A stretch of 64,000 nt of DNA from CAYFZR01 sp046760505 [NCBI: Candidatus Hydrothermarchaeota archaeon] (GTDB lineage Archaea; CAYFZR01). Below, in pieces: positions 1-64,000 of the stretch. The translations under genes were made by a program, and so were the position numbers. Each line of letters starts with the position of its first letter. Position 1 is the first letter of the stretch. The notes below the pieces were generated by a model. The model worked only from the letters and a program-made list of their open reading frames with translations, did not search any database and was not told the DNA's origin. The stretch lies in NCBI GenBank assembly GCA_046760505.1, contig JBHIEG010000011.1, positions 4,365-68,364 of the forward strand, in the 5' to 3' direction.

Positions 1-426
1 CAGGGCGATAGTTTTCTTAGAGGGATTTAATATTGGATACAAAACCAAAGATTCCAGAGCCATGCCTATGTGAGCAAAAAACAAAATTGAATATAAACTA
101 AAATTCTGAGACAAAAAATAGTCAGAATACAATGCTATTGCTGAAACAGTCCATGATCCATATTTTATAAGACCGACGAAGGTTAAAATATTCAAAAATT
201 CAAACAATCTATTCTTAACCAAGAATATAATCAGAATAATTGAAAAAAGAAGGGTGTAAAGTGGACAATCGGGTATAAAAATCCAAGAATAGACGGGGCT
301 CGTTCTAAACTGATATTCGTAATAATAAAAACCGAAGGCTGTACCTAAGAGGTTCAAAACCAATACTATAACCAACAAAAGCTTTCTATCAAAAACTGCT
401 TTTGACAAACGATCAATGGAGTTCAT
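1..426 (-). CDS. DUF1405 family membrane protein (partial, cut by left edge)
   Basis: An open frame runs without a stop from an ATG at 424-426 to the window edge, giving 142 codons of a longer gene whose C-terminus is outside the window. The N-terminus reads as a hydrophobic helix ending in LLGTAFGFYYYEYQF, followed by FIPDCPLYTLLFSIIL and further hydrophobic helices around residues 58-70, 82-97 and 108-125. The pattern helix, then N-x2-GTxxGFYYY, then a F-[IV]-PD-[CS]-P segment is what I recall for DUF1405 (YpjA-like) integral membrane proteins, whose function is unknown. The gap to the upstream acyltransferase is short, so the two may be co-transcribed. The family call is from memory of the motif; the membrane nature is clear. 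Confidence 0.75.
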   Translation of the reverse strand, partial: MNSIDRLSKAVFDRKLLLVIVLVLNLLGTAFGFYYYEYQFRTSPVYSWIFIPDCPLYTLLFSIILIIFLVKNRLFEFLNILTFVGLIKYGSWTVSAIALYSDYFLSQNFSLYSILFFAHIGMALESLVLYPILNPSKKTIAL

Positions 427-484
427 TTTAATTTTACTAACCTTGTTTTTATATTTTCTGCTTATCCTCTCTATTTTTTCTATT

Positions 485-982
485 TTATCGTCCTTGTCTC
501 ATCGTCTTATATATAGGCTTTACAGGAATGCCTCCGACAAATGAATCCTTTTGTACATTTTTATTTACCAATGAAAAAGCAGATACGGTTGCATTATCTC
601 CAACTTCCACCCCTGGCAGTATTAAACAGTTTGCGCCAATCATAACTGACTTCCCTATCTTCACAGGACCCTTTCTCCATTCGTTAATCAGAAATTCGTG
701 AGTTAATATAGTTGTATTGTAACCAATTAAGGAGTTATCCCCTATTTCTATAAGTTCTGGGAAGAATATGTCAAATATTACGCCTAATCCAACTGAAACA
801 TTCCTTCCTAACTTTATTCCAATTGCCCTGTATAGAAAATTTTTAACCCTCAGCGAAGGAAGGTATCTACAAGTGTATATGATCAAAAAGTTTAATATCA
901 CGCGAAATGGATTTTTTATCCTGTACCATTGACATAAAGAATTTCCAACGCCTTTATATTCGTTTACGATAAGTTTTCTCAT
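485..982 (-). CDS. Left-handed beta-helix (hexapeptide-repeat) acyltransferase
   Basis: The protein has 165 residues. From about residue 58 it shows hexapeptide-type repeats with small or aliphatic residues at every sixth position (IGIKLGRNVSVGLG, IGDNSLIGYNTTI, IGKSVMIGANCLILPGVEVGDNATV), ending in GGIPVKPIYK, the typical C-terminal cap of maltose/galactoside O-acetyltransferase-like enzymes. The histidine in LTHEF (about residue 95) fits the catalytic histidine of this superfamily. Such enzymes move an acetyl or other acyl group from a CoA donor to a sugar or similar acceptor, often in surface polysaccharide synthesis. The first 55 residues are basic and partly hydrophobic. The true acceptor cannot be told from sequence. 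Only membrane protein genes lie beside it, so context adds little. Confidence 0.8.
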   Translation of the reverse strand: MRKLIVNEYKGVGNSLCQWYRIKNPFRVILNFLIIYTCRYLPSLRVKNFLYRAIGIKLGRNVSVGLGVIFDIFFPELIEIGDNSLIGYNTTILTHEFLINEWRKGPVKIGKSVMIGANCLILPGVEVGDNATVSAFSLVNKNVQKDSFVGGIPVKPIYKTMRQGR

Positions 983-1098
983 TTCTTATAACTTATGGCA
1001 ATTATCTAAAAAAATATTTTGGTGGTTAGATCTTCGAATTGTCGTGTTCATAGGTTTAATGGAAAGTATCATAAAGAATCGAGTAAAACAATAAAAAC

Positions 1099-4000
1099 AT
1101 GGATATTAATGAGTACTTTGACTCACTGAACAAAGAAGTAAGCTTTCTTTACGATATCGCAAAATTAGCAAGATCAAGAGGAGTAGATCCAGAAACAGAG
1201 CCTGAGATACATCTTGCTGGAGATCTTGCAGCAAGAGTTGAAGGTTTAACAAAAATACCAGTTTCAAAAAGACTCCGAGAATTGAAGGAAAAGGTGGAGA
1301 ACAGAGAAGAACTAGCCTTTATCTTAGCGAAAGAAATGGTGGAAAATAAGATAGTCAATTATTCAAGCATAGAAGAAGCCTGCGAAAACGCCCTGAGAGT
1401 TTCCCTAGCCATATTAACTGAAGGAGTCGTGGCTGCTCCCCTGGAAGGCATCGCAAAGGTAAAGGTAAAGGATAATCCAGATGGAACAAAATACCTAGCA
1501 ATTTATTTTGCAGGACCGATAAGATCCGCTGGAGGTACCGCTCAAGCATTAGCGGTTCTGATAGCCGATTACATAAGAAGAGTAGTTGGATTGGATAGAT
1601 ACAAACCATCTGAACAGGAAATCGAGAGATTTGTGGAAGAAATCGAGCTGTATCAAAGCGAAGTAACAAATCTGCAGTATTCTCCCAGTCAAGAAGAGGT
1701 CCGCTTTTCCCTGAGCAACATACCTGTGGAAATAACAGGGGATCCTACTGACAGATACGAAGTATCTGGATACAGAAACCTGAAAAGAATAGAAACAAAC
1801 CAGATTAGGGGTGGAGCAATACTGGCTCTGACCGAAGGTGTCTTACAAAAGGCGAACAAGCTTCGAATGTATGTTGAAAGATTAAATCTAGACGGATGGG
1901 ACTGGATAGAAAAAATAAAGAAAGAATCAGACGAAAAAGAGGATAAAAATAAAAAACTGGTCTACATGGATGATATAATCGGTGGTAGACCTGTTATCGC
2001 GCATCCTTCCGCAAAAGGAGGATTCAGACTCAGATACGGAAGATCAAGAAACAGTGGTCTAGCCGCAGTTGGAATACATCCTGCATGCATGGTATTGCTG
2101 GACAATTTCATAGTCACAGGAACTCAGATCAAGATTGAAAGGCCAGGAAAGGCAGGTTCAGTTGTGCCTTGCTCTTCTATTGAAGGCCCCCTGGTGAGAC
2201 TAAAGAACGGAAGCGTAATCAAGGTAAACGATGTTGAACTTGCTGAAAAAATAAAGGAAGATTTAGACGCTATCTTAGACCTTGGAGAAATACTTATAGC
2301 CTTCGGAGAGTTTCTGAGGAACAATCACAGATTGTTACCGGGAGCTTACTGTCATGAATGGTGGGTAAAAGAAGTAGAAAAGGTTTTGGGTCCAAATTTT
2401 AAATACGAAGAACTGAGCGAGAGAGAACTAGTGGAACTCTCTGAAAAATACGGAATACCTCTACATCCTAAGTATACATACTTCTGGCACGAAATTAAGG
2501 AATCTGATTACATCTTTCTTTCTGAATATGTACATTCAAATGGATTATTTAGGGATGGTGAACTAATTCTAGCAATGAATAGCCTTGTTAAAAAAATATT
2601 AGAAGATTTGGGAGTAGAACATTATGTGGAAAAAGATATAATAGTTAAAGAAGGTTCATATGCTTTATTGAAGTCTTTAGGTCTTTACTTTGATAGAGAA
2701 ATAAGAAAAAAATACGATAAAATTAGTCCACTGGGGAAGCCAGACTCACTGGAGTTGGCAGTAAAAATTTCGGGTCTTTTAATAAGAAAAAAGGCTCCTA
2801 CAAGGATTGGATGTAGAATGGGAAGGCCAGAAAAGGCCGATGTTCGAAAAATGCGCCCCGCTCCCCACGTTTTATTTCCTGTTGGCCAAGCAGGAGGCAG
2901 AATAAGATCTCTAAACAACGCAATGAAAGAAGAAAAAATAGAGGTAGAAATCGTAAATAGGATATGCGAGAACTGTAACAGGGTAACTTTCTTAAATAAG
3001 TGTGTGTGCGGAGGAAGGACCCAAATAAGTTTTGCATGTCCTAAATGCGGTAGAAAGAATTCCAATTACTGTGGATCCTGCAATATCTCAGTAAAAGGAT
3101 TTGGCAAACAAAAGATTCCAATAAGGGAATTGTTAGAAGGGGCATCTAAAAACATCTCAATCAAGTTACCAGAAACAATTAAGGGAGTTATAGGACTTAC
3201 ATCTAAAAATAAGGTTCCTGAGCCTCTGGAAAAAGGTATAATTCGTGCATTCTATGATTTACCAGTTTTTAAGGACGGAACCATAAGAGTGGACATGACA
3301 GACTTACCTTTAACCCATTTTAAACCATCAGAAATAGGTACTTCCATAGAAACGCTTAAAAAACTTGGCTACACGGAAGATTATCAGGGAAATCCTCTGG
3401 AAAACGAAGAACAGATAATTGAACTGAAGATTCAGGATCTCGTATTATCAAAGAGTTGTGCAGACTATTTGGTTAGGACCGCTAAATACATCGACACCCT
3501 TCTAGAGAAATTCTACAAGATAGATCCATATTACAGGGTAGAGGATCCATCTGATTTGATAGGACATCTGGTAGTTGGTATAGCCCCCCATACATCGTGC
3601 GGAGTTGTAGGAAGAGTTATCGGATACACAGACGCTAGCGCATGTCTCGCGCATCCATATTTCCATGCCGCAAAAAGAAGGAACTGTGATGGAGATGAGG
3701 ATGCTGTAATTTTATTGTTAGATGCTCTGATAAACTTTTCCTGCAGTTATCTCCCAGAGAAAAGAGGGGGAAAAATGGATGCGCCTCTGGTTCTCACTAC
3801 CCACATAGATCCACGAGAAATAGACGATGAGGTTCATAACTTAGACTGCATGATTTCATATCCAATTGAAATGTATGAATCCTCTCTCAAAAATGAGCAC
3901 CCCTCTAAAGTGGATCCTCTCATAGATAATGTGAAAAAAAGGATAAACAATGAAAAAGAATATGAAGGCATTGGTTTTACCCATAATACAGATATAAACC

Positions 4001-4434
4001 TAGGTCCAAAGAAGAGCGCGTATAAAACTCTTGCAACAATGCTTGAGAAGGTTGATGCACAGTTATCCATAGCAAATAAAGTAAAGGCGGTAGATGCAAG
4101 AGACGTTGCAGAAAGAGTTGTAAATACCCACTTCCTACCAGATCTTTATGGAAATCTTCGTGCATTTTCGAGACAAAAGTTCAGATGCGTCAGTTGTAAT
4201 ACAAAGCATAGAAGAGTTCCTTTATCTGGTAAATGTTCCAAATGTAATGGGAAACTTGTTCTCACAGTATCTCATGGCTCAGTAGAGAAATATCTTGAGA
4301 TAACTAGAAAGTTGATAAGGAACTATGAACTTGGAAGTTATTTAAATCAGAGGTTAAGTCTACTGGAAGATACAATGAACTCTTTGTTCGTGAATGAAAA
4401 GGCGATGCAATCTAGCCTCATAGACTTTGTCTAG
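1099..4434 (+). CDS. polC: DNA polymerase D (PolII) large subunit DP2
   Basis: This 1111-residue protein is the catalytic large subunit of the archaeal replicative polymerase PolD, which works with the small DP1 subunit (not in this window). The active-site stretch NCDGDEDAVILLLDAL lies near residues 862-877 and supplies the paired aspartates known in DP2. Zinc-binding clusters are visible at about 623-665 (CENC, CVC, CPKC, CGSC) and again near 1031-1055 (CVSC, CSKC). The extreme C-terminus reads QSSLIDFV, which resembles a PCNA-interacting peptide (QxxLxxF). The length is normal for intein-free DP2 and I see no intein. The ATG at 1099 begins a conserved-looking N-terminus, but no strong Shine-Dalgarno site precedes it. 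It converges on the small zinc-ribbon gene with a 4-base overlap. Confidence 0.97.
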   Translation: MDINEYFDSLNKEVSFLYDIAKLARSRGVDPETEPEIHLAGDLAARVEGLTKIPVSKRLRELKEKVENREELAFILAKEMVENKIVNYSSIEEACENALRVSLAILTEGVVAAPLEGIAKVKVKDNPDGTKYLAIYFAGPIRSAGGTAQALAVLIADYIRRVVGLDRYKPSEQEIERFVEEIELYQSEVTNLQYSPSQEEVRFSLSNIPVEITGDPTDRYEVSGYRNLKRIETNQIRGGAILALTEGVLQKANKLRMYVERLNLDGWDWIEKIKKESDEKEDKNKKLVYMDDIIGGRPVIAHPSAKGGFRLRYGRSRNSGLAAVGIHPACMVLLDNFIVTGTQIKIERPGKAGSVVPCSSIEGPLVRLKNGSVIKVNDVELAEKIKEDLDAILDLGEILIAFGEFLRNNHRLLPGAYCHEWWVKEVEKVLGPNFKYEELSERELVELSEKYGIPLHPKYTYFWHEIKESDYIFLSEYVHSNGLFRDGELILAMNSLVKKILEDLGVEHYVEKDIIVKEGSYALLKSLGLYFDREIRKKYDKISPLGKPDSLELAVKISGLLIRKKAPTRIGCRMGRPEKADVRKMRPAPHVLFPVGQAGGRIRSLNNAMKEEKIEVEIVNRICENCNRVTFLNKCVCGGRTQISFACPKCGRKNSNYCGSCNISVKGFGKQKIPIRELLEGASKNISIKLPETIKGVIGLTSKNKVPEPLEKGIIRAFYDLPVFKDGTIRVDMTDLPLTHFKPSEIGTSIETLKKLGYTEDYQGNPLENEEQIIELKIQDLVLSKSCADYLVRTAKYIDTLLEKFYKIDPYYRVEDPSDLIGHLVVGIAPHTSCGVVGRVIGYTDASACLAHPYFHAAKRRNCDGDEDAVILLLDALINFSCSYLPEKRGGKMDAPLVLTTHIDPREIDDEVHNLDCMISYPIEMYESSLKNEHPSKVDPLIDNVKKRINNEKEYEGIGFTHNTDINLGPKKSAYKTLATMLEKVDAQLSIANKVKAVDARDVAERVVNTHFLPDLYGNLRAFSRQKFRCVSCNTKHRRVPLSGKCSKCNGKLVLTVSHGSVEKYLEITRKLIRNYELGSYLNQRLSLLEDTMNSLFVNEKAMQSSLIDFV

Positions 4435-4616
4435 TGCGTGAGTTGAAGGATAAAGAGAAATATAACAAAGAAGAGAAAGGTCCATAGGATGATTGAAATC
4501 ACCCTGTTTCTCCTTCTATGTTTCTCGTATATATCCTTACACTGAGGGGAGCAAAAAGTTTCTTCCAGAGGTATGGGCTTTGCGCATACATAGCAGTGTT
4601 TGTGCATCCTTTCCAT
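4431..4616 (-). CDS. Small DUF2116-type zinc-ribbon membrane protein
   Basis: The 61-residue product begins with a four-cysteine zinc motif (CYVC at about 8-11, then FCSPQC at about 21-26), continues into a basic stretch (EKHRRRNR) and ends in one hydrophobic helix (about residues 38-57). This arrangement matches the archaeal DUF2116 family, tail-anchored zinc-ribbon proteins of unknown function. It starts only two bases after the UMP kinase stop on the same strand, so it is very likely the second gene of a pyrH operon. Its 3' end overlaps the convergent DP2 gene. A second in-frame ATG three codons downstream is an alternative start. Confidence 0.8.
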   Translation of the reverse strand: MERMHKHCYVCAKPIPLEETFCSPQCKDIYEKHRRRNRVISIILWTFLFFVIFLFILQLTH

Positions 4617-4618
4617 TT

Positions 4619-5305
4619 TTAATCTTCCTTATCTGGTATGATGATCGTGCCCCTGAATTTCTTTTTTGTTAGACATTTAAAAAGGTTATCTATATCGCTT
4701 CCGTCTAATATCACTGTCTTTATATTGGATCTTTCTATGATCTTTGCAGCAAGGGGATCGACAACACCTATGTAGCCGGCTCTCATATCAGAGTTCATTG
4801 AAATTCCAACTAAATCAGAAGCCTTTAAAGTTTCATATCTCTCCGCATCTGGATATTTTTTTGGATCTTTTGAGTATACCCCATCTACAGAAGTAGCAAT
4901 CACGATAAGATCAGCCTTTATGTAGTCTCCAAGCATGGCGGCTACCGCGTCTGTTGTATGACCAGGATGCGTTCCGCCCATGACTACTATATTTTTTTCA
5001 ACGGAATAAAGATATGCCTCTTTAAAGTTTAAAGCAGGCTCTGGGTGTGTGAGATCCCCGAGTGAAGATATCAAGAGCCTTGCATTGACCCTAGAGATAT
5101 CTATCCCTATCTCATCACAATATGTATCTGGGGCATTGAGTTGACGAGCAGCATTTATATAATCTCTTGCTACCTTTCCCCCACCCACCACAATCCAAAA
5201 TCGGTGGTCTAGCTTAATGATCATATCGCATAAATTCCTGATTAACTCCAAGTTAGGCTTATCAGGTACCAGAACAGATCCACCATATGAAATTACCACC
5301 TTCAT
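4619..5305 (-). CDS. pyrH: UMP kinase (uridylate kinase), archaeal type
   Basis: The 228-residue protein belongs to the amino acid kinase fold and phosphorylates UMP to UDP in pyrimidine nucleotide synthesis. Diagnostic segments are the N-terminal phosphate loop MKVVISYGGSVL, the glycine loop VVGGGKVARDY, the UMP-site region VMGGTHPGHTTDAVAAML, and the ATP-binding stretch VDGVYSKDPKKYPDA. The length is normal for archaeal PyrH. A GGTGA site lies five bases before the ATG, inside the divergent neighbour. The start codon abuts the longest reading frame of the metallo-hydrolase gene on the other strand, so the two genes must share a very compact control region. Confidence 0.95.
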   Translation of the reverse strand: MKVVISYGGSVLVPDKPNLELIRNLCDMIIKLDHRFWIVVGGGKVARDYINAARQLNAPDTYCDEIGIDISRVNARLLISSLGDLTHPEPALNFKEAYLYSVEKNIVVMGGTHPGHTTDAVAAMLGDYIKADLIVIATSVDGVYSKDPKKYPDAERYETLKASDLVGISMNSDMRAGYIGVVDPLAAKIIERSNIKTVILDGSDIDNLFKCLTKKKFRGTIIIPDKED

Positions 5306-5326
5306 ATGCTCACCGAGAGGATGTTT

Positions 5327-5902
5327 ATGATAGACGTGATCAAAGAGGGGATACTGATAAGGGATTCTGCAGGTAGCATACTTGAGGCAAGGTCTACGAT
5401 TACTTTAATTAGAGATGATGTACTTGTAGATTGTGGTTTCTATGGAGACGATGAATTACTCCTTAAAGGACTCAAAAAAAGAGGAATCCTCCCAAAAGAC
5501 ATTGAAACCGTGATATTTACCCATCTCCATGACGATCATACTGCCAATTGTTTTTTGTTTAAGGAATCGAAATTCATCGCCCATAGGTATGAGGAGATCA
5601 TCCCAGAAGTCATGGATATAGACTTTATATGGTTGGAAAAGGATCAAAGTATCGATGAAGAAATAAGAGTGATACATACACCCGGACATACGAGAGGCAG
5701 CATTTCAATAATAGTCGATAAAACAGCCATAGTGGGAGATGCGATTCCAACGGAGAACAATTATATTAAATGGGTCCCACCAGGAGTTAACTACAATCAT
5801 GAAGTCGCTTTATCAAGCATGGAGAAAATAATAAGGGAAGCAGAATTTATCGTTCCGGGTCATGACAAACCTTTTAGGGTAAGGAAAAAAAATGGATTCT
5901 AA
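5327..5902 (+). CDS. Metallo-beta-lactamase-fold hydrolase
   Basis: The zinc ligands of the MBL fold are plain: HLHDDH (HxHxDH) at about residue 66 from this start, a later histidine in TPGHTRGS, an aspartate in VGDAI and a final histidine in VPGHDKPF. The protein is short (191 residues), closest in style to simple MBL hydrolases; the substrate cannot be predicted. The longest frame starts at 5306, immediately beside the divergent pyrH start. I prefer ATG 5327 because GAGAGG at 5315-5320 sits six bases before it and because it leaves room for promoters. ATG 5321 is also possible. The 3' end overlaps the aRF1 gene by 11 bases, which suggests translational coupling. Confidence 0.85.
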   Translation: MIDVIKEGILIRDSAGSILEARSTITLIRDDVLVDCGFYGDDELLLKGLKKRGILPKDIETVIFTHLHDDHTANCFLFKESKFIAHRYEEIIPEVMDIDFIWLEKDQSIDEEIRVIHTPGHTRGSISIIVDKTAIVGDAIPTENNYIKWVPPGVNYNHEVALSSMEKIIREAEFIVPGHDKPFRVRKKNGF

Positions 5903-7100
5903 AGAAAAATATGCATTTAAAAGGAAAATAGAAGAATTAGAGAAGAAAAGCGGTAAAGGTACCGAACTAATAAGCCTTTACATACCTCCTGGCAGGGCTA
6001 TAAGCGATGTGACCACTCAACTCAAGCAAGAACATTCTCAGGCTGCAAACATAAAGTCAAAAAGAACAAGAAAAAACGTTCAAAGCGCATTAGAAACAAT
6101 ATCCCAGAGGTTGAAGATGTTGGATAAAATACCAGAGAACGGTCTGGTTATATTTTGCGGTACCGTGACCAAGGGAATATCAGAAGACATGGAAATACAC
6201 TTGATAGTTCCTATAGAGCCATTGCAGATACAGACGTATAGATGCGATTCAAAGTTTTTCCTAGATCCTCTTAAAGATATGATTGAAGAAAAAGATACAT
6301 ACGGGCTAATCGTATTGGATAGGAGGGAGGCGACCATAGGAATTTTAAAGGGAAAAAGGATAGAGATAATGAGCAAACAGACGTCCGGCGTTCCGGGAAA
6401 ATTTAGGGCAGGCGGACAATCTGCTCCTAGATTCGAGAGGCTTAGGGAATGGGCTGCCCACGAATTCTTTGTAAGGATTGGTGAGAGGGCTAGCGAAATA
6501 CTATTGCAGATACCGGACTTAAAAGGAGTTTTGATTGGAGGACCCGGGCCAACAAAAGAAGAATTCTTTAAGGGAGACTATCTGCACTACGAAATAAAGC
6601 AAAAGGTAATAGATATTTTAGACGTAGGATATACAGGGGAATACGGAATACACGAACTTGTGGATAAAGCGGAAGAAATTTTCTCGGATTTGGAGATTGT
6701 GAGAGAAAAAAAACTTGTTCAAAGATTTTTTAGAGAGTTGGTGAAAGAAGAGGGGCTTGCCGTTTATGGACTAGAAGATGTAAAAAAATATCTGGAAATG
6801 GGTGCTGTGGATACCCTCATTTTATCTGAAGGCTTGCGAATGAAAAAGGTTCTGTATGAGTGTCCATCCTGCGGGGGAAGGCTAGAGAAGATAATATCAA
6901 ATACAAAAGAGGAATTGAAATGTGAATGTAACTCGATACCTGAAATAAAAGATGAAATAGATGTTGTTGAAGAATTAACCAGAATATCTGAGGAAGTAGG
7001 GACAAAGGTATATTTTGTATCCACCGACACTGAAGAAGGCTCTCAGATAGCCAATGCCTTCAAGGGAATTGCTGCAATCCTTAGATACAAACCAACTTAG
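5892..7100 (+). CDS. prf1: Peptide chain release factor aRF1
   Basis: This 402-residue protein recognises all stop codons and triggers peptide release at the archaeal ribosome. The stop-codon recognition motif NIKS is at residues 53-56 and the catalytic GGQ at 174-176 (RAGGQSAPRFERLRE). The C-terminal domain carries CPSCGG and CEC cysteines of a zinc-like knuckle. The length is slightly below the usual 410-420 but all three domains are present. It starts inside the preceding MBL gene (11-base overlap) and ends just before ArgRS, so the three are probably one transcript of translation-related genes. Confidence 0.96.
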   Translation: MDSKEKYAFKRKIEELEKKSGKGTELISLYIPPGRAISDVTTQLKQEHSQAANIKSKRTRKNVQSALETISQRLKMLDKIPENGLVIFCGTVTKGISEDMEIHLIVPIEPLQIQTYRCDSKFFLDPLKDMIEEKDTYGLIVLDRREATIGILKGKRIEIMSKQTSGVPGKFRAGGQSAPRFERLREWAAHEFFVRIGERASEILLQIPDLKGVLIGGPGPTKEEFFKGDYLHYEIKQKVIDILDVGYTGEYGIHELVDKAEEIFSDLEIVREKKLVQRFFRELVKEEGLAVYGLEDVKKYLEMGAVDTLILSEGLRMKKVLYECPSCGGRLEKIISNTKEELKCECNSIPEIKDEIDVVEELTRISEEVGTKVYFVSTDTEEGSQIANAFKGIAAILRYKPT

Positions 7101-7113
7101 AAAGGTGAATATA

Positions 7114-8805
7114 TTGGATCCCCTAAAACCCTTTTTCAAAGAAGCAAAAGAAATGTTCAGTAAATACGACTCTGAAATTTCTTTTTCCGAACCTCCAGAC
7201 AAAAAATTAGGAGATATATCAACTACTCTCTGTTTTGAACTTGCAAAAAGGTATAGAAAATCCCCTGATGAACTTGCAGAAGAAATCGTAGATTCTATAG
7301 ATCTCGAATCTTTTGATTATATATCTGAGGTAAGAGCGGTGAATGGGTACATTAATCTTTTTTTCGATTCTAGGTCTCTAATGGAACTTACCATGAGAAC
7401 CGTTTATGAGTATGGAGATAGATACGGAAAAACGAAGGAGAGATCTGGATACGTTATACTGGAACATACCAGCGCCAATCCAAATGGGCCGCTTCACCTA
7501 GGACATGCCAGGAATACCATTATAGGTGATACTTTGGCAAGACTTCTTTCCTCAGTTGGATATAAACTGGAGAGACAGTTCTACGTGAACGACATGGGGA
7601 GACAAATAGCTGTTTTAGTTTGGTACTGCCTGAAAGAAGGCATTCCTGAAACAGATGAAAAGTTTGACCATGTGATAGCAAGCTTGTATGTAAAGGCTAA
7701 CGAGGAATTAGAAAAGAATCCCGATCGAGAGAAAGAAATAATTAATATCATGAGAAAATATGAAAAAAAAGATCCAGAGATAGACGCAATTTTCAAAAAA
7801 ATTGTTGACTCATGCTTAAAATCTCAAAAAGAGACTCTTGAGAAAATTAAAGTATTCCATGATAACTTTGTCTGGGAGAGTAAATTCGTGTGGAACAGTG
7901 ACGTGAAAAAAATACTCGAAAGACTTAAAGAAAGCCGTTATGCTAAGTTCGATCGCTCTTTCTCGTTGGATCTTCATGAATTTGGAATAGAAAAAGATTT
8001 AATCCTCCTGAGAGAAGATGGCACAACCTTGTATCCATTGAGGGATATAGCCTATCATCTCTGGAAGTTGGAGAAATCCGATTTAGCAATCGATATACTT
8101 GGCTCTGATCATAAACTTCCTTTTAAACAGTTGATTCAGGCAATAAAAATTTTAGGATTTGAGAAAACCCCGGAAGCAGTCTTTTATGAGTTCATTTCTT
8201 TACCTGAAGGATCCATGTCCACCAGGAGGGGCATTTACATATCCTTAGACGATTTGATAGATGAGACAATTAAAAGGGCATATGCAGAGGTTAAAAAGAG
8301 AAGACCAGACTTAAGTGAAGAGGAAATGAAAAAGATATCTGAAATTGTTGGTATCGGCGCGATTAGGTATAACATAATAAGAATTGCCCCAGAAAAACCT
8401 ATCACCTTTAAGTGGGAAGAGGCCTTAGATTTTGAGAGGCAAGGATCGCCATTCATCCAGTACGCTCATGCAAGGGCATGCAAAATACTCGAAAAAGACT
8501 TCATACCCGACCTAGAAGAGGTAGACGTTTCTCTATTGAAAGATGACCATGAAATCCACCTAATAAAACAAATATCGAAATTTCCACGCATTGTCTTGGA
8601 AAGTGCGCTTGAATTCAAGCCTCATTTACTTGCTAACTACGCACAGGAACTTGCAACGTTATTTAACAGATTTTACAAGTATTTACCAGTTTTGAAAGCA
8701 GAAACAGACCTTAAGAAAGCGAGATTAGCTCTGGTATATTGCTCTAAGGTAACCTTAAAAAATTCATTGAATATTTTGGGAATCGAATCACCAAGATCTA
8801 TGTAG
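7114..8805 (+). CDS. argS: Arginyl-tRNA synthetase
   Basis: Class I synthetase that charges tRNA-Arg. The ATP-site HIGH motif appears as HLGH at about residue 128 within HTSANPNGPLHLGHARN, and the KMSKS counterpart as SMSTRRG. The C-terminal anticodon-binding (DALR-type) domain follows, including QYAHARACKIL. The longest frame begins at ATG 7054 inside aRF1, but a GGTGA site at 7104-7108 sits five bases before TTG 7114, and the protein then begins MDPLKPFFKEAKE as expected for the N-terminal additional domain. I therefore take the TTG. The 3' end overlaps the convergent NYN gene by eight bases. Confidence 0.94.
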   Translation: MDPLKPFFKEAKEMFSKYDSEISFSEPPDKKLGDISTTLCFELAKRYRKSPDELAEEIVDSIDLESFDYISEVRAVNGYINLFFDSRSLMELTMRTVYEYGDRYGKTKERSGYVILEHTSANPNGPLHLGHARNTIIGDTLARLLSSVGYKLERQFYVNDMGRQIAVLVWYCLKEGIPETDEKFDHVIASLYVKANEELEKNPDREKEIINIMRKYEKKDPEIDAIFKKIVDSCLKSQKETLEKIKVFHDNFVWESKFVWNSDVKKILERLKESRYAKFDRSFSLDLHEFGIEKDLILLREDGTTLYPLRDIAYHLWKLEKSDLAIDILGSDHKLPFKQLIQAIKILGFEKTPEAVFYEFISLPEGSMSTRRGIYISLDDLIDETIKRAYAEVKKRRPDLSEEEMKKISEIVGIGAIRYNIIRIAPEKPITFKWEEALDFERQGSPFIQYAHARACKILEKDFIPDLEEVDVSLLKDDHEIHLIKQISKFPRIVLESALEFKPHLLANYAQELATLFNRFYKYLPVLKAETDLKKARLALVYCSKVTLKNSLNILGIESPRSM

Positions 8806-9280
8806 TTGCCTCTTCCTGAACGTCTTGGATAACGTGGTCCGCGGCATTTTTTAGAGCAGTACTAAATCCTGGTTCCGCTCCGTAAACCACCGTTTCCATT
8901 CCATTTTCCTTTGCTTTCATCAGCAAAGGAAGGAAATCTGCGTCCCTAGTTATTAAGGCCAGCATGTCTACATGAGGATTGTATACTATTTCCATCGCCT
9001 CCACTGTTAGGTAAACGTCGACGTCTCCCGTGGTTACCACAGGCATGAAGCCTTGGTTCATTATGGCTTCGACCAATTTTTCGGATGCATATTGGTTTAA
9101 AAACACTTTTGCAATCTTTATATCACCGTATTGCTCTATGATCTTTTTTACTTTCTCTAGATTAATGTTGAACTCCTTCCTGAGCATGTTCGGACCATCA
9201 ACTAATATGGCTATACGTTTCCCACCCATCCTTCTACCAATGATATCCTTAACTCTACTTATTCTTTCTAACGCCATCAT
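8798..9280 (-). CDS. NYN-domain protein (TIGR00288/LabA-like, DUF88)
   Basis: The protein has an N-terminal basic lead, then RIAILVDGPNMLRKEF (first acidic residue of a PIN-like nuclease fold), VTTGDVDVYLTVEAM and LALITRDADFLPLLMKA (further acidic residues), followed by GMETVVYG. This is the archaeal TIGR00288 family of NYN proteins, presumed metal-dependent RNases, but the cellular role is not known. The start is ambiguous. ATG 9280 follows a GGAG five bases upstream. An in-frame ATG at 9316 forms an ATGA overlap with the TatD stop codon and would add 12 residues. Either way it is the last gene of the minus-strand DUF47-PiT-TatD-NYN run. Confidence 0.85.
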   Translation of the reverse strand: MMALERISRVKDIIGRRMGGKRIAILVDGPNMLRKEFNINLEKVKKIIEQYGDIKIAKVFLNQYASEKLVEAIMNQGFMPVVTTGDVDVYLTVEAMEIVYNPHVDMLALITRDADFLPLLMKAKENGMETVVYGAEPGFSTALKNAADHVIQDVQEEATT

Positions 9281-9312
9281 TACAACTCCAAAGTTAAGGT
9301 ACACTAACGCCT

Positions 9313-10086
9313 TCATAAACCCTTTGTATAAACAATGTTGTATGCCTGTATAGTGTTCTCTTCGGTTATTTCAGAAATTTTTTCAAAGGGTATTTCAAGC
9401 AATTCTGCCACCTTTTTAACTGCTTCTTTTAAAAATACGGGTTCATTTCTCCTTATATTTCTAAAAGGAGACAAACAAGGACTATCTGTTTCTAAAATAA
9501 GATTTTCAAGAGGAATGTTTTTTACCAAGTCCTGATAGTGTCTAACGTAGCAAACCAGAGTTGGTATGGATAAAAAAAATCCTGATTCCGAGATTTCTCT
9601 TGCTGTTTTTTCATCTCCACTAAAGCAATGGAATATAACATTGACATTGGAGTTTTTTACAACATTTAATGCCTCCCTCTCAGATTCTCTTGCATGCACT
9701 ACCAATGGGAGGTTCAATTCTTCAGCAAGATTGAGAAAGTCTGCCAGAACCTTCAACTGCTTTCCTCTACCCTTCTCATCCCTTATCCTATGAAAGTCTG
9801 GTCCGATTTCTCCTATCGCTACTATTTCTTTCTTTAACTCAATTATATGGTTGATATGTTCTTCTAATTCTCTCTCGCCAATATTGGCGGTATGAGCAGG
9901 ATATATTCCAGCAGTTACGTGGATAAAATCCGGATAATCTTTTCTTAATTCTAAAGATTTTAATAACCCTTCAATGGATACTGCTGAAGTTACTATACCA
10001 TTTATCTCTTTTTTAGCCCTCTTGATAACTTCAGTTATGTCTTTGCTGAATTTTGGAGAGTTCAAATGACAGTGAGCGTCCATCAT
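9313..10086 (-). CDS. TatD-family metal-dependent hydrolase/deoxyribonuclease
   Basis: TIM-barrel hydrolase of the TatD family. Metal ligands are visible: MDAHCHL at the N-terminus, GEIGPDFH (glutamate near the middle), LVVHARE, IFHCFSG and LETDSPCLSP (final aspartate). Family members act as metal-dependent DNases or on D-amino-acyl substrates; no specific substrate is implied here. The longest frame starts at 10149, but the barrel normally begins right at the D-x-H-x-H motif, and a GTGAT site lies just before the ATG pair at 10083-10086, so I use 10086. It lies between the PiT transporter and the NYN gene on one strand. Confidence 0.92.
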   Translation of the reverse strand: MMDAHCHLNSPKFSKDITEVIKRAKKEINGIVTSAVSIEGLLKSLELRKDYPDFIHVTAGIYPAHTANIGERELEEHINHIIELKKEIVAIGEIGPDFHRIRDEKGRGKQLKVLADFLNLAEELNLPLVVHARESEREALNVVKNSNVNVIFHCFSGDEKTAREISESGFFLSIPTLVCYVRHYQDLVKNIPLENLILETDSPCLSPFRNIRRNEPVFLKEAVKKVAELLEIPFEKISEITEENTIQAYNIVYTKGL

Positions 10087-10152
10087 AATATCACGCAGGA
10101 CATTAAGATTTCCAGTTTCAACCTTTATTACTTTTATTAGTATAACCACGGA

Positions 10153-11091
10153 TCAACTCATAAATAATATCGAGAAAAACATACCTAGAATAGCAGAAAT
10201 CCCCGGAGTTAGGGCCCACCAGCCGAAAACTCGATATGTTGTTTGAAGATTTATTGTTCCTATGCCTTTTAGAAGCCCAATTCCAAGTACGCTCCCTACA
10301 ACTGCTTGAGTGAGAGATATCGGAATTCCTACCTGCGTGAATACGTGTACAATGAATGCTGAAGAAAACTGTACGACAACAGCCGTAAATGGATCTAAAT
10401 TAACTATATCCCCTCCAACAGTCTTTAAGACTCCAAAACTGAAAAACAATGCCCCTATACCTGTTGATGTGCCTGCAAGAACGTTTGATAAATTTCCTGA
10501 ACTTGTGCTTATCTCCCCCAAAAGTCCAACCGTGTTTGCTCCTAGACTATAGCCCAGATAAGCACCACTTAAAACAAGTAACCATCTAAATATATGGTCC
10601 CATTCAACGAACGTAAGTTTAATTATGATTCTATTTAGAAAATAACAGAGTAAATATGAAAAAACTGCCGTTACAAGAGGAGTTATAAACCACGTAGCTA
10701 TTATAATCGAAAGAAATCCCCATTTGATCGCAGTGCCTAAGACGAATGAAGAACCAACCAAGCCACCCATGATGGTTTGGGATGTGGATATTGGATATCT
10801 TTTTAATGTGGCTAATGAGGCGGGAATCAGTGCAGAAAACAAAGCCAAAAAAACTACAAGGGGATTTATTGCCTCTACGATTTTTAAGGCGCTAGACATT
10901 TTGCTTCCTTCTAGAAAAGCCCCTAAAACTATAAAAAAAGCCACCAGAACTGTACCATACCTTAGGGAAATTGTTCTAGATTCTACTGCTGGAGCTATGC
11001 AGTTCGCTGTATCATTTGCTCCTATGATTAAACCCAGGAAAATTAGGAAAAAAAGATCAATCAAGCCCCATGCCTCACTGCTATCATGCAA
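10153..11091 (-). CDS. PiT-family inorganic phosphate transporter
   Basis: Integral membrane phosphate:cation symporter of 312 residues. The PiT signature GANDTAN occurs near residues 24-30 (LGLIIGANDTANCIAPAV) and its internal duplicate near FAVVVQ/IVNLDPF in the second half. About eight to ten hydrophobic helices are visible, including segments around 45-60, 75-95, 115-140 and 290-310. The gene begins inside the end of the upstream DUF47 gene (31-base overlap), the usual arrangement for PiT transporters and their DUF47/PhoU-like partners. No Pho-box-like operator could be recognised. Confidence 0.93.
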   Translation of the reverse strand: MHDSSEAWGLIDLFFLIFLGLIIGANDTANCIAPAVESRTISLRYGTVLVAFFIVLGAFLEGSKMSSALKIVEAINPLVVFLALFSALIPASLATLKRYPISTSQTIMGGLVGSSFVLGTAIKWGFLSIIIATWFITPLVTAVFSYLLCYFLNRIIIKLTFVEWDHIFRWLLVLSGAYLGYSLGANTVGLLGEISTSSGNLSNVLAGTSTGIGALFFSFGVLKTVGGDIVNLDPFTAVVVQFSSAFIVHVFTQVGIPISLTQAVVGSVLGIGLLKGIGTINLQTTYRVFGWWALTPGISAILGMFFSILFMS

Positions 11092-11771
11092 ATTATGTCT
11101 GAAGCGTCTTCGGCTCTATCTGCCACATCACCTATTAAAGATATGATCTCTCGGAGCTGTATTATAGAAAGAACATCCAATTCTCCCTCTGCATGGAACA
11201 AATACTTTAACGTTTGATGTTCGATTTCATCAGATTCTTCCTCTCTCTGATCGACTTCTCTTGCTTTAATCGCGGCCTTTTTCATATCGGAGTTCAAAAG
11301 ATGTATACTTTCTTTCAAGGTATCTACTGTTTTAACCACAGACCCTGTCAACACCAACAGTTTATCCTTTAGTTCTTGAGATATTTCTACACATTTTTCA
11401 GAGAACACAAGACACATAGAATGAAAACTCTTCTCTCTTAACTGAAACATCTTTACCGCTGCTTCGGCCGCATCTGCTATTTCATCCACCCTCTCAACCA
11501 ATCTATGAAGGTTTTCCCTGCTTACAGGTAAGAAAGCTCCTTCGTGGAGTCTCGATTCAATTTCTCTCCTCAAATCATCGGCTATTTTTTCCTTATTGGA
11601 TACTTCTTCAATCAATTCATTCATTCTATCAAAATCTTCCTCGCAAAAAGCATTAACAACCTTCTTCAATCCATCAACAGTTTCAACGATTAGATCGATG
11701 TGTTTTTCCAGATTTTCAACAACTTCTTTTTCTTCCTTCCTCCCAAAAAATGGCAACATTCTCCAAGCCAT
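11061..11771 (-). CDS. DUF47 (PhoU-like) partner of the PiT transporter
   Basis: A 236-residue, all-helical protein of the DUF47 family, related to PhoU and normally encoded beside PiT transporters, where it is thought to regulate phosphate uptake. The N-terminus MLPFFGRKEEKEV is characteristic; helices with acidic heptads follow (EVSNKEKIADDLRREIE, RVDEIADAAEAAVKMF, REVDQREEESDEIEHQTL, GDVADRAEDASDIIC). The frame opens at ATG 11771; ATG 11759 (MLPFF) is an alternative that matches family starts better. A TATA-like box at 11802-11811 places transcription about ten bases before 11771. It overlaps the transporter gene by 31 bases. Confidence 0.9.
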   Translation of the reverse strand: MAWRMLPFFGRKEEKEVVENLEKHIDLIVETVDGLKKVVNAFCEEDFDRMNELIEEVSNKEKIADDLRREIESRLHEGAFLPVSRENLHRLVERVDEIADAAEAAVKMFQLREKSFHSMCLVFSEKCVEISQELKDKLLVLTGSVVKTVDTLKESIHLLNSDMKKAAIKAREVDQREEESDEIEHQTLKYLFHAEGELDVLSIIQLREIISLIGDVADRAEDASDIICMIAVRHGA

Positions 11772-11801
11772 AGAAATCCCAATAATATCTCCTAAATCTC
11801 C

Positions 11802-11811
11802 TTATATATAA
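11802..11811 (-). promoter_or_regulatory. TATA-like promoter box of the DUF47-PiT operon
   Basis: On the minus strand this reads TATATATAAG. Its centre lies about 35 bases upstream of the DUF47 ATG at 11771, which predicts a transcript with a leader of roughly ten bases. Only position and composition support it. Confidence 0.5.
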
Positions 11812-11813
11812 TT

Positions 11814-12148
11814 ATGATGAAAAAACGAGGTAATCGTTTAAATCATAGTTTCCTACATTTTTCTTGGATAGCTTTTTCTATGAGGGAAAATAACCTTTCA
11901 ATGGAAGAAATTCCTCCAAAAATAGCGAAGAAATTATGTATGCTGAACAAATTTTTAAAGATCTCACACGATTACCCTTTAAACTTAACACCCCTGAGGA
12001 TTGGAAACAATGGCTCGAAAAGGCAGGTTTAATAGATGTTCAAATATATGAAAATAAAGGACACACAAGGGTAAAGGGAATAATTAGAGCATATGATGGT
12101 TTTGGAAAAATCTTTAAATTGATCAAAGAATTTCAATTCGATCATTAG
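11814..12148 (+). pseudogene. Frameshifted remnant of a SAM-dependent methyltransferase (C-terminal part)
   Basis: Two overlapping frames together look like the C-terminal end of a class I methyltransferase. In one frame MEEIPPKIAKK runs up to about 11933. In another, YAEQIFKDLTRLPFKLN then TPEDWKQWLEKAGL and DVQIYENKG runs from about 11939 to the stop at 12148. The W-x2-WLEKAG-[LF]-x-DV pattern is common at the last domain of arsenite- or ubiquinone-type methyltransferases (family knowledge). Reading across a one-base shift near 11933-11938 joins them. The SAM-binding N-terminal half (GxGxG) is absent, so this is a truncated and frameshifted relic, not a working gene. It lies between the DUF47 promoter and the hairpin region. 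Confidence 0.55.
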
Positions 12149-12467
12149 GTAGCATCCACCTTTTATAAAGGTGGATCAAAGGCACCTCCACCACCTTTAA
12201 TAAAGGTGGGCCAAAGGCACTACCTCCTTCGGAGATAGAACATCTCCCATACATTTTGCTTTGCTTTTTTCGAGGTAGATCATTATGCTTTGGTTTTAAT
12301 ATCTTTGTTTTTCCTAATGAGATGTTGAATTCGCGTTAGCGAATTCGACCTAATGATCCCCCTCGACCTTCAAAAAGTCGATCATTTGGTAGCACTTCAC
12401 AGTGCAACATCTCAAATAGAAAATGGCCCCCAGCACCTTTCATAAAGGTGGGACAAAAGTACCTCCT
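12139..12467. repeat. Cluster of repeated hairpins next to RNase P RNA
   Basis: This gene-free stretch is densely folded. Three units share CCACCTTTnATAAAGGTGG followed by nnCAAAGGCACCTCC or close to it: hairpins at 12155-12175 (9-bp stem), 12191-12209 (8 bp) and 12434-12450 (7 bp); the first two units are tandem with a 36-base period. A 15-base direct repeat CGATCATTwGGTAGC occurs at 12139-12153 and 12379-12393. Between them GAGATGTTG (12319-12327) pairs with CAACATCTC (12405-12413) around an inner perfect hairpin (stems 12327-12334 and 12339-12346), a 10-base stem with one mismatch (12349-12358 with 12380-12389) and CACTTCACAGTG. The result is a branched, cloverleaf-like fold. Its nature (mobile palindromic repeat, structured RNA or processing site) is unknown. 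Confidence 0.75.
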
Positions 12468-12484
12468 CAACCTTTCAGAAGGTC

Positions 12485-12812
12485 GTGGTGGGTAGGCTAT
12501 AGTCCATCTTCTGTAATTTCGGTGGCATTCGGCTAAGCGGACTACCTTCGCCTCAGACCAACAACTCATCGGCGACATTTGTCCTTGCACCCTACGGGGG
12601 GCTCGTCTCACCGGTCCCATTGATGTCGTCACCAAGTTAACTCGGAGACGATTGCTCGTCTCCTTCGTTGGATCATACCCATGAATCAATGGACGTGTCG
12701 TTTCTGCACCCTAACCCAGCCTTTCGACTACCTCTTCATAGAGGCGTAGTGTTGGTCAGGTGGATGGAACTTCCTCCGGAGTACCCGGGGAGCCACCAGC
12801 CTACCCACCATC
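12485..12812 (-). ncRNA. rnpB: RNase P RNA (archaeal type)
   Basis: The catalytic RNA of RNase P, which trims tRNA 5' leaders, reads on the minus strand. The 5' end GGTGGGTAGGCT (about 12809-12798) pairs with the 3' end AGCCTACCCACC (12498-12487), closing the molecule. Conserved region I appears as GGAGGAAGTTCCATCCACC (12779-12761). The P4 partner and conserved region V appear as ACAGAAGATGGACTATAG near 12516-12499. CAGAAACGACACGTCC and GGTGAGACGAGCCC lie between. The length of about 325 bases fits archaeal RNase P RNA. It is much richer in GC than nearby genes. Exact ends are set by the P1 helix and may shift by a few bases. A TATA-like box lies about 23 bases upstream. Confidence 0.93.
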
Positions 12813-12830
12813 TTTTACTATAGAGTTATT

Positions 12831-12838
12831 GATATAAG
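12831..12838 (-). promoter_or_regulatory. rnpB: TATA-like promoter box of RNase P RNA
   Basis: The minus strand reads CTTATATC here. The centre lies about 23 bases before the predicted 5' end of the RNA near 12812, which is the normal archaeal TATA-to-start distance. Confidence 0.55.
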
Positions 12839-12849
12839 AACTTTAAAGT

Positions 12850-13851
12850 TTAAGTGACTATGTTTAACTCTCTTCCACAAAACTTACAATTCTTATCTTC
12901 TATGTTTTCTTTTCCTATGCTAAATCCATGCCTTTCAATCAAAAGATTTTTGCAGTTGGGACAGTATGTATTCTCTCCGGGATGCCCTGGAACATTTCCC
13001 AAATAAACATATGAGAGACCCATCTCAATAGCCTTTTCTCTGAGAGTTTCTAAGGTTTTCACTGGAGTGGGTGGTATTCTATTCATTTTGTAGTGGGGAT
13101 GAAATCTCGTCACGTGCAAAGGAACTTCTTCACTCAATTCTTTCAGGATCCATTCGATTAACTGTTTAAAATCCTCTATAGAATCGTTATATCCTGGAAT
13201 AACGAGATTGGTTATTTCTACATGTATATTATTCTCAAACATAAATTTTGTAGCATTTAATACTTCTTCCCACCTTGGTATACCTGCTACCGTTTTATAA
13301 AATTTATCAGAAAATCCTTTTATGTCTACGTTGGCAGCATCTAACACCGGAGCAATCTTTTCTAGAGGATCTAAACAAATATATCCGTTTGTGACGTATA
13401 CTGTATAGAAATCTTCTTTTTTTGCTATTTTTGCTGTTTCATAGGTATACTCAAACCATATAGTGGGTTCATTGTACGTCCATGCAATTCCTTGGCATCC
13501 ATATGCTGGAATCATTTCAACTGCTTTCTCAGGACTTATTTCGTGTAAGCGGATATCTTCAAATTTACACTGACTTATTGTCCAGTTCTGGCAATGCTTA
13601 CACCTGAAATTACATCCTACGGTTCCAAAGGATAAAACATATGATTTCGGATAAAAATGGAACAATGGCTTCTTTTCTATAGGGTCAGGATGTACGGAAG
13701 ATACTTTTCCGTATATTAGGCTGTTGAGGACTCCATCATTGTTTTCTCTAACTCCACAGAAACCTCTTTTTCCCGATGCTATCTTGCATCTCCAAGGGCA
13801 GAGAAAGCATCTTACCTTAGAGTTTTCTGTTAAATAGAACATTGCCTCCAT
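12850..13851 (-). CDS. amrS: AmmeMemoRadiSam-system radical SAM enzyme AmrS
   Basis: The 333-residue protein begins with a cysteine-rich lead (CFLCPWRC, then RGFCGVREN) that is diagnostic of the AmrS family. The radical SAM cluster motif CxxxCxxC follows at C80, C84 and C87 (GCNFRCKHCQNW). Then come YNEPTIW, VDIKGF and RFHPHYKM, and a C-terminal zinc-like pair (CPNC, CKFC). AmrS works with AMMECR1- and MEMO-domain proteins in an incompletely understood system; neither partner is in this window. It follows ThiL on the same strand after about 36 bases. A diverged paralogue lies at 55114-56103. Confidence 0.92.
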   Translation of the reverse strand: MEAMFYLTENSKVRCFLCPWRCKIASGKRGFCGVRENNDGVLNSLIYGKVSSVHPDPIEKKPLFHFYPKSYVLSFGTVGCNFRCKHCQNWTISQCKFEDIRLHEISPEKAVEMIPAYGCQGIAWTYNEPTIWFEYTYETAKIAKKEDFYTVYVTNGYICLDPLEKIAPVLDAANVDIKGFSDKFYKTVAGIPRWEEVLNATKFMFENNIHVEITNLVIPGYNDSIEDFKQLIEWILKELSEEVPLHVTRFHPHYKMNRIPPTPVKTLETLREKAIEMGLSYVYLGNVPGHPGENTYCPNCKNLLIERHGFSIGKENIEDKNCKFCGRELNIVT

Positions 13852-13887
13852 GAAATTTCATTGAGGTTATAGGTATAAAAATATGTC

Positions 13888-14850
13888 TTATTTATCAAAA
13901 AAATGCTCAAAACCTCTTGGAACTATTTCTTTGCCATCTAACAGTATTTTTTCATCTGCTACTGCTTTACCGATAACAGTTGCATTACAGGAAGATGATA
14001 TCAGTTCCAAAACCTTTTCAGTGTTCTCCTCGGGTACAGTAAATAATAATTCAAAATCCCCTCCTGTATTCACTACCAGATCTCTCCAATCGATATTGAT
14101 TTCCTCCGAAATAACCTTAACATCCTTTGTTACAGGTAATTTATCGGAGTAGATCTCAAATCCGCATCTGTTTATGTCCATCATTTCTTTAAGCGCAAAA
14201 CTCAAGCTATCGCTCAAATCTATACATCCGCGGGCAAGTTTTGACTTTGCTATCCTTATCCCTTCCTCTATCCTAGGTGTGGGTTCTAAAAGCCTCTTGA
14301 TGAGGTGATCGTATCCTGATATTCCTCTTAAAAGAATCTCCAATCCTGCTCCAGCTCCTCCTATCTCTCCTGTAACTATGAGATTATCACCAGGAATGGC
14401 TTTTCTTAAAAGAATCTCTTCTTTGGTTGTAACCCCTATCGCAGTACCGGTCAAGGTTAGTTCATCAGACTCAGAGATATCTCCTCCCAGCACCGGGGCA
14501 CTAAACTTTTTACAAGCATGCTCTATCCCGGTACAAATTTTTTGAATGTACTCCAACTCGGTTTCTTTAGGAATTCCCATTGCAATGAGAATTCCTCTTG
14601 GAACAGCTCCCATAGCAGCAATATCGCTTAAAGTGATGGCGACTAAGCTCAATCCTATTTGAAAGGGGGTCATTTCTCTAGGAATATCGGTTTTTTTAGT
14701 TATAAGATCGGTAGTTATAACCAATAACTCTTCTCCTATCTTTATAGCTGAAGAATCATCCCCTATGCCCACTTCTACCCATTCTGCCTTAGAAAATTGG
14801 CTTGATATTATTTCTATTAGTCTTTTCTCACCGATCTCAGAGACACGCAT
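13888..14850 (-). CDS. thiL: Thiamine-monophosphate kinase
   Basis: ThiL phosphorylates thiamine monophosphate to the active coenzyme thiamine diphosphate. The 320-residue protein shows the AIR-synthase/PurM-type fold with the metal-nucleotide motif VGIGDDSSAI near residues 23-32, VITTDLITKKTDIPREM, LSDIAAMGAVPRGILIAMGIP, GGDISESDELTLTGTAIG and a C-terminal GGDFELLFTVP. Length is normal. A TATA-like box at 14871-14880 lies 24 bases from the ATG, so the transcript is probably leaderless. It diverges from cgi121 and runs towards amrS. Confidence 0.94.
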   Translation of the reverse strand: MRVSEIGEKRLIEIISSQFSKAEWVEVGIGDDSSAIKIGEELLVITTDLITKKTDIPREMTPFQIGLSLVAITLSDIAAMGAVPRGILIAMGIPKETELEYIQKICTGIEHACKKFSAPVLGGDISESDELTLTGTAIGVTTKEEILLRKAIPGDNLIVTGEIGGAGAGLEILLRGISGYDHLIKRLLEPTPRIEEGIRIAKSKLARGCIDLSDSLSFALKEMMDINRCGFEIYSDKLPVTKDVKVISEEINIDWRDLVVNTGGDFELLFTVPEENTEKVLELISSSCNATVIGKAVADEKILLDGKEIVPRGFEHFFDK

Positions 14851-14870
14851 AAACTAAAATTCAGTCCTTC

Positions 14871-14880
14871 ATATAAAAAA
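14871..14880 (-). promoter_or_regulatory. thiL: TATA-like promoter box of thiL (leaderless)
   Basis: The minus strand reads TTTTTTATAT. The centre is about 24 bases upstream of the thiL ATG at 14850, the spacing expected for a transcript that begins at the start codon. Confidence 0.5.
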
Positions 14881-14932
14881 TAATATCATGAGAAAAAGAG
14901 TTAAGATAAATAAGAATTTGGACTGATCCGAG

Positions 14933-15397
14933 ATGAGGGTTTACTTCAAAAAAATACCATTGTCAGAATCGAGGGAATTAGTAGATATGGGCATAACTCT
15001 AATAGATGCAAACACAGTTCTAGATCCCCTACAGGTAGAATTTGCTATAGAGCACGCAAAGAGAGCATTCGATGAAAAAAGGAATATTTCCAGATCTCTT
15101 TCTTTGGAAATACTAATTAGATTTTCAGGAACAAGACAGATAGAGAAGGCGATCCAGAACTTTGGAGTAAAAGACGAAGAAGTCTGTATAATATCAGATA
15201 ATGAGGATAACGAGAAACTGATAGAAAAATATCCAGATTTTGATTTAAAAATAACAGAGGAAAAACTGATTAAAATTCTAAAATTGTATGAAATACCATT
15301 AAAAGAAGTATTAATGCTAGGAAAAAACTTTGAATCAAGAAAAAAAGTAGCATTAAAGCTCATATTAGAAAAGATTTCTTTACTTACGTTTGAATAG
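14933..15397 (+). CDS. cgi121: KEOPS complex subunit Cgi121
   Basis: The 154-residue protein matches Cgi121, the tRNA-recruiting subunit of the KEOPS complex that makes the t6A modification at position 37 of ANN-decoding tRNAs. Supporting segments are the helix VEFAIEHAKRAF, the core strand LEILIRFSGTRQIEKAIQNFGVKD seen in shorter pieces (LIRFSGTRQI, AIQNFGVKD), and the C-terminal helix KKVALKLILEKISLLTFE. The other KEOPS subunits (Kae1, Bud32, Pcc1) are not nearby. It is transcribed away from thiL through an 82-base intergenic region. Confidence 0.85.
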   Translation: MRVYFKKIPLSESRELVDMGITLIDANTVLDPLQVEFAIEHAKRAFDEKRNISRSLSLEILIRFSGTRQIEKAIQNFGVKDEEVCIISDNEDNEKLIEKYPDFDLKITEEKLIKILKLYEIPLKEVLMLGKNFESRKKVALKLILEKISLLTFE

Positions 15398-15436
15398 AGT
15401 ATAAACCCTCCTCAAGATAATTTTTTACTCCAAATC

Positions 15437-15446
15437 CTTTATATAA
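15437..15446 (+). promoter_or_regulatory. TATA-like promoter box of the Fe-S membrane protein (leaderless)
   Basis: CTTTATATAA here lies 27 bases upstream of the ATG at 15469, so transcription probably begins at the start codon. No Shine-Dalgarno site is present, in agreement. Confidence 0.55.
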
Positions 15447-15468
15447 CAAAAAGTTTGAACTCCAATTT

Positions 15469-16290
15469 ATGCGTTTAAAAAACCTTAGGTTTTTCTCGCA
15501 GTTTGTATTTTTCATATTATCTCACCTAGGTTATTTTTTTGGGATGACGATCATAATCTATCCGTACCTTAATTGTTACGCAAGTGAATTGCTCTGGGGA
15601 GCAGACGCGATATGTCCTATCGGTATATTTCAAAACTCGGTTATAAACAATCTAATTCCATTTTATTTAATTGGTTTCACGATAGTTGTTGGAGTATTTT
15701 TCGGAAGAACATTCTGCGGTTGGGCATGCCCGATTGGATTTGTTCAAGATATTATCACAAAAATTAAGGAAAAAGGTCTTTCAAATGTAAATCCCGGAAA
15801 AAAAATTTCCATGCGAGAAGAATTACACAGAAAAATGATTCATGTTAAATTTTTACTACTGTTTTTAACGATTATTGTTGCCTACATATTCAGGGATACC
15901 ATATTCTGTAAAATCTGTCCTGCTGCAACTTTTGAGGCTGCAATACCTCACAAAATAACATACGGAACCGAATGGACGATGATAATAGTTACAAGAACGG
16001 TTGTTCTGATTTCATTGATTGGAGCGGTAATATTGATATCTAGATTTTGGTGCAGGTATCTCTGCCCATTCGGAGCAATGATAGCCCCGTTCAATAGGCT
16101 AGCTTATCTGCAAATCTATTTTGATTCCGAGAAATGCAATGAATGCGGGGTATGTCTCGAGGATTGTCCAATGAACATAAAGTTTCTTGAAGACAAACCA
16201 AAATATTTATATGACTTTGAGTGCATCAGATGCGGCATCTGTGTGGATGCCTGTAGGAAAGGAGCAATTAAGTTTGTCACCAAGACATAA
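15469..16290 (+). CDS. Membrane 4Fe-4S protein, NapH/CcoG-like
   Basis: The 273-residue protein has about five hydrophobic helices (roughly residues 10-30, 62-80, 124-140, 165-185) and several cysteine motifs on the cytoplasmic side: FCGWACPIG (C83, C87), ICPAA and WCRYLCPFG, then two C-terminal ferredoxin motifs, CNECGVCLEDCP and CIRCGICVDACR, for two [4Fe-4S] clusters. This is the polyferredoxin-like NapH/MauN/CcoG architecture that moves electrons across or along the membrane. The redox partner is not encoded nearby, so the pathway is unknown. The gene stands alone with its own leaderless promoter. Confidence 0.88.
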   Translation: MRLKNLRFFSQFVFFILSHLGYFFGMTIIIYPYLNCYASELLWGADAICPIGIFQNSVINNLIPFYLIGFTIVVGVFFGRTFCGWACPIGFVQDIITKIKEKGLSNVNPGKKISMREELHRKMIHVKFLLLFLTIIVAYIFRDTIFCKICPAATFEAAIPHKITYGTEWTMIIVTRTVVLISLIGAVILISRFWCRYLCPFGAMIAPFNRLAYLQIYFDSEKCNECGVCLEDCPMNIKFLEDKPKYLYDFECIRCGICVDACRKGAIKFVTKT

Positions 16291-16363
16291 TTATACCAGA
16301 AATAAACATTTTTGTATACGGAAATCTTAATAAGTCGAGAGTGGTTCATTAATCTGGGGATAT

Positions 16364-17149
16364 ATGATGACTGCGATGGAAGAAGAAATAATGATGAACC
16401 TCCCAAAAGGAATTCCATATAAAGTGGATCTGAGTACAAAGGATCAGAGGTTGACTGAGATTTTCGGGGAACTTAGCAGGTTAAAGCACAACGGCTGCAT
16501 GAGAATATACGCTGATAAGGAAAAAAAGTCATTGTTAAGCGAATTATTATTTGAAGACGGTAATATAGTGGCTGCAGTATTGAAAAAGCCGAAAAGCGAG
16601 ACATATATTACAAGAGACCAAGCATTGGAGTTACTGGAGGAGATCTATCCTGATATTGACGGTGTAATGGATATATATTTACTTAGGTCCTCTCAAGTAA
16701 AAGAAGGTCTCAGGCTAAACGCGAAGTACGCTGTGATAGAGTATGCACCGGAGATCCCTAAGGTGGAGCCTGTAGCGATAGAAGAAAAATATCTCCCCCT
16801 GCGAAAGATCATTAAGTTTTTCACGTACTTCTTTACAACCTTGGGTATAGTCATGCTAATATTCTCAACATTTGGTTTCCCCACGGTGGACATAGGAATA
16901 ACGCTTATCATAACGGGATTTCTGTATACCTTAGCATTGGGCTGGATAAAGGAACTGGTCCTTGTAGATAAGTTCATAAGCTTTATTGTCATACTGCTAG
17001 CTTTTTTAGGTGCCTTCTACGTGATGACTCCGTTGCTCGCATTCTTAAACGTTACAGTAAAATATGGTTTCCAAAATGGAGTCATATTCCTGAGTTGTTC
17101 TTTCCTGTTTATGGTCTCATATAAAGTTTTAGAAAGGGCAAAGACATGA
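16364..17149 (+). CDS. DUF2226-like membrane protein
   Basis: The first half (about residues 1-125) is soluble and reads LPKGIPYKVDLSTKDQRLTEI, LSRLKHNGCMRIYADKE and LLFEDGNIVAAVLKK; the motif 'gene product raised as FEDGNIVAA' is typical of archaeal DUF2226/DUF4388-like sensors of unknown role. Four hydrophobic helices follow (about 148-168, 172-190, 200-222, 232-252), so the domain is membrane-anchored. The next gene encodes a related soluble protein and the two overlap by ATGA (17146-17149), so they are translated together. Several in-frame ATGs lie at the start (16364, 16367, 16376); GGGGAT precedes the first closely. Confidence 0.65.
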   Translation: MMTAMEEEIMMNLPKGIPYKVDLSTKDQRLTEIFGELSRLKHNGCMRIYADKEKKSLLSELLFEDGNIVAAVLKKPKSETYITRDQALELLEEIYPDIDGVMDIYLLRSSQVKEGLRLNAKYAVIEYAPEIPKVEPVAIEEKYLPLRKIIKFFTYFFTTLGIVMLIFSTFGFPTVDIGITLIITGFLYTLALGWIKELVLVDKFISFIVILLAFLGAFYVMTPLLAFLNVTVKYGFQNGVIFLSCSFLFMVSYKVLERAKT

Positions 17150-18417
17150 AACTATCAAGCATTTACGACGAAATAGTTGAAAATTCTAAAGAAGGTATCC
17201 CGGTAGAAGGGGAACTTATTCAACCCCACGAAATAACCGATTTAATAAAAAAAACAGGTCTCGATTGTGTCTTGACTATTAAATCAGAGAAGAGTTTTGG
17301 CCTTATCTTTTTCAAAAACGGTACACCACAATTTTCTGTTTATGAGGAAAAGGAAAACATAGTGATAAGTTCGGACGCAATATACAACATCTTTGAAGAA
17401 ATAAAAAAGAGTGATATAGAGAAAAAAATCTGGATAGTAGAGAATTTCCACACTCTAGAACCTTATATCAGCAGGATAAAATCCCTTAAACTAGAGGGGA
17501 TCCTACATATACCTGCTGGGAGGCCCTATCAGGTCGGACTGAAACTACCAGAAACGAAGATTACGGAGATACTCGATACCCTCTGGCACTGGAGTTTTAC
17601 AGGTTACATCCAGATATCTTCCAAGACCCATTACGGCACTGAGGTAGGGAAGATCATCCTCCATAAGGGAGACATCGCACTTGCTTCTTTTGAGTCACCT
17701 GTTCTATTCACACCACTGAAAGGAGAATACGCATTACCCCTAATATTTTCAAGAGCGGAGGAAAAAAAAGGTATAATGGATATTTTTTCCCTATCACCAA
17801 CCCAAGTAAGAGATCTGTTAATAAAAAATAAGGATTTCATGATAGAAGTCGTAGAATGGAAGCCAGAAGAAGAGATACCAATTAATTTAGATGAGGAATT
17901 CGATGTTTCTGATGAATTTTTAGAGGACATGAAGGCATGGAGAGAGAAAATGTTTGAAAGGGGTTATCTTATTCCAAAAGACATTGAAAAAGCAATGCAA
18001 GAATTGAAGGCTCATCTCCACTCGGTAGGGTATGCGTACAATGGATCTGGAGAAGAGGCCATAGATAGATTGATAAAAAGCGATATCCTCCCTCAAATCA
18101 GAAAGGAAGAAATGGATAAGATAATGAAAAATGTTGGATTTGATACCATAAAGATAAGCAGCGACTGGCTCTCCAGCCTGTCTCATTTCATTGTGAAAAA
18201 AGAGAAAGATCGCAACATATTCTTTGCAGTGATAGATAAATTGATTGGAACCGATACTTCAGTTGTTGCTCCGATTGAATCAAGAACAGGCGAGGAAATC
18301 AATACCTTTGAGAGAATAGGCTACCTCAAAAAGTTAATTGAAGGCGACTTGTCTGTTTATGAGTTAACAAGAAGCGGAAAAAATGCACTACGAAAGGTAT
18401 CCTCTTTACCCAAATGA
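17146..18417 (+). CDS. DUF2226-like soluble protein
   Basis: The 423-residue product contains two copies of the motif type seen in its upstream neighbour: LIFFKNGTPQFSVYE at about 50-64 and a second, better-kept copy in the middle (LKLPETKITEILDTLWHWSFTG in shorter pieces, KIILHKGDIALASF). A helical C-terminal region (about 250-423) with mixed charge follows. No catalytic motif is visible. The paired, overlapping genes suggest a soluble partner for the membrane-bound DUF2226 protein. Function unknown. Confidence 0.6.
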   Translation: MKLSSIYDEIVENSKEGIPVEGELIQPHEITDLIKKTGLDCVLTIKSEKSFGLIFFKNGTPQFSVYEEKENIVISSDAIYNIFEEIKKSDIEKKIWIVENFHTLEPYISRIKSLKLEGILHIPAGRPYQVGLKLPETKITEILDTLWHWSFTGYIQISSKTHYGTEVGKIILHKGDIALASFESPVLFTPLKGEYALPLIFSRAEEKKGIMDIFSLSPTQVRDLLIKNKDFMIEVVEWKPEEEIPINLDEEFDVSDEFLEDMKAWREKMFERGYLIPKDIEKAMQELKAHLHSVGYAYNGSGEEAIDRLIKSDILPQIRKEEMDKIMKNVGFDTIKISSDWLSSLSHFIVKKEKDRNIFFAVIDKLIGTDTSVVAPIESRTGEEINTFERIGYLKKLIEGDLSVYELTRSGKNALRKVSSLPK

Positions 18418-18489
18418 TCAAAAATGAACATGAGTAGTGAAAAAATTTATTTACCTTTATGATTTTTTAGTGTAAGCGTTGGGTTTCGT

Positions 18490-19902
18490 ATGAAATATGC
18501 AGTATTGGGATGCGGGACGGTAGGCTATATAGTGGCGAGTTCGCTTCAGGAGAGAGGTGGAGAGGTTTTCGTTATAGATCACGACGAAACAAGGGTAGAG
18601 GCTCTGAAGGAGAGAGGCCTTAATGTCTATCACTGCGATATGTGCGATCCAGAGTTGTTAAAGAGGGAAGAAATACAGAACGCAGAGGTAATACTGATAC
18701 TCACTGGGGATGAAAACTTAAACCATAAGGTCTTAAAGGCCATTAGAAAGAAAAACCCTGAAGCTTATACGATTGTTAGAGCTACAGAAGTTGCATCAAG
18801 GGAAGAATTCCTTAAAAGTGGCGCAGATACCGTAATATATCCAAAAGACGTGATTGCCCAGGCAATAATCGATAAATTGAAGGAGGCAGGTTTAGGTAGG
18901 AAGTTAAAAAAATTAGGAAAAATAATCTCGGGTGCCAATGAAAAGGGCGTGCTAATTGTTCTGCAAGACAATCCTGATCCAGATGGAATATCAAGCGCAT
19001 ATGGACTTAGAAGAATCGTTGAGTACTACGATAAGAGGGCTGATATTGCCTACGGAGGGGAAATTGGACACCAAGAGAATAAAGCCCTAGTTAACCTGCT
19101 GGGCGTAGACATGATACATATGCCAGAGATAGATTTGAAGGAATACCAAGTTATTGCAATGGTTGATTGTTCGATACCTGGATCCAACAATTCTCTCCCA
19201 AAGAAAACAAAGGTGGACATAGTGATAGATCATCATCCGGTGGAACCGAGCAATGTAGAGGCCAGTTACATAGACCTCAGACCTTCAATTGGGGCTACTG
19301 CAAGTATAATCACTGAATACTTACGTTACAAGAAGATTTCTATAGATTCTGAGCTTGCGACAGCACTGTTACATGGAATAAAGACGGATACACAAGGATT
19401 CAAAAGAGGTACCGACCCCCTTGACTTGGAGGCATTCATGTTTCTCTATCCTCTAGCCGATCAAGAGCAACTTAGAAGAATAGAGACGCCAGATTTGTCT
19501 GGTGAGACTCTAGAAGTACTTGGAGAAGCAATAAAGAATAAAAAAGTTAAGGGAAGCATCCTGATATCTAATGTGGGGATCATAAGAAACAGAGATGCTC
19601 TACCTCAGGCAGCGGATTTCTTGCTCAACCTAGAGGGAATATCTACCGTTCTCGTATTTGGAATCGTTGAGGGAGAAGCCCACATATCTGGGAGGAGCAG
19701 GGATGTTAGAGTGCATATGGGCCAGACACTCAACGCTGCATTTGGAAGCAGCGGATCAGCTGGGGGACATGCCACTGCAGGGGCAGCAAAAATACCGCTG
19801 GGTTTGTTTGGCAACGTCAAGGACAAGACAACCCTGTTAAAACTTGTGGATGAGGCCATTACGAAAAGATTCTACGAGGTTGTGGGGGTAAAGGAGGAGT
19901 AA
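18490..19902 (+). CDS. RCK (TrkA-N) plus DHH/DHHA1 phosphoesterase fusion
   Basis: The N-terminal 130 residues form a Rossmann-fold RCK/TrkA-N domain with the nucleotide loop MKYAVLGCGTVGYIVASSL and the acidic ribose-binding end VFVIDHDE. From about residue 150 a DHH phosphoesterase follows, with DNPDPDGISSAYGLR, VIDHHPVE (DHH at about 247-249) and the C-terminal DHHA1 motif SAGGHATAGAAKIP. DHH proteins of this type hydrolyse phosphodiesters such as oligoribonucleotides or cyclic dinucleotides. The RCK domain usually senses NAD(H) or nucleotides in potassium channels. The substrate here is unknown. Fusions of this kind are known in archaea. The gene stands alone. Confidence 0.9.
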   Translation: MKYAVLGCGTVGYIVASSLQERGGEVFVIDHDETRVEALKERGLNVYHCDMCDPELLKREEIQNAEVILILTGDENLNHKVLKAIRKKNPEAYTIVRATEVASREEFLKSGADTVIYPKDVIAQAIIDKLKEAGLGRKLKKLGKIISGANEKGVLIVLQDNPDPDGISSAYGLRRIVEYYDKRADIAYGGEIGHQENKALVNLLGVDMIHMPEIDLKEYQVIAMVDCSIPGSNNSLPKKTKVDIVIDHHPVEPSNVEASYIDLRPSIGATASIITEYLRYKKISIDSELATALLHGIKTDTQGFKRGTDPLDLEAFMFLYPLADQEQLRRIETPDLSGETLEVLGEAIKNKKVKGSILISNVGIIRNRDALPQAADFLLNLEGISTVLVFGIVEGEAHISGRSRDVRVHMGQTLNAAFGSSGSAGGHATAGAAKIPLGLFGNVKDKTTLLKLVDEAITKRFYEVVGVKEE

Positions 19903-19904
19903 TT

Positions 19905-20012
19905 TTATTCTTCTTCATCTATATTTTCCTTCAATGCCTTCTTAGTGAGGGTTAGTTCCCATTTCTCTGATTTTTCTGCCCCTTTTCTCTCTTTTTTTCT
20001 CTTTTCATACAC
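19905..20012 (-). CDS. Possible small charged protein downstream of the PRC-barrel gene
   Basis: A 35-codon frame opens at a GTG that overlaps the stop of the PRC-barrel gene by one base, with GAGAGGGG seven bases upstream. The product is very lysine/glutamate-rich and ends WELTLTKKALKENIDEEE. The composition and coupling to the upstream gene are suggestive, but I recognise no family, and the frame could be chance in a purine-rich stretch. Confidence 0.3.
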   Translation of the reverse strand: MYEKRKKERKGAEKSEKWELTLTKKALKENIDEEE

Positions 20013-20275
20013 TAAAATTCCCCTCTCTCCGAAGAGATTCTCTCCAGTCGGGGGTGTCTTTTTACTATAACGATATCCCCTACAGCAAGAACTACATCGT
20101 AGGGTATTTTAACACCTTTCTCTTCTTCCTCGGTCAAAACTTGAACGGCAAGGCTATGTACTTTGCCTTTTTTTTCTCCCTCAACAATAACTTCTACTTC
20201 CTTTACCTTGCCTATGTACACGGCGGAATCAGTAAATACATCAAGTCCATACAGCATTGAGACCCTAAAATCCAT
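20012..20275 (-). CDS. PRC-barrel domain protein
   Basis: The product is a small beta-rich protein: LYGLDVFTDSAVYIGKVKEVEV, then IPYDVVLAVGDIVIVKR, which is the archaeal PRC-barrel pattern (a short electron-transfer/RNA-binding-type barrel also seen in RimM). The longest frame begins at 20392 and runs into the divergent gene, which cannot be right. ATG 20275 follows AGGGAT and lies about 14 bases after the start predicted from a TATA-like box at 20311-20319. The resulting 87-residue protein is the usual size. Function unknown. Confidence 0.75.
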   Translation of the reverse strand: MDFRVSMLYGLDVFTDSAVYIGKVKEVEVIVEGEKKGKVHSLAVQVLTEEEEKGVKIPYDVVLAVGDIVIVKRHPRLERISSERGEF

Positions 20276-20310
20276 TTTTATCCCTGACAGATTCCTTCTA
20301 CCTCCTATGC

Positions 20311-20319
20311 TTAAATACA
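20311..20319 (-). promoter_or_regulatory. TATA-like box of the PRC-barrel gene
   Basis: The minus strand reads TGTATTTAA. It predicts transcription near 20289 and so supports the short start at 20275 rather than 20392. A second TATA-like box for the divergent arfC gene lies at 20332-20341. Confidence 0.45.
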
Positions 20320-20374
20320 TTTCGATAGAACATATATTTATTAAAGATAAGATACTCCAAGCCGAGGTCAGTTC

Positions 20375-21016
20375 ATGAAACCATACGTTCATCTTAACGC
20401 AGCAATGAGCATCAATGGAAAGATTGCGCTAACAGATAAAAGTATTGAAATATCACAAAAGGAAGATAAAATAAGAGTGCATGAGTTAAGAGCAAAGTAT
20501 GATTCGATAATGGTTGGAATAAATACTATCCTAAAGGATAATCCTCACCTAACGGTCAAATACGCAAAAGGTAAGAATCCAATCAGAATCGTAATAGATA
20601 GCAGAGGAAGAACGCCTCTTAATGCTAGAGTTTTGAATAATCAGGCGAAGACTATAATAGTTGTGGGAAATAGAGCTCCAAAAGAAAGAATTGATTTACT
20701 GAAAAAACATGCTGAAATCATCTTTTGTGGGGAAAACGAAGTAGATCTGCATGAATTAATGAAAATACTCTGGAATAGAGGCATAAAAAGTATTCTCCTA
20801 GAGGGTGGAGGTACATTAAACTGGAGTATGTTAAAAGGAAGATTGGTAGACTACATCTCCGTTTACATAGGTAGCACAGTATTTGGTGGTAAAAATGCCC
20901 CCACCCTCGTAAATGGAGAAGGATTTAAGGACATTCAGGAGTGCATTAAACTAAGATTGGTGAAGAATTATTTTTTAAACAATGGAATTGTACTGGAATA
21001 CGAAGTAATAAAATAG
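20375..21016 (+). CDS. arfC: 2,5-diamino-6-ribosylaminopyrimidinone 5'-phosphate reductase
   Basis: The 213-residue protein is the archaeal RibD-C-like reductase (TIGR01508) of riboflavin and F420 precursor synthesis; it reduces the ribosyl group of the pyrimidine intermediate with NAD(P)H. Supporting segments are PYVHLNAAMSINGKIAL, YDSIMVGINTILKDNPHLTV, NPIRIVIDSRGRTPLNA, SILLEGGGTLNWSML and FGGKNAPTLVNGEGF. Length is normal for the family. GAGGT precedes the ATG by eight bases, and a TATA-like box lies at 20332-20341. It diverges from the PRC-barrel gene. Confidence 0.92.
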   Translation: MKPYVHLNAAMSINGKIALTDKSIEISQKEDKIRVHELRAKYDSIMVGINTILKDNPHLTVKYAKGKNPIRIVIDSRGRTPLNARVLNNQAKTIIVVGNRAPKERIDLLKKHAEIIFCGENEVDLHELMKILWNRGIKSILLEGGGTLNWSMLKGRLVDYISVYIGSTVFGGKNAPTLVNGEGFKDIQECIKLRLVKNYFLNNGIVLEYEVIK

Positions 21017-21071
21017 AAACAGAAATATAACAATATAGGTAAATTAAAGATCATTTGTTAAGTGGATTAAA

Positions 21072-22196
21072 ATGATAGAGTTTGTAGGCACAGCTCATGT
21101 TTCAGGGAAGAGTGTTAGGGAAGTTAGGGAAAAAATATTAACTCTAAAACCTGAAATAATCGCTGTAGAGTTATGTCTGAATAGATACAACGCTCTGGTT
21201 CATAAAAAAAGAGCAATAGAAATTAGAAACCTCTTGAAGGGGGAGAACCTCTATCTTTTCTTAACGAATCTTTTCTTGGCCCTTATTCAAAAGAAAATAG
21301 GGAAGGAAGTAGGGATAGAACCCGGAAAAGATATGATTTCAGCCATAGAAACAGCCAAAGAAGTAAATGCAGAGGTAATCCTTATTGATAGGGATATTAG
21401 AATCACATTAAGAAGATTATTGAGCAAGCTATCATTTTTCGAGAAAATTAAGATTCTTAAAGAACTGCTGTTCGGATACTGTATAAGCCTGAGTGAGGAA
21501 GAAATAGACAACATGTTAAATGAAGATGTTGTAGCGATGATCCTTGAGGAACTCAAGGAAATATCTCCAACCGCGCACGAAGTCCTTGTGGATGAAAGAG
21601 ATGCATACATGGCACTTCAACTCAAGAAATTTGGAGAAAAAAAAGTTCTCGCCGTAGTTGGAGCAGGACACATTCCCGGCATAAAACATTACCTGGAAAA
21701 TCCCCCAGCATTAAGGGTTGAAGATCTCGAATTCATACCTAAGAAAAGATTCTCAGCAAAAAAATTCCTTGCAATTCTTGTTCCCGGTGTATTCATTTTT
21801 TTGTTTGGATACTCCTTATACAAAGGGATAAACATAATACCAGAAGTTAACAAATGGATATTCATACACATGATACTGGCTTCACTAGGCGTTGTAGTTG
21901 CAAGAGGTTCAATTTTATCAGCAGTTGTAGCGGGTCTGGCGTCTCCATTCACTTCATTAAACCCAATGCTAGCAGCAGGATGGTTTGCTGGAATAACAGA
22001 GGCATGGATAAGGAAAATAAGTCTTAATGACTTCGAAAATATGGTTAAAAGTGAAAGTCTCAGTGACCTACTCGAAAACGACTTCTTTAGGGTTTTATTG
22101 GTGGCTGCACTAGCTAATCTAGGGAGTCTAGCCGGAACAGTTATATCATTCCCAGTGGTACTGAAACCATTAATAGAAAAATTGGTTACCACGTAA
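21072..22196 (+). CDS. TraB/PrgY family membrane protein
   Basis: The N-terminal 215 residues match the TraB/PrgY (Tiki-like) domain: FVGTAHVSGKSVREV, IIAVELCLNRYNAL, ILIDRDIRITLRR, VLVDERDAYMALQL and VLAVVGAGHIPGI, including the conserved GTAH and GxGH histidines and the E-x2-R of the presumed metal-dependent protease site. Several hydrophobic helices follow (about 232-250, 262-285, 290-315, 345-370). In Enterococcus, PrgY blocks pheromone signalling; archaeal roles are unknown. Length is normal for the archaeal group (TIGR00261). Confidence 0.9.
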   Translation: MIEFVGTAHVSGKSVREVREKILTLKPEIIAVELCLNRYNALVHKKRAIEIRNLLKGENLYLFLTNLFLALIQKKIGKEVGIEPGKDMISAIETAKEVNAEVILIDRDIRITLRRLLSKLSFFEKIKILKELLFGYCISLSEEEIDNMLNEDVVAMILEELKEISPTAHEVLVDERDAYMALQLKKFGEKKVLAVVGAGHIPGIKHYLENPPALRVEDLEFIPKKRFSAKKFLAILVPGVFIFLFGYSLYKGINIIPEVNKWIFIHMILASLGVVVARGSILSAVVAGLASPFTSLNPMLAAGWFAGITEAWIRKISLNDFENMVKSESLSDLLENDFFRVLLVAALANLGSLAGTVISFPVVLKPLIEKLVTT

Positions 22197-22203
22197 TAAC
22201 ATA

Positions 22204-22236
22204 GGGGATAACATAAAAGGGGATAACATAAAAGGT
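22204..22236 (+). repeat. Short tandem repeat before the M50 protease gene
   Basis: The sequence AGGGGATAACATAAA is given twice in tandem with slight trimming, just before the AAGGTG Shine-Dalgarno site of the next gene. It lies in the 46-base gap between the TraB and M50 genes and may affect leader folding; it may also be only a slippage product. Confidence 0.6.
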
Positions 22237-22242
22237 GTCAGA

Positions 22243-22845
22243 ATGCGATCTTCGTGGACAGAAATCAAACACATAACTATATCCATAGTGGTTTTGGCAT
22301 TTGCATTTACACTTATATTCGTTCAAAGATGGTCGATCAGCAATATAATTCAGAAGTTCCCTTTAATGCTATTCTTGGTAGTTCTTTCTTTTTTATTCCA
22401 CGAATTGGCGCATAAATTTACTGCTCAAAGATTTGGTTGTTGGGCTGAGTTCAGGAAATGGGATCTGGGTTTGTTGCTTGCTTTAGTGCTCGTCATAGTT
22501 ACTGGAGGCAATTTACTTTTCGCGGCTCCGGGGGCGGTCGTCATATATAGCGAATGGCTCTCCATTAGAGAAAACGGGTTGATATCACTCTCAGGACCAC
22601 TGACAAACATAATTCTCATGGTATTATTCATCATTGTTGGACTTGCCTTTCCCATTCTAAAGTACACGCACGGAGAGCTCATTTTTTATGGAGCCTACAT
22701 CAATGGAATCTTGGCGTGGTTTAACCTGTTTCCGGTATGGCAATTGGATGGTACAGATATTTTTTACTGGAACAAAATGATTTGGATATTCCTGTTTGGA
22801 TTTTCTTTCCTATTCGTTTTTATTTTTATTCCTCTTCTTTTTTAA
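22243..22845 (+). CDS. M50 family (site-2 protease-like) membrane metallopeptidase
   Basis: A 200-residue membrane protein with the zinc-binding HELAHKFTAQ (HExxH) near residues 50-58, inside the second hydrophobic helix, and NLFPVWQLDGTDIFYWN near 162-178, which supplies the third ligand (NxxPxxxLDG). Five hydrophobic helices are visible. Site-2 proteases cut substrates within the membrane; this short form has no PDZ domain. AAGGTG precedes the ATG by six bases. The target is unknown; the TraB-like putative protease lies just upstream on the same strand. Confidence 0.9.
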   Translation: MRSSWTEIKHITISIVVLAFAFTLIFVQRWSISNIIQKFPLMLFLVVLSFLFHELAHKFTAQRFGCWAEFRKWDLGLLLALVLVIVTGGNLLFAAPGAVVIYSEWLSIRENGLISLSGPLTNIILMVLFIIVGLAFPILKYTHGELIFYGAYINGILAWFNLFPVWQLDGTDIFYWNKMIWIFLFGFSFLFVFIFIPLLF

Positions 22846-22865
22846 TATTAAAATCATACAAAAAA

Positions 22866-23648
22866 TTATGCTAAATCTATCCTTTCTATATTATCTAGGT
22901 TTGCTGTGCCTAGTCCTCTCTGATCTGCTGTTTTCAGATATTTTATACTTAAAGGATCCTTCCCAAGGATATCTGCTCCTATTGCGTCGGCGGCTACCGG
23001 ATCTTTAGAAAAAATCATCAAGCCAAATTTTTTTACTCTTCCTCCCAGTTCACCATCTATATTTCCCATTCTTCCATCTACTATCGCTAGATTGGGGAGT
23101 TTGTATGTGTTTATATCAACTATACTCTCATTTATTCCAAATCTATGGAATCTGCCTTTATCAGATCCTATACTTGCGCCTAACATGTTTTTCATCGACA
23201 AAGTAACCCCGGTAAAAGAATGAATTTTTAAAACTGCAGCTGAAATAAGATAAGATCCTTCTAGTGTCAAAGGGAATTCGAATTTCTTTAAAACAATTGC
23301 ATTGGGATTTTTCTTGACTAAAAATTCGTCTCTGTTAAGGTCTACTAGTTTTAAATCATATTTTTCCCTCAGGGTGAGATATCCCAGACCTTCGTATGCT
23401 CTAAAGGTATTACACCACCCTGATCCTTCAGCAATAATTATTTCCTTTCCAAATTTTTTGAAGTACTTTACAATGGCTTCAACAGTTTCTGCTGAAGTTG
23501 TGACTGGATAGGGTCTGTTATCTATTAAATTAGGCTTTATAACGATTTTATCCTCATCTGGTTCTACTTCCAGATAATCTAAGCCTCTTTTAACCATTTT
23601 TTCAGGGTCTTCTCCCCTAACAACCACGACTTTAGACATTTTATCCAT
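22866..23648 (-). CDS. DUF362 domain protein
   Basis: The 260-residue protein matches DUF362: IVIKPNLIDNRPYPVTTS, EIIIAEGSGWCNTFRAYE, LKIHSFTGVTLSMKNMLG and DPVAADAIGADILG. DUF362 proteins are of unknown function, sometimes fused to ferredoxins; this one has no ferredoxin domain. A second, exported DUF362 protein lies at 43324-44349. The upstream gene on this strand is an ABC ATPase after a gap of about 115 bases. Confidence 0.88.
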   Translation of the reverse strand: MDKMSKVVVVRGEDPEKMVKRGLDYLEVEPDEDKIVIKPNLIDNRPYPVTTSAETVEAIVKYFKKFGKEIIIAEGSGWCNTFRAYEGLGYLTLREKYDLKLVDLNRDEFLVKKNPNAIVLKKFEFPLTLEGSYLISAAVLKIHSFTGVTLSMKNMLGASIGSDKGRFHRFGINESIVDINTYKLPNLAIVDGRMGNIDGELGGRVKKFGLMIFSKDPVAADAIGADILGKDPLSIKYLKTADQRGLGTANLDNIERIDLA

Positions 23649-23762
23649 TATTTTTTAACCTTTAACGAGTTTAATTTAAACTCAATGCTACTGAAACTTT
23701 TCCGGTAAGAGGGGAAGAAAGAATTTTTAAGCAAAATTAGTTTTTTCTTGCTGTCCTCTGAA

Positions 23763-24683
23763 TTAATCTCTATTCTTGGTAACTTCCACAAAAACATCTT
23801 CAAGGCCAGGTTTGTTTATCCAAATATCAAGTATTCTGCATGAATTTCTATTTATCAATGAGGTCAAATCCGTGAGATAGGATTCGTCTCTAATGGAGAG
23901 ATGTAATATACCATCATTTATGCTCAAAGAACTGGCATATCCAGATTCTCTAATTTCTTTCAAGAGATTATCTGGATATCGATCGAGTTTTAATCCTAAA
24001 TCCACTTTAATCTTTATTTTTTCTATCAGTTTATTTGGTGATCCCACTGCTACCAGCTTTCCATTGTTGAATATTCCTATGCGATCGCATAATTTCTCTG
24101 CCTCGTCCATGTAATGAGTGCAGAGAATTATTGTTTTACCTCTCTCCTTTTGCTTTTTTATCAGTTCTCTAATAGATATTGCGCTGGCAGGATCCAAACC
24201 CGTTGTTGGCTCATCGAGAATCAATATTGGGGGGTCATGTACCATTGCCCTTGCTATTGAGAGTCTTTGCTTCATCCCCTTAGAAAGATCGCCTATTTTA
24301 TCGTTCCTTCTGTCATAAAGTTCCATTATACTCAAGATTTCTTTTATTCTAATGTCCAAATCCTCTTTTTTAACTCCGTATAGTTCTCCAAAGTACTTAA
24401 GAATCTGGTATGGAGTCAGTTTTTCGTAAAGACTTGGATTCTCTGGTAAATAGCCTATCACCTGCCTTACCTCGTTTGGTTGTTTTTCTATATCATAACC
24501 CATGACGCTTGCTGTACCTTTACTAGGTTTGAGGATGCAACAAAGCATTCTTATCATCGTGGTTTTTCCTGCACCATTTGGACCTATGAAACCAAATATT
24601 TCATTCTCAGCGATTTTCACTGATGCGTTATCAACAGCAACGATGTTCCCAAATTTTTTTGTTAGCCCAAAAGTCTCTATCAT
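23763..24683 (-). CDS. ABC transporter ATP-binding protein (ABC-2 type)
   Basis: An ATPase of the CcmA/DrrA class: Walker A GPNGAGKTT near residue 33, Q-loop GYLPENPSLYEKLTP, signature LSKGMKQRLSIARAM, Walker B ILILDEPTTGLDP and the switch histidine in ILCTHYMDE. A C-terminal 80-residue extension is typical of ABC-2 exporters. No permease gene is adjacent; the next gene downstream is DUF362. The frame opens at 24707, but that codon lies inside the TATA-like box (24705-24714); ATG 24683 is 26 bases from the box and is the natural leaderless start. Confidence 0.92.
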   Translation of the reverse strand: MIETFGLTKKFGNIVAVDNASVKIAENEIFGFIGPNGAGKTTMIRMLCCILKPSKGTASVMGYDIEKQPNEVRQVIGYLPENPSLYEKLTPYQILKYFGELYGVKKEDLDIRIKEILSIMELYDRRNDKIGDLSKGMKQRLSIARAMVHDPPILILDEPTTGLDPASAISIRELIKKQKERGKTIILCTHYMDEAEKLCDRIGIFNNGKLVAVGSPNKLIEKIKIKVDLGLKLDRYPDNLLKEIRESGYASSLSINDGILHLSIRDESYLTDLTSLINRNSCRILDIWINKPGLEDVFVEVTKNRD

Positions 24684-24704
24684 GCTGGTATTTTTGTATT
24701 GCCA

Positions 24705-24714
24705 CATAAATAAA
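24705..24714 (-). promoter_or_regulatory. TATA-like box of the ABC ATPase gene (leaderless)
   Basis: The minus strand reads TTTATTTATG. The centre lies 26 bases from ATG 24683, which decides the start codon of the gene. Confidence 0.5.
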
Positions 24715-24809
24715 ATTTGTTAAAATTCAATTATATCCTTTTCCAGTATTGAAGCCAAGCCTAAGAGTTATATTATAGAGTATATCCCAATGAATCTTGG
24801 GTGAAATTC

Positions 24810-25769
24810 ATGGATAAATGTATGCTTGATGTACAGGGCACAAGGCCTCCAGTAGCAATCCATCTATCAAGGGTTGGGGTTACAAACGTGAAAAAACTCG
24901 TGGAGGTAAACAGAGGTGAGAAAAGACCAATTATACTCATAGCAGAGTTTGATGCATACGTTGACCTCCCATACGACCAGAAAGGCGTCCACATGTCTAG
25001 GAATCCTGAGGTAATCAACGAAGTTTTGGAAGAAGCCACAAAAGATCAGATTTATGAAGTGGAATCCCTATGTGCAGAAATGGCCAAAAGACTGCTTGAA
25101 AGGCATTTATACGCAAACAAGGCGGAAATTAGAATGAACAGCGAATTAATGATTAGGAGGAAACCTCCAATAAGTAAATCGAGTACGCAGGAAATCGTAA
25201 AATTGCTTGCCCAAGCAGTTGCGTGCAGGGAAGGGAAAGATATTACCATAAGGAAAATGGTTGGAGCAGAAGTTACTGGAATGACTGCATGTCCTTGCGC
25301 TCAGGAAATAATAAGGGAAAATATTAAAGAGAGGCTTGTAAAAATTGGTTTGAAAAAAAATGAAATAGATAGCGTCCTTGAATCCATACCAATGCCAACC
25401 CACAACCAAAGGGGGGTCGGCACCATAATGATCGAGGTGCCTGAAGGATACGACATCAGAGTGGAGACCCTATTCGAAATCATTGAAAAATCCATGAGCT
25501 CCTCGGTTTATGAACTGCTCAAAAGAGAGGACGAGGCAAAGGTAGTTGAGATAGCCCATATGAATCCCATGTTTGTAGAAGACTGTGTGAGGATGATGAT
25601 AGAGAGGATAGTTAATCGCTTCACTGACCTGCCAGATGATACGCAGGTAACCGTAAGGCAAATTAACGAAGAAAGTATCCACAGGCACAACGCCTTGGCA
25701 GAAAGAATTGCATCTCTGGGAGAATTGAGAAACGAAATAAACGACCAAAAGGCATTTAAAACTGATTGA
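24810..25769 (+). CDS. mptA: GTP cyclohydrolase IV (MptA)
   Basis: MptA is the Fe(II)-dependent enzyme that turns GTP into 7,8-dihydroneopterin 2',3'-cyclic phosphate, the first step of tetrahydromethanopterin synthesis. The 319-residue protein carries LDVQGTRPPVAIHLSRVGVTN at the N-terminus in the usual form, IAEFDAYVDLPYDQKGVHMSR, VTGMTACPCAQ (metal-binding cysteine region), MPTHNQRGVGTIMIEVPEG and MNPMFVEDCVR. A GTG at 24801 opens the frame, but GGGTGA at 24799-24804 sits five bases before ATG 24810, so I use the ATG. The gene implies a methanopterin-type C1 carrier in this organism. It is followed closely by a helical gene of unknown function. Confidence 0.95.
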   Translation: MDKCMLDVQGTRPPVAIHLSRVGVTNVKKLVEVNRGEKRPIILIAEFDAYVDLPYDQKGVHMSRNPEVINEVLEEATKDQIYEVESLCAEMAKRLLERHLYANKAEIRMNSELMIRRKPPISKSSTQEIVKLLAQAVACREGKDITIRKMVGAEVTGMTACPCAQEIIRENIKERLVKIGLKKNEIDSVLESIPMPTHNQRGVGTIMIEVPEGYDIRVETLFEIIEKSMSSSVYELLKREDEAKVVEIAHMNPMFVEDCVRMMIERIVNRFTDLPDDTQVTVRQINEESIHRHNALAERIASLGELRNEINDQKAFKTD

Positions 25770-25782
25770 TCAATAAACTTTT

Positions 25783-26790
25783 ATGCAAAAAAAGGACGAA
25801 TTTACAATATCCCACATCTTGGAGGACAAATTCAGGCGTGAGGCAAGAGAAAGACTCCGTGCGATAAAAAAGGCGTCCGTGGATGCATCAAACTACACCA
25901 TAAAACTAAAAGAGATCCTAGACGAGGTAAATTTTGAGATTAATGATTTCTTGAAGGGTATCGAAAGGATTAGATTGGAAAAAAGAAAAGAATACCTTCG
26001 CCTCCTTTTTGATAAACTCATCGACATTCTTCCATGGGAAGATGTCGATATTCAGCTTGTAAATTCTGAGATAGAAAAAAAGAAGATGATGGCAGAGAAA
26101 TTTTGTGATGATGAGTTGGTGTGTGAAGAACATGCTCTAGCATCAGTTGTCGCCGAATTGTATGTAGATTGTGCAAGGGAAGTTGTACAAAACGTTGAAT
26201 CTCTTGAAAACAGACTATACGAACTCACACAAAATATTGTTTCTTTTGAAGACGCAAACCCCTTACTCACTGATAGTATAAAACTGATAAACCTCTCTAT
26301 TTATAAAAAGGTACTTTTAGAAACGTTCACCGATGAAGAAATTAAAGAGATATATGCTTCTATAATTGGTGTCCATTATCTCGATTCTATCTCAGAAGAC
26401 TTCATTCCCCATGCCTACGATCGCATATCTAATATTATTCTAGAGGAAGCATACATTTACATTGAAAGAGGCAAAGATCTATATGATTATACGGTTATGG
26501 ATCTATTATCCTCTGCTATAATGAGAAACCACCTAGAAAAAATTGCAAGTGAGCACCTTAAACGAAGCACCATAAGACCAGCAAAAGACGTGGTAGATGA
26601 ACTAATCCAGACCTACATAGATAAAATGATGCAGATGAAGAAAGATTCCTCTATAATCCAAAAAATCTTTGTCAGAAAGCAATCAGACATCCTAAAAAGA
26701 GCCGAAAAAAGCTTTTTAAAGGAGTTAGATAACGAAACAAAAGAACAGAGAAAAAGGTTCAAAAGATTAGAAAAAAAGAGGAAACCATAA
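25783..26790 (+). CDS. Unrecognised helical protein downstream of mptA
   Basis: The 335-residue protein is almost wholly alpha-helical and highly charged, with lysine/glutamate-rich segments at both ends and a basic C-terminus (KEQRKRFKRLEKKRKP). There is no signal peptide, membrane helix or recognisable catalytic motif. The ATG lies 13 bases after the mptA stop, so it is probably in the mptA operon. A second protein of similar make-up follows. I recognise no family. Confidence 0.7.
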   Translation: MQKKDEFTISHILEDKFRREARERLRAIKKASVDASNYTIKLKEILDEVNFEINDFLKGIERIRLEKRKEYLRLLFDKLIDILPWEDVDIQLVNSEIEKKKMMAEKFCDDELVCEEHALASVVAELYVDCAREVVQNVESLENRLYELTQNIVSFEDANPLLTDSIKLINLSIYKKVLLETFTDEEIKEIYASIIGVHYLDSISEDFIPHAYDRISNIILEEAYIYIERGKDLYDYTVMDLLSSAIMRNHLEKIASEHLKRSTIRPAKDVVDELIQTYIDKMMQMKKDSSIIQKIFVRKQSDILKRAEKSFLKELDNETKEQRKRFKRLEKKRKP

Positions 26791-26800
26791 CATTTAAAAT
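26791..26800 (+). promoter_or_regulatory. TATA-like box before the second helical gene
   Basis: CATTTAAAAT here is centred about 31 bases before ATG 26827, predicting a leader of a few bases. Confidence 0.35.
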
Positions 26801-26826
26801 TACCTCAACACAAATGAGTGGTTTGG

Positions 26827-27576
26827 ATGGTAAAGGTGGAGTTGAGCAAAGTTGACCAAGAGTTGGTAGAAGAATTCGCAAATTGTAATGATGTAATCAA
26901 CAACATGCCTCAGTTTCTTTACGCCAGATATGAACTAGGAGATCTGAAAGAAGTTACAAAACAACTAGAAAAGGATCTCAAGCACCATCTCTCCAAGAAT
27001 AGAAAATTAGAGGAAATAGATCAGATAATATCGGATACGGTTAAAGAAATCAAAAAAAGAAGAGAAGATTTTGGTAGATATGAAGTTGTTCCTTATTTCA
27101 GGAGAAAAGAAATAAATTTTCTCATGAAACTTCACAAACAAACTCTAGATGTGGCAATACTAACCGTATTGTGTAGAGAAGGCGTAATAAATATTCCAAA
27201 AGAAAAAGAAGAGGAAATTAAAAATAGAATATGGCTTGGTTTAGAGTTAAGGATGTATGCAATGCTTGGAGGCATTCAGATACCGGAAGAATCTACTTTT
27301 TCGGATGAGCTCATCGAAAAAATATCCAAAGAATGTGTAGAAATTTTGTACTCGAAGATCAAAGAAGAGAGAGAAAAATACCTGAGGCACATATTAAGCG
27401 TTCTTGATTTTAAACATAAGGTTTCATTGTACAATTTAGATTCAGATTTGTGGCGTTTCTTCACCGTTATAGAGGCAGTTAGATTACTTAATGTTAGCGG
27501 AGAATTTGTACACGATCTAATAGAGCTGTCTGAATTACTTAAGAAGATGGAGGAGGTTGAGAGGGAAATCAAATAA
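26827..27576 (+). CDS. Unrecognised helical protein
   Basis: The 249-residue product is helical and charged, like its upstream neighbour, with no signal peptide or membrane helix. Segments such as KQLEKDLKHHLSKNRKLEEI and ELLKKMEEVEREIK suggest coiled coils at both ends; the middle (LGLELRMYAMLGGIQIPEE) is more globular. A GTG at 26818 is an alternative start. It lies between an mptA-linked gene and a DRE-TIM synthase. I recognise no family; the shared composition with the 25783 gene may only reflect helical content. Confidence 0.65.
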   Translation: MVKVELSKVDQELVEEFANCNDVINNMPQFLYARYELGDLKEVTKQLEKDLKHHLSKNRKLEEIDQIISDTVKEIKKRREDFGRYEVVPYFRRKEINFLMKLHKQTLDVAILTVLCREGVINIPKEKEEEIKNRIWLGLELRMYAMLGGIQIPEESTFSDELIEKISKECVEILYSKIKEEREKYLRHILSVLDFKHKVSLYNLDSDLWRFFTVIEAVRLLNVSGEFVHDLIELSELLKKMEEVEREIK

Positions 27577-27589
27577 ATCGGTGATCCTT

Positions 27590-28855
27590 ATGAGATCATA
27601 TGAGGAAGTTCCAAAGATAAAGTTGCCGAGCGGTGTAGAACCAAAGATCAGTGATAGCACGATAAGAGATGGCTCCCAGATGCCTGGCTTGATAATGTCA
27701 AAGAAGCAAAAACTCACTATATTTGAATACCTCCACAAGATAGGGATAGAAAAACTCGAATGTTTCCTCTACAATGAAAGAGATAGGGATGTAGCCAGAG
27801 AAATGTTGGACAGGGGTTACGAATGCCCAGAGGTAACGGGTTGGTCTAGAGCTTCTCCTCAAGATATAGATTTAATTCTATCCATGGATGGAATCGAAGA
27901 GACCGGAATCCTGATGTCTGTATCTGATGTTCACATATTCGACAAGATTGGTTTCAAAAGCAAGGAGGAGGCGAGAGAAAAATATCTTAATGCATTACAG
28001 TATGCGGTGGACCACGGACTGAGAACAAGATGCCATTTGGAGGACAACACCAGAGCGGACATAAAGAATTTTGTACTTCCTCTGGTAAAGGATATCCTAG
28101 AAATAGACAAAAACACCATCATCAGGGTATGCGACACGGTGGGGATGGGAATACCTTTTCCAGAGTCTGATCTACCCTTTAGCATACCCAAAATCATTAA
28201 AGAATTGAAAAATATAGGCGTAAAGGAGATCGAGACCCATATACATGACGATTTTGGACTTGGAACTCCAAATTCTCTCGCAGGTTATTGGTACGGAGCA
28301 AATTGGTCTAGTCTAACTTTTTTAGGGATAGGTGAAAGAGCAGGAAATACTGAACTTGAAAAGGTACTAATTTTCCTAGCCTTACGTGTAGAAGGTTTCG
28401 AAAAGTATGATCTATCTTCAATAACGGAATTCGCGAATTTCATGGAGGAAGAACTCCACCTCCATGTACCAAGGAACAAAGCGGTAGTTGGAAAGAACAT
28501 ATTTACTCATGAAAGCGGAATTCATACGGCAGGAATATTGAAGAATCCATTTACCTATGAACCATTTCCACCAGAAGTTGTAGGCGGTACAAGACAATTG
28601 TTGATAGGAGACACATCCGGTACGGATGTAATCAGACACAAGGTTGAGGAGTTATTAGGGGAAATGATGCATATAGAGGTAAAAATTGATAAGAAAGATC
28701 ACAGAATCAAAGCAATCCACAGGGAGATCAATAAACTCTACGACGAAGAGGGTAGACGCTCTTGCATCTCAGACGACGAGATGAAAGAATACATAAGAAA
28801 GTACTTCGGTGTGAGTGAAAAAATAGAGGGACCAGAGGAAAAAAATTACACCTAA
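27590..28855 (+). CDS. DRE-TIM family acyl-CoA aldol synthase (isopropylmalate/homocitrate/citramalate synthase-like)
   Basis: The 421-residue protein belongs to the HMGL-like family that condenses an acyl-CoA with a 2-oxo acid. Motifs are SDSTIRDGSQMPG near residue 20 (the usual form is DTTLRDGEQxPG), THIHDDFGLGTPNSLAG with the metal-binding HxH, GIGERAGNTELE and FTHESGIHTAGI. The glutamate of RDGEQ is replaced by serine, which sets this clade apart from classic LeuA, so the substrate is uncertain. There is no C-terminal leucine-regulation domain of full length, though about 90 residues follow the catalytic part. GGTGAT precedes ATG 27590 by four bases, so I reject the longer frame from 27557. 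Confidence 0.85.
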   Translation: MRSYEEVPKIKLPSGVEPKISDSTIRDGSQMPGLIMSKKQKLTIFEYLHKIGIEKLECFLYNERDRDVAREMLDRGYECPEVTGWSRASPQDIDLILSMDGIEETGILMSVSDVHIFDKIGFKSKEEAREKYLNALQYAVDHGLRTRCHLEDNTRADIKNFVLPLVKDILEIDKNTIIRVCDTVGMGIPFPESDLPFSIPKIIKELKNIGVKEIETHIHDDFGLGTPNSLAGYWYGANWSSLTFLGIGERAGNTELEKVLIFLALRVEGFEKYDLSSITEFANFMEEELHLHVPRNKAVVGKNIFTHESGIHTAGILKNPFTYEPFPPEVVGGTRQLLIGDTSGTDVIRHKVEELLGEMMHIEVKIDKKDHRIKAIHREINKLYDEEGRRSCISDDEMKEYIRKYFGVSEKIEGPEEKNYT

Positions 28856-28973
28856 ACTGTAACAAAAGACTCTTTTGAATTTATTTCTGTCAGACAACAG
28901 AATTATCCAAAAATATTTTAGTATTAGTAATCAATTAGTTTACTGTACTCTATAGTAACTTGTAGGAGATCAC

Positions 28974-30641
28974 ATGAGGATTATAACGTTTCTCTCGGGG
29001 AAAGGAGGCGTGGGCAAAACAACGGTAGCATGCAATCTAGCTATTTCACTGGCTAAACTCAAGAAAAAGGTCATTATAATAGATGCAGACTGGGCAATGG
29101 CGAACCTAGATATATTATTTGGGCTGAAAAATACCCCATATACCCTCTTAGATGTTATAGATGGGAAAGATCTTGATTTAGCAATCTACGATGCTCCTTT
29201 TGGTGTCAAGGTAATTCCTGCAGGCTTTACACTGGACTGGGAACGTCCATTAGGGGATGAAATAATAGATGTGATAGAAAAATTATCTGAGAGATTTGAT
29301 TATATTCTAATTGATGCTCCACCTGGAAAAGATGCTTCATCAATATTCTTTAAGGGATTTGAGTTCGTCGTGGTTACAATTCCAGAAACCTCTGCCATAT
29401 CTGATGCTCTAAAGACTAAGGCAGTTGCAGAAAGATACGGCATGCATTTTTTAGGAGTCATAGTTAATCGAGCAACAGGATCTCTTGAAGAAATATCCAA
29501 GCGAGAAATAGAATCTGCTTTTGAATCCGAGATTTTAGGCTGGATACCAGAAGAAATTCTGATGAAAAAAGCAGTTGCATTGGAAAAACCAATTACTTCT
29601 TTATTTTTGGACAGTGAAGTTAACAAAATATTTGAAAACATAGCAAAGAGGATAAACGATCAATCTCCATCCAAGATTGGAGTAATGATCGAAGAACTGA
29701 AAAAAGCAAAAGAAAAGGGTAAAAAATCCATTGAGAATTTATATTTTAAAATAGAAGAAGGGTCTCCTAGAGATGTAAAGGAGAAAAATTTCATAGAAGA
29801 TATTTCATTTAATACATTTTCATTCAATATACTAGAACCCGAGGAAAAAACTGTTTATTATTCCATATTCGATGTAGAAAAAGAATTTTCAAGAGATATT
29901 TCTTTTAAAATTGAAGAGAAAAAAGATAAAAAACTGATCCAATCCGTCTTTGAAGTTGAGGAATTAGAGCAAGAACCAAATCTAAAGATTATTGAAAAAG
30001 AAGACAAACATGAGATAAAAGAATTCACTCCAAAAGTTGAGGGACTGGAATTTTTGGATGAAGTTAGAAAAATAAATAGAAGAGTAGACCATCTATTCGT
30101 TAGAGAAGTTGCCATAGATCTAAAAAATCTGGTAGAATTAATAGACAAATATAGAAAGGTGATCGGTAAGGATCGCAAAATGAGTGAGGAATACGAAGAT
30201 CTACTAAAGGAGAGAGAAAAGAAACTCAAACCATACCTGCCATTTAAAGAATTTGATTTCTATACATTTCAGAAATGGCAATCAGAAATTGAAAAAATTG
30301 AAAAAATGTCATTAAAAGATTATAGGTGGTATATGGTTTTAGGAATATTTGCATCTCTGCTCGTTGCTTTAATAGTCTTCTCAATGGATCCCTATCTTTC
30401 AGCATTGCTTTTCTTGATTTCAGCTGCTTCTCTGGGATCCTTTCTATATTTAGATTTAAGCCGGAGCATCTCTAATAGATATAAAAGATTGAATCAAGAA
30501 ATACTAGATTATCTAATAAACATAGTAAAAGAGGCGAACATAAACCCAAGTGAATTCATATTGAACCTTTCACACAAAGATTACAGAGGAGTGAAGTATG
30601 AGAAATTAAATAAAGGGTACAAAGCCACCTTGATCTTGTAG
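28974..30641 (+). CDS. MinD/ParA-like ATPase with membrane-anchored C-terminal extension
   Basis: The first 240 residues form a complete deviant Walker A ATPase: FLSGKGGVGKTTVACNLA at residues 6-23, VIIIDADWAMANLDILFG (A' region) and YILIDAPPGKD (Walker B). A long charged region follows (about 240-430), rich in KxE repeats and probably coiled or disordered. Two hydrophobic helices then lie near 452-470 and 476-496, with a short cytoplasmic tail. MinD-like proteins place other machinery on the membrane or sort cargo; this extension would fix the ATPase there permanently. The gene stands alone. Confidence 0.85.
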   Translation: MRIITFLSGKGGVGKTTVACNLAISLAKLKKKVIIIDADWAMANLDILFGLKNTPYTLLDVIDGKDLDLAIYDAPFGVKVIPAGFTLDWERPLGDEIIDVIEKLSERFDYILIDAPPGKDASSIFFKGFEFVVVTIPETSAISDALKTKAVAERYGMHFLGVIVNRATGSLEEISKREIESAFESEILGWIPEEILMKKAVALEKPITSLFLDSEVNKIFENIAKRINDQSPSKIGVMIEELKKAKEKGKKSIENLYFKIEEGSPRDVKEKNFIEDISFNTFSFNILEPEEKTVYYSIFDVEKEFSRDISFKIEEKKDKKLIQSVFEVEELEQEPNLKIIEKEDKHEIKEFTPKVEGLEFLDEVRKINRRVDHLFVREVAIDLKNLVELIDKYRKVIGKDRKMSEEYEDLLKEREKKLKPYLPFKEFDFYTFQKWQSEIEKIEKMSLKDYRWYMVLGIFASLLVALIVFSMDPYLSALLFLISAASLGSFLYLDLSRSISNRYKRLNQEILDYLINIVKEANINPSEFILNLSHKDYRGVKYEKLNKGYKATLIL

Positions 30642-30694
30642 CCCTCAACTAGAATTCATACCTTTTGATTTTTAGGCTCAGACAAAGAATTCCA

Positions 30695-31072
30695 TCAATA
30701 CTTAAAAATGATCCATATAAGAGGAAGTATAACTATCATGCTCAAGAATATGTAGGCAGGATGATGAATTAATCTCTTTTCAAAGAGATTCATTTTTTCC
30801 AGCCTTTTTTCAGATTCTAATATCATTTCAGGATCTGCGTCAATCCCTTTTTTCTTCAAGTACTCCGCGCATTTCTCAGGTGTGAATTCATGTGGGTAAA
30901 GATAGATGTAATGGTATACCTCCAAATCTAATGGGGATAGGTTTTTTGGATTGTACTCTTCAACTGTCCAGTACTCATAAAACGAGAAACCCTTTAGATA
31001 CCAATCATAGATCGGATAAAAAAATAAAAAAAGAACAATTATGATTATCGTTAATTTAAGCCTGTTTCTCAA
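30695..31072 (-). CDS. Unrecognised protein with two membrane helices
   Basis: The 125-residue product has hydrophobic helices at about 7-22 and 106-123 and a soluble region between, rich in aromatic residues (YEYWTVEEYNP, YHYIYLYPHEF) and with one cysteine. The start is TTG, preceded by GAGGTC that overlaps the stop of the thioredoxin-like lipoprotein gene, so it belongs to that operon. I recognise no family; a role in the same extracytoplasmic redox pathway is inferred from position only. Confidence 0.65.
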   Translation of the reverse strand: MRNRLKLTIIIIVLFLFFYPIYDWYLKGFSFYEYWTVEEYNPKNLSPLDLEVYHYIYLYPHEFTPEKCAEYLKKKGIDADPEMILESEKRLEKMNLFEKRLIHHPAYIFLSMIVILPLIWIIFKY

Positions 31073-31081
31073 ATCCAGACC

Positions 31082-31612
31082 TCATATTTTGTATTTTTTT
31101 CTGGAAACCAGCTCTAGTTTCTTACCTTGGTTCCTTACCTCATATATCTCTATTGTCTTTTCAGTAGTTGTATCCTCTTTTTTTAACCGATCATTTTGAA
31201 GTATGGACCAAATGAACATTTTTTTGTAATTATCCTTATTCTCTACTTTAGGTCCGTGAAGCAACTCAAGATTGGAAAATCTCACTATCGGCAGGGCTTG
31301 AACGCCGCCGTACTCAGATAGCACACCGAGAGCACTGAGATAAGAATTCACGTCTTCTACATTATCGACAGAATAGGTCATTATATTGACATAAATTCCG
31401 AGAGATTCTGCCTCTTCTTTAACCTCGGCCATCGCGGCTTTAGCAGGTTTACAAGGTTCGCAAAACTTGCTCGTAACAAATATGACATCGACGGTCTTAA
31501 GATTTAATCTCTTTAAATCTGATATCTCCACTGTTTGCCAGTCTTTTTTTTCTTCACCGGAGATACATCCAATGAAGGCCAATAGCACAATTAAAGTTAG
31601 CAATCTTCTCAA
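31082..31612 (-). CDS. Thioredoxin-like lipoprotein (CEPC)
   Basis: The 176-residue protein has a short signal peptide ending in the lipobox-like LLAFIGC (C16) and a thioredoxin fold with the redox pair CEPC at residues 51-54 (VTSKFCEPCKPA) and a proline in QALPIVRF. It should be a lipid-anchored thiol-disulphide protein on the outer face of the membrane. The start is TTG 31612, with a GGTGAT site just after the stop of the small CxxC membrane protein gene; TTG starts recur in this operon. It is followed by a two-helix membrane protein. Confidence 0.82.
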   Translation of the reverse strand: MRRLLTLIVLLAFIGCISGEEKKDWQTVEISDLKRLNLKTVDVIFVTSKFCEPCKPAKAAMAEVKEEAESLGIYVNIMTYSVDNVEDVNSYLSALGVLSEYGGVQALPIVRFSNLELLHGPKVENKDNYKKMFIWSILQNDRLKKEDTTTEKTIEIYEVRNQGKKLELVSRKKYKI

Positions 31613-31621
31613 TAAATCACC

Positions 31622-31759
31622 TCATGCTATACCCAGACATGATAGACAGGGTAGGCTTGCAATCGTCCTTGACCAGTAGTGCTGCTTATATATAATTCCC
31701 GCTATCATCAGGGAAACACCTATAAGCAATATAAGTAATATAATCCACCTATTTTCCAT
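31622..31759 (-). CDS. Small single-pass membrane protein with C-terminal CxxC
   Basis: The frame is open from 31843, but that would overlap the divergent gene at 31805. ATG 31759 gives a 45-residue protein with one hydrophobic helix (about 4-22) and a tail YWSRTIASLPCLSCLGIA bearing a CxxC pair. The stop is followed at once by the Shine-Dalgarno site of the thioredoxin-like gene, so the two are one operon. The CxxC beside a thioredoxin suggests a redox partner (inference). Confidence 0.6.
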   Translation of the reverse strand: MENRWIILLILLIGVSLMIAGIIYKQHYWSRTIASLPCLSCLGIA

Positions 31760-31804
31760 GAAGATCCATAGATCAGAAACGATAAAAAAGTTTCCGGTGG
31801 TAAG

Positions 31805-32077
31805 ATGCTGCCAGCGATAATGATTATGCTTATATTCTCTCATTCGTCACTTGCAGATATTCAACAAGAATACTTTGATCTCGTAAAAAAGATTGATAGT
31901 GAAACAACAGAGTTAAATAATCTTGATTCAGCTGTTAAAACCACACAGGAAATAATTGAAAGCTACGAAGCTCTTAACAATTCATTAAAAACCAGAATAA
32001 TTTTGTTTTCCATGTTAGACATTGGCTTAGTTGCATCATCCATCATTTTATGGAGGAGATTCATATCTGGCTCCTAG
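31805..32077 (+). CDS. Small exported/anchored coiled-coil protein
   Basis: The 90-residue product has an N-terminal signal-like helix (LPAIMIMLIFSHSSLA), a coiled-coil region (about 20-60, with regular leucine and isoleucine spacing) and a C-terminal hydrophobic helix. GGTGG lies four bases before the ATG. The next gene starts 28 bases before its stop. It opens a three-gene plus-strand operon of membrane-anchored extracytoplasmic proteins ending in a thioredoxin-like protein. No family recognised. Confidence 0.6.
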   Translation: MLPAIMIMLIFSHSSLADIQQEYFDLVKKIDSETTELNNLDSAVKTTQEIIESYEALNNSLKTRIILFSMLDIGLVASSIILWRRFISGS

Positions 32078-32601
32078 CAATTTTGCTGATAAACGTATCC
32101 TTCTCAAATTCAGTTAATGTTACTTTGTACAATCCTAATTCCACAGTAATATACAATCCAACCGTTGAATGCGACGGTAAGAGATACTTTTTACCAAATT
32201 TAGAAGAAGGAGAGTCTTATTCTGTTTATCTTTTGCCTGAGAAGAGTTTTACCCTTAAGGTTGTTTACGAGTGGATTGAATGTAATGAGACTTATTGTCC
32301 AGTCTTGCCGAATAGAATTTCCACCTGGAAGAAACATTATACATGGAGTGGAATTGGGTACATAGATGTTGAGAGACTTAAGAATAGAAATATCAAAAAG
32401 AAAGCTGAGTTAATTGAACTAGAAGGAAAGAAAGAAATATTGAAAACTGAGTTAAAGACGTTAAACGAATATAAAAGAAATTTAAAAAAATACTATGAAA
32501 AACTCGCTTACTTGGAAAGGATGATTAGATATGCATCTATTGGATTGGCAGGGGTTTTCGTATGCCTAATTTTATATACAGCAACAAGGTTCATCTTTTA
32601 A
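32050..32601 (+). CDS. Exported membrane-anchored protein with a beta domain and coiled coil
   Basis: The 183-residue product has a signal helix (about 6-20), a beta-rich region with VTLYNPNSTVIYNPTVECDG and three cysteines (one pair as CNETYC), a charged coiled coil (about 105-150) and a C-terminal hydrophobic helix. The layout puts the body outside the membrane. Both ends overlap neighbouring genes. No family recognised; a link to the redox genes is inferred from the operon and the cysteine pair. Confidence 0.6.
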   Translation: MEEIHIWLLAILLINVSFSNSVNVTLYNPNSTVIYNPTVECDGKRYFLPNLEEGESYSVYLLPEKSFTLKVVYEWIECNETYCPVLPNRISTWKKHYTWSGIGYIDVERLKNRNIKKKAELIELEGKKEILKTELKTLNEYKRNLKKYYEKLAYLERMIRYASIGLAGVFVCLILYTATRFIF

Positions 32602-33323
32602 TTCTTTTTTCTTTAATTTTTTGTTCAATAATACCTGTTTCTTCTTTTGAGGTTGAAATTTATACAGATAAAAAAAGTTATGAGCCAAATGAGGTTATAA
32701 CAGTGTTTATAACAACAAAGGATAATGGCATGCCATTTGATGTGTCTTTTGTAAATGTAACCGTAGAATCTCCATACGGAGTTATTGAGGTCAAACATCG
32801 AAGCACGAGATACGTTGGATGTATTGTAAGAACCTTTCGCCCATCGAAAAAAGGACTTTACACCATAAATGCGGAATTCAAAGAACTATCTGTATCCAGA
32901 AACATAGTCGTATCCAGTAGAGATACCTTCTTTGATGATCTAAAAAAATTAAAAAAGCCGGTTGAAATCATCATTTTTTCCAGAGAAAAATGTGCTGAGT
33001 GTCCTCTGGCAAATAAGATTGTTGAAAATGCCAAAATAATCAACTCTGAAAAAATAAATGTACGCGGTCTTGACATAGATATGTCAAAAGAAGCAGTTGA
33101 ACTCGGAATATCTACTTCGCCCACTGTTCTCATAAACAGAGAAAAGAAGATCGTCGGATGGCATGGTTACAAGGAATTCAGGGAAGAATTAAGGCAAAAG
33201 ATCTTGGAGGAGGGAGGAATAGAAAAGGGAAAGAAACCTGTTTTTTTATTGATGATACCTGTTTTTCTAGCCGGATTTGTTATTCTCTTGCTTTTCCTTG
33301 CATCTTTATTAAAGAAAGGATGA
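32562..33323 (+). CDS. Exported protein with Ig-like and thioredoxin-like domains
   Basis: The 253-residue product has a signal peptide (about 9-28), a beta domain (29-118: FEVEIYTDKKSYEPNEVITVF, TVESPYGVIEV, KKGLYTINAEF) like the bacterial Ig/macroglobulin type, a thioredoxin-like domain (about 132-222) with C144 and C147 in FSREKCAECPLANK and the cis-proline in ISTSPTVLINR, and a C-terminal membrane helix (about 228-249). It should be an extracytoplasmic thiol-redox protein anchored by its C-terminus. It begins 40 bases inside the upstream gene, so translation is coupled. Confidence 0.82.
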   Translation: MPNFIYSNKVHLLILFSLIFCSIIPVSSFEVEIYTDKKSYEPNEVITVFITTKDNGMPFDVSFVNVTVESPYGVIEVKHRSTRYVGCIVRTFRPSKKGLYTINAEFKELSVSRNIVVSSRDTFFDDLKKLKKPVEIIIFSREKCAECPLANKIVENAKIINSEKINVRGLDIDMSKEAVELGISTSPTVLINREKKIVGWHGYKEFREELRQKILEEGGIEKGKKPVFLLMIPVFLAGFVILLLFLASLLKKG

Positions 33324-33331
33324 ACTAAAAA

Positions 33332-34864
33332 TTAACTTATTAACTCCCCCGCTTCTTCAAATTTTATCTCTTCCTTCAAAAGGTTTCTCAAAATATCTTT
33401 CAACTCATTTGCCTTCACTCTAATTTGTTTCATTGTATCTCTATCTCTTATGGTCACTGTATCATCTCTCAAGGTTTGATAATCAACTGTTACGCAGAAA
33501 GGACAGCCTATTTCGTCTGCTCTTGCATATCTCCTTCCAATCGATCCTCTATCATCATACAATACATCAAACCCACTAATTTTCAGTTCCTTGTATATTT
33601 CCCATGCACGCGTATCTAATCCATTTCTTTTCATGAGAGGATATACCTCTACCTCTATTGGTGCTATTATTCTAGGAAATTGGAACCAGCTCCAGTCCCT
33701 GTCGTAGCCCTTGTCCCTGAAGCAATGTTCAAGCACACAGTATATACTCCTCTCCACGCCAAAAGAGGGTTCCACAACGTGGGCTATTAGTTTTTTACCG
33801 TTGTCCTCAATGCTGAGGTCTACGCCGCTATGCTTTCCGTGATTGCCTAAATCGTAGTCTCTCCGGTAGGCGTTGCCCACTATCTCTATAACCCCTCCTT
33901 CCAACTCCACTTCAAGATCCCAGTTTCCTCCACTGTAATGAGGAGTTTCTTCGGGTAGCATATGCCTGAATCTAAATTTTTCCCATGGTATACCAATTTT
34001 TGTGTAGAATATTGTCTCTAGTGCGAGATAATAAGCCATGAATTTGTTCGGCAATATTCTTTTTTCAAATGCTTCCTTTGCGGTTATCTCCAATATTTTC
34101 GGGTCATCTTTCTTCTGCTCTTCTCTTGTCAAAAGTCTTAATTTTACATTTTCTTTATCCTTAAAGCCTGGATGCTCATTAATCTTATCTGGGTTTACGA
34201 ACATCTCTATTTCCATCTGTGCAAACTCTCTCAGTCTAATAAGACCTTTTCTTGGGGAGACTTCGTTTCTCATGGATTTTCCTACCTGCGCTATACCAAA
34301 TGGAAGTTTTTGACGCATGGAAGTAGCAGTTCTCTTGAAGTCTAGGAACATTATCTGGGCTGTTTCAGGTCTCATGTATGCTACGCTTCCCTTGCTGCCT
34401 ACCTTCGTCCCCAGCATTAAATTAAAGACCTTTACATCTCCCAATTCTCCACCGCAACTTGGACAGTTTATGGAGTTATCCCTAATTATCTGTGTTAACT
34501 CTTCTTCACTTAATCCCTCCACAAATTGCCCAGTTTCCTCTTCTATAAGGTGGTCCGCTCTGACTTCTTCCTTACATTCCTTACACTCGACTACAGGATC
34601 TACGAAATGATCTACATGCCCAGACGCCTTTAAAACTGGAAATGGCAGTACTATTGCTCCATCTACCATGAATACCGGAGGCTCAATTTCGCTTTTTACG
34701 AACATATCTGTCCATAGTTTGACGATTTTATCTTTGAGGAGAGAACCTATGGGTCCAAAGTCATATACACCAGCGAATCCACCGTATATTTCAGCCGTAG
34801 GAAAGACAAAACCCCTTCTGATTGAAACTTCCATAACCTTATCCAGTTTTGTTCTTTTAGCCAT
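33332..34864 (-). CDS. glyS: Glycyl-tRNA synthetase (class II, alpha2 type)
   Basis: The protein charges tRNA-Gly. It carries the class II motif 1 region (RRGFVFPTAEIYGGFAGVYDFGP), a zinc-like insert (CKECKEEVRADHL, CPSCGGELG), motif 2 (FGIAQVGKSMRNEVSPRKGLIR in pieces such as MRNEVSPRKG and REFAQMEIEMF), motif 3 (VEPSFGVERSIYCVLEH) and an anticodon-binding domain from about 410. At 510 residues it is somewhat shorter than many archaeal GlyRS. It follows the CBS protein on the same strand after five bases. Confidence 0.95.
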   Translation of the reverse strand: MAKRTKLDKVMEVSIRRGFVFPTAEIYGGFAGVYDFGPIGSLLKDKIVKLWTDMFVKSEIEPPVFMVDGAIVLPFPVLKASGHVDHFVDPVVECKECKEEVRADHLIEEETGQFVEGLSEEELTQIIRDNSINCPSCGGELGDVKVFNLMLGTKVGSKGSVAYMRPETAQIMFLDFKRTATSMRQKLPFGIAQVGKSMRNEVSPRKGLIRLREFAQMEIEMFVNPDKINEHPGFKDKENVKLRLLTREEQKKDDPKILEITAKEAFEKRILPNKFMAYYLALETIFYTKIGIPWEKFRFRHMLPEETPHYSGGNWDLEVELEGGVIEIVGNAYRRDYDLGNHGKHSGVDLSIEDNGKKLIAHVVEPSFGVERSIYCVLEHCFRDKGYDRDWSWFQFPRIIAPIEVEVYPLMKRNGLDTRAWEIYKELKISGFDVLYDDRGSIGRRYARADEIGCPFCVTVDYQTLRDDTVTIRDRDTMKQIRVKANELKDILRNLLKEEIKFEEAGELIS

Positions 34865-34869
34865 TTAAA

Positions 34870-35724
34870 TCACTCCGAATAATCTAAAAATATTCTTACC
34901 AAGTCTGTATCTTTAACTACTCCCTCTATTCTTCCTTCAGCATCTATTACCGGTAGGATATCGATTTTTGACTTTTTCATTCTCCTAGCGCACTCCTGAA
35001 TCGGAGTCTTCTTTGTTACCTTCAAAACTTCTTTGTTGGTTATGTTTTCAACAACCAAATCAGGCATCTTGAATTTTTCTTTTACCACGTAGTGTTTGTC
35101 TTTACTGTCAATCCTCTCCCAGGTCCATATATCGCCATCAGATATGGTAGATAAATTCACAATGGTGTCCTCAGATTCTTCCTCTAAAACAGATACGAAA
35201 TCTTTTTCTGAGACAACTCCCATGTATCTTCCATCGTTTTCGACGGCGACAAGGCTTCTCTCGCCTGAGAGCCTTAAAATCTCTAATGCAACAGAAAGAG
35301 GAGTTTTGGACCATACGAGGGTGCATTTTCTTGTCATGATGTTCTCTGCCGTCTTTTTTATTCCTGTTTTTGGAATTACCTTGGTAACAATATCGTGGAC
35401 CGATACCAGTCCGACTAAACTTTCACCATCTACAACAGGGAGTCTCCTGAATCCTCTTTCCACCATGATTTTCGCTGCTTCTTTAATATCATCATGTGGA
35501 GATACGGTTACCGGATCTCTCACCATTACTAAAGCTAGTTGTTCTTCCTCTGGATTTCTGGCGAGGTCAGACCTTGTAACTATTCCCACAAGCCTATCCG
35601 TACCCTCTTTTACAACTGGAAGAGAAGATAAATTGTGTTTTTTCATTATCTCAATGGCTTCTATTGTGTTACTCGGTACCTTGACGGTTGTGGGGTTGGT
35701 AATCATTATCTCCTTTACAAGCAT
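34870..35724 (-). CDS. Four-CBS-domain protein
   Basis: The 284-residue product consists of four CBS repeats (two Bateman modules), recognisable by IMITNPTTVKVPSNTIEAI, VMVRDPVTVSPHDDIKEAA, IMTRKCTLVWSKTPLSVA and ITNKEVLKVTKKTPIQE, each followed by a hydrophobic LPVV/GIVT-type strand. Such proteins bind adenosine nucleotides and regulate other proteins. No effector domain is fused. GGTGA precedes the ATG and a TATA-like box lies at 35767-35777. It is probably co-transcribed with glyS. Confidence 0.92.
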   Translation of the reverse strand: MLVKEIMITNPTTVKVPSNTIEAIEIMKKHNLSSLPVVKEGTDRLVGIVTRSDLARNPEEEQLALVMVRDPVTVSPHDDIKEAAKIMVERGFRRLPVVDGESLVGLVSVHDIVTKVIPKTGIKKTAENIMTRKCTLVWSKTPLSVALEILRLSGERSLVAVENDGRYMGVVSEKDFVSVLEEESEDTIVNLSTISDGDIWTWERIDSKDKHYVVKEKFKMPDLVVENITNKEVLKVTKKTPIQECARRMKKSKIDILPVIDAEGRIEGVVKDTDLVRIFLDYSE

Positions 35725-35766
35725 CCGGAGTCACCAACTTCGTGCCTCATTTTTAATTTTCGTCAT

Positions 35767-35777
35767 CATATATAAAC
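35767..35777 (-). promoter_or_regulatory. TATA-like box of the CBS-glyS operon
   Basis: The minus strand reads GTTTATATATG. It predicts transcription near 35746, a leader of about 22 bases that contains the GGTGA ribosome site. Confidence 0.5.
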
Positions 35778-35842
35778 TATGCTTGGTATATGGTTGGTAC
35801 AATAGCATACGAGGTGTCATGCCGTTTTTTTACCGTGAAGAA

Positions 35843-36916
35843 TCACTTCCATATTAAAATTTTACCGTCTTTTACCACCTGATGAACGTGCTCACTCCTT
35901 CCTCTGGAAACAAAGGCCAACAATGGGTCTTTCGCCCATTTAAGTTCTTTTTCTGGGTTTATTATCACCAAATTTGCCCTTTTGCCCTCTTCAATAATGC
36001 CAAAGTCCAACTTTAATACTTCAGATGGATTTACAGTTATAGCCTTGAGAAAGATCTTTGGATCTATTGTATCCCTTGATATATTACTGTAAAGACGAAA
36101 TGAAAACCGCATTTCTTCCAGTATGTCTGGTGTGTTAGCCATGGCATTGTCTGTTCCAAGGCAGATGTATTTTGAATTCAATATACTCGCAGAGGGTATT
36201 CCCAGTCGAAAGTATAGATTACTCCTCGGGCAAATTACGATTGGTACTTCTTTCTTTATTGCATAATCAACCTCATACTCACTTGCTTTTGTTAGGTGGA
36301 CCAGAAAATCAGGTTCATATTTCATGCATTCCAACAATTCATCTGAGTATATCTCACATGCATGGATTCCCAGCAACTTTTTTCCTCTTCTATTGCTCAT
36401 TTCTTCTAGTTCTCTTTCGTTGTAATCCCTTACGGAACTAATTCCCCAGCCATCTGCGTATTCAATGGCATCGTAGTCTCCATTTGGTCTTCCGAGGATT
36501 ATTCCCTTGATGGGATAATGCTTCAGCGCTTCTTTCAATAGAATTATGCCATTTTTCCCGCCTTCTCTGAAATCACAGAATGCTAGAGTTCCACAGGCGA
36601 GCATAATATCTAAAGAGCTTTTGATGCCATTTATTATATCCTCATTGCTTTTTTTCCCGAGTAATTTATGTTTGAGCCCTTTTGGTCCGACACAATCCTC
36701 TAAACTCAAACTGTAACATTGTTCAACCAGACAAGAATCTCCCAAATGGGTATGGGTGTTAATGAAAGATGGAAGCATCCATCTTCCTTTCATGTCTATT
36801 CCATAAAAATTGTACCCTTCACCTATTTCTGTTATTTCATCACCTTTTATTTTTAAATAACCAGAAATTGGAATTAAATCCTCGGAATAAAATATTAAAA
36901 GGTTTTTCAGTATCAT
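35843..36916 (-). CDS. Amidohydrolase-family protein (chlorohydrolase/deaminase-like)
   Basis: The 357-residue protein has the composite barrel of the amidohydrolase superfamily: metal ligands in NTHTHLGD near residue 53, a further histidine in GIHACE, another in FLVHLTKAS and the final aspartate in CLGTDNAMANTPD. An N-terminal and C-terminal beta strand set (VIINPEKELKW, VVKDGKILIWK) completes the fold. The motif set resembles cytosine- or hydroxyethylthiazole-type deaminases, but the substrate cannot be fixed. It is a single gene that diverges from Sec61 beta. Confidence 0.85.
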   Translation of the reverse strand: MILKNLLIFYSEDLIPISGYLKIKGDEITEIGEGYNFYGIDMKGRWMLPSFINTHTHLGDSCLVEQCYSLSLEDCVGPKGLKHKLLGKKSNEDIINGIKSSLDIMLACGTLAFCDFREGGKNGIILLKEALKHYPIKGIILGRPNGDYDAIEYADGWGISSVRDYNERELEEMSNRRGKKLLGIHACEIYSDELLECMKYEPDFLVHLTKASEYEVDYAIKKEVPIVICPRSNLYFRLGIPSASILNSKYICLGTDNAMANTPDILEEMRFSFRLYSNISRDTIDPKIFLKAITVNPSEVLKLDFGIIEEGKRANLVIINPEKELKWAKDPLLAFVSRGRSEHVHQVVKDGKILIWK

Positions 36917-36987
36917 CTTCAGCCCTTCAAATTTTTATTTCTTAAATTCAAATCGTTCAGATTTCCAATGCATATTAAGGACAAGAG

Positions 36988-36996
36988 TTTTTATAG
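36988..36996 (+). promoter_or_regulatory. TATA-like box of the Sec61 beta-EngB genes
   Basis: TTTTTATAG here predicts transcription about 15 bases before the Sec61 beta ATG, leaving room for its GGTGAT ribosome site. A second box at 37005-37013 would start inside the gene and is less likely. Confidence 0.45.
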
Positions 36997-37032
36997 AATG
37001 AAGTCTTTTATAGATATTGCGATGGTGATCTT

Positions 37033-37206
37033 ATGGTGAGAGCAAGAGGCAAAAGAGAAAGAACCCAACTACCATCCTCGGCTGCTGGATTGGTCAGATA
37101 CATGGACGTAGAAGAATCTAAAATTCACATAAGTCCAGAAGCGGTAATTGGACTCACCCTTGTCCTCGTAGGGGCTGAGATTGCCATCCACCTATTCGGC
37201 ATCTAG
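37033..37206 (+). CDS. secG: Preprotein translocase Sec61 beta subunit
   Basis: A 57-residue protein with the archaeal Sec61 beta plan: a short basic N-terminus (MVRARGKRERTQLPSSAAGL), VRYMDVEESKIHISPEAV, then one C-terminal membrane helix ending IAIHLFGI. It is the small third subunit of the Sec61/SecYEG protein-export channel. GGTGAT lies three bases before the ATG. EngB follows after 32 bases on the same strand. Confidence 0.93.
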   Translation: MVRARGKRERTQLPSSAAGLVRYMDVEESKIHISPEAVIGLTLVLVGAEIAIHLFGI

Positions 37207-37238
37207 GCATATTTTCAAACCGAATAAAAGGAATTACA

Positions 37239-37817
37239 ATGCAGGTTATTTTTGTTGGGAGATCAAACGTAGGGAAATCAAGCGTTCTAAGAATGATTAC
37301 TGGAAAAAAAATTCCAGTGGGCAAAAAACCGGGAGTTACAAGGAGAATTAACAAGTATTTCCTAAATGATTTAGTTTTTGTGGACTTCCCTGGTTTCGGT
37401 TTTATGTACGGAGTTCCCGGGCGTGTTCAAGAAAGGGTTAAAAGAGACCTGATCAGATATATCGAGGAGAACAGGGAAGAAATTCTCTTCGGAGTTCAGA
37501 TAATTGACGGTAAAAGTTTTATGGAGATAGTTGAAAGATGGGAAAGGAGGGGGCAGATACCAATAGATATAGAATTTTTTGAATTGCTAGAGGAATTAGA
37601 TCTCAATCCCCTCTTGGTAGTGAATAAAATCGATAAAATAAGGAAAGAAAAGTTAGACGAAGTTTTAAATCAAATATGCGAAAAATTAGGACTCTTACCG
37701 CCTTGGAGACAGTGGCTGGATCGATTTATCCCTGTCTCTGCGAAAACTGGGGAAAACATTTTATTGTTGAAGAAGGTAATAAGGAGGAGAATAGGTGAGG
37801 TGGGCAAGGGTGTATAA
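37239..37817 (+). CDS. engB: EngB-type GTP-binding protein
   Basis: The 192-residue GTPase has the G1 loop GRSNVGKSS at residues 7-15, G2/G3 elements (PGVTRRIN, VDFPGFGF with the DxPG Walker B), the G4 guanine specificity motif NKIDKI and G5 SAKTGEN. EngB/YihA proteins help assemble the large ribosomal subunit in bacteria; archaeal EngB is assumed to have a similar role. The length is typical. It is coupled to Sec61 beta upstream. Confidence 0.93.
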   Translation: MQVIFVGRSNVGKSSVLRMITGKKIPVGKKPGVTRRINKYFLNDLVFVDFPGFGFMYGVPGRVQERVKRDLIRYIEENREEILFGVQIIDGKSFMEIVERWERRGQIPIDIEFFELLEELDLNPLLVVNKIDKIRKEKLDEVLNQICEKLGLLPPWRQWLDRFIPVSAKTGENILLLKKVIRRRIGEVGKGV

Positions 37818-37880
37818 GAACATTCACTTTCACTTTTTGTATTCTTCCCAAAGGCTAGAAATTGACAGACATGATCTCAC

Positions 37881-37890
37881 CTTTTATATC
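37881..37890 (+). promoter_or_regulatory. TATA-like box of the RPA-radA operon
   Basis: CTTTTATATC here predicts transcription about 12 bases before the RPA ATG at 37924, with AAGGTG as the ribosome site in that leader. Confidence 0.5.
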
Positions 37891-37923
37891 CTTCATGGGA
37901 AAGAGTTAGGTTAAGGTGTTAAC

Positions 37924-39273
37924 ATGGACAAAAAACTAGATGAAATCGTAGAAGAAATCTCGAAAAGAACCAAAAAAGATAAAAATACAATTATAGAGTT
38001 GGTTCAAAAGAAACAACAGGAATTTGGAGGGTTAATAACACCAGAAGGGGCTGCCCACGTCGTAGCAAAGGAAATGGGTATAAATTTGTTGGAACTGCCT
38101 GAAACTAAACCAATCAAAATCAACGAAATTAAGGCAAACATGAACAACCTCACATTGATCGGAAGAATTTCTCAGGTCTCAAAACCTAGAGAATTTGAAA
38201 GACAAGATGGCTCAAAAGGTAAGGTAGCAAACATAGAAATTTTAGACGAAACATCTAGCATTAGAGTGGTTTTGTGGGGAAAAGACGTAGATTATGTAAG
38301 GAAATTAAAAGAGGGTGACATAGTAAAGATAAAGGGTGCCTACTCAAAGGAAGGTTTAACCGGAGTAGAATGTCACTTGGGAAGATTTGGGTCGATAGAA
38401 GTGGATCCAGATATAGAGAAAGAACCGCCCCAAGTAGAAATTCCAAAAACTATTCCCATATCTGATGTCGAGGTTGGCATGGACAGTGTAAACATACAGG
38501 GAAAAGTAATCTGGACATCAGAAATAAGGGAATTCGAAAGAGAAGGCAGAACTGGAAGGGCTGTAACCCTGATAGTTGGAGATGAAACCGGTACCATTCC
38601 CATTACCCTATGGGACTCCGATGTCAAGTTGGTGGAAGACGGATACATCGACGAAGGAAGTGTGATAAAGGTATTCGACGCATACTCAAGGGAAGGTCTA
38701 AGGGGTCCTGAACTCCACTTAGGCTGGCGGGGAAGGATTTTTGTCGAGGAAGAGAAAGATTTGGAAGAGGTAGAAATAGTTGAGAGAGAAATCCAAAGAG
38801 TTTCCATAAATGACATTACCCAAGAAGGATTCTATGAGATCAGAGGTATGTTGATTCATCTGTACGATAGAAAACCTTTATACCATGCTTGTCCTATATG
38901 CAAGAGAGGGGCTCGTCAAGAAGATGGAGAGTTTGTATGTGAAAACTGCGGCAAAATAGAGCCAGAGCCAAGATTGGTTATAAGTGGCATGATTGATGAT
39001 GGAACCGCCAACATTAAGGTTGTTTTCTTTGGGAAAGTCGCTGAGGACTTGTTGAAAATAAAAGCAGAAGAACTTGAAGACTCCATTAAAAAAGATTCTG
39101 AAATTTTCGAGATTAAAAAAGAAGAAATACTAGGAAAGGAATATATACTATCTGGGAAAACAAATATTGATGATTTTACAGGGCAGTTGGAATTTAGAGT
39201 TGGAAAAATAAGTGACGTAAATCCCTTAGAAGAGGCAAAGGTATTGGTAGAGGAGTTAGATTTGGATGGTTAA
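37924..39273 (+). CDS. Replication protein A (single-stranded DNA-binding protein)
   Basis: The 449-residue protein has an N-terminal helical lead, at least two clear tandem OB folds ([38 protein letters not shown]; then [33 protein letters not shown]) and a third OB fold containing a zinc finger (CPIC at about 323, CENC about 340). The W-G/D-x-D strand of each fold is typical. Archaeal RPA protects single-stranded DNA in replication and repair. It overlaps radA by eight bases, so the pair is translated together, a fitting partnership because RadA loads on RPA-coated DNA. Confidence 0.93.
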
Positions 39274-40219
39274 AGAGGCAGAAAGAATTAAGAGTTTAGA
39301 GGAGCTCCCAGGAGTTGGTCCTGCAATTGCAGAGAAGTTAAAAGAGGCTGGTTATCTTTCCCTAGAATCAATCGCAGTTGCGACCGCCCTAGAGCTAAAG
39401 GAAGTAGCAGATATAGGTGAGAGCACTGCGATAAAAATTATAAATTCAGCCAGAAACGCCTGTGACATGGGATTTTTTAGAGGAGACGAAATTCTCGAGA
39501 AAAGGAAGCAAATAGGAAGAATTACTACTAACAGCAAGAATTTCGATCACCTTCTCGGAGGAGGAATAGAAACTCAAGCAATAACAGAACTTTTCGGAGA
39601 ATTTGGATCAGGTAAAACCCAAGTAGCTCACCAAGTCGCAGTAACCGTTCAGTTGCCCAAGGAGCAAGGTGGATTAGAAAGAGGAGCAATATATGTGGAT
39701 ACTGAAAATACCTTCCGTCCCGAAAGAATTCAGCAAATGTCGGAAGCATTAGGTTTGGATCCTGCAGAAACCCTGAAAAACATTCATGTTGCTAGGGCAT
39801 ATAATAGTGATCATCAAATGCTCCTCGTTGAAAAGGCAGAAGACATAACTAAAGAAGAAGACGTTGGTGTTATAATAGTAGACTCTTTGACAAGCCATTT
39901 TAGAGCAGAATACGTTGGAAGAGGTACGTTGGCTCCGAGACAGCAAAAGTTAAACAGGCACCTACACACCCTTCAAAAACTCGCTGATCTCTACAATCTC
40001 TCTGTTTTGGTCACCAACCAAGTAATGGCAAGACCAGACATGTTCTTCGGTGACCCAACCCAGGCGGTGGGGGGTCATGTTGTAGGTCATCAGGCTACAT
40101 TCAGACTGTACCTCAGGAAGAGCAAAGGTGGAAAGAGGATAGCAAGATTGGTAGATTCACCAAACATGCCAGAAGGAGAATGTGTATTCAGAATAGTTGA
40201 AGCAGGAGTAAGGGATTAA
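39266..40219 (+). CDS. radA: DNA repair and recombination protein RadA
   Basis: The archaeal RecA/Rad51 recombinase, 317 residues. An N-terminal helix-hairpin-helix domain ([17 protein letters not shown], residues 14-30) precedes the ATPase core: Walker A GEFGSGKT at 111-118, [12 protein letters not shown], Walker [18 protein letters not shown], loop L1 [16 protein letters not shown] and loop L2 [21 protein letters not shown] seen in parts. There is no intein. It begins eight bases inside the RPA gene and is followed by the convergent alkyltransferase gene. Confidence 0.97.
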
Positions 40220-40237
40220 CCCTTAACATTCTCCCTA

Positions 40238-40714
40238 CTATTTCGTACTTCCCCTATTCTGTAAGACCGTCCCAAAATCTAAAATCCGATTGTCTTTTAT
40301 TCTGAGTCCCTCAAACTCTAAAAGTCTTTTCTTTTTTTCTATTCCCTCATGATAGCCTCCGATACTACCATTAGACATGACAACTCTGTGACAGGGTATT
40401 CTTACGGGAAAAGGATTTTTTCCCAAAATTCTCCCAACTTCCCTTGGATTCATTTCGCATCTATCTGCTAACTTTTTATACGTGGTCAATCTTCCTTTTG
40501 GAACTTTCAACAGTTCTCTGTAAACAGTCTCTTGTTTCTCTGAGAAATCCCTCCAATTTATGCTTGCATTGTTCAATAGTTCGAGAAACAGTTTACTCCC
40601 GATTCTTTTTCCTGATTGAGCGAACCTTACTTCTCTCAGTAGGCCTCCTTCAATTTTACATGAGATGAAAAGTCCATTGATCGATGTCCATACAATCATA
40701 GTCTCAGCAAACAA
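40238..40714 (-). CDS. ogt: Methylated-DNA-protein cysteine methyltransferase
   Basis: The 158-residue protein removes O6-alkyl groups from guanine by suicide transfer to its own cysteine. The active-site motif IPCHRVV has C108, followed by GSIGGY. The helix-turn-helix upstream (TYKKLADRCEMNPREVGRIL) with the arginine finger is present. The N-terminal domain is short and divergent. An ATG at 40699 (five codons in) is an alternative start. It converges on radA. Confidence 0.92.
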   Translation of the reverse strand: MFAETMIVWTSINGLFISCKIEGGLLREVRFAQSGKRIGSKLFLELLNNASINWRDFSEKQETVYRELLKVPKGRLTTYKKLADRCEMNPREVGRILGKNPFPVRIPCHRVVMSNGSIGGYHEGIEKKKRLLEFEGLRIKDNRILDFGTVLQNRGSTK

Positions 40715-40748
40715 ACACTTTTTCTACTTTAATTAATTTTCTACTCAT

Positions 40749-42617
40749 ATGCTCGATGTCAAATTTTTCCCTTATGAACCATGGGAGAATCAGGTTGAAA
40801 CCATAGAATTCATCCAGAAAAGTCTCAGAAATAAAGATGTTTGTTTAAATGCCATTACAGGATTCGGAAAAACCCCTGTAATTCTTGCAGCACTATTGCC
40901 TTTAGCCTTAAAGCAGGAAAAACATATAATCTGGGCTGTTCGAACCGGCAATGAAACTGACAGACCTATAGAAGAATTGAAAATCATAAATTCTTTTCTT
41001 GGGGAAGATATACTTGGCATATCCTATCGCGGGAAGAAGGATATGTGTTTGCTGCTTCATGAGCTCAAGATGGATAAACAGGTAGATTGGCAGGATGTCT
41101 CTCTTTTTTGTAAAACCAAGCAAAAAGACTGCAAATACAAAAAGAACTATGATTCATCTGATTTAATCGAAAAAATCAGTGAACCCATGCTTTACTCGGA
41201 GATAATTGATTTCTGCTCTTATGAAGAGATATGTCCGTACAAAGCGCAATCAGATTTGCTTCCGTACTCAACGGTTATAGGTCTCAACTATAATTACATC
41301 ATAGATGAAAAAATAAGCTGGGGAATTAGATCAAAGATCAGCTTTAAGAACTCTTTTTTAGTTGTAGATGAAGCCCATAATTTACAGAATGCTTTTTCAA
41401 ACTTAAATTCTCATAAGATTACATTAGGCTCAATATGGAATGCTATGAAAGAACTAAAACAATATGAGGAATGGAAAGGATTTGAAGAAGTAAAGGAAAA
41501 TCTTGAAATAATGGCAAAAGGTCTAAGAGAATTAAATATTGAAGAAGAAACCGAATTCGATGCTAAATGTTTTCTAAAATTATTTGACCAAGATTTTGAA
41601 GAATCTCTCAAGAATATGCAAAGATTCGGAAATCATACGAGAAAGAAGAAGTTAAGGGAAGGAAAAAGACCAAGATCAAGCCTCTATCATCTAGGCACTT
41701 TTTGGAGATTTTTGATAGAAGCCATTGATATTGATGGAATCGCATTTATTGCGAAGAAAGAGAGAAGAAATGTAAGCATTGAAATATGGGATATGCGCGC
41801 CAAAGAGATCCTAAAGGACAGGTGGAAAATCTTTAGTAGATGTATATTTTGCTCTGGAACCTTGAATCCAATAAATGCCTTTGCTGAGACCATTGGATTA
41901 GATAACTATGCTGGCAACTCTGTTCCCGCTTCTTATAACCAGAAGAATGTAAAATCGCTGGTTATTAAAGGTGTCTCAACAAAAGGTGAAGAATTGAGCG
42001 ATGAAATGAAAAGAAAATATGTTGAGTGTATATCAGATTTCCTGGAACTGAATGCCAACTTAGCCATATTCTCCGCCAGCTACAGGATTCAAGAGGATTT
42101 GATTGATGCTGGCCTAAAAGATGTAATATCTAGCCATGGAAGAAGATTGTTTATGGAAAGACAGGGTATGAGCGGAAAAGAGAGCAGAAAAACGTTGGAT
42201 GACTTTAAAAAATGTGCCAACAAAAATGTTAAGGGGGTGCTCTGTGCTACCCAAACAGGGAGATTTGCAGAAGGGGCTGATTTCCCAGGAAAGGAGTTGG
42301 AAGGAATTTTCCTTGTAGGCATTCCTTTCGAGAAGATGACGGTGAAAACCAGACTGTATCTTGATTACTATAACAGGCTATACGGAAAAGAAAAAGGAAC
42401 TTACTACGCTTACATCGTCCCTGCTTTAAGAAGAGCCTCCCAATCATTGGGTAGAGCCTTAAGATCAGAGTACGATAGAGCAGTATTCATTTTGGGAGAT
42501 GAAAGATACAAAGAAGAAAGGTTCTTTAGACTATTGCCAGATTTCGTTCAAAATTTTGAACTGATAGGTGAAAAAGAAATCAAACAGCACATAGGTCATT
42601 TCTTTGAGCAAAGCTAA
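40749..42617 (+). CDS. XPD/Rad3-DinG-like DNA helicase
   Basis: The 622-residue superfamily 2 helicase has a Walker A-like AITGFGKT at residues 35-42 (usual form A-x-TG-x-GKT), the DEAH box in VVDEAHN at about 206, and in the second domain GRFAEGADFPGKE and QSLGRALRSEYDRAVF (motif VI arginines). Four cysteines between about 95 and 165 (MCLLL, FCKTKQKDC, FCSYEEIC) fit the iron-sulphur cluster of the XPD family. Such enzymes unwind DNA 5' to 3' in repair. The gene starts 34 bases after the divergent alkyltransferase gene, so the two repair genes may share a promoter region. Confidence 0.9.
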   Translation: MLDVKFFPYEPWENQVETIEFIQKSLRNKDVCLNAITGFGKTPVILAALLPLALKQEKHIIWAVRTGNETDRPIEELKIINSFLGEDILGISYRGKKDMCLLLHELKMDKQVDWQDVSLFCKTKQKDCKYKKNYDSSDLIEKISEPMLYSEIIDFCSYEEICPYKAQSDLLPYSTVIGLNYNYIIDEKISWGIRSKISFKNSFLVVDEAHNLQNAFSNLNSHKITLGSIWNAMKELKQYEEWKGFEEVKENLEIMAKGLRELNIEEETEFDAKCFLKLFDQDFEESLKNMQRFGNHTRKKKLREGKRPRSSLYHLGTFWRFLIEAIDIDGIAFIAKKERRNVSIEIWDMRAKEILKDRWKIFSRCIFCSGTLNPINAFAETIGLDNYAGNSVPASYNQKNVKSLVIKGVSTKGEELSDEMKRKYVECISDFLELNANLAIFSASYRIQEDLIDAGLKDVISSHGRRLFMERQGMSGKESRKTLDDFKKCANKNVKGVLCATQTGRFAEGADFPGKELEGIFLVGIPFEKMTVKTRLYLDYYNRLYGKEKGTYYAYIVPALRRASQSLGRALRSEYDRAVFILGDERYKEERFFRLLPDFVQNFELIGEKEIKQHIGHFFEQS

Positions 42618-43240
42618 ATTAAATTCTTCAACTCACTTAAATCGGTGATCACATCGTCGCCAGATTTTCTACTACTCCTGTCTAGGTAATAAGCATTGAT
42701 GCCAAGTTCTTTTGGAACCAGATAGTCATATTCCCACTGATCTCCAACATGAACCATCTCTGAAGGTTCAATTTTTAAAATCTGACATATTTTGGAATAA
42801 AAATTAGCAGACTTCCTGACCTGATTGAAATCAGAGATAGAAGAGAAAATTTTGGAAAAATAATCTTTAAGTCCTTCTAACTCGACATCTAGGAATTCCT
42901 TGGTTGCGTTGGATGAAATCACAAGAACGTATTTCTTGTATAGATAGTTCAGCACATCAGTAACTTCAGGGTATACCCTTATTTTATCCCTGAAATTTCT
43001 CAGAACTTCATCATAATCTCTATTTAGACCAAAATGTCGCAGCCAGTAATCCAAATCATACCACTCTATTTTGTCCTTCCCAATTTTCGCATATTCCTTC
43101 AGTACATATTTCTTTGCTTGATCAAAGTCGATTCCTTCTTTTTCCGCATACAGTTCAGGTATCCCCTGATTCCAAACTAAATCAGCGAATACAGGATCTA
43201 TAAGCGTGCCATCAACATCGAATGATACTACCCGAATCAC
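42614..43240 (-). CDS. HAD-superfamily hydrolase
   Basis: The 208-residue protein begins with the HAD nucleophile motif FDVDGTLIDP (D7, D9), has motif II VISSNAT, the lysine in KSANFY and motif III VHVGDQWEYD. The cap region (about 20-85) is helical, as in phosphoglycolate phosphatase-like members. The substrate is not known. It overlaps the end of the convergent helicase gene by four bases. Confidence 0.88.
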   Translation of the reverse strand: MIRVVSFDVDGTLIDPVFADLVWNQGIPELYAEKEGIDFDQAKKYVLKEYAKIGKDKIEWYDLDYWLRHFGLNRDYDEVLRNFRDKIRVYPEVTDVLNYLYKKYVLVISSNATKEFLDVELEGLKDYFSKIFSSISDFNQVRKSANFYSKICQILKIEPSEMVHVGDQWEYDYLVPKELGINAYYLDRSSRKSGDDVITDLSELKNLI

Positions 43241-43300
43241 AGAAATCTTGGGTTAAACTTCATTTATCAATGTTTTTATAGGAAGTACAACAACGATTTA

Positions 43301-43318
43301 AACCTTTAGTAAAGGTGG
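43301..43318 (+). promoter_or_regulatory. 5' leader hairpin covering the ribosome site of the Tat DUF362 gene
   Basis: ACCTTT (43302-43307), loop AGT and AAAGGT (43311-43316) form a perfect hairpin that includes the Shine-Dalgarno AAGGTGG of the gene at 43324. A TATA-like box at 43272-43281 predicts transcription at about 43303, so the hairpin would sit at the very 5' end of the mRNA. Its core matches the hairpins beside rnpB. Confidence 0.45.
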
Positions 43319-43323
43319 TTCTG

Positions 43324-44349
43324 ATGAAATTATCCCGCCGCAAATTTATCGCAACTGCTTTAGGAGGCTTAAGCGCTCTGTTAGGTAGTTATTTTCTTGC
43401 TATGAGTGGAAGGAGGATGGAACCAATAGAAACTCCAAGCAAGAGTGCAGATGTTTTTTTGATTAAGACCTCAGACAGGAATTTTGGCGTGAGAAGTTTA
43501 CTGAGGAGATTCAACCTCAGCGAGTACACGGGAAAAAGAGTTGCAATAAAGGCTAATTTTAACAGCGCAGATCCATTCCCCGCTACAACGCACATAAATA
43601 CCCTTGAGAACATTGTGAAGGAATTAAAGAAAGCTGGAGCAAGTGATATTACGCTGGCAGAAAGAAGTGGAATGGGTAACACCCGAAAAGTTCTTGAAAA
43701 AATGGGCGTTTATTCGCTATCAAAAGATTTGGACTTCAATGTAATTGTACTAGACGAAGAAAGCAAAGATGGCTGGAAAAAAATCGAACCAGACGGAACC
43801 CACTGGCTAAATGGCTTTTATATCTCAAAGGTCTTCCTGAATGCTGACAAAGTGGTACAAACCTGTTGCCTTAAAACTCATAGATTTGGCGGGCACTTCA
43901 CCATGTCCCTTAAGAATTCAATAGGCTTGGTAGCGAAAAAAATTCCCGGAGAGTTCTACGATTATATGCTAGAACTGCATGCGTCACCCTATCAAAGGCT
44001 CATGATAGCAGAGGTCAACCGATTCTATACCAATGATCTAGTATTGATGGATGCCATAAAGGCTTTTGTGAATGAAGGTCCTGAAAGAGGCAAATTGGTA
44101 AAGCCCGATCTGATGCTCGCCAGTAAAGATAGAGTCGCTATAGATGCGGTCGGAGTTGCAATTCTCAGGCGATACGGGTCTACTAAGGAGGTAATGAATG
44201 GAAGAATCTTCGAACTTGATCAAATAAAGAGAGCATCTGAAATAGGTATAGGTGTGAGATCAGCATCGGATATAAGGCTGATTCCCTTAAACGATGAAAG
44301 TATTGAGGATGCAGAGGAGATAGATAACATACTGAAAACCCAAGGATAA
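43324..44349 (+). CDS. Tat-exported DUF362 protein
   Basis: The protein starts with a twin-arginine signal (SRRKFIATALGGLSALLG, arginines 5 and 6), so it is exported in folded form, often together with a cofactor. The body matches DUF362: VAIKANFNSADPFPATTH, ITLAERSGMG, TCCLKTHRFGGHFTMSLKN, KPDLMLASKDRVAIDAVGV. The ORF opens at 43315, but the natural start is ATG 43324, preceded by AAGGTGG four or five bases upstream; this gives 341 residues. A cytoplasmic DUF362 relative lies at 22866-23648. Function unknown. Confidence 0.86.
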   Translation: MKLSRRKFIATALGGLSALLGSYFLAMSGRRMEPIETPSKSADVFLIKTSDRNFGVRSLLRRFNLSEYTGKRVAIKANFNSADPFPATTHINTLENIVKELKKAGASDITLAERSGMGNTRKVLEKMGVYSLSKDLDFNVIVLDEESKDGWKKIEPDGTHWLNGFYISKVFLNADKVVQTCCLKTHRFGGHFTMSLKNSIGLVAKKIPGEFYDYMLELHASPYQRLMIAEVNRFYTNDLVLMDAIKAFVNEGPERGKLVKPDLMLASKDRVAIDAVGVAILRRYGSTKEVMNGRIFELDQIKRASEIGIGVRSASDIRLIPLNDESIEDAEEIDNILKTQG

Positions 44350-44359
44350 AAATTCAAAT

Positions 44360-46090
44360 TCAGTTGAATGATAGCCTACTTTTGACAAAATTACTCATGG
44401 TTTCAAAGGCCCTTTCATCCGCATCAATAGGCTCAGAACAGAATTCGTTTGCACAAACATACAACTTTGGCTCCTCATGAACTGGATAATTTAGTTTTGA
44501 TATCCTTTTTTCATGCTTCTCGGGATTTAAAATCTCAATTATTTTGTTTGGTTCAAAAAATCTTAGAACTTCTTTGTGAAGATTAATTGTGCCCTCGTCA
44601 CGCTCTGGGCCTACTATAACCAAATTTACAGGATACAGGTACATATCTACCGCGTCTGCATACGCACATGCAAATATTCCGTATCTTTGATAGAGTTCAG
44701 AGAAGGCTAAGAGGGTTTTTTCAGCTATCTCTATATAATCTTTCTTGCTTAAAAGATAATGAAGTTTAATAAAAACTTGCGCTGCTATAACATTCTCTTG
44801 AATTCCCTTATTTCTCATCTTTAAATTCCCTATAGCCCCTTTATCTTCCATGATATCAAAAAATCCCCCTGAGTTATCATAAAAATTTTTTAGGATAAAA
44901 TCTGCTATATCTTTTGAGTATTCGATGAAATTTCTTTTTCCTGTGGATTCATAAGCATCAATAAGTGCCTTTGAAAAATATATCTGATCTGATAAAATTT
45001 TGAGTTCGTTTGAGTAGTGATAGACTCCTTCTCCCTCTTCATAACTGTTTTTCAATAGGAATTCAATGGATTTTAAAGCATATTTTAAATATTTCTTTTC
45101 ATCCAGAATGTTAAAAGCATGGAGATATGATGATATGGCGATTGAATTCCAGTTCGTGAATTTTGTTTTATCTACTGGTGGTTCTTTCATAAATGCCCTT
45201 TCTTTCTCATCCAATCTATAAAATTCTTCATCCGCGGATTGACTTCCATAGAATCCTCCATTCTCTTTATCAAAAAGTCTAGAATCAATGTAATTCAATA
45301 TTTTTATTGCTGTTTCCTTATATTTTAAATCAGAAGTTATTGCGTATGCATTCAAGTAAGTTTTCAGGAGATTTGCATTGTCCTCAAGCATCTTTTCAAA
45401 ATGAGGAATGCTCCAGTCTCTAGTTGTTGAGTATCTGAAGAATCCTCCATAAACATGATCAAATATTACCCCAGAACTCATTTTATCAAGGGTTTTAAGG
45501 ACTATATTTAGGTAATATTCATCTCCAGTTCTGTTATACCATTTAAGAGATAGATTTAGGGCATCTGAGTGATGAAACTTTGGAGCGTTTCCAAATCCGC
45601 CAAAATCTGGGTCAAATGAATCCACTATATATCCAATTACATCATGAATGATTTTTTGATTCAGTTTTCCTTCTCGTAGTTTTATCTCTTCTTCGATCAA
45701 ATGTTCTGATTCTGATATCTTTGCATAAATCTCATCTCTGTGTTCTCTGTAGTAATTGCTGACACGTTCCAAAAGGAGTTTCAGCTTTTGAGGAGGAAAG
45801 TAAGTGCCTCCTGTCAAGATTTCACCTGTTGGGGTAAGGAAGACAGTTGTTGGCCAGCCACCCATGTTGTACCTTTGATTAATATCCGGCCTCCTATCGT
45901 TGTCGACGCTAATCGCTATAAAATGACTGTTCACGAGGTTTACTACGTCTTCGTCTCTGTAGGTTGTATCTTCCATTACATGGCACCAATGGCACCATTT
46001 CGCTCCAATTTTCAATAATATTGGTCTATCTAAATCTTTTGCAAGTTTAAAGGCTTTTTCTCCCCATTCATGCCATTTTATTTCTTTTAT
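44360..46090 (-). CDS. DUF255/YyaL-type thioredoxin-fold protein (SSP411 family), apparent ATA start
   Basis: The N-terminal thioredoxin-like domain contains WCHWCHV and GGWPTTVFLTP, and a long (alpha/alpha)6-barrel-like domain follows (GFGNAPKFHH, PHFEKMLEDNA), the normal YyaL/SSP411 architecture of unknown function. The first ATG in frame (46015) lies just before WCHWCH and would delete the first strands of the fold. Homology-like sequence continues upstream in frame (WHEWGEKAFKLAKDLDRPILLKIGA in pieces). No ATG, GTG or TTG exists between the upstream stop and a point inside that region. GGGAGG at 46103-46098 sits seven bases before an ATA codon at 46090, which I take as the start (576 residues). 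A sequencing error is the alternative. Confidence 0.85.
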   Translation of the reverse strand: MKEIKWHEWGEKAFKLAKDLDRPILLKIGAKWCHWCHVMEDTTYRDEDVVNLVNSHFIAISVDNDRRPDINQRYNMGGWPTTVFLTPTGEILTGGTYFPPQKLKLLLERVSNYYREHRDEIYAKISESEHLIEEEIKLREGKLNQKIIHDVIGYIVDSFDPDFGGFGNAPKFHHSDALNLSLKWYNRTGDEYYLNIVLKTLDKMSSGVIFDHVYGGFFRYSTTRDWSIPHFEKMLEDNANLLKTYLNAYAITSDLKYKETAIKILNYIDSRLFDKENGGFYGSQSADEEFYRLDEKERAFMKEPPVDKTKFTNWNSIAISSYLHAFNILDEKKYLKYALKSIEFLLKNSYEEGEGVYHYSNELKILSDQIYFSKALIDAYESTGKRNFIEYSKDIADFILKNFYDNSGGFFDIMEDKGAIGNLKMRNKGIQENVIAAQVFIKLHYLLSKKDYIEIAEKTLLAFSELYQRYGIFACAYADAVDMYLYPVNLVIVGPERDEGTINLHKEVLRFFEPNKIIEILNPEKHEKRISKLNYPVHEEPKLYVCANEFCSEPIDADERAFETMSNFVKSRLSFN

Positions 46091-46231
46091 TAGAATTCCT
46101 CCCGGATTTAAATTAAATGAGCAAAACTAATTTAAAGATTTCGGAAATGCCTAATGAGAACATAATTCAAAAAACTTAACACCGAGATATGCTGGAAAAT
46201 GCCTTAAAGCTCTCTCGAGAATTTCTTTCTC

Positions 46232-47017
46232 TTATTTTAATTCAAATTCAGCGACCACTATTGTATGGTCAGACGGTCTTTCTTCGAGCCTCGGTTGTAT
46301 ATCTATGTAACAGTTTATAGATTTTTCAGCAAGAGGTGGAGAAGCAAGTATTAAATCAACTCTCCATCCGATTTTTCTCTCTACTGCATTTTTTACCCTG
46401 TAATCGAAAAAAGTGTACTGGTTAGCCTGAATATTATGTTTTCTGAAGATATCAACAAACCCCATTGATCTTACCATTTCAAAAGCATATCTTGCCTTTT
46501 CGTGAAAACAAACATGATTCCTTAAATCTTTTGGATTGTGAACATCGATTTCTTCAGGCGCTACATTCATGTCTCCGCACCAGATTACATATTCTTTCAT
46601 ATTCATGTTTCTTTCAAAGAATTTCCTCAATCTATTAAACCATTCCAGTTTGTATTCATATCTCGGGCTTTCTACCTTAAAACCTTGGGGCACGTATGTG
46701 TTTACAACTGTAAGATCTTGGAATTTTGCCTTAATCAGTCTATCTTTATCCTTTGGTTCTGCATCGAAACCAAATTTCACATCCCTTGGTTCTTCAAGAG
46801 ATGCTATTGCAACGCCATTTCTCCCTTTAGATCCACTGAAAGCGACATGATAGCCGATTCTTCGAAATTGGTTCACTGGAAACTTTCTGTCTTCCACCTT
46901 AGTTTCCTGCATGCAGAAAATATCTGGTCTATTTCTTTCAAGCCATGGTATTACGATGTGAAGGCGGGATCTTATGGAATTAACATTATAGGTAGCTATT
47001 TTAATGTTTTTTGCCAT
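46232..47017 (-). CDS. xth: Exodeoxyribonuclease III (AP endonuclease)
   Basis: The 261-residue protein is an ExoIII-family apurinic/apyrimidinic endonuclease. It shows IATYNVNSIRSR (Asn), CMQETKVED (catalytic Glu), NTYVPQG (Tyr region), WCGDMNVAPEEIDVHNP (Asp and Asn), RVDLILAS and ERPSDHTIVVAEF (Asp-His). All catalytic residues are present and the length is normal. It incises DNA at abasic sites in base excision repair. It follows a methyltransferase gene on the same strand after three bases. Confidence 0.96.
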   Translation of the reverse strand: MAKNIKIATYNVNSIRSRLHIVIPWLERNRPDIFCMQETKVEDRKFPVNQFRRIGYHVAFSGSKGRNGVAIASLEEPRDVKFGFDAEPKDKDRLIKAKFQDLTVVNTYVPQGFKVESPRYEYKLEWFNRLRKFFERNMNMKEYVIWCGDMNVAPEEIDVHNPKDLRNHVCFHEKARYAFEMVRSMGFVDIFRKHNIQANQYTFFDYRVKNAVERKIGWRVDLILASPPLAEKSINCYIDIQPRLEERPSDHTIVVAEFELK

Positions 47018-47020
47018 CTT

Positions 47021-47731
47021 CTAGCTCTCCGGGGCTTTTTTACGCACGATAACAACGTACCTAGATGTAAAAAAATTTAATGGAAACATCTTTCTCAAAT
47101 ACCTATGAATCTTTACCCACATACCAAACATATGCTTAGAAAGTCTCTGAGGAAAGTATTCGTGCCCAAGTCTTTTAATTTCATATTCAAATCCGAGTTC
47201 ATTGAATATCTCTCTTATTTCTTTCTCAGAATACCAGAAATCGAATAAAGAACTGTTTTTCCCGAAAAAATTGAAAATTTTAAACAAATAGCCGTTAAAA
47301 GATTCTATTTTTGGAAAAGATATGATTACTAGATTATTAGAGGCTCTTATCATCTCTCTTATCATCTTTGTCGATTTAAATACAGCGGTTAATCCTGCTG
47401 AGTTAACTACATCAAAACTATTATCTTTAAAGGGTAAGTATTCTGCATCTCCTCTAACGAGAAAGCATGAGGAGTTTACTTTGTTTAACATTTCCGCTGA
47501 AAAATCTAATCCACAAACAAAGTCTGATATTTTGGATAATTCTCTTAGAAATCTTCCTGTTCCGCATCCAACATCTAATATGCGGTCCTTTTTAGAGACA
47601 TTCATGATTTTTAAATGCTCATATAGACCCTCCTTTCTCACCTCCCCTAAAATAGATGGAGCATCGAGATCATGATATCTATTTGCTCTAAAATCATAGT
47701 ACCGGAGGATCTTCTCCTTCAAGGAGGACAC
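47021..47731 (-). CDS. Class I SAM-dependent methyltransferase
   Basis: The 236-residue protein has motif I ILDVGCGTGRFLREL, then FVCGLDFSAEML, VRGDAEYLPFKDNSFDVVNSAG, the usual layout of Methyltransf_11 enzymes. The substrate is not known. The start is GTG 47731 with a run of G residues (AGGGGGG) seven bases upstream; it lies 38 bases inside the upstream unknown gene. It is followed closely by exonuclease III. Confidence 0.85.
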   Translation of the reverse strand: MSSLKEKILRYYDFRANRYHDLDAPSILGEVRKEGLYEHLKIMNVSKKDRILDVGCGTGRFLRELSKISDFVCGLDFSAEMLNKVNSSCFLVRGDAEYLPFKDNSFDVVNSAGLTAVFKSTKMIREMIRASNNLVIISFPKIESFNGYLFKIFNFFGKNSSLFDFWYSEKEIREIFNELGFEYEIKRLGHEYFPQRLSKHMFGMWVKIHRYLRKMFPLNFFTSRYVVIVRKKAPES

Positions 47732-47990
47732 TCTTAACCCCCCTGTAAAACTCAGGTCTTATCCTCACATAAGTCGTCTTCATTTCCCCTGATTTATATT
47801 CAAAGTCTTCAATGAGTTCCTCTAACTTTTCTGTCCTCTCTGCATTAAACTTATCCTTTAATAATTTGATTTCTCCTGCTGATCCGCCTCTATACCCGAA
47901 AAAGCATAGGATCAACAGGTAATTTTTTTCTTTCTGTTCTAGTTCAGAGATTTTTTTCCTTACATAAACTTCAATATCTTTGAGGACCAT
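47694..47990 (-). CDS. Unrecognised small protein upstream of the methyltransferase
   Basis: The 98-residue product is helical at the N-terminus (DIEVYVRKKISELEQKEKNY), has GYRGGSAGEIKLLKDKF and a C-terminal helical and strand part. It may be a small winged-helix-like or dimerisation protein, but I recognise no family. The gene diverges from the FmdE gene at 48008 and overlaps the methyltransferase gene by 38 bases, so translation is probably coupled. Confidence 0.6.
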   Translation of the reverse strand: MVLKDIEVYVRKKISELEQKEKNYLLILCFFGYRGGSAGEIKLLKDKFNAERTEKLEELIEDFEYKSGEMKTTYVRIRPEFYRGVKSVLLEGEDPPVL

Positions 47991-48007
47991 ATTACCACCG
48001 GGATAAT

Positions 48008-48604
48008 ATGAATTTCAAGGACTTTCACGGGCACATCTGTCCAATGTCCATACTTGGTATCAAGATGTCTAACTATGCTCTAAAACTTTTGGATATCAAC
48101 TCAAAAAAAGAGGGGATCATAGCGATTCCCGAAATAAGAAACTGCATGGTGGATGGAATACAGTGGACTATTGGCGCCACTTTCGGAAAGACAAATCTTA
48201 TTTTTAGAGATATCGGGAAATATGCGTGTGTATTCAGCAGGGAGAAGGACGGAAGGTCTCTCAGGATAAAAATAAAAGATGATATAGTTGAAAAAAGTCT
48301 TGAATACGGAAAAGAAGCCCAAATGGTCCGTAAAAGACTTTCTAAAATGGATGAAGAAGAAAAAAGATGGGAATTGGAACTGCTGTTCAGAAAGGGAAGG
48401 AACATAGTTGACTACATAGAAAAAAAGGACTATGAAGATCTCTTCGAGGTGAATGATGTAGAGCTGAATCTTAAGATAGAGGAAGATTCCCTTGATGTAA
48501 AAAGGTGTGATAAATGCGGAGAAATCACTTTGAAAGAAAAATTGACGGACAATTTATGCAAAGATTGCCTGGATCCTTTCTATTCTATAAAAACTATTCC
48601 ATAA
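48008..48604 (+). CDS. FmdE-family protein with C-terminal zinc ribbon (copy 1)
   Basis: The 198-residue protein starts directly with the FmdE motif FHGHICPMSILGIKMSNYAL (His and Cys at about residues 7-11), continues with EIRNCMVDGIQWTIGATFGKTNL and a helical region, and ends in a zinc ribbon (CDKC at about 164, CKDC about 182). FmdE proteins take their name from a protein encoded beside tungsten/molybdenum formylmethanofuran dehydrogenase; the role may concern metals, but is not settled. A second copy lies at 53693-54373. No other formylmethanofuran dehydrogenase gene is in the window. Confidence 0.88.
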   Translation: MNFKDFHGHICPMSILGIKMSNYALKLLDINSKKEGIIAIPEIRNCMVDGIQWTIGATFGKTNLIFRDIGKYACVFSREKDGRSLRIKIKDDIVEKSLEYGKEAQMVRKRLSKMDEEEKRWELELLFRKGRNIVDYIEKKDYEDLFEVNDVELNLKIEEDSLDVKRCDKCGEITLKEKLTDNLCKDCLDPFYSIKTIP

Positions 48605-48624
48605 AGGATTATTAATCATCTATA

Positions 48625-49521
48625 TCAGAAGAAATACTTGTGCATGCAATCATTTCTAAGTATCTCTTCGTACTTCTTTTTTATATTTTGAGTCATCCAG
48701 GGCTTTATTTCATGTACTGCGTCCAAGAAATCTTTCATAGATATTTCATCAAATGAATCTCCTCTCTCCTTAATTGCATTTAAGGCTGCTCTCCTACATA
48801 ATGCTTCAAGATCCCATCCAACAAAGTTTTCTGTTTTTCTGGCTATTTCCTCAAGATTAACATCTCTTGCAAGAGGATAATTCTTTGTATACATTTTTAG
48901 GATCTTCAATCTATCTTCTTGACTGGGAGGAGGAACATAGATCTTTTTCTCAAGTCTACCTCTCCTAAAAATCGCCATATCAACTACATCAAGTCTGTAT
49001 CCCGATCCTACCACTAAAATATAGGAATCTTCTTTTAATGAATCTATGCCTTTGAATACTATCTCAGAGACTTCTTTGGATGCTATCTTATCTGGTTTTC
49101 CCCTCTCATCTCGATTTCCCCAATCGTAGGAACAATTTCTTCTTGGAACAATCCAGTCCAGATCGCTGATATGCATAATGCATGGTTTATTTTCTCTGGC
49201 AAGCTTAAAAGCCTTAGAAACAGCCTCTGGAAGATCTGTTACCTCTCTTCCTCTGAGATAAACGTAGTTAACTCCGGCTTCACTTGCAGAGGCTTCTGCT
49301 AGAATAGCCTTTCCTGACCCAAGCGGACCCCATAAAAAAACACCAGTTGGAACCTTAAGATTTAATTTATTGAATGTTTTCATATGTTTTAAGGGAATGC
49401 AAATCATTTCCCTGATTTTTTCCTTTACCTCTTCGAGTCCAGCGATATCATCGAACGTTACCCTTGGCTTCCTCACATCGAGATAGGCGTTGTGATAGTG
49501 CATGGTCACACCAAAAGGCAT
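48625..49521 (-). CDS. AAA ATPase-like protein with degenerate active site
   Basis: The 298-residue protein matches the AAA module of CDC48/proteasome ATPase type: VTFDDIAGLEEVKEKIREMI, Walker A region GPLGSGKAILAEA at 65-77, the RRGRLEKKIYVPPPSQEDR arginine-finger and sensor region, and the C-terminal helical subdomain. Key residues are changed. The Walker A threonine is alanine (GKA rather than GKT) and the Walker B IDEID is ISDLD (about 118-122), losing the usual catalytic acid pair. It may bind nucleotide without turnover, or with poor turnover. It is a single gene; the aminotransferase upstream is about 70 bases away. Confidence 0.85.
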   Translation of the reverse strand: MPFGVTMHYHNAYLDVRKPRVTFDDIAGLEEVKEKIREMICIPLKHMKTFNKLNLKVPTGVFLWGPLGSGKAILAEASASEAGVNYVYLRGREVTDLPEAVSKAFKLARENKPCIMHISDLDWIVPRRNCSYDWGNRDERGKPDKIASKEVSEIVFKGIDSLKEDSYILVVGSGYRLDVVDMAIFRRGRLEKKIYVPPPSQEDRLKILKMYTKNYPLARDVNLEEIARKTENFVGWDLEALCRRAALNAIKERGDSFDEISMKDFLDAVHEIKPWMTQNIKKKYEEILRNDCMHKYFF

Positions 49522-49594
49522 CTTAATCTATTCTTAATTTATACTGTTTCTATCCTCCATAACCTGTCTTCATTATTCTCCATTAACTACTTCC

Positions 49595-50695
49595 TTACCC
49601 TATGCTGTTCAATATATCCAGCAGTTTAGAAATGTCTTCCTCGCTGTTGTATATGTGGGGTGAAAACCTTATGTATTCTCGAAAAGATGCTATAACACCT
49701 TTATTTAAGAGATATTTTTCATTCAAATTATTTTTAATTGAAATAATCCCTGATCTATTTTTTCTTTCAAAAGAACTCAATAATTCGAATTTTTCTAGTC
49801 CTTCTAAGAGCGATGTAGCCAGATCAAGTACTCTTTTTTGAATTTTCTTTAATCCTATTGAAAATATAAGTTCGAGAGCGGATTTCATCCCGATGATAGC
49901 CGAGATATCCATATTTCCTATCTCAAATCTGGATGCTGAATCTTTTAACTCATATCTGTAAATATTCATGGCTTTGTAATCTTTGACGGATAACCAGCCT
50001 AGAATAGGCGGATCGTCTATTAATTCTTCCTTTATATAGAAAATTCCAGATCCTAACGGAGAAAGAAGCCATTTGTATCCGCCTGCTGATAAAAAATCAA
50101 TATTGTAGCTCTTTACATCCATTTCAAAGACTCCAAGTGATTGGGTAGCATCCACGTGGAGTAAAACACCCTTTTCAACGCAGATCTTTCCTATCTCATT
50201 TAAATCTACTCTGAAGCCATTGCCGTACATCACTGAGCTTATTGAAACCAACTTTGTGTTATCATCGATTTCTCTCTCCAATTCTTCTGGCAGTAGTTTT
50301 CCACCTACGTTCCTCACGTACTTTATCTCTACCCCTTTTCTCCTAAGATTTAGGAAAGGATATATGTTTGCTGGAAAATCTAGGTCGCTTACGATCACGT
50401 TATCTCCCTTTTCCCAGTCTATTATTAAAGCCACAAGATTTACGCCCTCAGATGTATTCTTTACGAAGGCTATCTCAGATTCTTTAGCCCTGCAGATCTT
50501 TGCTGCCAGTTTCCTGCAATCTTCTACTTCCTGAGACCACTTATCGAAGCATAAAGATCCATAAATTGCTCTCTCAAGTTCAAATTTTCTCATAGAATCG
50601 ATGACCGGATAGCAGTAAGGAGAAAGAGATGCCGCATTAAAGTAGAGGAACTTATTTACGATTGGAAAAAGATTTCTTAAAGATTCGAATTTCAT
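49595..50695 (-). CDS. Class V aminotransferase (cysteine desulfurase-like)
   Basis: The 366-residue PLP enzyme has a SEGVNLVAL segment, VDATQSLG (aspartate 182 for the PLP nitrogen) and SAGGYKWLLSPLGSG (lysine 208 for the Schiff base). The Cys region of desulfurases near the C-terminus is not evident, so it may be an aminotransferase or lyase of this fold rather than a sulphur-donor enzyme. The start overlaps the upstream ABC ATPase gene by 44 bases, so the two are translated together; it may act on the substance that the transporter brings in (inference). Confidence 0.85.
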   Translation of the reverse strand: MKFESLRNLFPIVNKFLYFNAASLSPYCYPVIDSMRKFELERAIYGSLCFDKWSQEVEDCRKLAAKICRAKESEIAFVKNTSEGVNLVALIIDWEKGDNVIVSDLDFPANIYPFLNLRRKGVEIKYVRNVGGKLLPEELEREIDDNTKLVSISSVMYGNGFRVDLNEIGKICVEKGVLLHVDATQSLGVFEMDVKSYNIDFLSAGGYKWLLSPLGSGIFYIKEELIDDPPILGWLSVKDYKAMNIYRYELKDSASRFEIGNMDISAIIGMKSALELIFSIGLKKIQKRVLDLATSLLEGLEKFELLSSFERKNRSGIISIKNNLNEKYLLNKGVIASFREYIRFSPHIYNSEEDISKLLDILNSIG

Positions 50696-51482
50696 CGGAT
50701 CTTCCCTCTAAACATGTCTCTTTATCTCTAACCTCTTTCTTTAATAGATCCCAAATCTCCTGCCTTATTTCCGGAAACTTGGGATTTGTTTTTGCCTCAT
50801 CTCTGGGTCTTGAGAGTTCTATATCTATTATTTCTTTTATCCTAGCAGGTCTTGAAGACATTACCGCTACTCTATCAGATAAATAAATGGCTTCGTCAAT
50901 GTTGTGCGTCACGTAGATTATCGTTTTTTTCGTCCTATTCCAAATTCTCAGCAACTCTCTCTGTAGATTCTCACTGGTCAGAGCGTCTACCGAAGCGAAT
51001 GGCTCGTCCATCAAGAGCACGTCAGGATCTGTTGAAAGTGCCCTTGCAAGAGCGGCTCTCTGCATCATTCCTCCAGAAAGATCCCTTGGATAAACATCTT
51101 CGAAGCCCTTTAGCCCAACCAGTTCTATGTAATATTTTGCGATTCTCTCCCTTTCCCTCTTCTTTATTCTTCTTATCTCTAGTCCCAACTCAACATTTTT
51201 CATCACGGTTCTCCAGGGTAATAAGGCATAGCCCTGAAAAAGCATGCCTCTATCAAGTCCGGGTCCTTTAATCTCCTTACCGTTGATTTTTACGATTCCA
51301 TGCGTGGGTTCTTCTAATCCTGCTATTATATTCAGTAGAGTTGTTTTTCCGCACCCGCTTGGTCCAACAATACCTAAAAACTCGCCATCTCTTACATCTA
51401 AGGACAAATCTTTTAAAACTACCAAATCAGAGTTATCTAAGCGAAATACCTTTGTTAAGTTTTCTATACTTATCTTTGCCAT
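50652..51482 (-). CDS. ABC transporter ATP-binding protein, NitT/TauT type
   Basis: The 276-residue ATPase has Walker A GPSGCGKTT at about 40-48, Q-loop FQGYALLPWRTV, signature LSGGMMQRAALARAL, Walker B VLLMDEPFASVDALT and the switch His in VTHNIDEAI; the LPWRTV and FASVDALT segments are typical of SsuB/TauB/NrtD. A GGAGAT ribosome site and a TATA-like box about 51536-51545 lie upstream. The matching lipoprotein (52735) and permease (54349) are nearby on other transcripts. The substrate is unknown. Confidence 0.93.
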   Translation of the reverse strand: MAKISIENLTKVFRLDNSDLVVLKDLSLDVRDGEFLGIVGPSGCGKTTLLNIIAGLEEPTHGIVKINGKEIKGPGLDRGMLFQGYALLPWRTVMKNVELGLEIRRIKKRERERIAKYYIELVGLKGFEDVYPRDLSGGMMQRAALARALSTDPDVLLMDEPFASVDALTSENLQRELLRIWNRTKKTIIYVTHNIDEAIYLSDRVAVMSSRPARIKEIIDIELSRPRDEAKTNPKFPEIRQEIWDLLKKEVRDKETCLEGRSDEIRIFKKSFSNRK

Positions 51483-51599
51483 ATTTGATCTCCACGATAA
51501 AGTGTCTGGAATGCCATAAGAACCACTGTAATCTCTTATATTTTTACTCTTTCATTTGAGATAACATTTAAGAAATAAGATTTAGACTCATTAGAAATA

Positions 51600-52667
51600 A
51601 TGAATGTTGCGAGAAAAAAGATATTACTGCAGTCAAAAGGAGTCAGAATAGATTTTGATCTGGAAAATAAGTTGAAAAAAAGATTTTCTGGCGTAACTCA
51701 GGACTTCATGTCATTTTTCATGGATGAAATTCCTGTTGGAATACTCAATGGATATTTTACTGAAGAATCTCCCTTTGAAATAAGGCAAATTGGAAATGAG
51801 CAATTTGTATTCAAGAGCGATGAGTTATTCGCTAAGATAAGATTCTTACCTCGGCCCGATTTCTTGAACAAAAGGACTTCTGAGGGAATAAAAATGGAAG
51901 ACCTTTGTAACTATGTCGCACCTGGTTTTCTTATCATATATCTGAGTCAGAGATGTGTCTACTGGAGAGTAAAAAAACAGTGTAAATTCTGCGTTACAGA
52001 ATATGAGGATAAACTGGCTGAGAAAAATAAAGAACAGATTGTGGAGTTGGTAGAACAGGCATTAAAAGAGGGGTCAATAAAGACTCATGTAAATCTTACT
52101 ACCGGAACTCTAAAAGGACCTGATAGGGGGATTAAGCCTTTAGCTGAGGTAACGAATGCGATAAAAGAGAGATTCGACGTTAAGGTAAGTGTAAATGGAG
52201 AACCGCCTAGAGATCTTAAATATTTGGATTTACTGGAAAACGCGGATTCTTTGTACATAAACATCGAGATTTTTGATGAGAAATACAGAAAAGAATTGAT
52301 GCCTGGAAAAGGAATGATACCCATAGAACACTATGTTGAGGTATTTAAAAAGTCTTTAGAGATATTTGACGAAAATCAGGTGTGCTCAACCCTTCTAGCT
52401 GGTCTACAGAGGGATGAGAAACTGTTAGAGGGAGCAGAGTTCCTAGCTCAGTTAGGGGTGTTACCGGTCGTACTGCCCTTTTATCCTAGACCATTCACAC
52501 CATTAGAAAATTTAAAGCCTCCAGATGCTGAGAGAATGGAAAAGATCTATGCAGAGACATCAGAGATAATAAAAGACTATGGATTAGATCCATTTAAGAC
52601 AAAAGCAGGGTTCATGAGGGGAGGCGCTATCTTTGCACTGAAAGAGGTTTATGAATCTTTATGTTAA
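51600..52667 (+). CDS. Radical SAM protein with C-x8-C-x2-C cluster motif
   Basis: The 355-residue protein has a TIM-barrel-like body with the cysteine set QRCVYWRVKKQCKFC near residues 117-131, that is C-x8-C-x2-C in place of the usual C-x3-C-x2-C. After it come HVNLTTGTLKGPDRGI, VKVSVNGEPPRDLKYL, LYINIEIFDEKYR and VLPVVLPFYPRPFTP, in line with the barrel strands of radical SAM enzymes. The first 110 residues form a separate lead domain. The reaction is unknown. It diverges from the NitT/TauT ATPase gene over 117 bases and precedes the lipoprotein gene on the same strand, so a role in the same pathway is likely. Confidence 0.8.
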   Translation: MNVARKKILLQSKGVRIDFDLENKLKKRFSGVTQDFMSFFMDEIPVGILNGYFTEESPFEIRQIGNEQFVFKSDELFAKIRFLPRPDFLNKRTSEGIKMEDLCNYVAPGFLIIYLSQRCVYWRVKKQCKFCVTEYEDKLAEKNKEQIVELVEQALKEGSIKTHVNLTTGTLKGPDRGIKPLAEVTNAIKERFDVKVSVNGEPPRDLKYLDLLENADSLYINIEIFDEKYRKELMPGKGMIPIEHYVEVFKKSLEIFDENQVCSTLLAGLQRDEKLLEGAEFLAQLGVLPVVLPFYPRPFTPLENLKPPDAERMEKIYAETSEIIKDYGLDPFKTKAGFMRGGAIFALKEVYESLC

Positions 52668-52734
52668 TTAATCCAAAGGTTGCATTAAAATATCGGAAAC
52701 TTTTAAATATCCTCAACTTCTTTAACTTGCAAAT

Positions 52735-53700
52735 ATGTATATTACTAGGTTAACACTAATCATGATTATTGTAATGCTACTTTTGAGCGGTTGCATTTCA
52801 AGAGTTCCTGAAAGAGAACTCCCAATGAGGATAGGACAACTCAGCGGCGTTGCCAACGAGGAATACTTCGCGATATATAACAATTACTTCGAAAAGGAAG
52901 GATTGAACATCACATGGGTTCCTTTCAGGGGAGGATCCGGTGTAGTTCAAGCGGCAATTGCAAACCAGATAGATGGCGGCGTGATGGGATCTGTACCTGC
53001 GGTTATAAAAGCTGTTTCCAGAGGAGTACCATTGAAAATTGTTGCAGTGGGAGCATTAGAAACTAAGGAACATTCTGGAGACAGGCTAGTTGTTTTAAAA
53101 AAATCAGGAATAAAGGATATCAAGGATCTAAAGGGCAAAAAGATTGCAGTGCATAGATTCGGAACAACGCTGGACTTTATAGTCAGAAGAGTATTAAAAG
53201 AGAACGGCATAGATCCGGTTAAGGATGTCACACTGGTTCAAGTGCCAGTGCCTCAAATGGTCCCGGTGCTTCAGAGAGGAGAGGTAGATGCTGCTTTCAT
53301 CTTCCCCTATTTCTATCCTTATGTAAAAGACAACGTGACAATTTTAATCACTCCAGGAGACGTGTATCCAGAGGGATTTCCAATTAGTGTGGTTTTTTTC
53401 AGGGAAGAATTTATACAAGAGCACCCAGAAAAAGTTGAAAAATTCGTTAGGGCTTATCTAAAGGGTATTGAATGGGGAGAAAACAACCCCGACAAGTTAC
53501 CGGATCTCGTTGTAAAATACACAGATATACCAAGAGAAATAGCCACAGAAATCCCATGGCCTGCAAATAATCCCTCAGGCAGGGTAGATTCGAAAACATT
53601 CGATAAAATAATAAGTGATATAAAAGATTACGATCCTACGCTTTTAGAAAAGAATGTTACAGGGGAAGATTTATTAGATTATAGATTCTTGCCTACTTGA
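52735..53700 (+). CDS. ABC transporter substrate-binding lipoprotein, NitT/TauT type
   Basis: The 321-residue protein has a signal peptide with lipobox LLLSGC (C20), then the NMT1/SsuA-like fold: RIGQLSGVANEEYFAIYNNYF, VPFRGGSGVVQAAIANQIDGG, IKDLKGKKIAVHRFGTTLDF, VPVLQRGEVDAAFI and HPEKVEKFVRAYLKGIEW. Such proteins bind sulfonates, nitrate, aromatic or pyrimidine compounds; the ligand here is not predictable. A TATA-like box at about 52701-52710 makes the message leaderless. It converges on the FmdE gene with an eight-base overlap. Confidence 0.92.
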   Translation: MYITRLTLIMIIVMLLLSGCISRVPERELPMRIGQLSGVANEEYFAIYNNYFEKEGLNITWVPFRGGSGVVQAAIANQIDGGVMGSVPAVIKAVSRGVPLKIVAVGALETKEHSGDRLVVLKKSGIKDIKDLKGKKIAVHRFGTTLDFIVRRVLKENGIDPVKDVTLVQVPVPQMVPVLQRGEVDAAFIFPYFYPYVKDNVTILITPGDVYPEGFPISVVFFREEFIQEHPEKVEKFVRAYLKGIEWGENNPDKLPDLVVKYTDIPREIATEIPWPANNPSGRVDSKTFDKIISDIKDYDPTLLEKNVTGEDLLDYRFLPT

Positions 53701-54373
53701 TTTCCTTATAAATTCCCTCTCCTGCGCAGGGGCGACAGTATCTCTTTCCATCTTTTTCTACTGTTTTTCTCTCTTCCACCAGATCATTGCATCGAGCGCA
53801 TTTTATCGCATTCGTTATGTATTGAGTGTCCAGAGGATACATCATGTCCTCTGGATTCACTTTGACCTCTGAAACTATGAACAGTTCATCATCTCCCATT
53901 TTGTTCCATTTCTCTAACAATCCGTCTTCAATATCAAATAATTCCTTTCTCCATTTCTCTGCTTCTTCATCAGAGAGATTATCTACCTTTTCGTAAAATT
54001 TTGCCAACTCAGATCCATACCTTATGTGCTCTTCATCAACATCTTCTCTGCACCTTATTCTAATGGTCTTGCCAGTTCTTCGATCGCAAAATATGGCTGC
54101 GAACTTTCCATAATCCTTGAAGGTTAATCTGCCGCTTCCAAAAGAGCAATTCGTTGCGCTGGCTATTCCATCTGCTGCACAGGTTAGAACCTCCACTGTA
54201 GCGCATAAATCTCTTTTCCTTTTAATATCAAGTTTTTTTAGAGCTAACATACCCATTCTGGCCCCTAAATAAGAGGCCGTACAGACATGACCATGTACTC
54301 TTCTCACGGTTTCTAGTATCTCATCGAGAGTCATTTCCTTCAGTTCTTTTAGACTCTTATCTCTCTTCTCCAT
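53693..54373 (-). CDS. FmdE-family protein with C-terminal zinc ribbon (copy 2)
   Basis: The 226-residue protein has the FmdE motif VHGHVCTASYLGARMGMLAL near residues 26-45, CAADGIASATNCSFGSGRL, a helical middle and a C-terminal zinc ribbon (CARC at about 190, CRPC about 213). Copy 1 lies at 48008. It starts 25 bases inside the permease gene, so it is translated with the transporter and is probably functionally tied to it. FmdE is a poorly understood family; metal handling is one possibility. Confidence 0.88.
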   Translation of the reverse strand: MEKRDKSLKELKEMTLDEILETVRRVHGHVCTASYLGARMGMLALKKLDIKRKRDLCATVEVLTCAADGIASATNCSFGSGRLTFKDYGKFAAIFCDRRTGKTIRIRCREDVDEEHIRYGSELAKFYEKVDNLSDEEAEKWRKELFDIEDGLLEKWNKMGDDELFIVSEVKVNPEDMMYPLDTQYITNAIKCARCNDLVEERKTVEKDGKRYCRPCAGEGIYKEIK

Positions 54374-55113
54374 CTGGTCGTCCTCCTCTCTATTGCGAGC
54401 ATAATTTCATTGAATATGAATCCTATCATGCCTATGGTAAATATTCCGGCGAACATCTTTTCGGTTTGAAATGCATATTCCGCATCCAATATCAAGAATC
54501 CCAAGCCTGCTCTAGCCCCAATCATTTCAGTTACAATGAGCAGTATCAAAGAGACAGCAAGGGATAATCTTAGACCCGTGATTATAAATGGGGTCGCGCT
54601 AGGTAAGATTATCTTCGTAACTATTTGAAGGCGAGAAGCCTCGAACAATTTTGCCACGTTTACAAGGTTTAAATCCACGTGTCTCACTCCTGATATCGTG
54701 TTTAGAAGTATTGGAAAATAGCAGGCAAAAGCAATTATCAGGATTTTTGAGGCATTTTCAATGCCCAACCATAAGATTGCGACAGGAATTAAAGCAGCAG
54801 CAGGTATAGGTCTAAACAACTCTACGATAGGATTAGAAATATCTTCAACAGTCCTAGACAAGGCTATCAGGATTCCATGGGGTATAGCGATAATCGCTGC
54901 TATGAAAAAACCGGAGAGCGCTCGATAGAGACTTACCTTTACATGTGTAATCAATTCTCCGTTCATTATAAGCGTGATGAAGGTTAGAAGAACCTTAGAA
55001 GGTGCTGGAAGGAAAAGAGAACTCACTAAACCTAGATCACAGAAAACTTCCCATAAAAAGAAAAATATCAAGAGAGAGCCAATTCTTAGAAGGTATCTCC
55101 GATTCAATTTCAT
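54349..55113 (-). CDS. ABC transporter permease, NitT/TauT (SsuC/TauC) type
   Basis: The 254-residue integral membrane protein has about six hydrophobic helices and the EAA loop FEASRLQIVTKIILPSATPF with the conserved E-A-x3-G-like and P residues, typical of the permease subunit. Other markers are RPIPAAALIPVAILWLGI and SLAVSLILLIVTEMIG. It starts immediately after the AmrS-like gene and overlaps the FmdE gene at its end. It is the permease partner of the ATPase at 50652 and lipoprotein at 52735. Confidence 0.93.
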   Translation of the reverse strand: MKLNRRYLLRIGSLLIFFFLWEVFCDLGLVSSLFLPAPSKVLLTFITLIMNGELITHVKVSLYRALSGFFIAAIIAIPHGILIALSRTVEDISNPIVELFRPIPAAALIPVAILWLGIENASKILIIAFACYFPILLNTISGVRHVDLNLVNVAKLFEASRLQIVTKIILPSATPFIITGLRLSLAVSLILLIVTEMIGARAGLGFLILDAEYAFQTEKMFAGIFTIGMIGFIFNEIMLAIERRTTRWRREIRV

Positions 55114-56103
55114 TTAAAACACCAGTGGTATTTCATTTCCGCATTTACATTTTTTTTCCATTAATTTCCAATCAGTAATGTCGTATCCTTCCCTTTTTAT
55201 AATTAGATTCTTGCATTTGGGACAGTATGTGTTTTTCCCAGGATGGGAATAAATGTTCTCCAAGTAAACGTATTCCAATCCGCTTTCATAAGCGAGATTT
55301 AACGCTGATTCCATCACATCTAAGGGAGTAGAACTTATATTGTCCATCCTGTAACTCGGTATATATCGAAGAAAAATTAGCGGAGAGTTCAAAAGCCCCG
55401 CAAAATTAATTACTTCTCCCAAATTTTTTTGATAATTAGGTATTAAGACATAAACGATTTCTAAATGAATTTTTTCCTCTTTTATAAATAAAGCAAGGTC
55501 TCTTATTTCATTCAAGACTTTTTTTCTTGAACTCCCACAAACGTTTCTGTAGAATGAATCATCTCCTTTTAGAGAGATGATAACTGCATCCGTGTAATTA
55601 GATATGTGCTTAAAGGCATCTTTTGAAATTAATCCGTTTGTAGCAAATACATTTAATAATTTTTTTTCATCAGCGTCTTTCATTATTTCTGAATAGTACT
55701 CTAAGTTGAGAGTTGGTTCAGAATGAGTGTATACGATGCCCTTACAATCGAGTTCTAAAGCTGCCCTAACAAGTTTCTTAGGCATCAAGAAGACGGTACT
55801 TATTTCTTCAAGCGGAACCTGAGTAATGTTCCAAGTTAAGCAAAATTCGCACCTGAGGTTGCATCCAGCACTTCCTATCATCAAAAAACGATTGTTTGGG
55901 TAGAAATGAAAGCATGGTGTTTTTTCTATAGGATCTACGCTAAAACTGGTAAGTTTCCCGTAAATAAGATTGTATAATTTTCCTTTTCGGTTTTCTCTTA
56001 CCCCGCAAAATCCTCTTCTTCCCTCTTCAATCGTGCATTGAAAAATACAAAGCTTGCACCTTATCTTACCGTTATTTTTAGAGTAGAACATCGCCTCCTT
56101 CAT
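55114..56103 (-). CDS. Diverged AmrS-like radical SAM protein
   Basis: A paralogue of AmrS at 12850-13851. It keeps the cysteine-rich lead (CKLCIFQC, RGFCGVREN), the radical SAM triad C81, C85 and C88 (GCNLRCEFCLTW) and the C-terminal zinc-like CPKC and CKC. It departs from AmrS at three conserved sites: HSEPTLN replaces YNEPTIW, IISLKGDD replaces VDIKGFSD and RYIPSYRM replaces RFHPHYKM. The function has probably changed. The ORF opens at 56139, but ATG 56103 lies 26 bases after a TATA-like box (56125-56134) and matches family starts. Its stop directly precedes the ABC permease start, so they form one operon. Confidence 0.88.
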   Translation of the reverse strand: MKEAMFYSKNNGKIRCKLCIFQCTIEEGRRGFCGVRENRKGKLYNLIYGKLTSFSVDPIEKTPCFHFYPNNRFLMIGSAGCNLRCEFCLTWNITQVPLEEISTVFLMPKKLVRAALELDCKGIVYTHSEPTLNLEYYSEIMKDADEKKLLNVFATNGLISKDAFKHISNYTDAVIISLKGDDSFYRNVCGSSRKKVLNEIRDLALFIKEEKIHLEIVYVLIPNYQKNLGEVINFAGLLNSPLIFLRYIPSYRMDNISSTPLDVMESALNLAYESGLEYVYLENIYSHPGKNTYCPKCKNLIIKREGYDITDWKLMEKKCKCGNEIPLVF

Positions 56104-56124
56104 CAAAGAGCCTTTGGACAAGAT

Positions 56125-56134
56125 GATATAAAAA
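56125..56134 (-). promoter_or_regulatory. TATA-like box of the AmrS-like/permease/FmdE operon
   Basis: The minus strand reads TTTTTATATC. It is 26 bases from ATG 56103, so that gene's message is leaderless and the start at 56139 is unlikely. Confidence 0.5.
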
Positions 56135-56135
56135 T

Positions 56136-56669
56136 TCATTCTTGAGATTCTTTGAATAACACCTCATCAAAGAAATCAGCCAAGAATCCAGATAATAAAG
56201 CACTAAGAAAAGTTGCAAAGGAGATTAAACAAACAAGTAATAATCCAAAGACAGGGTCATTTGGTTTAACAAAAGCAAAAAATGCATATGCCTGGGGGAA
56301 ACTTAAAACAATTGATCTTGAAGCGGTAAGGGCGGTTACAGATCCTAACGTAGCGCCTTGTTTGAGGAGAGTCGATAGCAGGGGCAACCTAAACAGACCT
56401 TTAGGAGGAGTTATGGTACCGAGTAGCACACCATATAGAAGTCCTTTCTTTCCTGCTTTCTTACCCAAGAGTTTAGAAACGATATTTTCAGGCATGAAGT
56501 TTTGAGTTAAGCCTGCTAACAACATTGCCACTATCACAAGAGGTAGCACTTCGAAAAAAAGGTCTACCGTAAATGAAAGAGCCTCCTTAAATCTAGAGCT
56601 GTCCAGTGTAAAGAGGGCAAAATAAAAGGCGAGTACTATATATAAGATCCATTGCTCACTTTTTCTCAC
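56136..56669 (-). CDS. UPF0718-like permease, second half of a split pair
   Basis: The protein is 177 residues from GTG 56669 and has about five hydrophobic helices, with VLPLVIVAMLLAGLTQNFMPENIVSKLLG and LLYGVLLGTITPPKGLFRLPLLSTLL in pieces. This repeats the pattern of the upstream gene and looks like one half of a UPF0718/ArsP-type permease. The GTG overlaps the stop of the upstream half as GTGA, so they are translated in step. The longest frame (to 56897) would run through the upstream gene and carries no membrane pattern, so I reject it. The substrate is unknown. Confidence 0.75.
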   Translation of the reverse strand: MRKSEQWILYIVLAFYFALFTLDSSRFKEALSFTVDLFFEVLPLVIVAMLLAGLTQNFMPENIVSKLLGKKAGKKGLLYGVLLGTITPPKGLFRLPLLSTLLKQGATLGSVTALTASRSIVLSFPQAYAFFAFVKPNDPVFGLLLVCLISFATFLSALLSGFLADFFDEVLFKESQE

Positions 56670-57148
56670 AGAAAACCACCCATAAAACTCGCTATGATTC
56701 CAGCGAAAAATGCTCCGGTGATTATTGCAAGCGCCTGGATCTTCATTATGCGTGTATCCAGAAATGCATATGCTTGAGGCAGGTACAAGAGGGAAAAACT
56801 TGCAAGGAGTGCTGTAACAGCGCCAATTCCCGCTCCAAGTTGTAGTAAGGTCACAACAACTGGCAATCGAATGTAGGGTCCTCCTGGAAGTATACAACCT
56901 AGGGCAACGCCGAATAATATACTTCTATATCCATGCGAACCTCCCAAAAAAGTTATAACAAGATTTTCTGGCAGTACGGAATGAACTATACCTGCTAAGG
57001 CTATACCAGCGAGCAATAGGTAAAAGGTATTCAGAAAGGTATCGTATGAGTATCTCAGGCTCTTCCTAGTTTTTTCTTCATCTCTGTAGTAACAGAAAAG
57101 ATACATCAAAATACAAAGCAAAATGAAGGTTACCTCTATGATTTCCAT
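56666..57148 (-). CDS. UPF0718-like permease, first half of a split pair
   Basis: The 160-residue product has about five hydrophobic helices and SVLPENLVITFLGG and LFGVALGCILPGGPYIRLPV; the last element, a proline-rich stretch at a membrane turn, recurs in the second half. It thus looks like one half of a UPF0718/ArsP-type permease whose halves are normally one protein. Its stop overlaps the next start (GTGA). Upstream lies the divergent exported-protein gene at 57211. Whether the split is ancestral or a frameshift cannot be told; no shared domain is lost. Confidence 0.75.
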   Translation of the reverse strand: MEIIEVTFILLCILMYLFCYYRDEEKTRKSLRYSYDTFLNTFYLLLAGIALAGIVHSVLPENLVITFLGGSHGYRSILFGVALGCILPGGPYIRLPVVVTLLQLGAGIGAVTALLASFSLLYLPQAYAFLDTRIMKIQALAIITGAFFAGIIASFMGGFL

Positions 57149-57210
57149 GATATGTTAAAATCCAAGGGAATATTAAAATTCTTTCGTAACAGAAGATTAT
57201 AGGTGGAAGA

Positions 57211-57882
57211 ATGTACGACAAAGGCATTGTAATCTTTATATCATCAACTTTCATATTATTGCCCATAGTAAATCTTTTAGAAAATCCATTTGAAGTCCAG
57301 AGAGATCAAAATTTAGAGAATTTCTTAGCTTTAAAGCCCCTTTTTTATTTTGAAGGAAATTCCAGTTTAATAAGGGAGGCGACTAAATATGAGATCGAAA
57401 AGATAAAACTATTCTCGAATTTCGTTTCAATGAATCAATCTCAAAGAGAAACTTTGGATAAATTCCTCTCTGCCTACAATAAAACAATGGAAGACATTAT
57501 ACTGTGCTCGAATCTTGAGCATAAAATTAGAAGTGCACCCTCTTATGAATTAGCATTAAGAATAGAGGAACAGTACAGAAAAATATTAAGGGATTATGAG
57601 TTAATGATTTCCTATTTGCTAGATCTAAGTGGTTTTATGGAAGACTATCCAGACGATTTAGTCGTTAGAGAAAAATACGGCTACAAAATTACTGTTTATG
57701 ATATTAAAAGAGAGGTAGAACTCTGTATGGAAAACAAAGATTCAATCGCAAAAGAAATAGAAAGAAGGAGTGAAATACTGCATAAAAATGATGTTGCGAA
57801 AAGGTTAATCTTAGAGCAATTTATTCTTCTATTGATGGTGATTTCCGTGGTAATTTATGTATTCAGGAGGTATAGATCTTGA
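57211..57882 (+). CDS. Exported membrane-anchored helical protein (module B family)
   Basis: The 223-residue product has an N-terminal signal or membrane helix, a helical body and a C-terminal membrane helix (about 199-217). The body reads like the middle of the large neighbour at 58346: LKPLFYFEGNSSLI against EDPLFYSLGDPSFL, SAYNKTMEDIILCSNLEHKI against QDYKVLGKDIEACSSLTNKI, and IEEQYRKILRDYELMISYLL against LYDRIYSDYMVFVSDLEAF-like. AGGTGG precedes the ATG. No known family; I call this module B. The next gene starts with TTG inside its stop. Confidence 0.7.
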   Translation: MYDKGIVIFISSTFILLPIVNLLENPFEVQRDQNLENFLALKPLFYFEGNSSLIREATKYEIEKIKLFSNFVSMNQSQRETLDKFLSAYNKTMEDIILCSNLEHKIRSAPSYELALRIEEQYRKILRDYELMISYLLDLSGFMEDYPDDLVVREKYGYKITVYDIKREVELCMENKDSIAKEIERRSEILHKNDVAKRLILEQFILLLMVISVVIYVFRRYRS

Positions 57883-58343
57883 TTTTACTGTTGGTTTTAT
57901 TCAACATATCCTCTATTTTATCCAGTTATCCTATTCCTTATGCAAACGAAAGTGCATTTATAGATGGTCCCTACCACGTTATGGACCATAAGTACTATGC
58001 GGTTACCTATAGCGATAAAGAAATTCAGGGGATATTCATTTTAAACTCTACCGGATACCTAGAACTGGACAAGTTAATATGGCAGGAGGTTCTCATGAAA
58101 AAATACAACCGTAGTCTTACCGCTTGGGACTACTACATAATAAGAAAGACAGAGAACAGAATTTTCAAGAGGATTCGTCTAGAAATAATGCTTGAATTAA
58201 TAAAAAAGGGTATGAGACCTACAATGTTCTCATTGATCCACGATCTTACGTCGGATATCATTCACGACAACCCGTTTTTATGGCGCATGAGAGTAAAAGA
58301 GCCTAAAACTTTCCTCAGATTACCAAGACGCTTGGAGGGATAA
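57879..58343 (+). CDS. Exported protein with module A and C-terminal HDLTSD motif
   Basis: The 154-residue product starts at TTG (TTGA overlap with the upstream stop, AGGAGG eight bases before). It has a signal peptide, a module with FIDGPYHVMDHKYYAVTYSD and a C-terminal end LIHDLTSDIIHDNPFLW followed by FLRLPRRLEG. The same ends occur in the larger neighbour (VDGPYYYESRAYYIFDF and LLHDLTSDLVYDSKFLW), so it is a smaller paralogue of that protein's second half. Function unknown. Confidence 0.7.
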   Translation: MILLLVLFNISSILSSYPIPYANESAFIDGPYHVMDHKYYAVTYSDKEIQGIFILNSTGYLELDKLIWQEVLMKKYNRSLTAWDYYIIRKTENRIFKRIRLEIMLELIKKGMRPTMFSLIHDLTSDIIHDNPFLWRMRVKEPKTFLRLPRRLEG

Positions 58344-58345
58344 CG

Positions 58346-60220
58346 ATCAGAAAAGAATTCAAAGTTGTTCCACCTTTTATTCTATTAATTCTTATTCTAC
58401 CATTTCTATTATTCATGCCGGCTTTTTGTGTTAAGGAAGAGATAAGAGAGAAGGCAAAAGAACTTGCTACTCCTCAAGAAGTAGTCATGATAGAGGGGCC
58501 AATATACTACAGGAATGATCCTTTTTATCTGGTAGATTTCGTATCAAAAGGAGAAGTAAAAAATTCACTTGTTTACGATGCCAATGCAAACTTGGTTGAG
58601 AATTCAACCATAGAAAAGAAGATACTTGCTACATACTCTTTTTATGAAGTAACAAGAGAAGATCCATTGTTTTATTCATTGGGAGATCCTTCTTTCTTGC
58701 CCAAGGCATTTGATTATGATGTAGAAAACGTAAAAAATTTCATGGAGTACTGTTCGATTTCAGATCAGGAAAAGAAAATCGTTTTAAAGAGTTTACAAGA
58801 TTATAAGGTTTTGGGTAAAGACATTGAAGCATGCAGTAGCTTAACCAATAAAATTTTGAACTGGAAAAATCCTTCCCGAATAGAGATTGATTTTAAAGAA
58901 GATATCCCTAAGGCAAGAATAACTATAGTAAATAGAACAGGCAAGCTTTCATACGAAGATTGTATCAAACTAACTGAATTGTACGACAGGATTTATTCTG
59001 ATTACATGGTCTTTGTATCAGATTTGGAGGCTTTTTCTTCTCTAATAACTGTTTTTCCAGAAGAAAAGCGCAGGCAGAAGTACAATTTAACTGTTACAGA
59101 TAAAGACATATTAGACGAAGTAACCGCTCTTAAAGAAAACGGTAATGCAATGAAACTTGAGATAGATTCGAGAAAGAAAATAATGGGCATACAGGAAGTG
59201 CTCAGGGAGCCTCGATCTCCTTCATACAAAAACTACAAGTTATTAGCGTTTGTCCTTATAATTCTCTTAGTTACAATTCTACGCCTGCGTGGAAAATTAT
59301 TTTTCATGACTCTTATTCTGCTTCTCACCCTTTCTCTTGCAATAGAAACGCCTGAAGAAATAATGGAAAAACAGGTCATGGATCCGAGTAAAATGGATCT
59401 GAAGATATACGCTAAAGGGATTTCCGATTCTGAAGTGAGAAAAGTTTTAGAAGGTTATCCTTTCATGCTTAAAGGTGAAAAGGTCATAGTAGATGGTCCC
59501 TACTACTACGAAAGCCGAGCCTACTACATATTTGATTTTAAGAAAGAGGGAGAGCCTCCAGGAAGTGTTCTGATAGTCGATGCGATACACAAAAGAAAGC
59601 TTCCGGCTCGTAAGATAATTGTTCGATTGTATAGAACTAGGTATCTTGTTAATTCAGTAAAGGAAAAGCCTTTATTCATCCAAAATGAAACCAAAATTAA
59701 AGAATATGCACTGAATGCGAATGATCCTACGATTTCTGTTTTATTGGCAAGACTCGCGGCCTATATTGAAACAGGTAAAGCATTAGAAAGAAGTTTAGTT
59801 GGATATCCAAGTTTCGAGAATGCCAGAGAACTTGCAAGAACTTATTTCAGGACAGAAAAGACATTGGAGACATTAGAAAAGATTTTAAATGAAGAAAAAG
59901 TATCCAATATGACTCAGGGCTTGAACCGGGAGAGTCCATTTTTAAAGGGTAGATATCAGCTTATCACTCAAATAATGGCTGATGAGTACTATTATACCTC
60001 TAAAGGAAGATACAGAACCAGATCTATAAGTCGAATTCCCTTGATGAAGGATCTTGCTAGAACAGGCTCAAAACCTTCTGATATTCAATTGCTCCATGAT
60101 TTAACATCTGATCTTGTCTATGATTCTAAATTCTTATGGTTCGCTGGGAAACCTGCGAGAAAATCTATGTTTGTAAGAATGCCACGCAAGTTCGGAGAGA
60201 TAACGAATCTTACTTTCTGA
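58346..60220 (+). CDS. Large two-part exported membrane protein (fused modules), no canonical start codon
   Basis: From the first ATG at 58415 the protein has 601 residues. The frame is open upstream and encodes a clear signal helix (RKEFKVVPPF then ILLILILPFLLF) just before that ATG, so the real start lies upstream. No ATG, GTG or TTG is there. GGAGG at 58334-58338 lies four bases before ACG 58343 and seven before ATC 58346; I use the latter. Layout: signal, module A (IEGPIYYRNDPFYLVDF), module B, a hydrophobic stretch (about 295-335) that looks like a C-terminal anchor joined to a second signal peptide, a second module A and the HDLTSD ending. It thus resembles a fusion of two genes of the kind upstream. 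No known family. Confidence 0.75.
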   Translation: MRKEFKVVPPFILLILILPFLLFMPAFCVKEEIREKAKELATPQEVVMIEGPIYYRNDPFYLVDFVSKGEVKNSLVYDANANLVENSTIEKKILATYSFYEVTREDPLFYSLGDPSFLPKAFDYDVENVKNFMEYCSISDQEKKIVLKSLQDYKVLGKDIEACSSLTNKILNWKNPSRIEIDFKEDIPKARITIVNRTGKLSYEDCIKLTELYDRIYSDYMVFVSDLEAFSSLITVFPEEKRRQKYNLTVTDKDILDEVTALKENGNAMKLEIDSRKKIMGIQEVLREPRSPSYKNYKLLAFVLIILLVTILRLRGKLFFMTLILLLTLSLAIETPEEIMEKQVMDPSKMDLKIYAKGISDSEVRKVLEGYPFMLKGEKVIVDGPYYYESRAYYIFDFKKEGEPPGSVLIVDAIHKRKLPARKIIVRLYRTRYLVNSVKEKPLFIQNETKIKEYALNANDPTISVLLARLAAYIETGKALERSLVGYPSFENARELARTYFRTEKTLETLEKILNEEKVSNMTQGLNRESPFLKGRYQLITQIMADEYYYTSKGRYRTRSISRIPLMKDLARTGSKPSDIQLLHDLTSDLVYDSKFLWFAGKPARKSMFVRMPRKFGEITNLTF

Positions 60221-60225
60221 GATAA

Positions 60226-60236
60226 AAATATAAACA
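60226..60236 (+). promoter_or_regulatory. TATA-like box of the HEPN-MNT pair (leaderless)
   Basis: AAAAATATAAA here is 26-27 bases from the ATG at 60258, so the pair has its own promoter rather than reading through from the exported-protein gene. Confidence 0.5.
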
Positions 60237-60257
60237 AAGATTTCCATTGTAAGTACA

Positions 60258-60692
60258 ATGAAAAATACGGATAAGGCTTATTACTGGCTAAAAATGGCGG
60301 AAGAAGATTATAAAGATGCCAAGATAAGTATAGAAAATAAAAGATTTCCCAGCGCTGTTTTTCATGCTCAACAATGCTGTGAGAAGGTTTGTAAAGCAAT
60401 ACTGGTTTACTTTGGTATAGAGCCGGGAAAGAATTTTCCATCTCACCAAATAGAGCTAAGAATAATAAGGGGAAATAAATATAGTTTAGAAAAAGAAAAA
60501 CTTGAAATTCTTGAAAGAATTGTTTCGCTTTCTCATATTCTTGAAAGCCAAAAAGAATTTCCAAGATATGGCTGGGAGACAGTGGACAGGATAATAATGC
60601 CTTCTGAAATTTATGATGCAACAAAATCAACATTGCTTTTTAAGAATGGCGCGGAGGTTTTAAGGCTTGCAAAAAATCTCCTCGGAATATAA
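60258..60692 (+). CDS. HEPN-domain protein (toxin-like, pair 1)
   Basis: The 144-residue helical protein has the HEPN layout: AYYWLKMAEEDYKDAKIS, FPSAVFHAQQCCEKVCKAIL and an R-x5-H element in RIVSLSHILES near 94-104, followed by FPRYG. HEPN proteins of this kind are RNases that act as toxins or as partners of minimal nucleotidyltransferases. The gene overlaps the nucleotidyltransferase gene at 60667 by 26 bases, the usual HEPN-MNT order. Confidence 0.88.
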   Translation: MKNTDKAYYWLKMAEEDYKDAKISIENKRFPSAVFHAQQCCEKVCKAILVYFGIEPGKNFPSHQIELRIIRGNKYSLEKEKLEILERIVSLSHILESQKEFPRYGWETVDRIIMPSEIYDATKSTLLFKNGAEVLRLAKNLLGI

Positions 60693-61137
60693 GAAATTGC
60701 TGAATGATTACCTTAATAAGATAAAACATTCAAACAAAATAAGAAAAAGTAAAGTCATAGGCATTTTGCTCTTTGGGTCTCTTGCAAAAGGAAAAGAGCT
60801 TCCTTTTCCAAAAAGCGATATAGATCTTATAGTTGTATGTGAAGACTTGCCTAAAGATTTCTTTAAAAGAGCGGAGTATGTAAGGAATATAGAAAAAGGC
60901 TTTTCAATCATTCAGAGCATATGGATGACTCCCAAGGAATTTTTGGACCACATAAAGGCAAGAGCAGGATATATTCTTGATGCAATTCACGATGGAATCA
61001 TAATCTATGATCGAGAAGGTTTTATGAAGAGAACCATAGAAGAAGCCAAGAAAGAACTGAGAGAAAGAGGAGTAAAAAGGATTGATGGATGCTGGATTTG
61101 GCCTATAAAAAAAGCAGGAGACGTTATTGAGCTTTAG
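60667..61137 (+). CDS. Minimal nucleotidyltransferase (MNT, pair 1)
   Basis: The 156-residue protein has the MNT signature LLFGSLAKGKELPFPKSDIDLIVVC (GS-x10-13-D-x-D; two catalytic aspartates) at about residues 32-57 in shorter pieces (FGSLAKG, SDIDL). In known HEPN-MNT systems the MNT partner blocks the HEPN RNase, in some cases by adding AMP to it. Its gene overlaps the HEPN gene. The C-terminal region (KRIDGCWIWPIKK) resembles the end of pair 2's MNT. Confidence 0.9.
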   Translation: MQKISSEYKKLLNDYLNKIKHSNKIRKSKVIGILLFGSLAKGKELPFPKSDIDLIVVCEDLPKDFFKRAEYVRNIEKGFSIIQSIWMTPKEFLDHIKARAGYILDAIHDGIIIYDREGFMKRTIEEAKKELRERGVKRIDGCWIWPIKKAGDVIEL

Positions 61138-61237
61138 GAATTTATATGATCAAAAATTTTTTATCAACTTCTATTTTCTTGGTTTTCCCCTAAAAAGGCG
61201 GTAATCCGTAGCTTTAGCGAACTCAATTCCAAAAAAC

Positions 61238-61247
61238 TTATAAATTT
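61238..61247 (+). promoter_or_regulatory. TATA-like box of the Panacea-domain gene (leaderless)
   Basis: CTTATAAATT here is 26-27 bases from the ATG at 61270. Confidence 0.5.
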
Positions 61248-61269
61248 TGTTGTATATCAAAATTCAAGT

Positions 61270-61896
61270 ATGAGATTCATTGATAAAAAAATCCGTGATA
61301 TCATTGTATATTTTGCATTTAAAACCAGGTTCCTGACAGAGAGAAGGCTAATGAAACTTATCTATATATCTGAGATATACCATATTAAAAAATTCGGTAA
61401 AAGGTTAACAAACGCGCGCTTTTATAATTACCATTATGGTCCATGGAGTCCTGACATTGCTCTTGTAGGTGAAGTTATTTCTGGGGAAGATATTTTAATA
61501 GAGTATGAAACTACAAAAAATGGGCATGAAGCATCTTTCTTCAAGCCAAATGTAAGTGAAACAACTGTGAAACTATCAAAAGAAGAGATTTCTACGCTAG
61601 AAGATGTCTTGAAAGACTGGAAATTTAAGCGAACTAATGACTTAATTAACTTCGCGAAATCTACTGTTCCGCATAGAGAATCGGAATTTGGGGAGGTGAT
61701 AGATTTCGATAAATATGTTAAAGAAATAATACTCGACGAAGAAATTCCAGTCTCTAGCCCCTACAGGATCCTTGCAAAGCATTACGGGTCATTAAACGGG
61801 AAACAATTAACTGATAAAGATAAAGAAAAAATTTGGAAGGAATTTCTAAAAGAAAGAGAAGAAAAAAATATAATAAAGGATTTAAAATTAGATTAA
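61270..61896 (+). CDS. Panacea-domain (SocA/DUF4065-like) protein
   Basis: The 208-residue protein has the Panacea pattern: LMKLIYISEIYHIKKFGKRLT, NARFYNYHYGPWSPDI and helices with the polar C-terminus. Panacea domains neutralise diverse toxins and are found in many toxin-antitoxin systems. The gene has its own promoter and converges on a PIN nuclease gene (four-base overlap). No classic toxin lies directly upstream or downstream on the same strand, so its partner is not certain; the PIN protein is a candidate only by position. Confidence 0.82.
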   Translation: MRFIDKKIRDIIVYFAFKTRFLTERRLMKLIYISEIYHIKKFGKRLTNARFYNYHYGPWSPDIALVGEVISGEDILIEYETTKNGHEASFFKPNVSETTVKLSKEEISTLEDVLKDWKFKRTNDLINFAKSTVPHRESEFGEVIDFDKYVKEIILDEEIPVSSPYRILAKHYGSLNGKQLTDKDKEKIWKEFLKEREEKNIIKDLKLD

Positions 61897-62315
61897 AGTT
61901 CTTCTGGTTTTCTAATGAGTATTTTTTCTTCTGGCAGCAAATCATAGTGTTCGTCCCTTGTTATCAAATATCTTGCGTTGGTATTGATGGCTTTTGTATA
62001 ATGAAGAAGATCTGGAAAAGGGACTTCTGGATACTTTCTTTTAAGTTCATTTGCATCTTCTATGTCCTTTTCTTCTATTTTTGAAGTTATTAATTTATCC
62101 TTTGCTTTTAAATCAGAAAAGAGTTCTTCAATTGCTTTTTCATTTATTTGAGTACTCAATTCTTTTAAGAGAAGGTCTGATATAATAATTATAAATTCAC
62201 AATCAATGACCCTCATTAAAATGGAAAATGCGAATTCTCCTAGAGGCCTTAGGCGGTCTTTTCTGTCATACCAATAATCGAGATAAATGTTCGTGTCTAG
62301 ATAGATAAATTCCAT
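61893..62315 (-). CDS. PIN-domain ribonuclease (VapC-like)
   Basis: The protein has the PIN fold with acidic residues in IYLDTNIYLDYW (first Asp), ISDLLLKEL (Glu), FPDLLHYTKAI (Asp) and LITRDEHYDLL (last Asp). VapC-like PIN proteins cut tRNA or rRNA as toxins. No VapB-type antitoxin gene lies upstream. The ORF opens at 62321, but a TATA-like box at 62334-62347 favours ATG 62315. It converges on the Panacea gene, which is in the position of a partner. Confidence 0.85.
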   Translation of the reverse strand: MEFIYLDTNIYLDYWYDRKDRLRPLGEFAFSILMRVIDCEFIIIISDLLLKELSTQINEKAIEELFSDLKAKDKLITSKIEEKDIEDANELKRKYPEVPFPDLLHYTKAINTNARYLITRDEHYDLLPEEKILIRKPEEL

Positions 62316-62333
62316 GTGCATTATAGAAATCTG

Positions 62334-62347
62334 TTATTTAAAATATA
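62334..62347 (-). promoter_or_regulatory. TATA-like box of the PIN gene (leaderless)
   Basis: The minus strand reads TATTTTAAATAA within this stretch; its centre lies 26 bases from ATG 62315. Confidence 0.45.
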
Positions 62348-62691
62348 CTTCCAAACGGCATTTTTGGATTATAGGTCATAAGACCTCACACATTTGGAGC
62401 ATTTTCATCCATAGATCGTTCTTTCATGTAAAAAGAAAGAAATTCACGGAAACACAAACAGCACTTCACTAATCAATGATGAATAATATGTTTTATTATC
62501 CACGAGGAAAAACTTGTCTAAAAGTCTGAGAATGCTTTTTCCAATCATGATATGACTCATTCACCCCAATAGACTCTGAGGTTAAATTTAAAAGGATCTT
62601 CTGGTGAGTAAACTCCTAAATACCACCATCCTCAGTTTTCTCACCATTATAACGCGATTATTCTTCTGAAATTTGTCCATCGTGATAAATT
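62348..62691. other. Gene-free stretch of about 340 bases
   Basis: No frame with a recognisable product, no RNA signature and no clear repeat could be found between the PIN gene's promoter and the end of the second HEPN gene. The stretch is AT-rich with short purine runs. It may be decayed sequence between two toxin-antitoxin-like modules. Confidence 0.5.
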
Positions 62692-63111
62692 TTAATATTG
62701 TTCAACTAATTTTTTGCAGGCTTCAAAGACTTTTTTAGCCCACTTCAAGGCTTGTTCGCCATCATATTTCGTATATATCTCAGATGGGGGCAAACCCATT
62801 TCTTCGTCTCCGTACATGCTTCTTTCTCTTTCTCCTCTCAGTTCTCTGGATATGAATGCGAGTTCATCGATTTCTGATTGAAACCATTCAGGGAACCTCT
62901 CTCTTTCCTTGCGCAGGGCGATTCCAACATCATGCCATTTTGGCGGTTCTATTCCAACGAGGCGTAAAATAGATTTTAAAGAAAGCTCAACAGTTTCCTG
63001 AGCCTGTCTAACTACGTAAGAATAAAATTCTCTCTTAAAAGAGTTTTCTGCTGTTTCTAAACGTATTTCAGCCTCTTTTAAATAACCAGAAGCCATTTTG
63101 ATGTTATTCAA
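62692..63111 (-). CDS. HEPN-domain protein (toxin-like, pair 2)
   Basis: The 139-residue helical protein has the HEPN layout: ASGYLKEAEIRLETAENSF, YSYVVRQAQETVELSLKSIL, GIEPPKWHDVGIAL and RELRGERERSMYGDEE. The expected R-x4-6-H element is replaced by a R/E-rich helix, so its RNase activity is less certain. It lies downstream of the nucleotidyltransferase gene (eight-base overlap), the opposite order to pair 1. Confidence 0.85.
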   Translation of the reverse strand: MNNIKMASGYLKEAEIRLETAENSFKREFYSYVVRQAQETVELSLKSILRLVGIEPPKWHDVGIALRKERERFPEWFQSEIDELAFISRELRGERERSMYGDEEMGLPPSEIYTKYDGEQALKWAKKVFEACKKLVEQY

Positions 63112-63610
63112 TTTGTATCTCCTCTCCGAATTTGTAGTCAGGTTTTAGATCCCAGTACCATTTTTTTCCGATGAAAACTCTTTTTGATCCGAGTCTATCG
63201 AGGATTTTTTTCATTCTCATAAGTACTTTGGAAAAGAAATTTTCCTTATCGTATATGATTATCGAATCCTCTGTCATGTCAAGGTAAAGAGGTGAAAGTC
63301 TCTGAGCTTCTTCCCTTGATTTTAAAATTATACTGAAGAAGGGATAATATCCTTTTTCATAAATGCTCTCAAGATAAATGTCCATTTTCCTGTTTGTCTC
63401 CCTAAGGAATTCTCTTCTCTTAAACATATCTCTAGGAAGATCTTCACATATTACAAGTAGATCTATATCAGAATCCTTTCTGTATTGACCTCTGGCAACA
63501 GAGCCAAATAGGACGATGGAAATTAGATTTTCGTTTAATTCTTCAATTACCTCTTCTGAAAATTTCACTACTAAATCTTTATATGGGAATGCCAAGTTCT
63601 CAACATTCAT
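63104..63610 (-). CDS. Minimal nucleotidyltransferase (MNT, pair 2)
   Basis: The 168-residue protein has VLFGSVARGQYRKDSDIDLLV, the MNT signature with two aspartates, at about 32-52 in pieces (FGSVARG, SDIDLL), followed by CEDLPRDMFKRREFLRE. Like pair 1 it contains CEDLP and a C-terminal lysine/tryptophan-rich end (KKWYWDLKP), so the two MNTs are related paralogues. A TATA-like region (63616-63638) lies directly upstream. Confidence 0.9.
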   Translation of the reverse strand: MNVENLAFPYKDLVVKFSEEVIEELNENLISIVLFGSVARGQYRKDSDIDLLVICEDLPRDMFKRREFLRETNRKMDIYLESIYEKGYYPFFSIILKSREEAQRLSPLYLDMTEDSIIIYDKENFFSKVLMRMKKILDRLGSKRVFIGKKWYWDLKPDYKFGEEIQIE

Positions 63611-63750
63611 GGACTTAAAATAAAATTTTCAAATATTTACCTCTTTCCAAGCAAAAAATTATTACAAAAACGAGTTTGGACCGGTACCATTTTCTTGTCG
63701 AATGCCTTACAATCTTGAAATGGAAATCGTTATATTGTCAAAATTTTATA

Positions 63751-63760
63751 ATTTATATTA
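63751..63760 (+). promoter_or_regulatory. TATA-like box of the sequon-rich protein gene
   Basis: ATTTATATTA here predicts transcription near 63782, about ten bases before ATG 63792, with GGGAG as the ribosome site in that leader. Confidence 0.45.
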
Positions 63761-63791
63761 TAAAAATCACAGATCGGTTGGCAGGGAGTAT

Positions 63792-64000
63792 ATGCCAAAC
63801 AAAAAAGCGATTTCCTTGATCTTGGTATTTCTGATAATCAATCTAGTTGTATCCATCAATCAAACCCCGAGCAATTTAACCTTAAAAAATGAAACTCTTG
63901 CTAACCAAACTGTAATAAACGAAACTATTTCTAACGAGACTTTATTTAACATAACTTTAATAAACAAGAGCATTTCAAATGAAACTCAGGTAAACGAGAC
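63792..64000 (+). CDS. Exported protein with dense N-glycosylation sequons (partial, cut by right edge)
   Basis: The frame opens at ATG 63792 and runs off the window after 69 codons. A signal-like helix (AISLILVFLIINLVVS) is followed by a stretch made of asparagine-x-threonine/serine units: NQT, NLT, NET, NQT, NET, NET, NIT, NKS, NET and a final NE(T), ten sequons in about 50 residues. This would be very densely N-glycosylated after export by the archaeal oligosaccharyltransferase. The full length and any anchor are unknown. Confidence 0.85.
   Translation, partial: MPNKKAISLILVFLIINLVVSINQTPSNLTLKNETLANQTVINETISNETLFNITLINKSISNETQVNE

What the first reader, a model, noticed from the sequence alone, without database searches (positions are those of the whole stretch)
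48008..57148. A transporter-FmdE-radical SAM cluster that may be a new pathway
Seen: a complete NitT/TauT-type ABC importer is scattered over three transcripts and mixed with two FmdE-family proteins (one overlapping the permease gene by 25 bases), a class V aminotransferase (44-base overlap with the ATPase gene), a radical SAM protein with odd cysteine spacing, a diverged AmrS paralogue that directly abuts the permease gene, and a split UPF0718-like permease. Known: NitT/TauT importers bring in small organic anions or pyrimidine-like compounds; FmdE is an ill-defined family linked to metal-containing C1 enzymes. Inference: the cluster imports a compound or metal precursor and modifies it with radical SAM and PLP chemistry for a C1-pathway cofactor.
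Basis: partly seen in the sequence, partly recalled or inferred. Interest (0 to 1): 0.75.

Follow-up and report, generated by a model that had tools for sequence, protein, structure and literature searches.

The report
Archaeal importer, FmdE and radical-SAM cluster
A real, partly conserved group of archaeal genes that in some relatives lies with vitamin-B12-type methyl-transfer genes; it is probably one piece of an undescribed anaerobic one-carbon system, with the importer as an optional add-on.

Summary
The genes are there as described. The window comes from an archaeon nearest, among the genomes held, to Hydrothermarchaeota. In Ca. Hydrothermarchaeum profundi (JdFR-18) eight of the cluster's genes lie within about 14 kb in another order, in one island with a corrinoid protein, two MtaA/MtbA-like methyltransferases, a double-cubane-like reductase, a B12 radical SAM protein and SAM methyltransferases, none of which is in the window. 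Both FmdE paralogues, the odd-spaced radical SAM and the AmrS paralogue have close orthologues in the same patchy five or six of 23 genomes of that phylum; in some carriers (G008) they are scattered over several places. The importer is not core: its permease has close orthologues in 2 of 23 genomes and the ATPase is unlinked in one of these. The binding protein is nearest sulfonate/taurine binders, at about 20% identity. Best reading: uptake and accessory part of a corrinoid-linked C1/methyl (probably sulfur) system; substrate and product unproven. Selenium (no SelD over its cut-off in 23 genomes) and thiamine-precursor readings are disfavoured. An overlooked feature: the cluster's AAA protein belongs to a family ending in a conserved C-x-H-x-Y-x-[FY] tail.

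The parts
48008..48604 (+). FmdE1: FmdE core domain with metal ligands H7, H9, C11, C46 and C-terminal zinc finger C167, C170, C184, C187
   Evidence: PF02663 E 2.7e-31; these residues conserved in 5 of 5 aligned rows, window included; ligand assignment by analogy with PMC2954224; own clade with window as sister, 93/87
53693..54373 (-). FmdE2: second FmdE paralogue with H27, H29, C31, C65 and zinc finger C192, C195, C213, C216
   Evidence: PF02663 E 1.2e-29; residues conserved in 7 of 7 rows, window included; clade 100/99; orthologues at 54-59% in 6 of 23 genomes
48625..49521 (-). Short AAA protein, orthologue of 'AAAd' of relatives, Walker A stretch WGPLGSGKA, C-terminal tail DCMHKYFF
   Evidence: AAA and AAA_lid_3 over cut-off; best match L001:2562-3500, 48%; tail Cys and His shared by 15 of 15 family rows; in relatives follows corrinoid protein-UroD1-AAAc
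49595..50695 (-). Class V PLP enzyme without the desulfurase cysteine loop
   Evidence: PF00266 E 5.4e-52; no C-terminal Cys in 6 of 6 aligned rows, window included; 41-51% orthologues in 5 of 23 genomes
50652..51482 (-). NitT/TauT-type ABC importer ATPase
   Evidence: SaoA/NtrCD/TauB-like, below the cut-offs shown; 63% orthologue, unlinked, in G001
51600..52667 (+). Variant radical SAM enzyme, Cx8Cx2C, predicted radical SAM barrel
   Evidence: NF045502 189.5 bits, cut-off 125; C119, C128, C131 invariant in 13 of 13 rows; model pLDDT 91.9, first 35 Foldseek matches are radical SAM enzymes, best E 5.9e-07
52735..53700 (+). Lipoprotein substrate-binding protein, NMT1/SsuA type
   Evidence: PF09084 E 3.8e-30; lipobox LSGC by eye; model pLDDT 84.6, best SsuA 2x26 Z 29.3, rmsd 2.3, 279 aligned, 20% identity
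54349..55113 (-). NitT/TauT-type permease
   Evidence: PF00528; 71% to JdFR-18; close orthologues in 2 of 23 genomes
55114..56139 (-). AmrS2: diverged AmmeMemoRadiSam-type radical SAM paralogue
   Evidence: TIGR04337 241.1 bits, cut-off 220; clade apart from canonical AmrS 100/99; C93, C97, C100 in 7 of 7 rows
56136..56669 (-). UPF0718/ArsP-like half permease b
   Evidence: PF03773 38.7 bits, cut-off 32.3
56666..57148 (-). UPF0718/ArsP-like half permease a
   Evidence: PF03773 35.6 bits, cut-off 32.3; pair also split in G002 (42% and 36%)
47021..47731 (-). SAM-dependent methyltransferase beside FmdE1, as in relatives
   Evidence: PF13649; relatives beside FmdE1 in L001, L088, L093
47694..47990 (-). 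Small protein beside FmdE1, as in relatives; no known family
   Evidence: no Pfam match; same family in L001, L088, L093, L096, L106
57211..60220 (+). Three ORFs of an unnamed, probably membrane or extracellular family seen in the same neighbourhoods of G001 and G002
   Evidence: match L113:2812-4764 at 29-35%; family also in L097 beside an FmdE and a methyltransferase

Best explanation
The segment is the uptake and accessory part of an undescribed, patchily distributed archaeal system for anaerobic corrinoid-linked C1 (methyl) chemistry. Shown: two FmdE paralogues, the variant radical SAM protein, the AmrS paralogue and a short AAA protein recur as a set, and in relatives they are linked, wholly (JdFR-18) or in part, to a corrinoid protein, two MtaA/MtbA-like methyltransferases, a double-cubane-like reductase, a B12 radical SAM enzyme and SAM methyltransferases. 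Inferred: the NitT/TauT-type importer brings in a small anionic, probably sulfur-containing C1 substrate in the species that have it; radical SAM and PLP enzymes process it or prepare a cofactor; the methyltransferases (encoded elsewhere in the window's organism) pass the methyl group to the corrinoid protein and on to the archaeal C1 carrier; FmdE1/FmdE2 serve as metal-binding accessory proteins and the AAA protein remodels or activates a corrinoid or metal enzyme.
For: Eight genes shared with one 14 kb stretch of JdFR-18 at 40-71% identity while most flanks are not shared. That island continues in line with UroD2, corrinoid protein, UroD1, AAAc, AAAd (G001 C9 about 1,146,700-1,164,350). FmdE2 orthologues (54% or more) in 6 of 23 genomes and the variant radical SAM (50% or more) in the same 6; FmdE1 in 5 of these, AmrS2 (51% or more) in 5, UroD1 (68% or more, the query's own genome included) in 5. 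On a RadA tree carriers sit among non-carriers (G017 with G018, G019; G008, G009, G012 with G010, G011), which suggests joint gain or loss. In G001, G002, G008 and G009 the AAA orthologue follows corrinoid protein, UroD1 and AAAc. UroD1 (5 of 5) and the two full-length UroD2 rows carry HxC plus a later Cys, the zinc site described for S/Se methyltransferases (PMC10418091, Results read). By sequence the SBP's best solved relatives are taurine and sulfonate binders. A second NitT-type importer of JdFR-18 lies beside UroD and corrinoid genes.
Against: None of the corrinoid, UroD, HGD-D or B12-rSAM genes was seen in the window, and no genome is held for it. The permease is missing from four of the six carriers (the SBP was not searched genome-wide), G002 has the permease but no close ATPase, and the ATPase is unlinked in G001. 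In G008 the set lies on three contigs. G012 lacks UroD1, G002 lacks AmrS2. The PLP enzyme also occurs in G013, which lacks FmdE2. Draft genomes of untold completeness weaken absences. The SBP fold does not single out sulfonates. No step is tested experimentally.
Confidence: 0.38

Rival explanations
1. Cofactor or metal-centre assembly: the set builds or installs a cofactor (a methanofuran or tetrapyrrole variant, a metal centre, or a protein-derived group), with the importer supplying a metal oxyanion or organic precursor.
For: Several radical SAM enzymes including a B12 type; PqqD-like small proteins before the B12-rSAM in G001, G008, G009, G012 (Pfam in two, tblastn in the others); double-cubane-like reductase; an MfnB-family gene (PF04476) in the FmdE2 run of G008 and, by similarity, G009 and G012; other FmdE copies in the same phylum lie beside MoeA, MobB and an ABC transporter that I take for molybdate-type; FmdE proteins bind Zn/Ni (PMC2954224, passages).
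Against: The linked MtaA/MtbA-like methyltransferases and corrinoid protein point to methyl transfer; no client enzyme is linked consistently; the MfnB adjacency is seen only in three closely related genomes.
Confidence: 0.27
2. Ordinary neighbours: a common sulfonate/taurine-like importer that happens to sit in a conserved but unrelated FmdE/radical SAM island.
For: Permease missing from four of six carriers; SBP, permease and ATPase all resemble TauABC/SsuABC; ATPase unlinked in G001.
Against: SBP and permease lie next to the variant radical SAM in window, G001 and G002, in two arrangements, and near FmdE2 in all three; in the window the permease overlaps FmdE2 and abuts AmrS2.
Confidence: 0.22
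3. SAO-like organometallic or methyl-selenium system.
For: Best NCBIfam hits of permease and ATPase are SaoP and SaoA; an ArsP-like permease is present; some mlp clusters contain a double-cubane protein and Sao genes (PMC10418091).
Against: Sao scores are below cut-off (179 of 295, 272 of 360, 40 of 300 bits). No genome of 23 has a SelD over the cut-off (all 23 have weaker, paralogue-level matches); 2 of 14 controls exceed it. The window's own genome could not be tested.
Confidence: 0.04
4. Thiamine-precursor (pyrimidine) uptake.
For: NMT1/THI5 Pfam hit and ThiY/Thi5 among the first fold matches; G002, which has the permease, shows no ThiC (1.1 Mb draft).
Against: ThiC in 20 of 23 genomes including G001, which has the importer; by sequence ThiY (E 2.8e-06) is far behind TauA and SsuA (E 7e-18, 1e-17).
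Confidence: 0.04

Closest known systems
Type 1 mlp gene clusters (MtaA/MtbA-like methyltransferases, corrinoid protein, Ram/RACE; Kountz and Balskus, PMC10418091)
   Same: In JdFR-18 the island holds two UroD-family methyltransferases with an HxC...C site, a corrinoid protein and a double-cubane-like reductase.
   Different: No such gene seen in the window; FmdE and radical SAM are not mentioned in that paper's text; no SelD over cut-off in the phylum.
FmdE family (PF02663; Axelrod et al. 2010, PMC2954224)
   Same: Same domain, metal ligands and C-terminal zinc finger; adjacency to metal-ion transporters reported.
   Different: Two paralogous clades found here only in the carrier genomes and the window, separate from the FmdE copies linked to MoeA/MobB.
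NitT/TauT-type importers (TauABC, SsuABC, SAO)
   Same: One SBP, one permease, one ATPase of these families.
   Different: Below the cut-offs shown (25 of 189 families listed for the ATPase); genes dispersed, partly unlinked between species.
AmrS of the AmmeMemoRadiSam system (TIGR04337)
   Same: Over the cut-off; same cysteine frame.
   Different: Separate clade 100/99 beside a canonical AmrS in the same window at 12850-13851.
MSMEG_0568-type variant radical SAM (TIGR04043, NF045502)
   Same: NF045502 over cut-off.
   Different: TIGR04043 not reached (193.1 of 303.7 bits).

Membership tests
FmdE (PF02663) | Pfam score over cut-off | tested here: met
   108.8 and 103.5 bits, cut-off 22.9
FmdE (PF02663) | His-x-His-x-Cys plus Cys metal site and treble-clef zinc finger | tested here: met
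   residues conserved in 5 of 5 and 7 of 7 rows; ligands known from PMC2954224; metal binding itself not testable
NitT/TauT importer | SBP, permease and ATPase of the family | tested here: met
Taurine, sulfonate, nitrate or SAO equivalog | curated cut-offs | tested here: not met
   below the cut-offs shown for the three subunits (nearest SsuA_fam 144.2 of 163.5)
AmrS (TIGR04337) | model cut-off | tested here: met
   241.1 of 220 bits
AmrS (TIGR04337) | works with AMMECR1 and Memo partners (recalled) | not tested
   partner genes were not searched for
Variant radical SAM domain NF045502 | model cut-off | tested here: met
   189.5 of 125 bits
MSMEG_0568 family TIGR04043 | model cut-off | tested here: not met
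   193.1 of 303.7 bits
Cysteine desulfurase / selenocysteine lyase | catalytic cysteine on the C-terminal loop (recalled) | tested here: not met
   no cysteine there in 6 of 6 aligned rows
Type 1 mlp gene cluster | Mlp2 and Mlp3, corrinoid protein, Ram/RACE in one cluster | tested here: inconclusive
   UroD2, corrinoid protein and UroD1 are consecutive in JdFR-18 but apart in G008; Mlp clade and RACE not tested; none seen in the window
SAO system | Sao cut-offs; selenocysteine use | tested here: not met
   window proteins; SelD in relatives only
Double-cubane reductase NF040772 (relatives' HGD-D protein) | model cut-off | tested here: not met
   54.7 of 350 bits; PF06050 over cut-off
UPF0718/ArsP_1 | Pfam cut-off | tested here: met
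   35.6 and 38.7 bits, cut-off 32.3; SO_0444 model not reached, 27.6 of 300

The most novel reading that the evidence does not exclude
The AAA trio is not a simple chaperone. Its C-terminal Cys-x-His-x-Tyr-x-aromatic tail, shared by intact and Walker-dead members, carries or receives a cofactor: PqqD-like (RRE) proteins guide the system's radical SAM enzymes to modify or load the tail, FmdE proteins deliver a metal, and the loaded AAA complex works with the corrinoid methyltransferases. This would be a new protein-borne cofactor and a new use of AAA proteins.
Probability: 0.06. Interest if true: 0.88.

Novelty: new variant of a known kind. Interest (0 to 1): 0.52.

Why it matters
FmdE was named from a methanogenesis operon and its function is still open (PMC2954224, abstract and passages); here are two FmdE paralogues that recur with corrinoid methyltransferases, two unusual radical SAM enzymes and tailed AAA proteins in archaea reported not to cycle methane (PMC6775978, passage). 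If the C1 reading holds, it adds a methyl-using route to deep-sea archaea and gives FmdE, AmrS paralogues and variant radical SAM enzymes a testable context.

Tried and rejected
Selenium/organometallic reading (SAO): tested with the selD model, 0 of 23 genomes over cut-off, though all 23 have weaker matches. Pyrimidine import: ThiC in 20 of 23, including G001; absent in G002, G005 and G015. Cysteine desulfurase/Sec lyase role of the PLP enzyme: catalytic Cys absent. 'Split' UPF0718 as a frameshift artefact: rejected, since G002 has the same two-gene form and a bacterial locus (L004, 6039-6557 and 6554-7090, recognised by eye) has a like pair. The radical SAM fold search told only that it is a radical SAM barrel. 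PDB sequence search of AmrS2 and of the variant radical SAM gave no hit at E 0.01 and 0.1. PqqD-like gene in the window: none found by tblastn, best E 1.2. Searches for an earlier description: (FmdE, corrinoid, NitT, double-cubane, AAA ATPase, Hydrothermarchaeota, at least 3 terms) listed 0 papers. Papers: PMC2954224 outline, abstract and passages; PMC13188914 passages; PMC10418091 abstract, Results (both parts) and passages; PMC6775978 and PMC9635834 passages; PMC6759336 searched inside, no passage; Haft and Gwadz 2023 not held, known from a citation only; all others search listings.

Limits: only one phylum could be searched as whole genomes (23 drafts, completeness not told); the one genome-contig scan used the permease; SBP, HGD-D, B12-rSAM and PqqD genes were not searched genome-wide, only seen in fetched regions; G008, G009 and G012 are closely related and count as one lineage. 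The RadA tree is one gene, weakly resolved, 21 of 23 genomes, and the window row has a long branch. No tree was built for the variant radical SAM.
Full report
What is in the window. The UPF0718 pair is two genes with a 4-base overlap (GTG at 56669). A short AAA protein at 48625-49521 lies inside the range but was not mentioned. The ATPase, PLP and AAA genes run in one direction with 73 bases between PLP and AAA.

Where it comes from. No genome is held for the window. The permease is 71% identical to Ca. Hydrothermarchaeum profundi JdFR-18 (L001, G001) and, over part of its length, to a short contig titled only 'archaeon' (L002, G002). RadA is 72% identical to G021 and 67% to G001 of the same phylum, and sits on a long branch of a weakly resolved tree. 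The organism is thus an archaeon related to, perhaps outside, the sampled Hydrothermarchaeota.

The JdFR-18 island. In L001 the order is corrinoid protein, UroD1, AAAc, AAAd, then methyltransferase, FmdE1, small protein, Cys-rich protein, AAAb, Lrp-like regulator, variant radical SAM, SBP, permease, PqqD-like protein, B12 radical SAM, FmdE2, methyltransferase, HGD-D reductase, AmrS2, with a few other genes between. UroD2 stands directly before the corrinoid protein on the next stretch (G001 C9 1163348-1164331). Eight window genes from 47 to 56 kb match here within 14 kb. Outside the cluster only paralogue hits and the 57-60 kb genes match the surrounding 60 kb, so most of the flanks have been shuffled. 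ATPase and PLP orthologues are elsewhere in G001.

Distribution in 23 genomes of the phylum. FmdE2 at 54% or more: 6 of 23 (G001, G002, G008, G009, G012, G017). FmdE1: 5 of 23, these less G009. Variant radical SAM at 50% or more: the same 6; G018 has a 35% relative. AmrS2 at 51% or more: 5 of 23, the carriers less G002. UroD1 at 68% or more: 5 of 23, the carriers less G012, with the query's own genome counted. PLP enzyme at 41% or more: 5 of 23, four carriers plus G013, where a methyltransferase of the FmdE2-linked kind (34%) is beside it. Permease at 64% or more: 2 of 23. UPF0718 half at 36% or more: 1 of 23, with weak matches in 3 others. ATPase at 63%: 1 of the 7 genomes examined, about 600 kb from the permease. 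In G008 the set lies on three contigs. Carriers are not one clade on RadA: G017 groups with non-carriers G018 and G019 (100/100) and G008, G009, G012 with non-carriers G010 and G011 (95/96). This suggests that the core is gained or lost as a set and that the importer is an add-on; missing contigs of draft genomes could account for single absences.

Family trees. AmrS2 of window, G001, G008, G009, G012, G017 form one clade (100/99) apart from canonical AmrS, which the window also has at 12850, and apart from the 43% relative of G002. FmdE1 and FmdE2 each form a clade with the window as sister of the phylum's copies (93/87 and 100/99), and lie apart from the FmdE copies that sit beside MoeA, MobB and a transporter that I take for molybdate-type.

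The methyl-transfer link. In G001, G002, G008 and G009 the window's AAA gene has its orthologue directly after corrinoid protein, UroD1 and AAAc. UroD1 and UroD2 match MtaA/MtbA models below their cut-offs and carry HxC and a later Cys (5 of 5 UroD1 rows at 68% or more; two of four UroD2 rows, the other two being cut before the last Cys). FmdE2, methyltransferase, HGD-D and AmrS2 follow one another in G001 and G017. HGD-D matches PF06050 and, distantly, the double-cubane protein. PLP and AAAb are neighbours in G008 and G009, PLP and AmrS2 in G017. A second NitT-type importer of G001 lies beside UroD and corrinoid genes.

The AAA tail. The 15 rows assigned to this AAA family in the fetched loci (window, G001, G002, G008, G009, G017; G008 and G009 nearly the same) end in [ED]C-x-H, 14 of 15 with Tyr two residues further, all 15 with a final Phe or Tyr. 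A six-frame scan of the window and of the loci over 3 kb held for [ED]CxHxYx[FY]-stop gave 22 hits, all in stop-to-stop frames of 297-314 residues, as these AAA genes and their copies in overlapping loci have. AAAc has lost the Walker A lysine in 5 of 5; AAAd has Gly or Ala in the last place, and Arg for Lys in G008 and G009; AAAb is intact in 5 of 5 (consensus recalled). The tail resembles no motif I can name; the proteasome HbYX motif (recalled) has Tyr in the penultimate place and does not fit.

Substrate. By sequence the SBP's best solved relatives are TauA (E 7e-18) and an SsuA (1e-17), with pyrimidine binders far behind. The model (pLDDT 84.6) is best matched by SsuA (Z 29.3), with CmpA, TauA, NrtA and ThiY at 26 to 27. 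Sulfonate-like anions are favoured and nothing is excluded. ThiC is present in 20 of 23 genomes, G001 included, G002 not; SelD over cut-off in none.

Conclusion. The most likely reading is an uptake and accessory segment of a corrinoid-linked C1/methyl system; cofactor assembly is the nearest rival. The importer is peripheral. Function is inferred from context only.

Noticed in passing
48625-49521; L001:1736-2608, 2562-3500, 6539-7426: Family of short AAA proteins with a conserved C-terminal [ED]CxHx(Y)x[FY] tail, including members without Walker A lysine.
   Followed up: partly
L001:10876-11136, L092:14813-15112: Small PqqD-like (RRE) proteins directly before a B12-binding radical SAM gene and FmdE2 in G001, G008, G009, G012.
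   Followed up: partly
L089:18592-19284: MfnB-family gene (methanofuran synthesis, PF04476) in line with B12-rSAM, FmdE2 and a methyltransferase in G008; same family by similarity in G009 and G012.
   Followed up: partly
L152:11749-15793; L160:9200-11583: Other FmdE copies sit beside MoeA (both), MobB (L160) and an ABC transporter (L152), hinting at a general FmdE link with metal or Mo/W handling.
   Followed up: partly
57211-60220: Unnamed, probably membrane or extracellular proteins whose homologues lie near the same gene set in G001 and G002; no Pfam family over cut-off.
   Followed up: partly
60258-61137 and 62692-63610: Two HEPN/nucleotidyltransferase toxin-antitoxin-type pairs.
   Followed up: no
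61270-62321: Panacea (SocA-like) domain gene overlapping the end of a PIN-domain gene on the other strand.
   Followed up: no
L100:261-6703, L102:4024-10978: Second island in G008, G009, G012, G017: PqqD-radical SAM/SPASM proteins with two variant radical SAM paralogues, a methyltransferase and a TPR protein.
   Followed up: no
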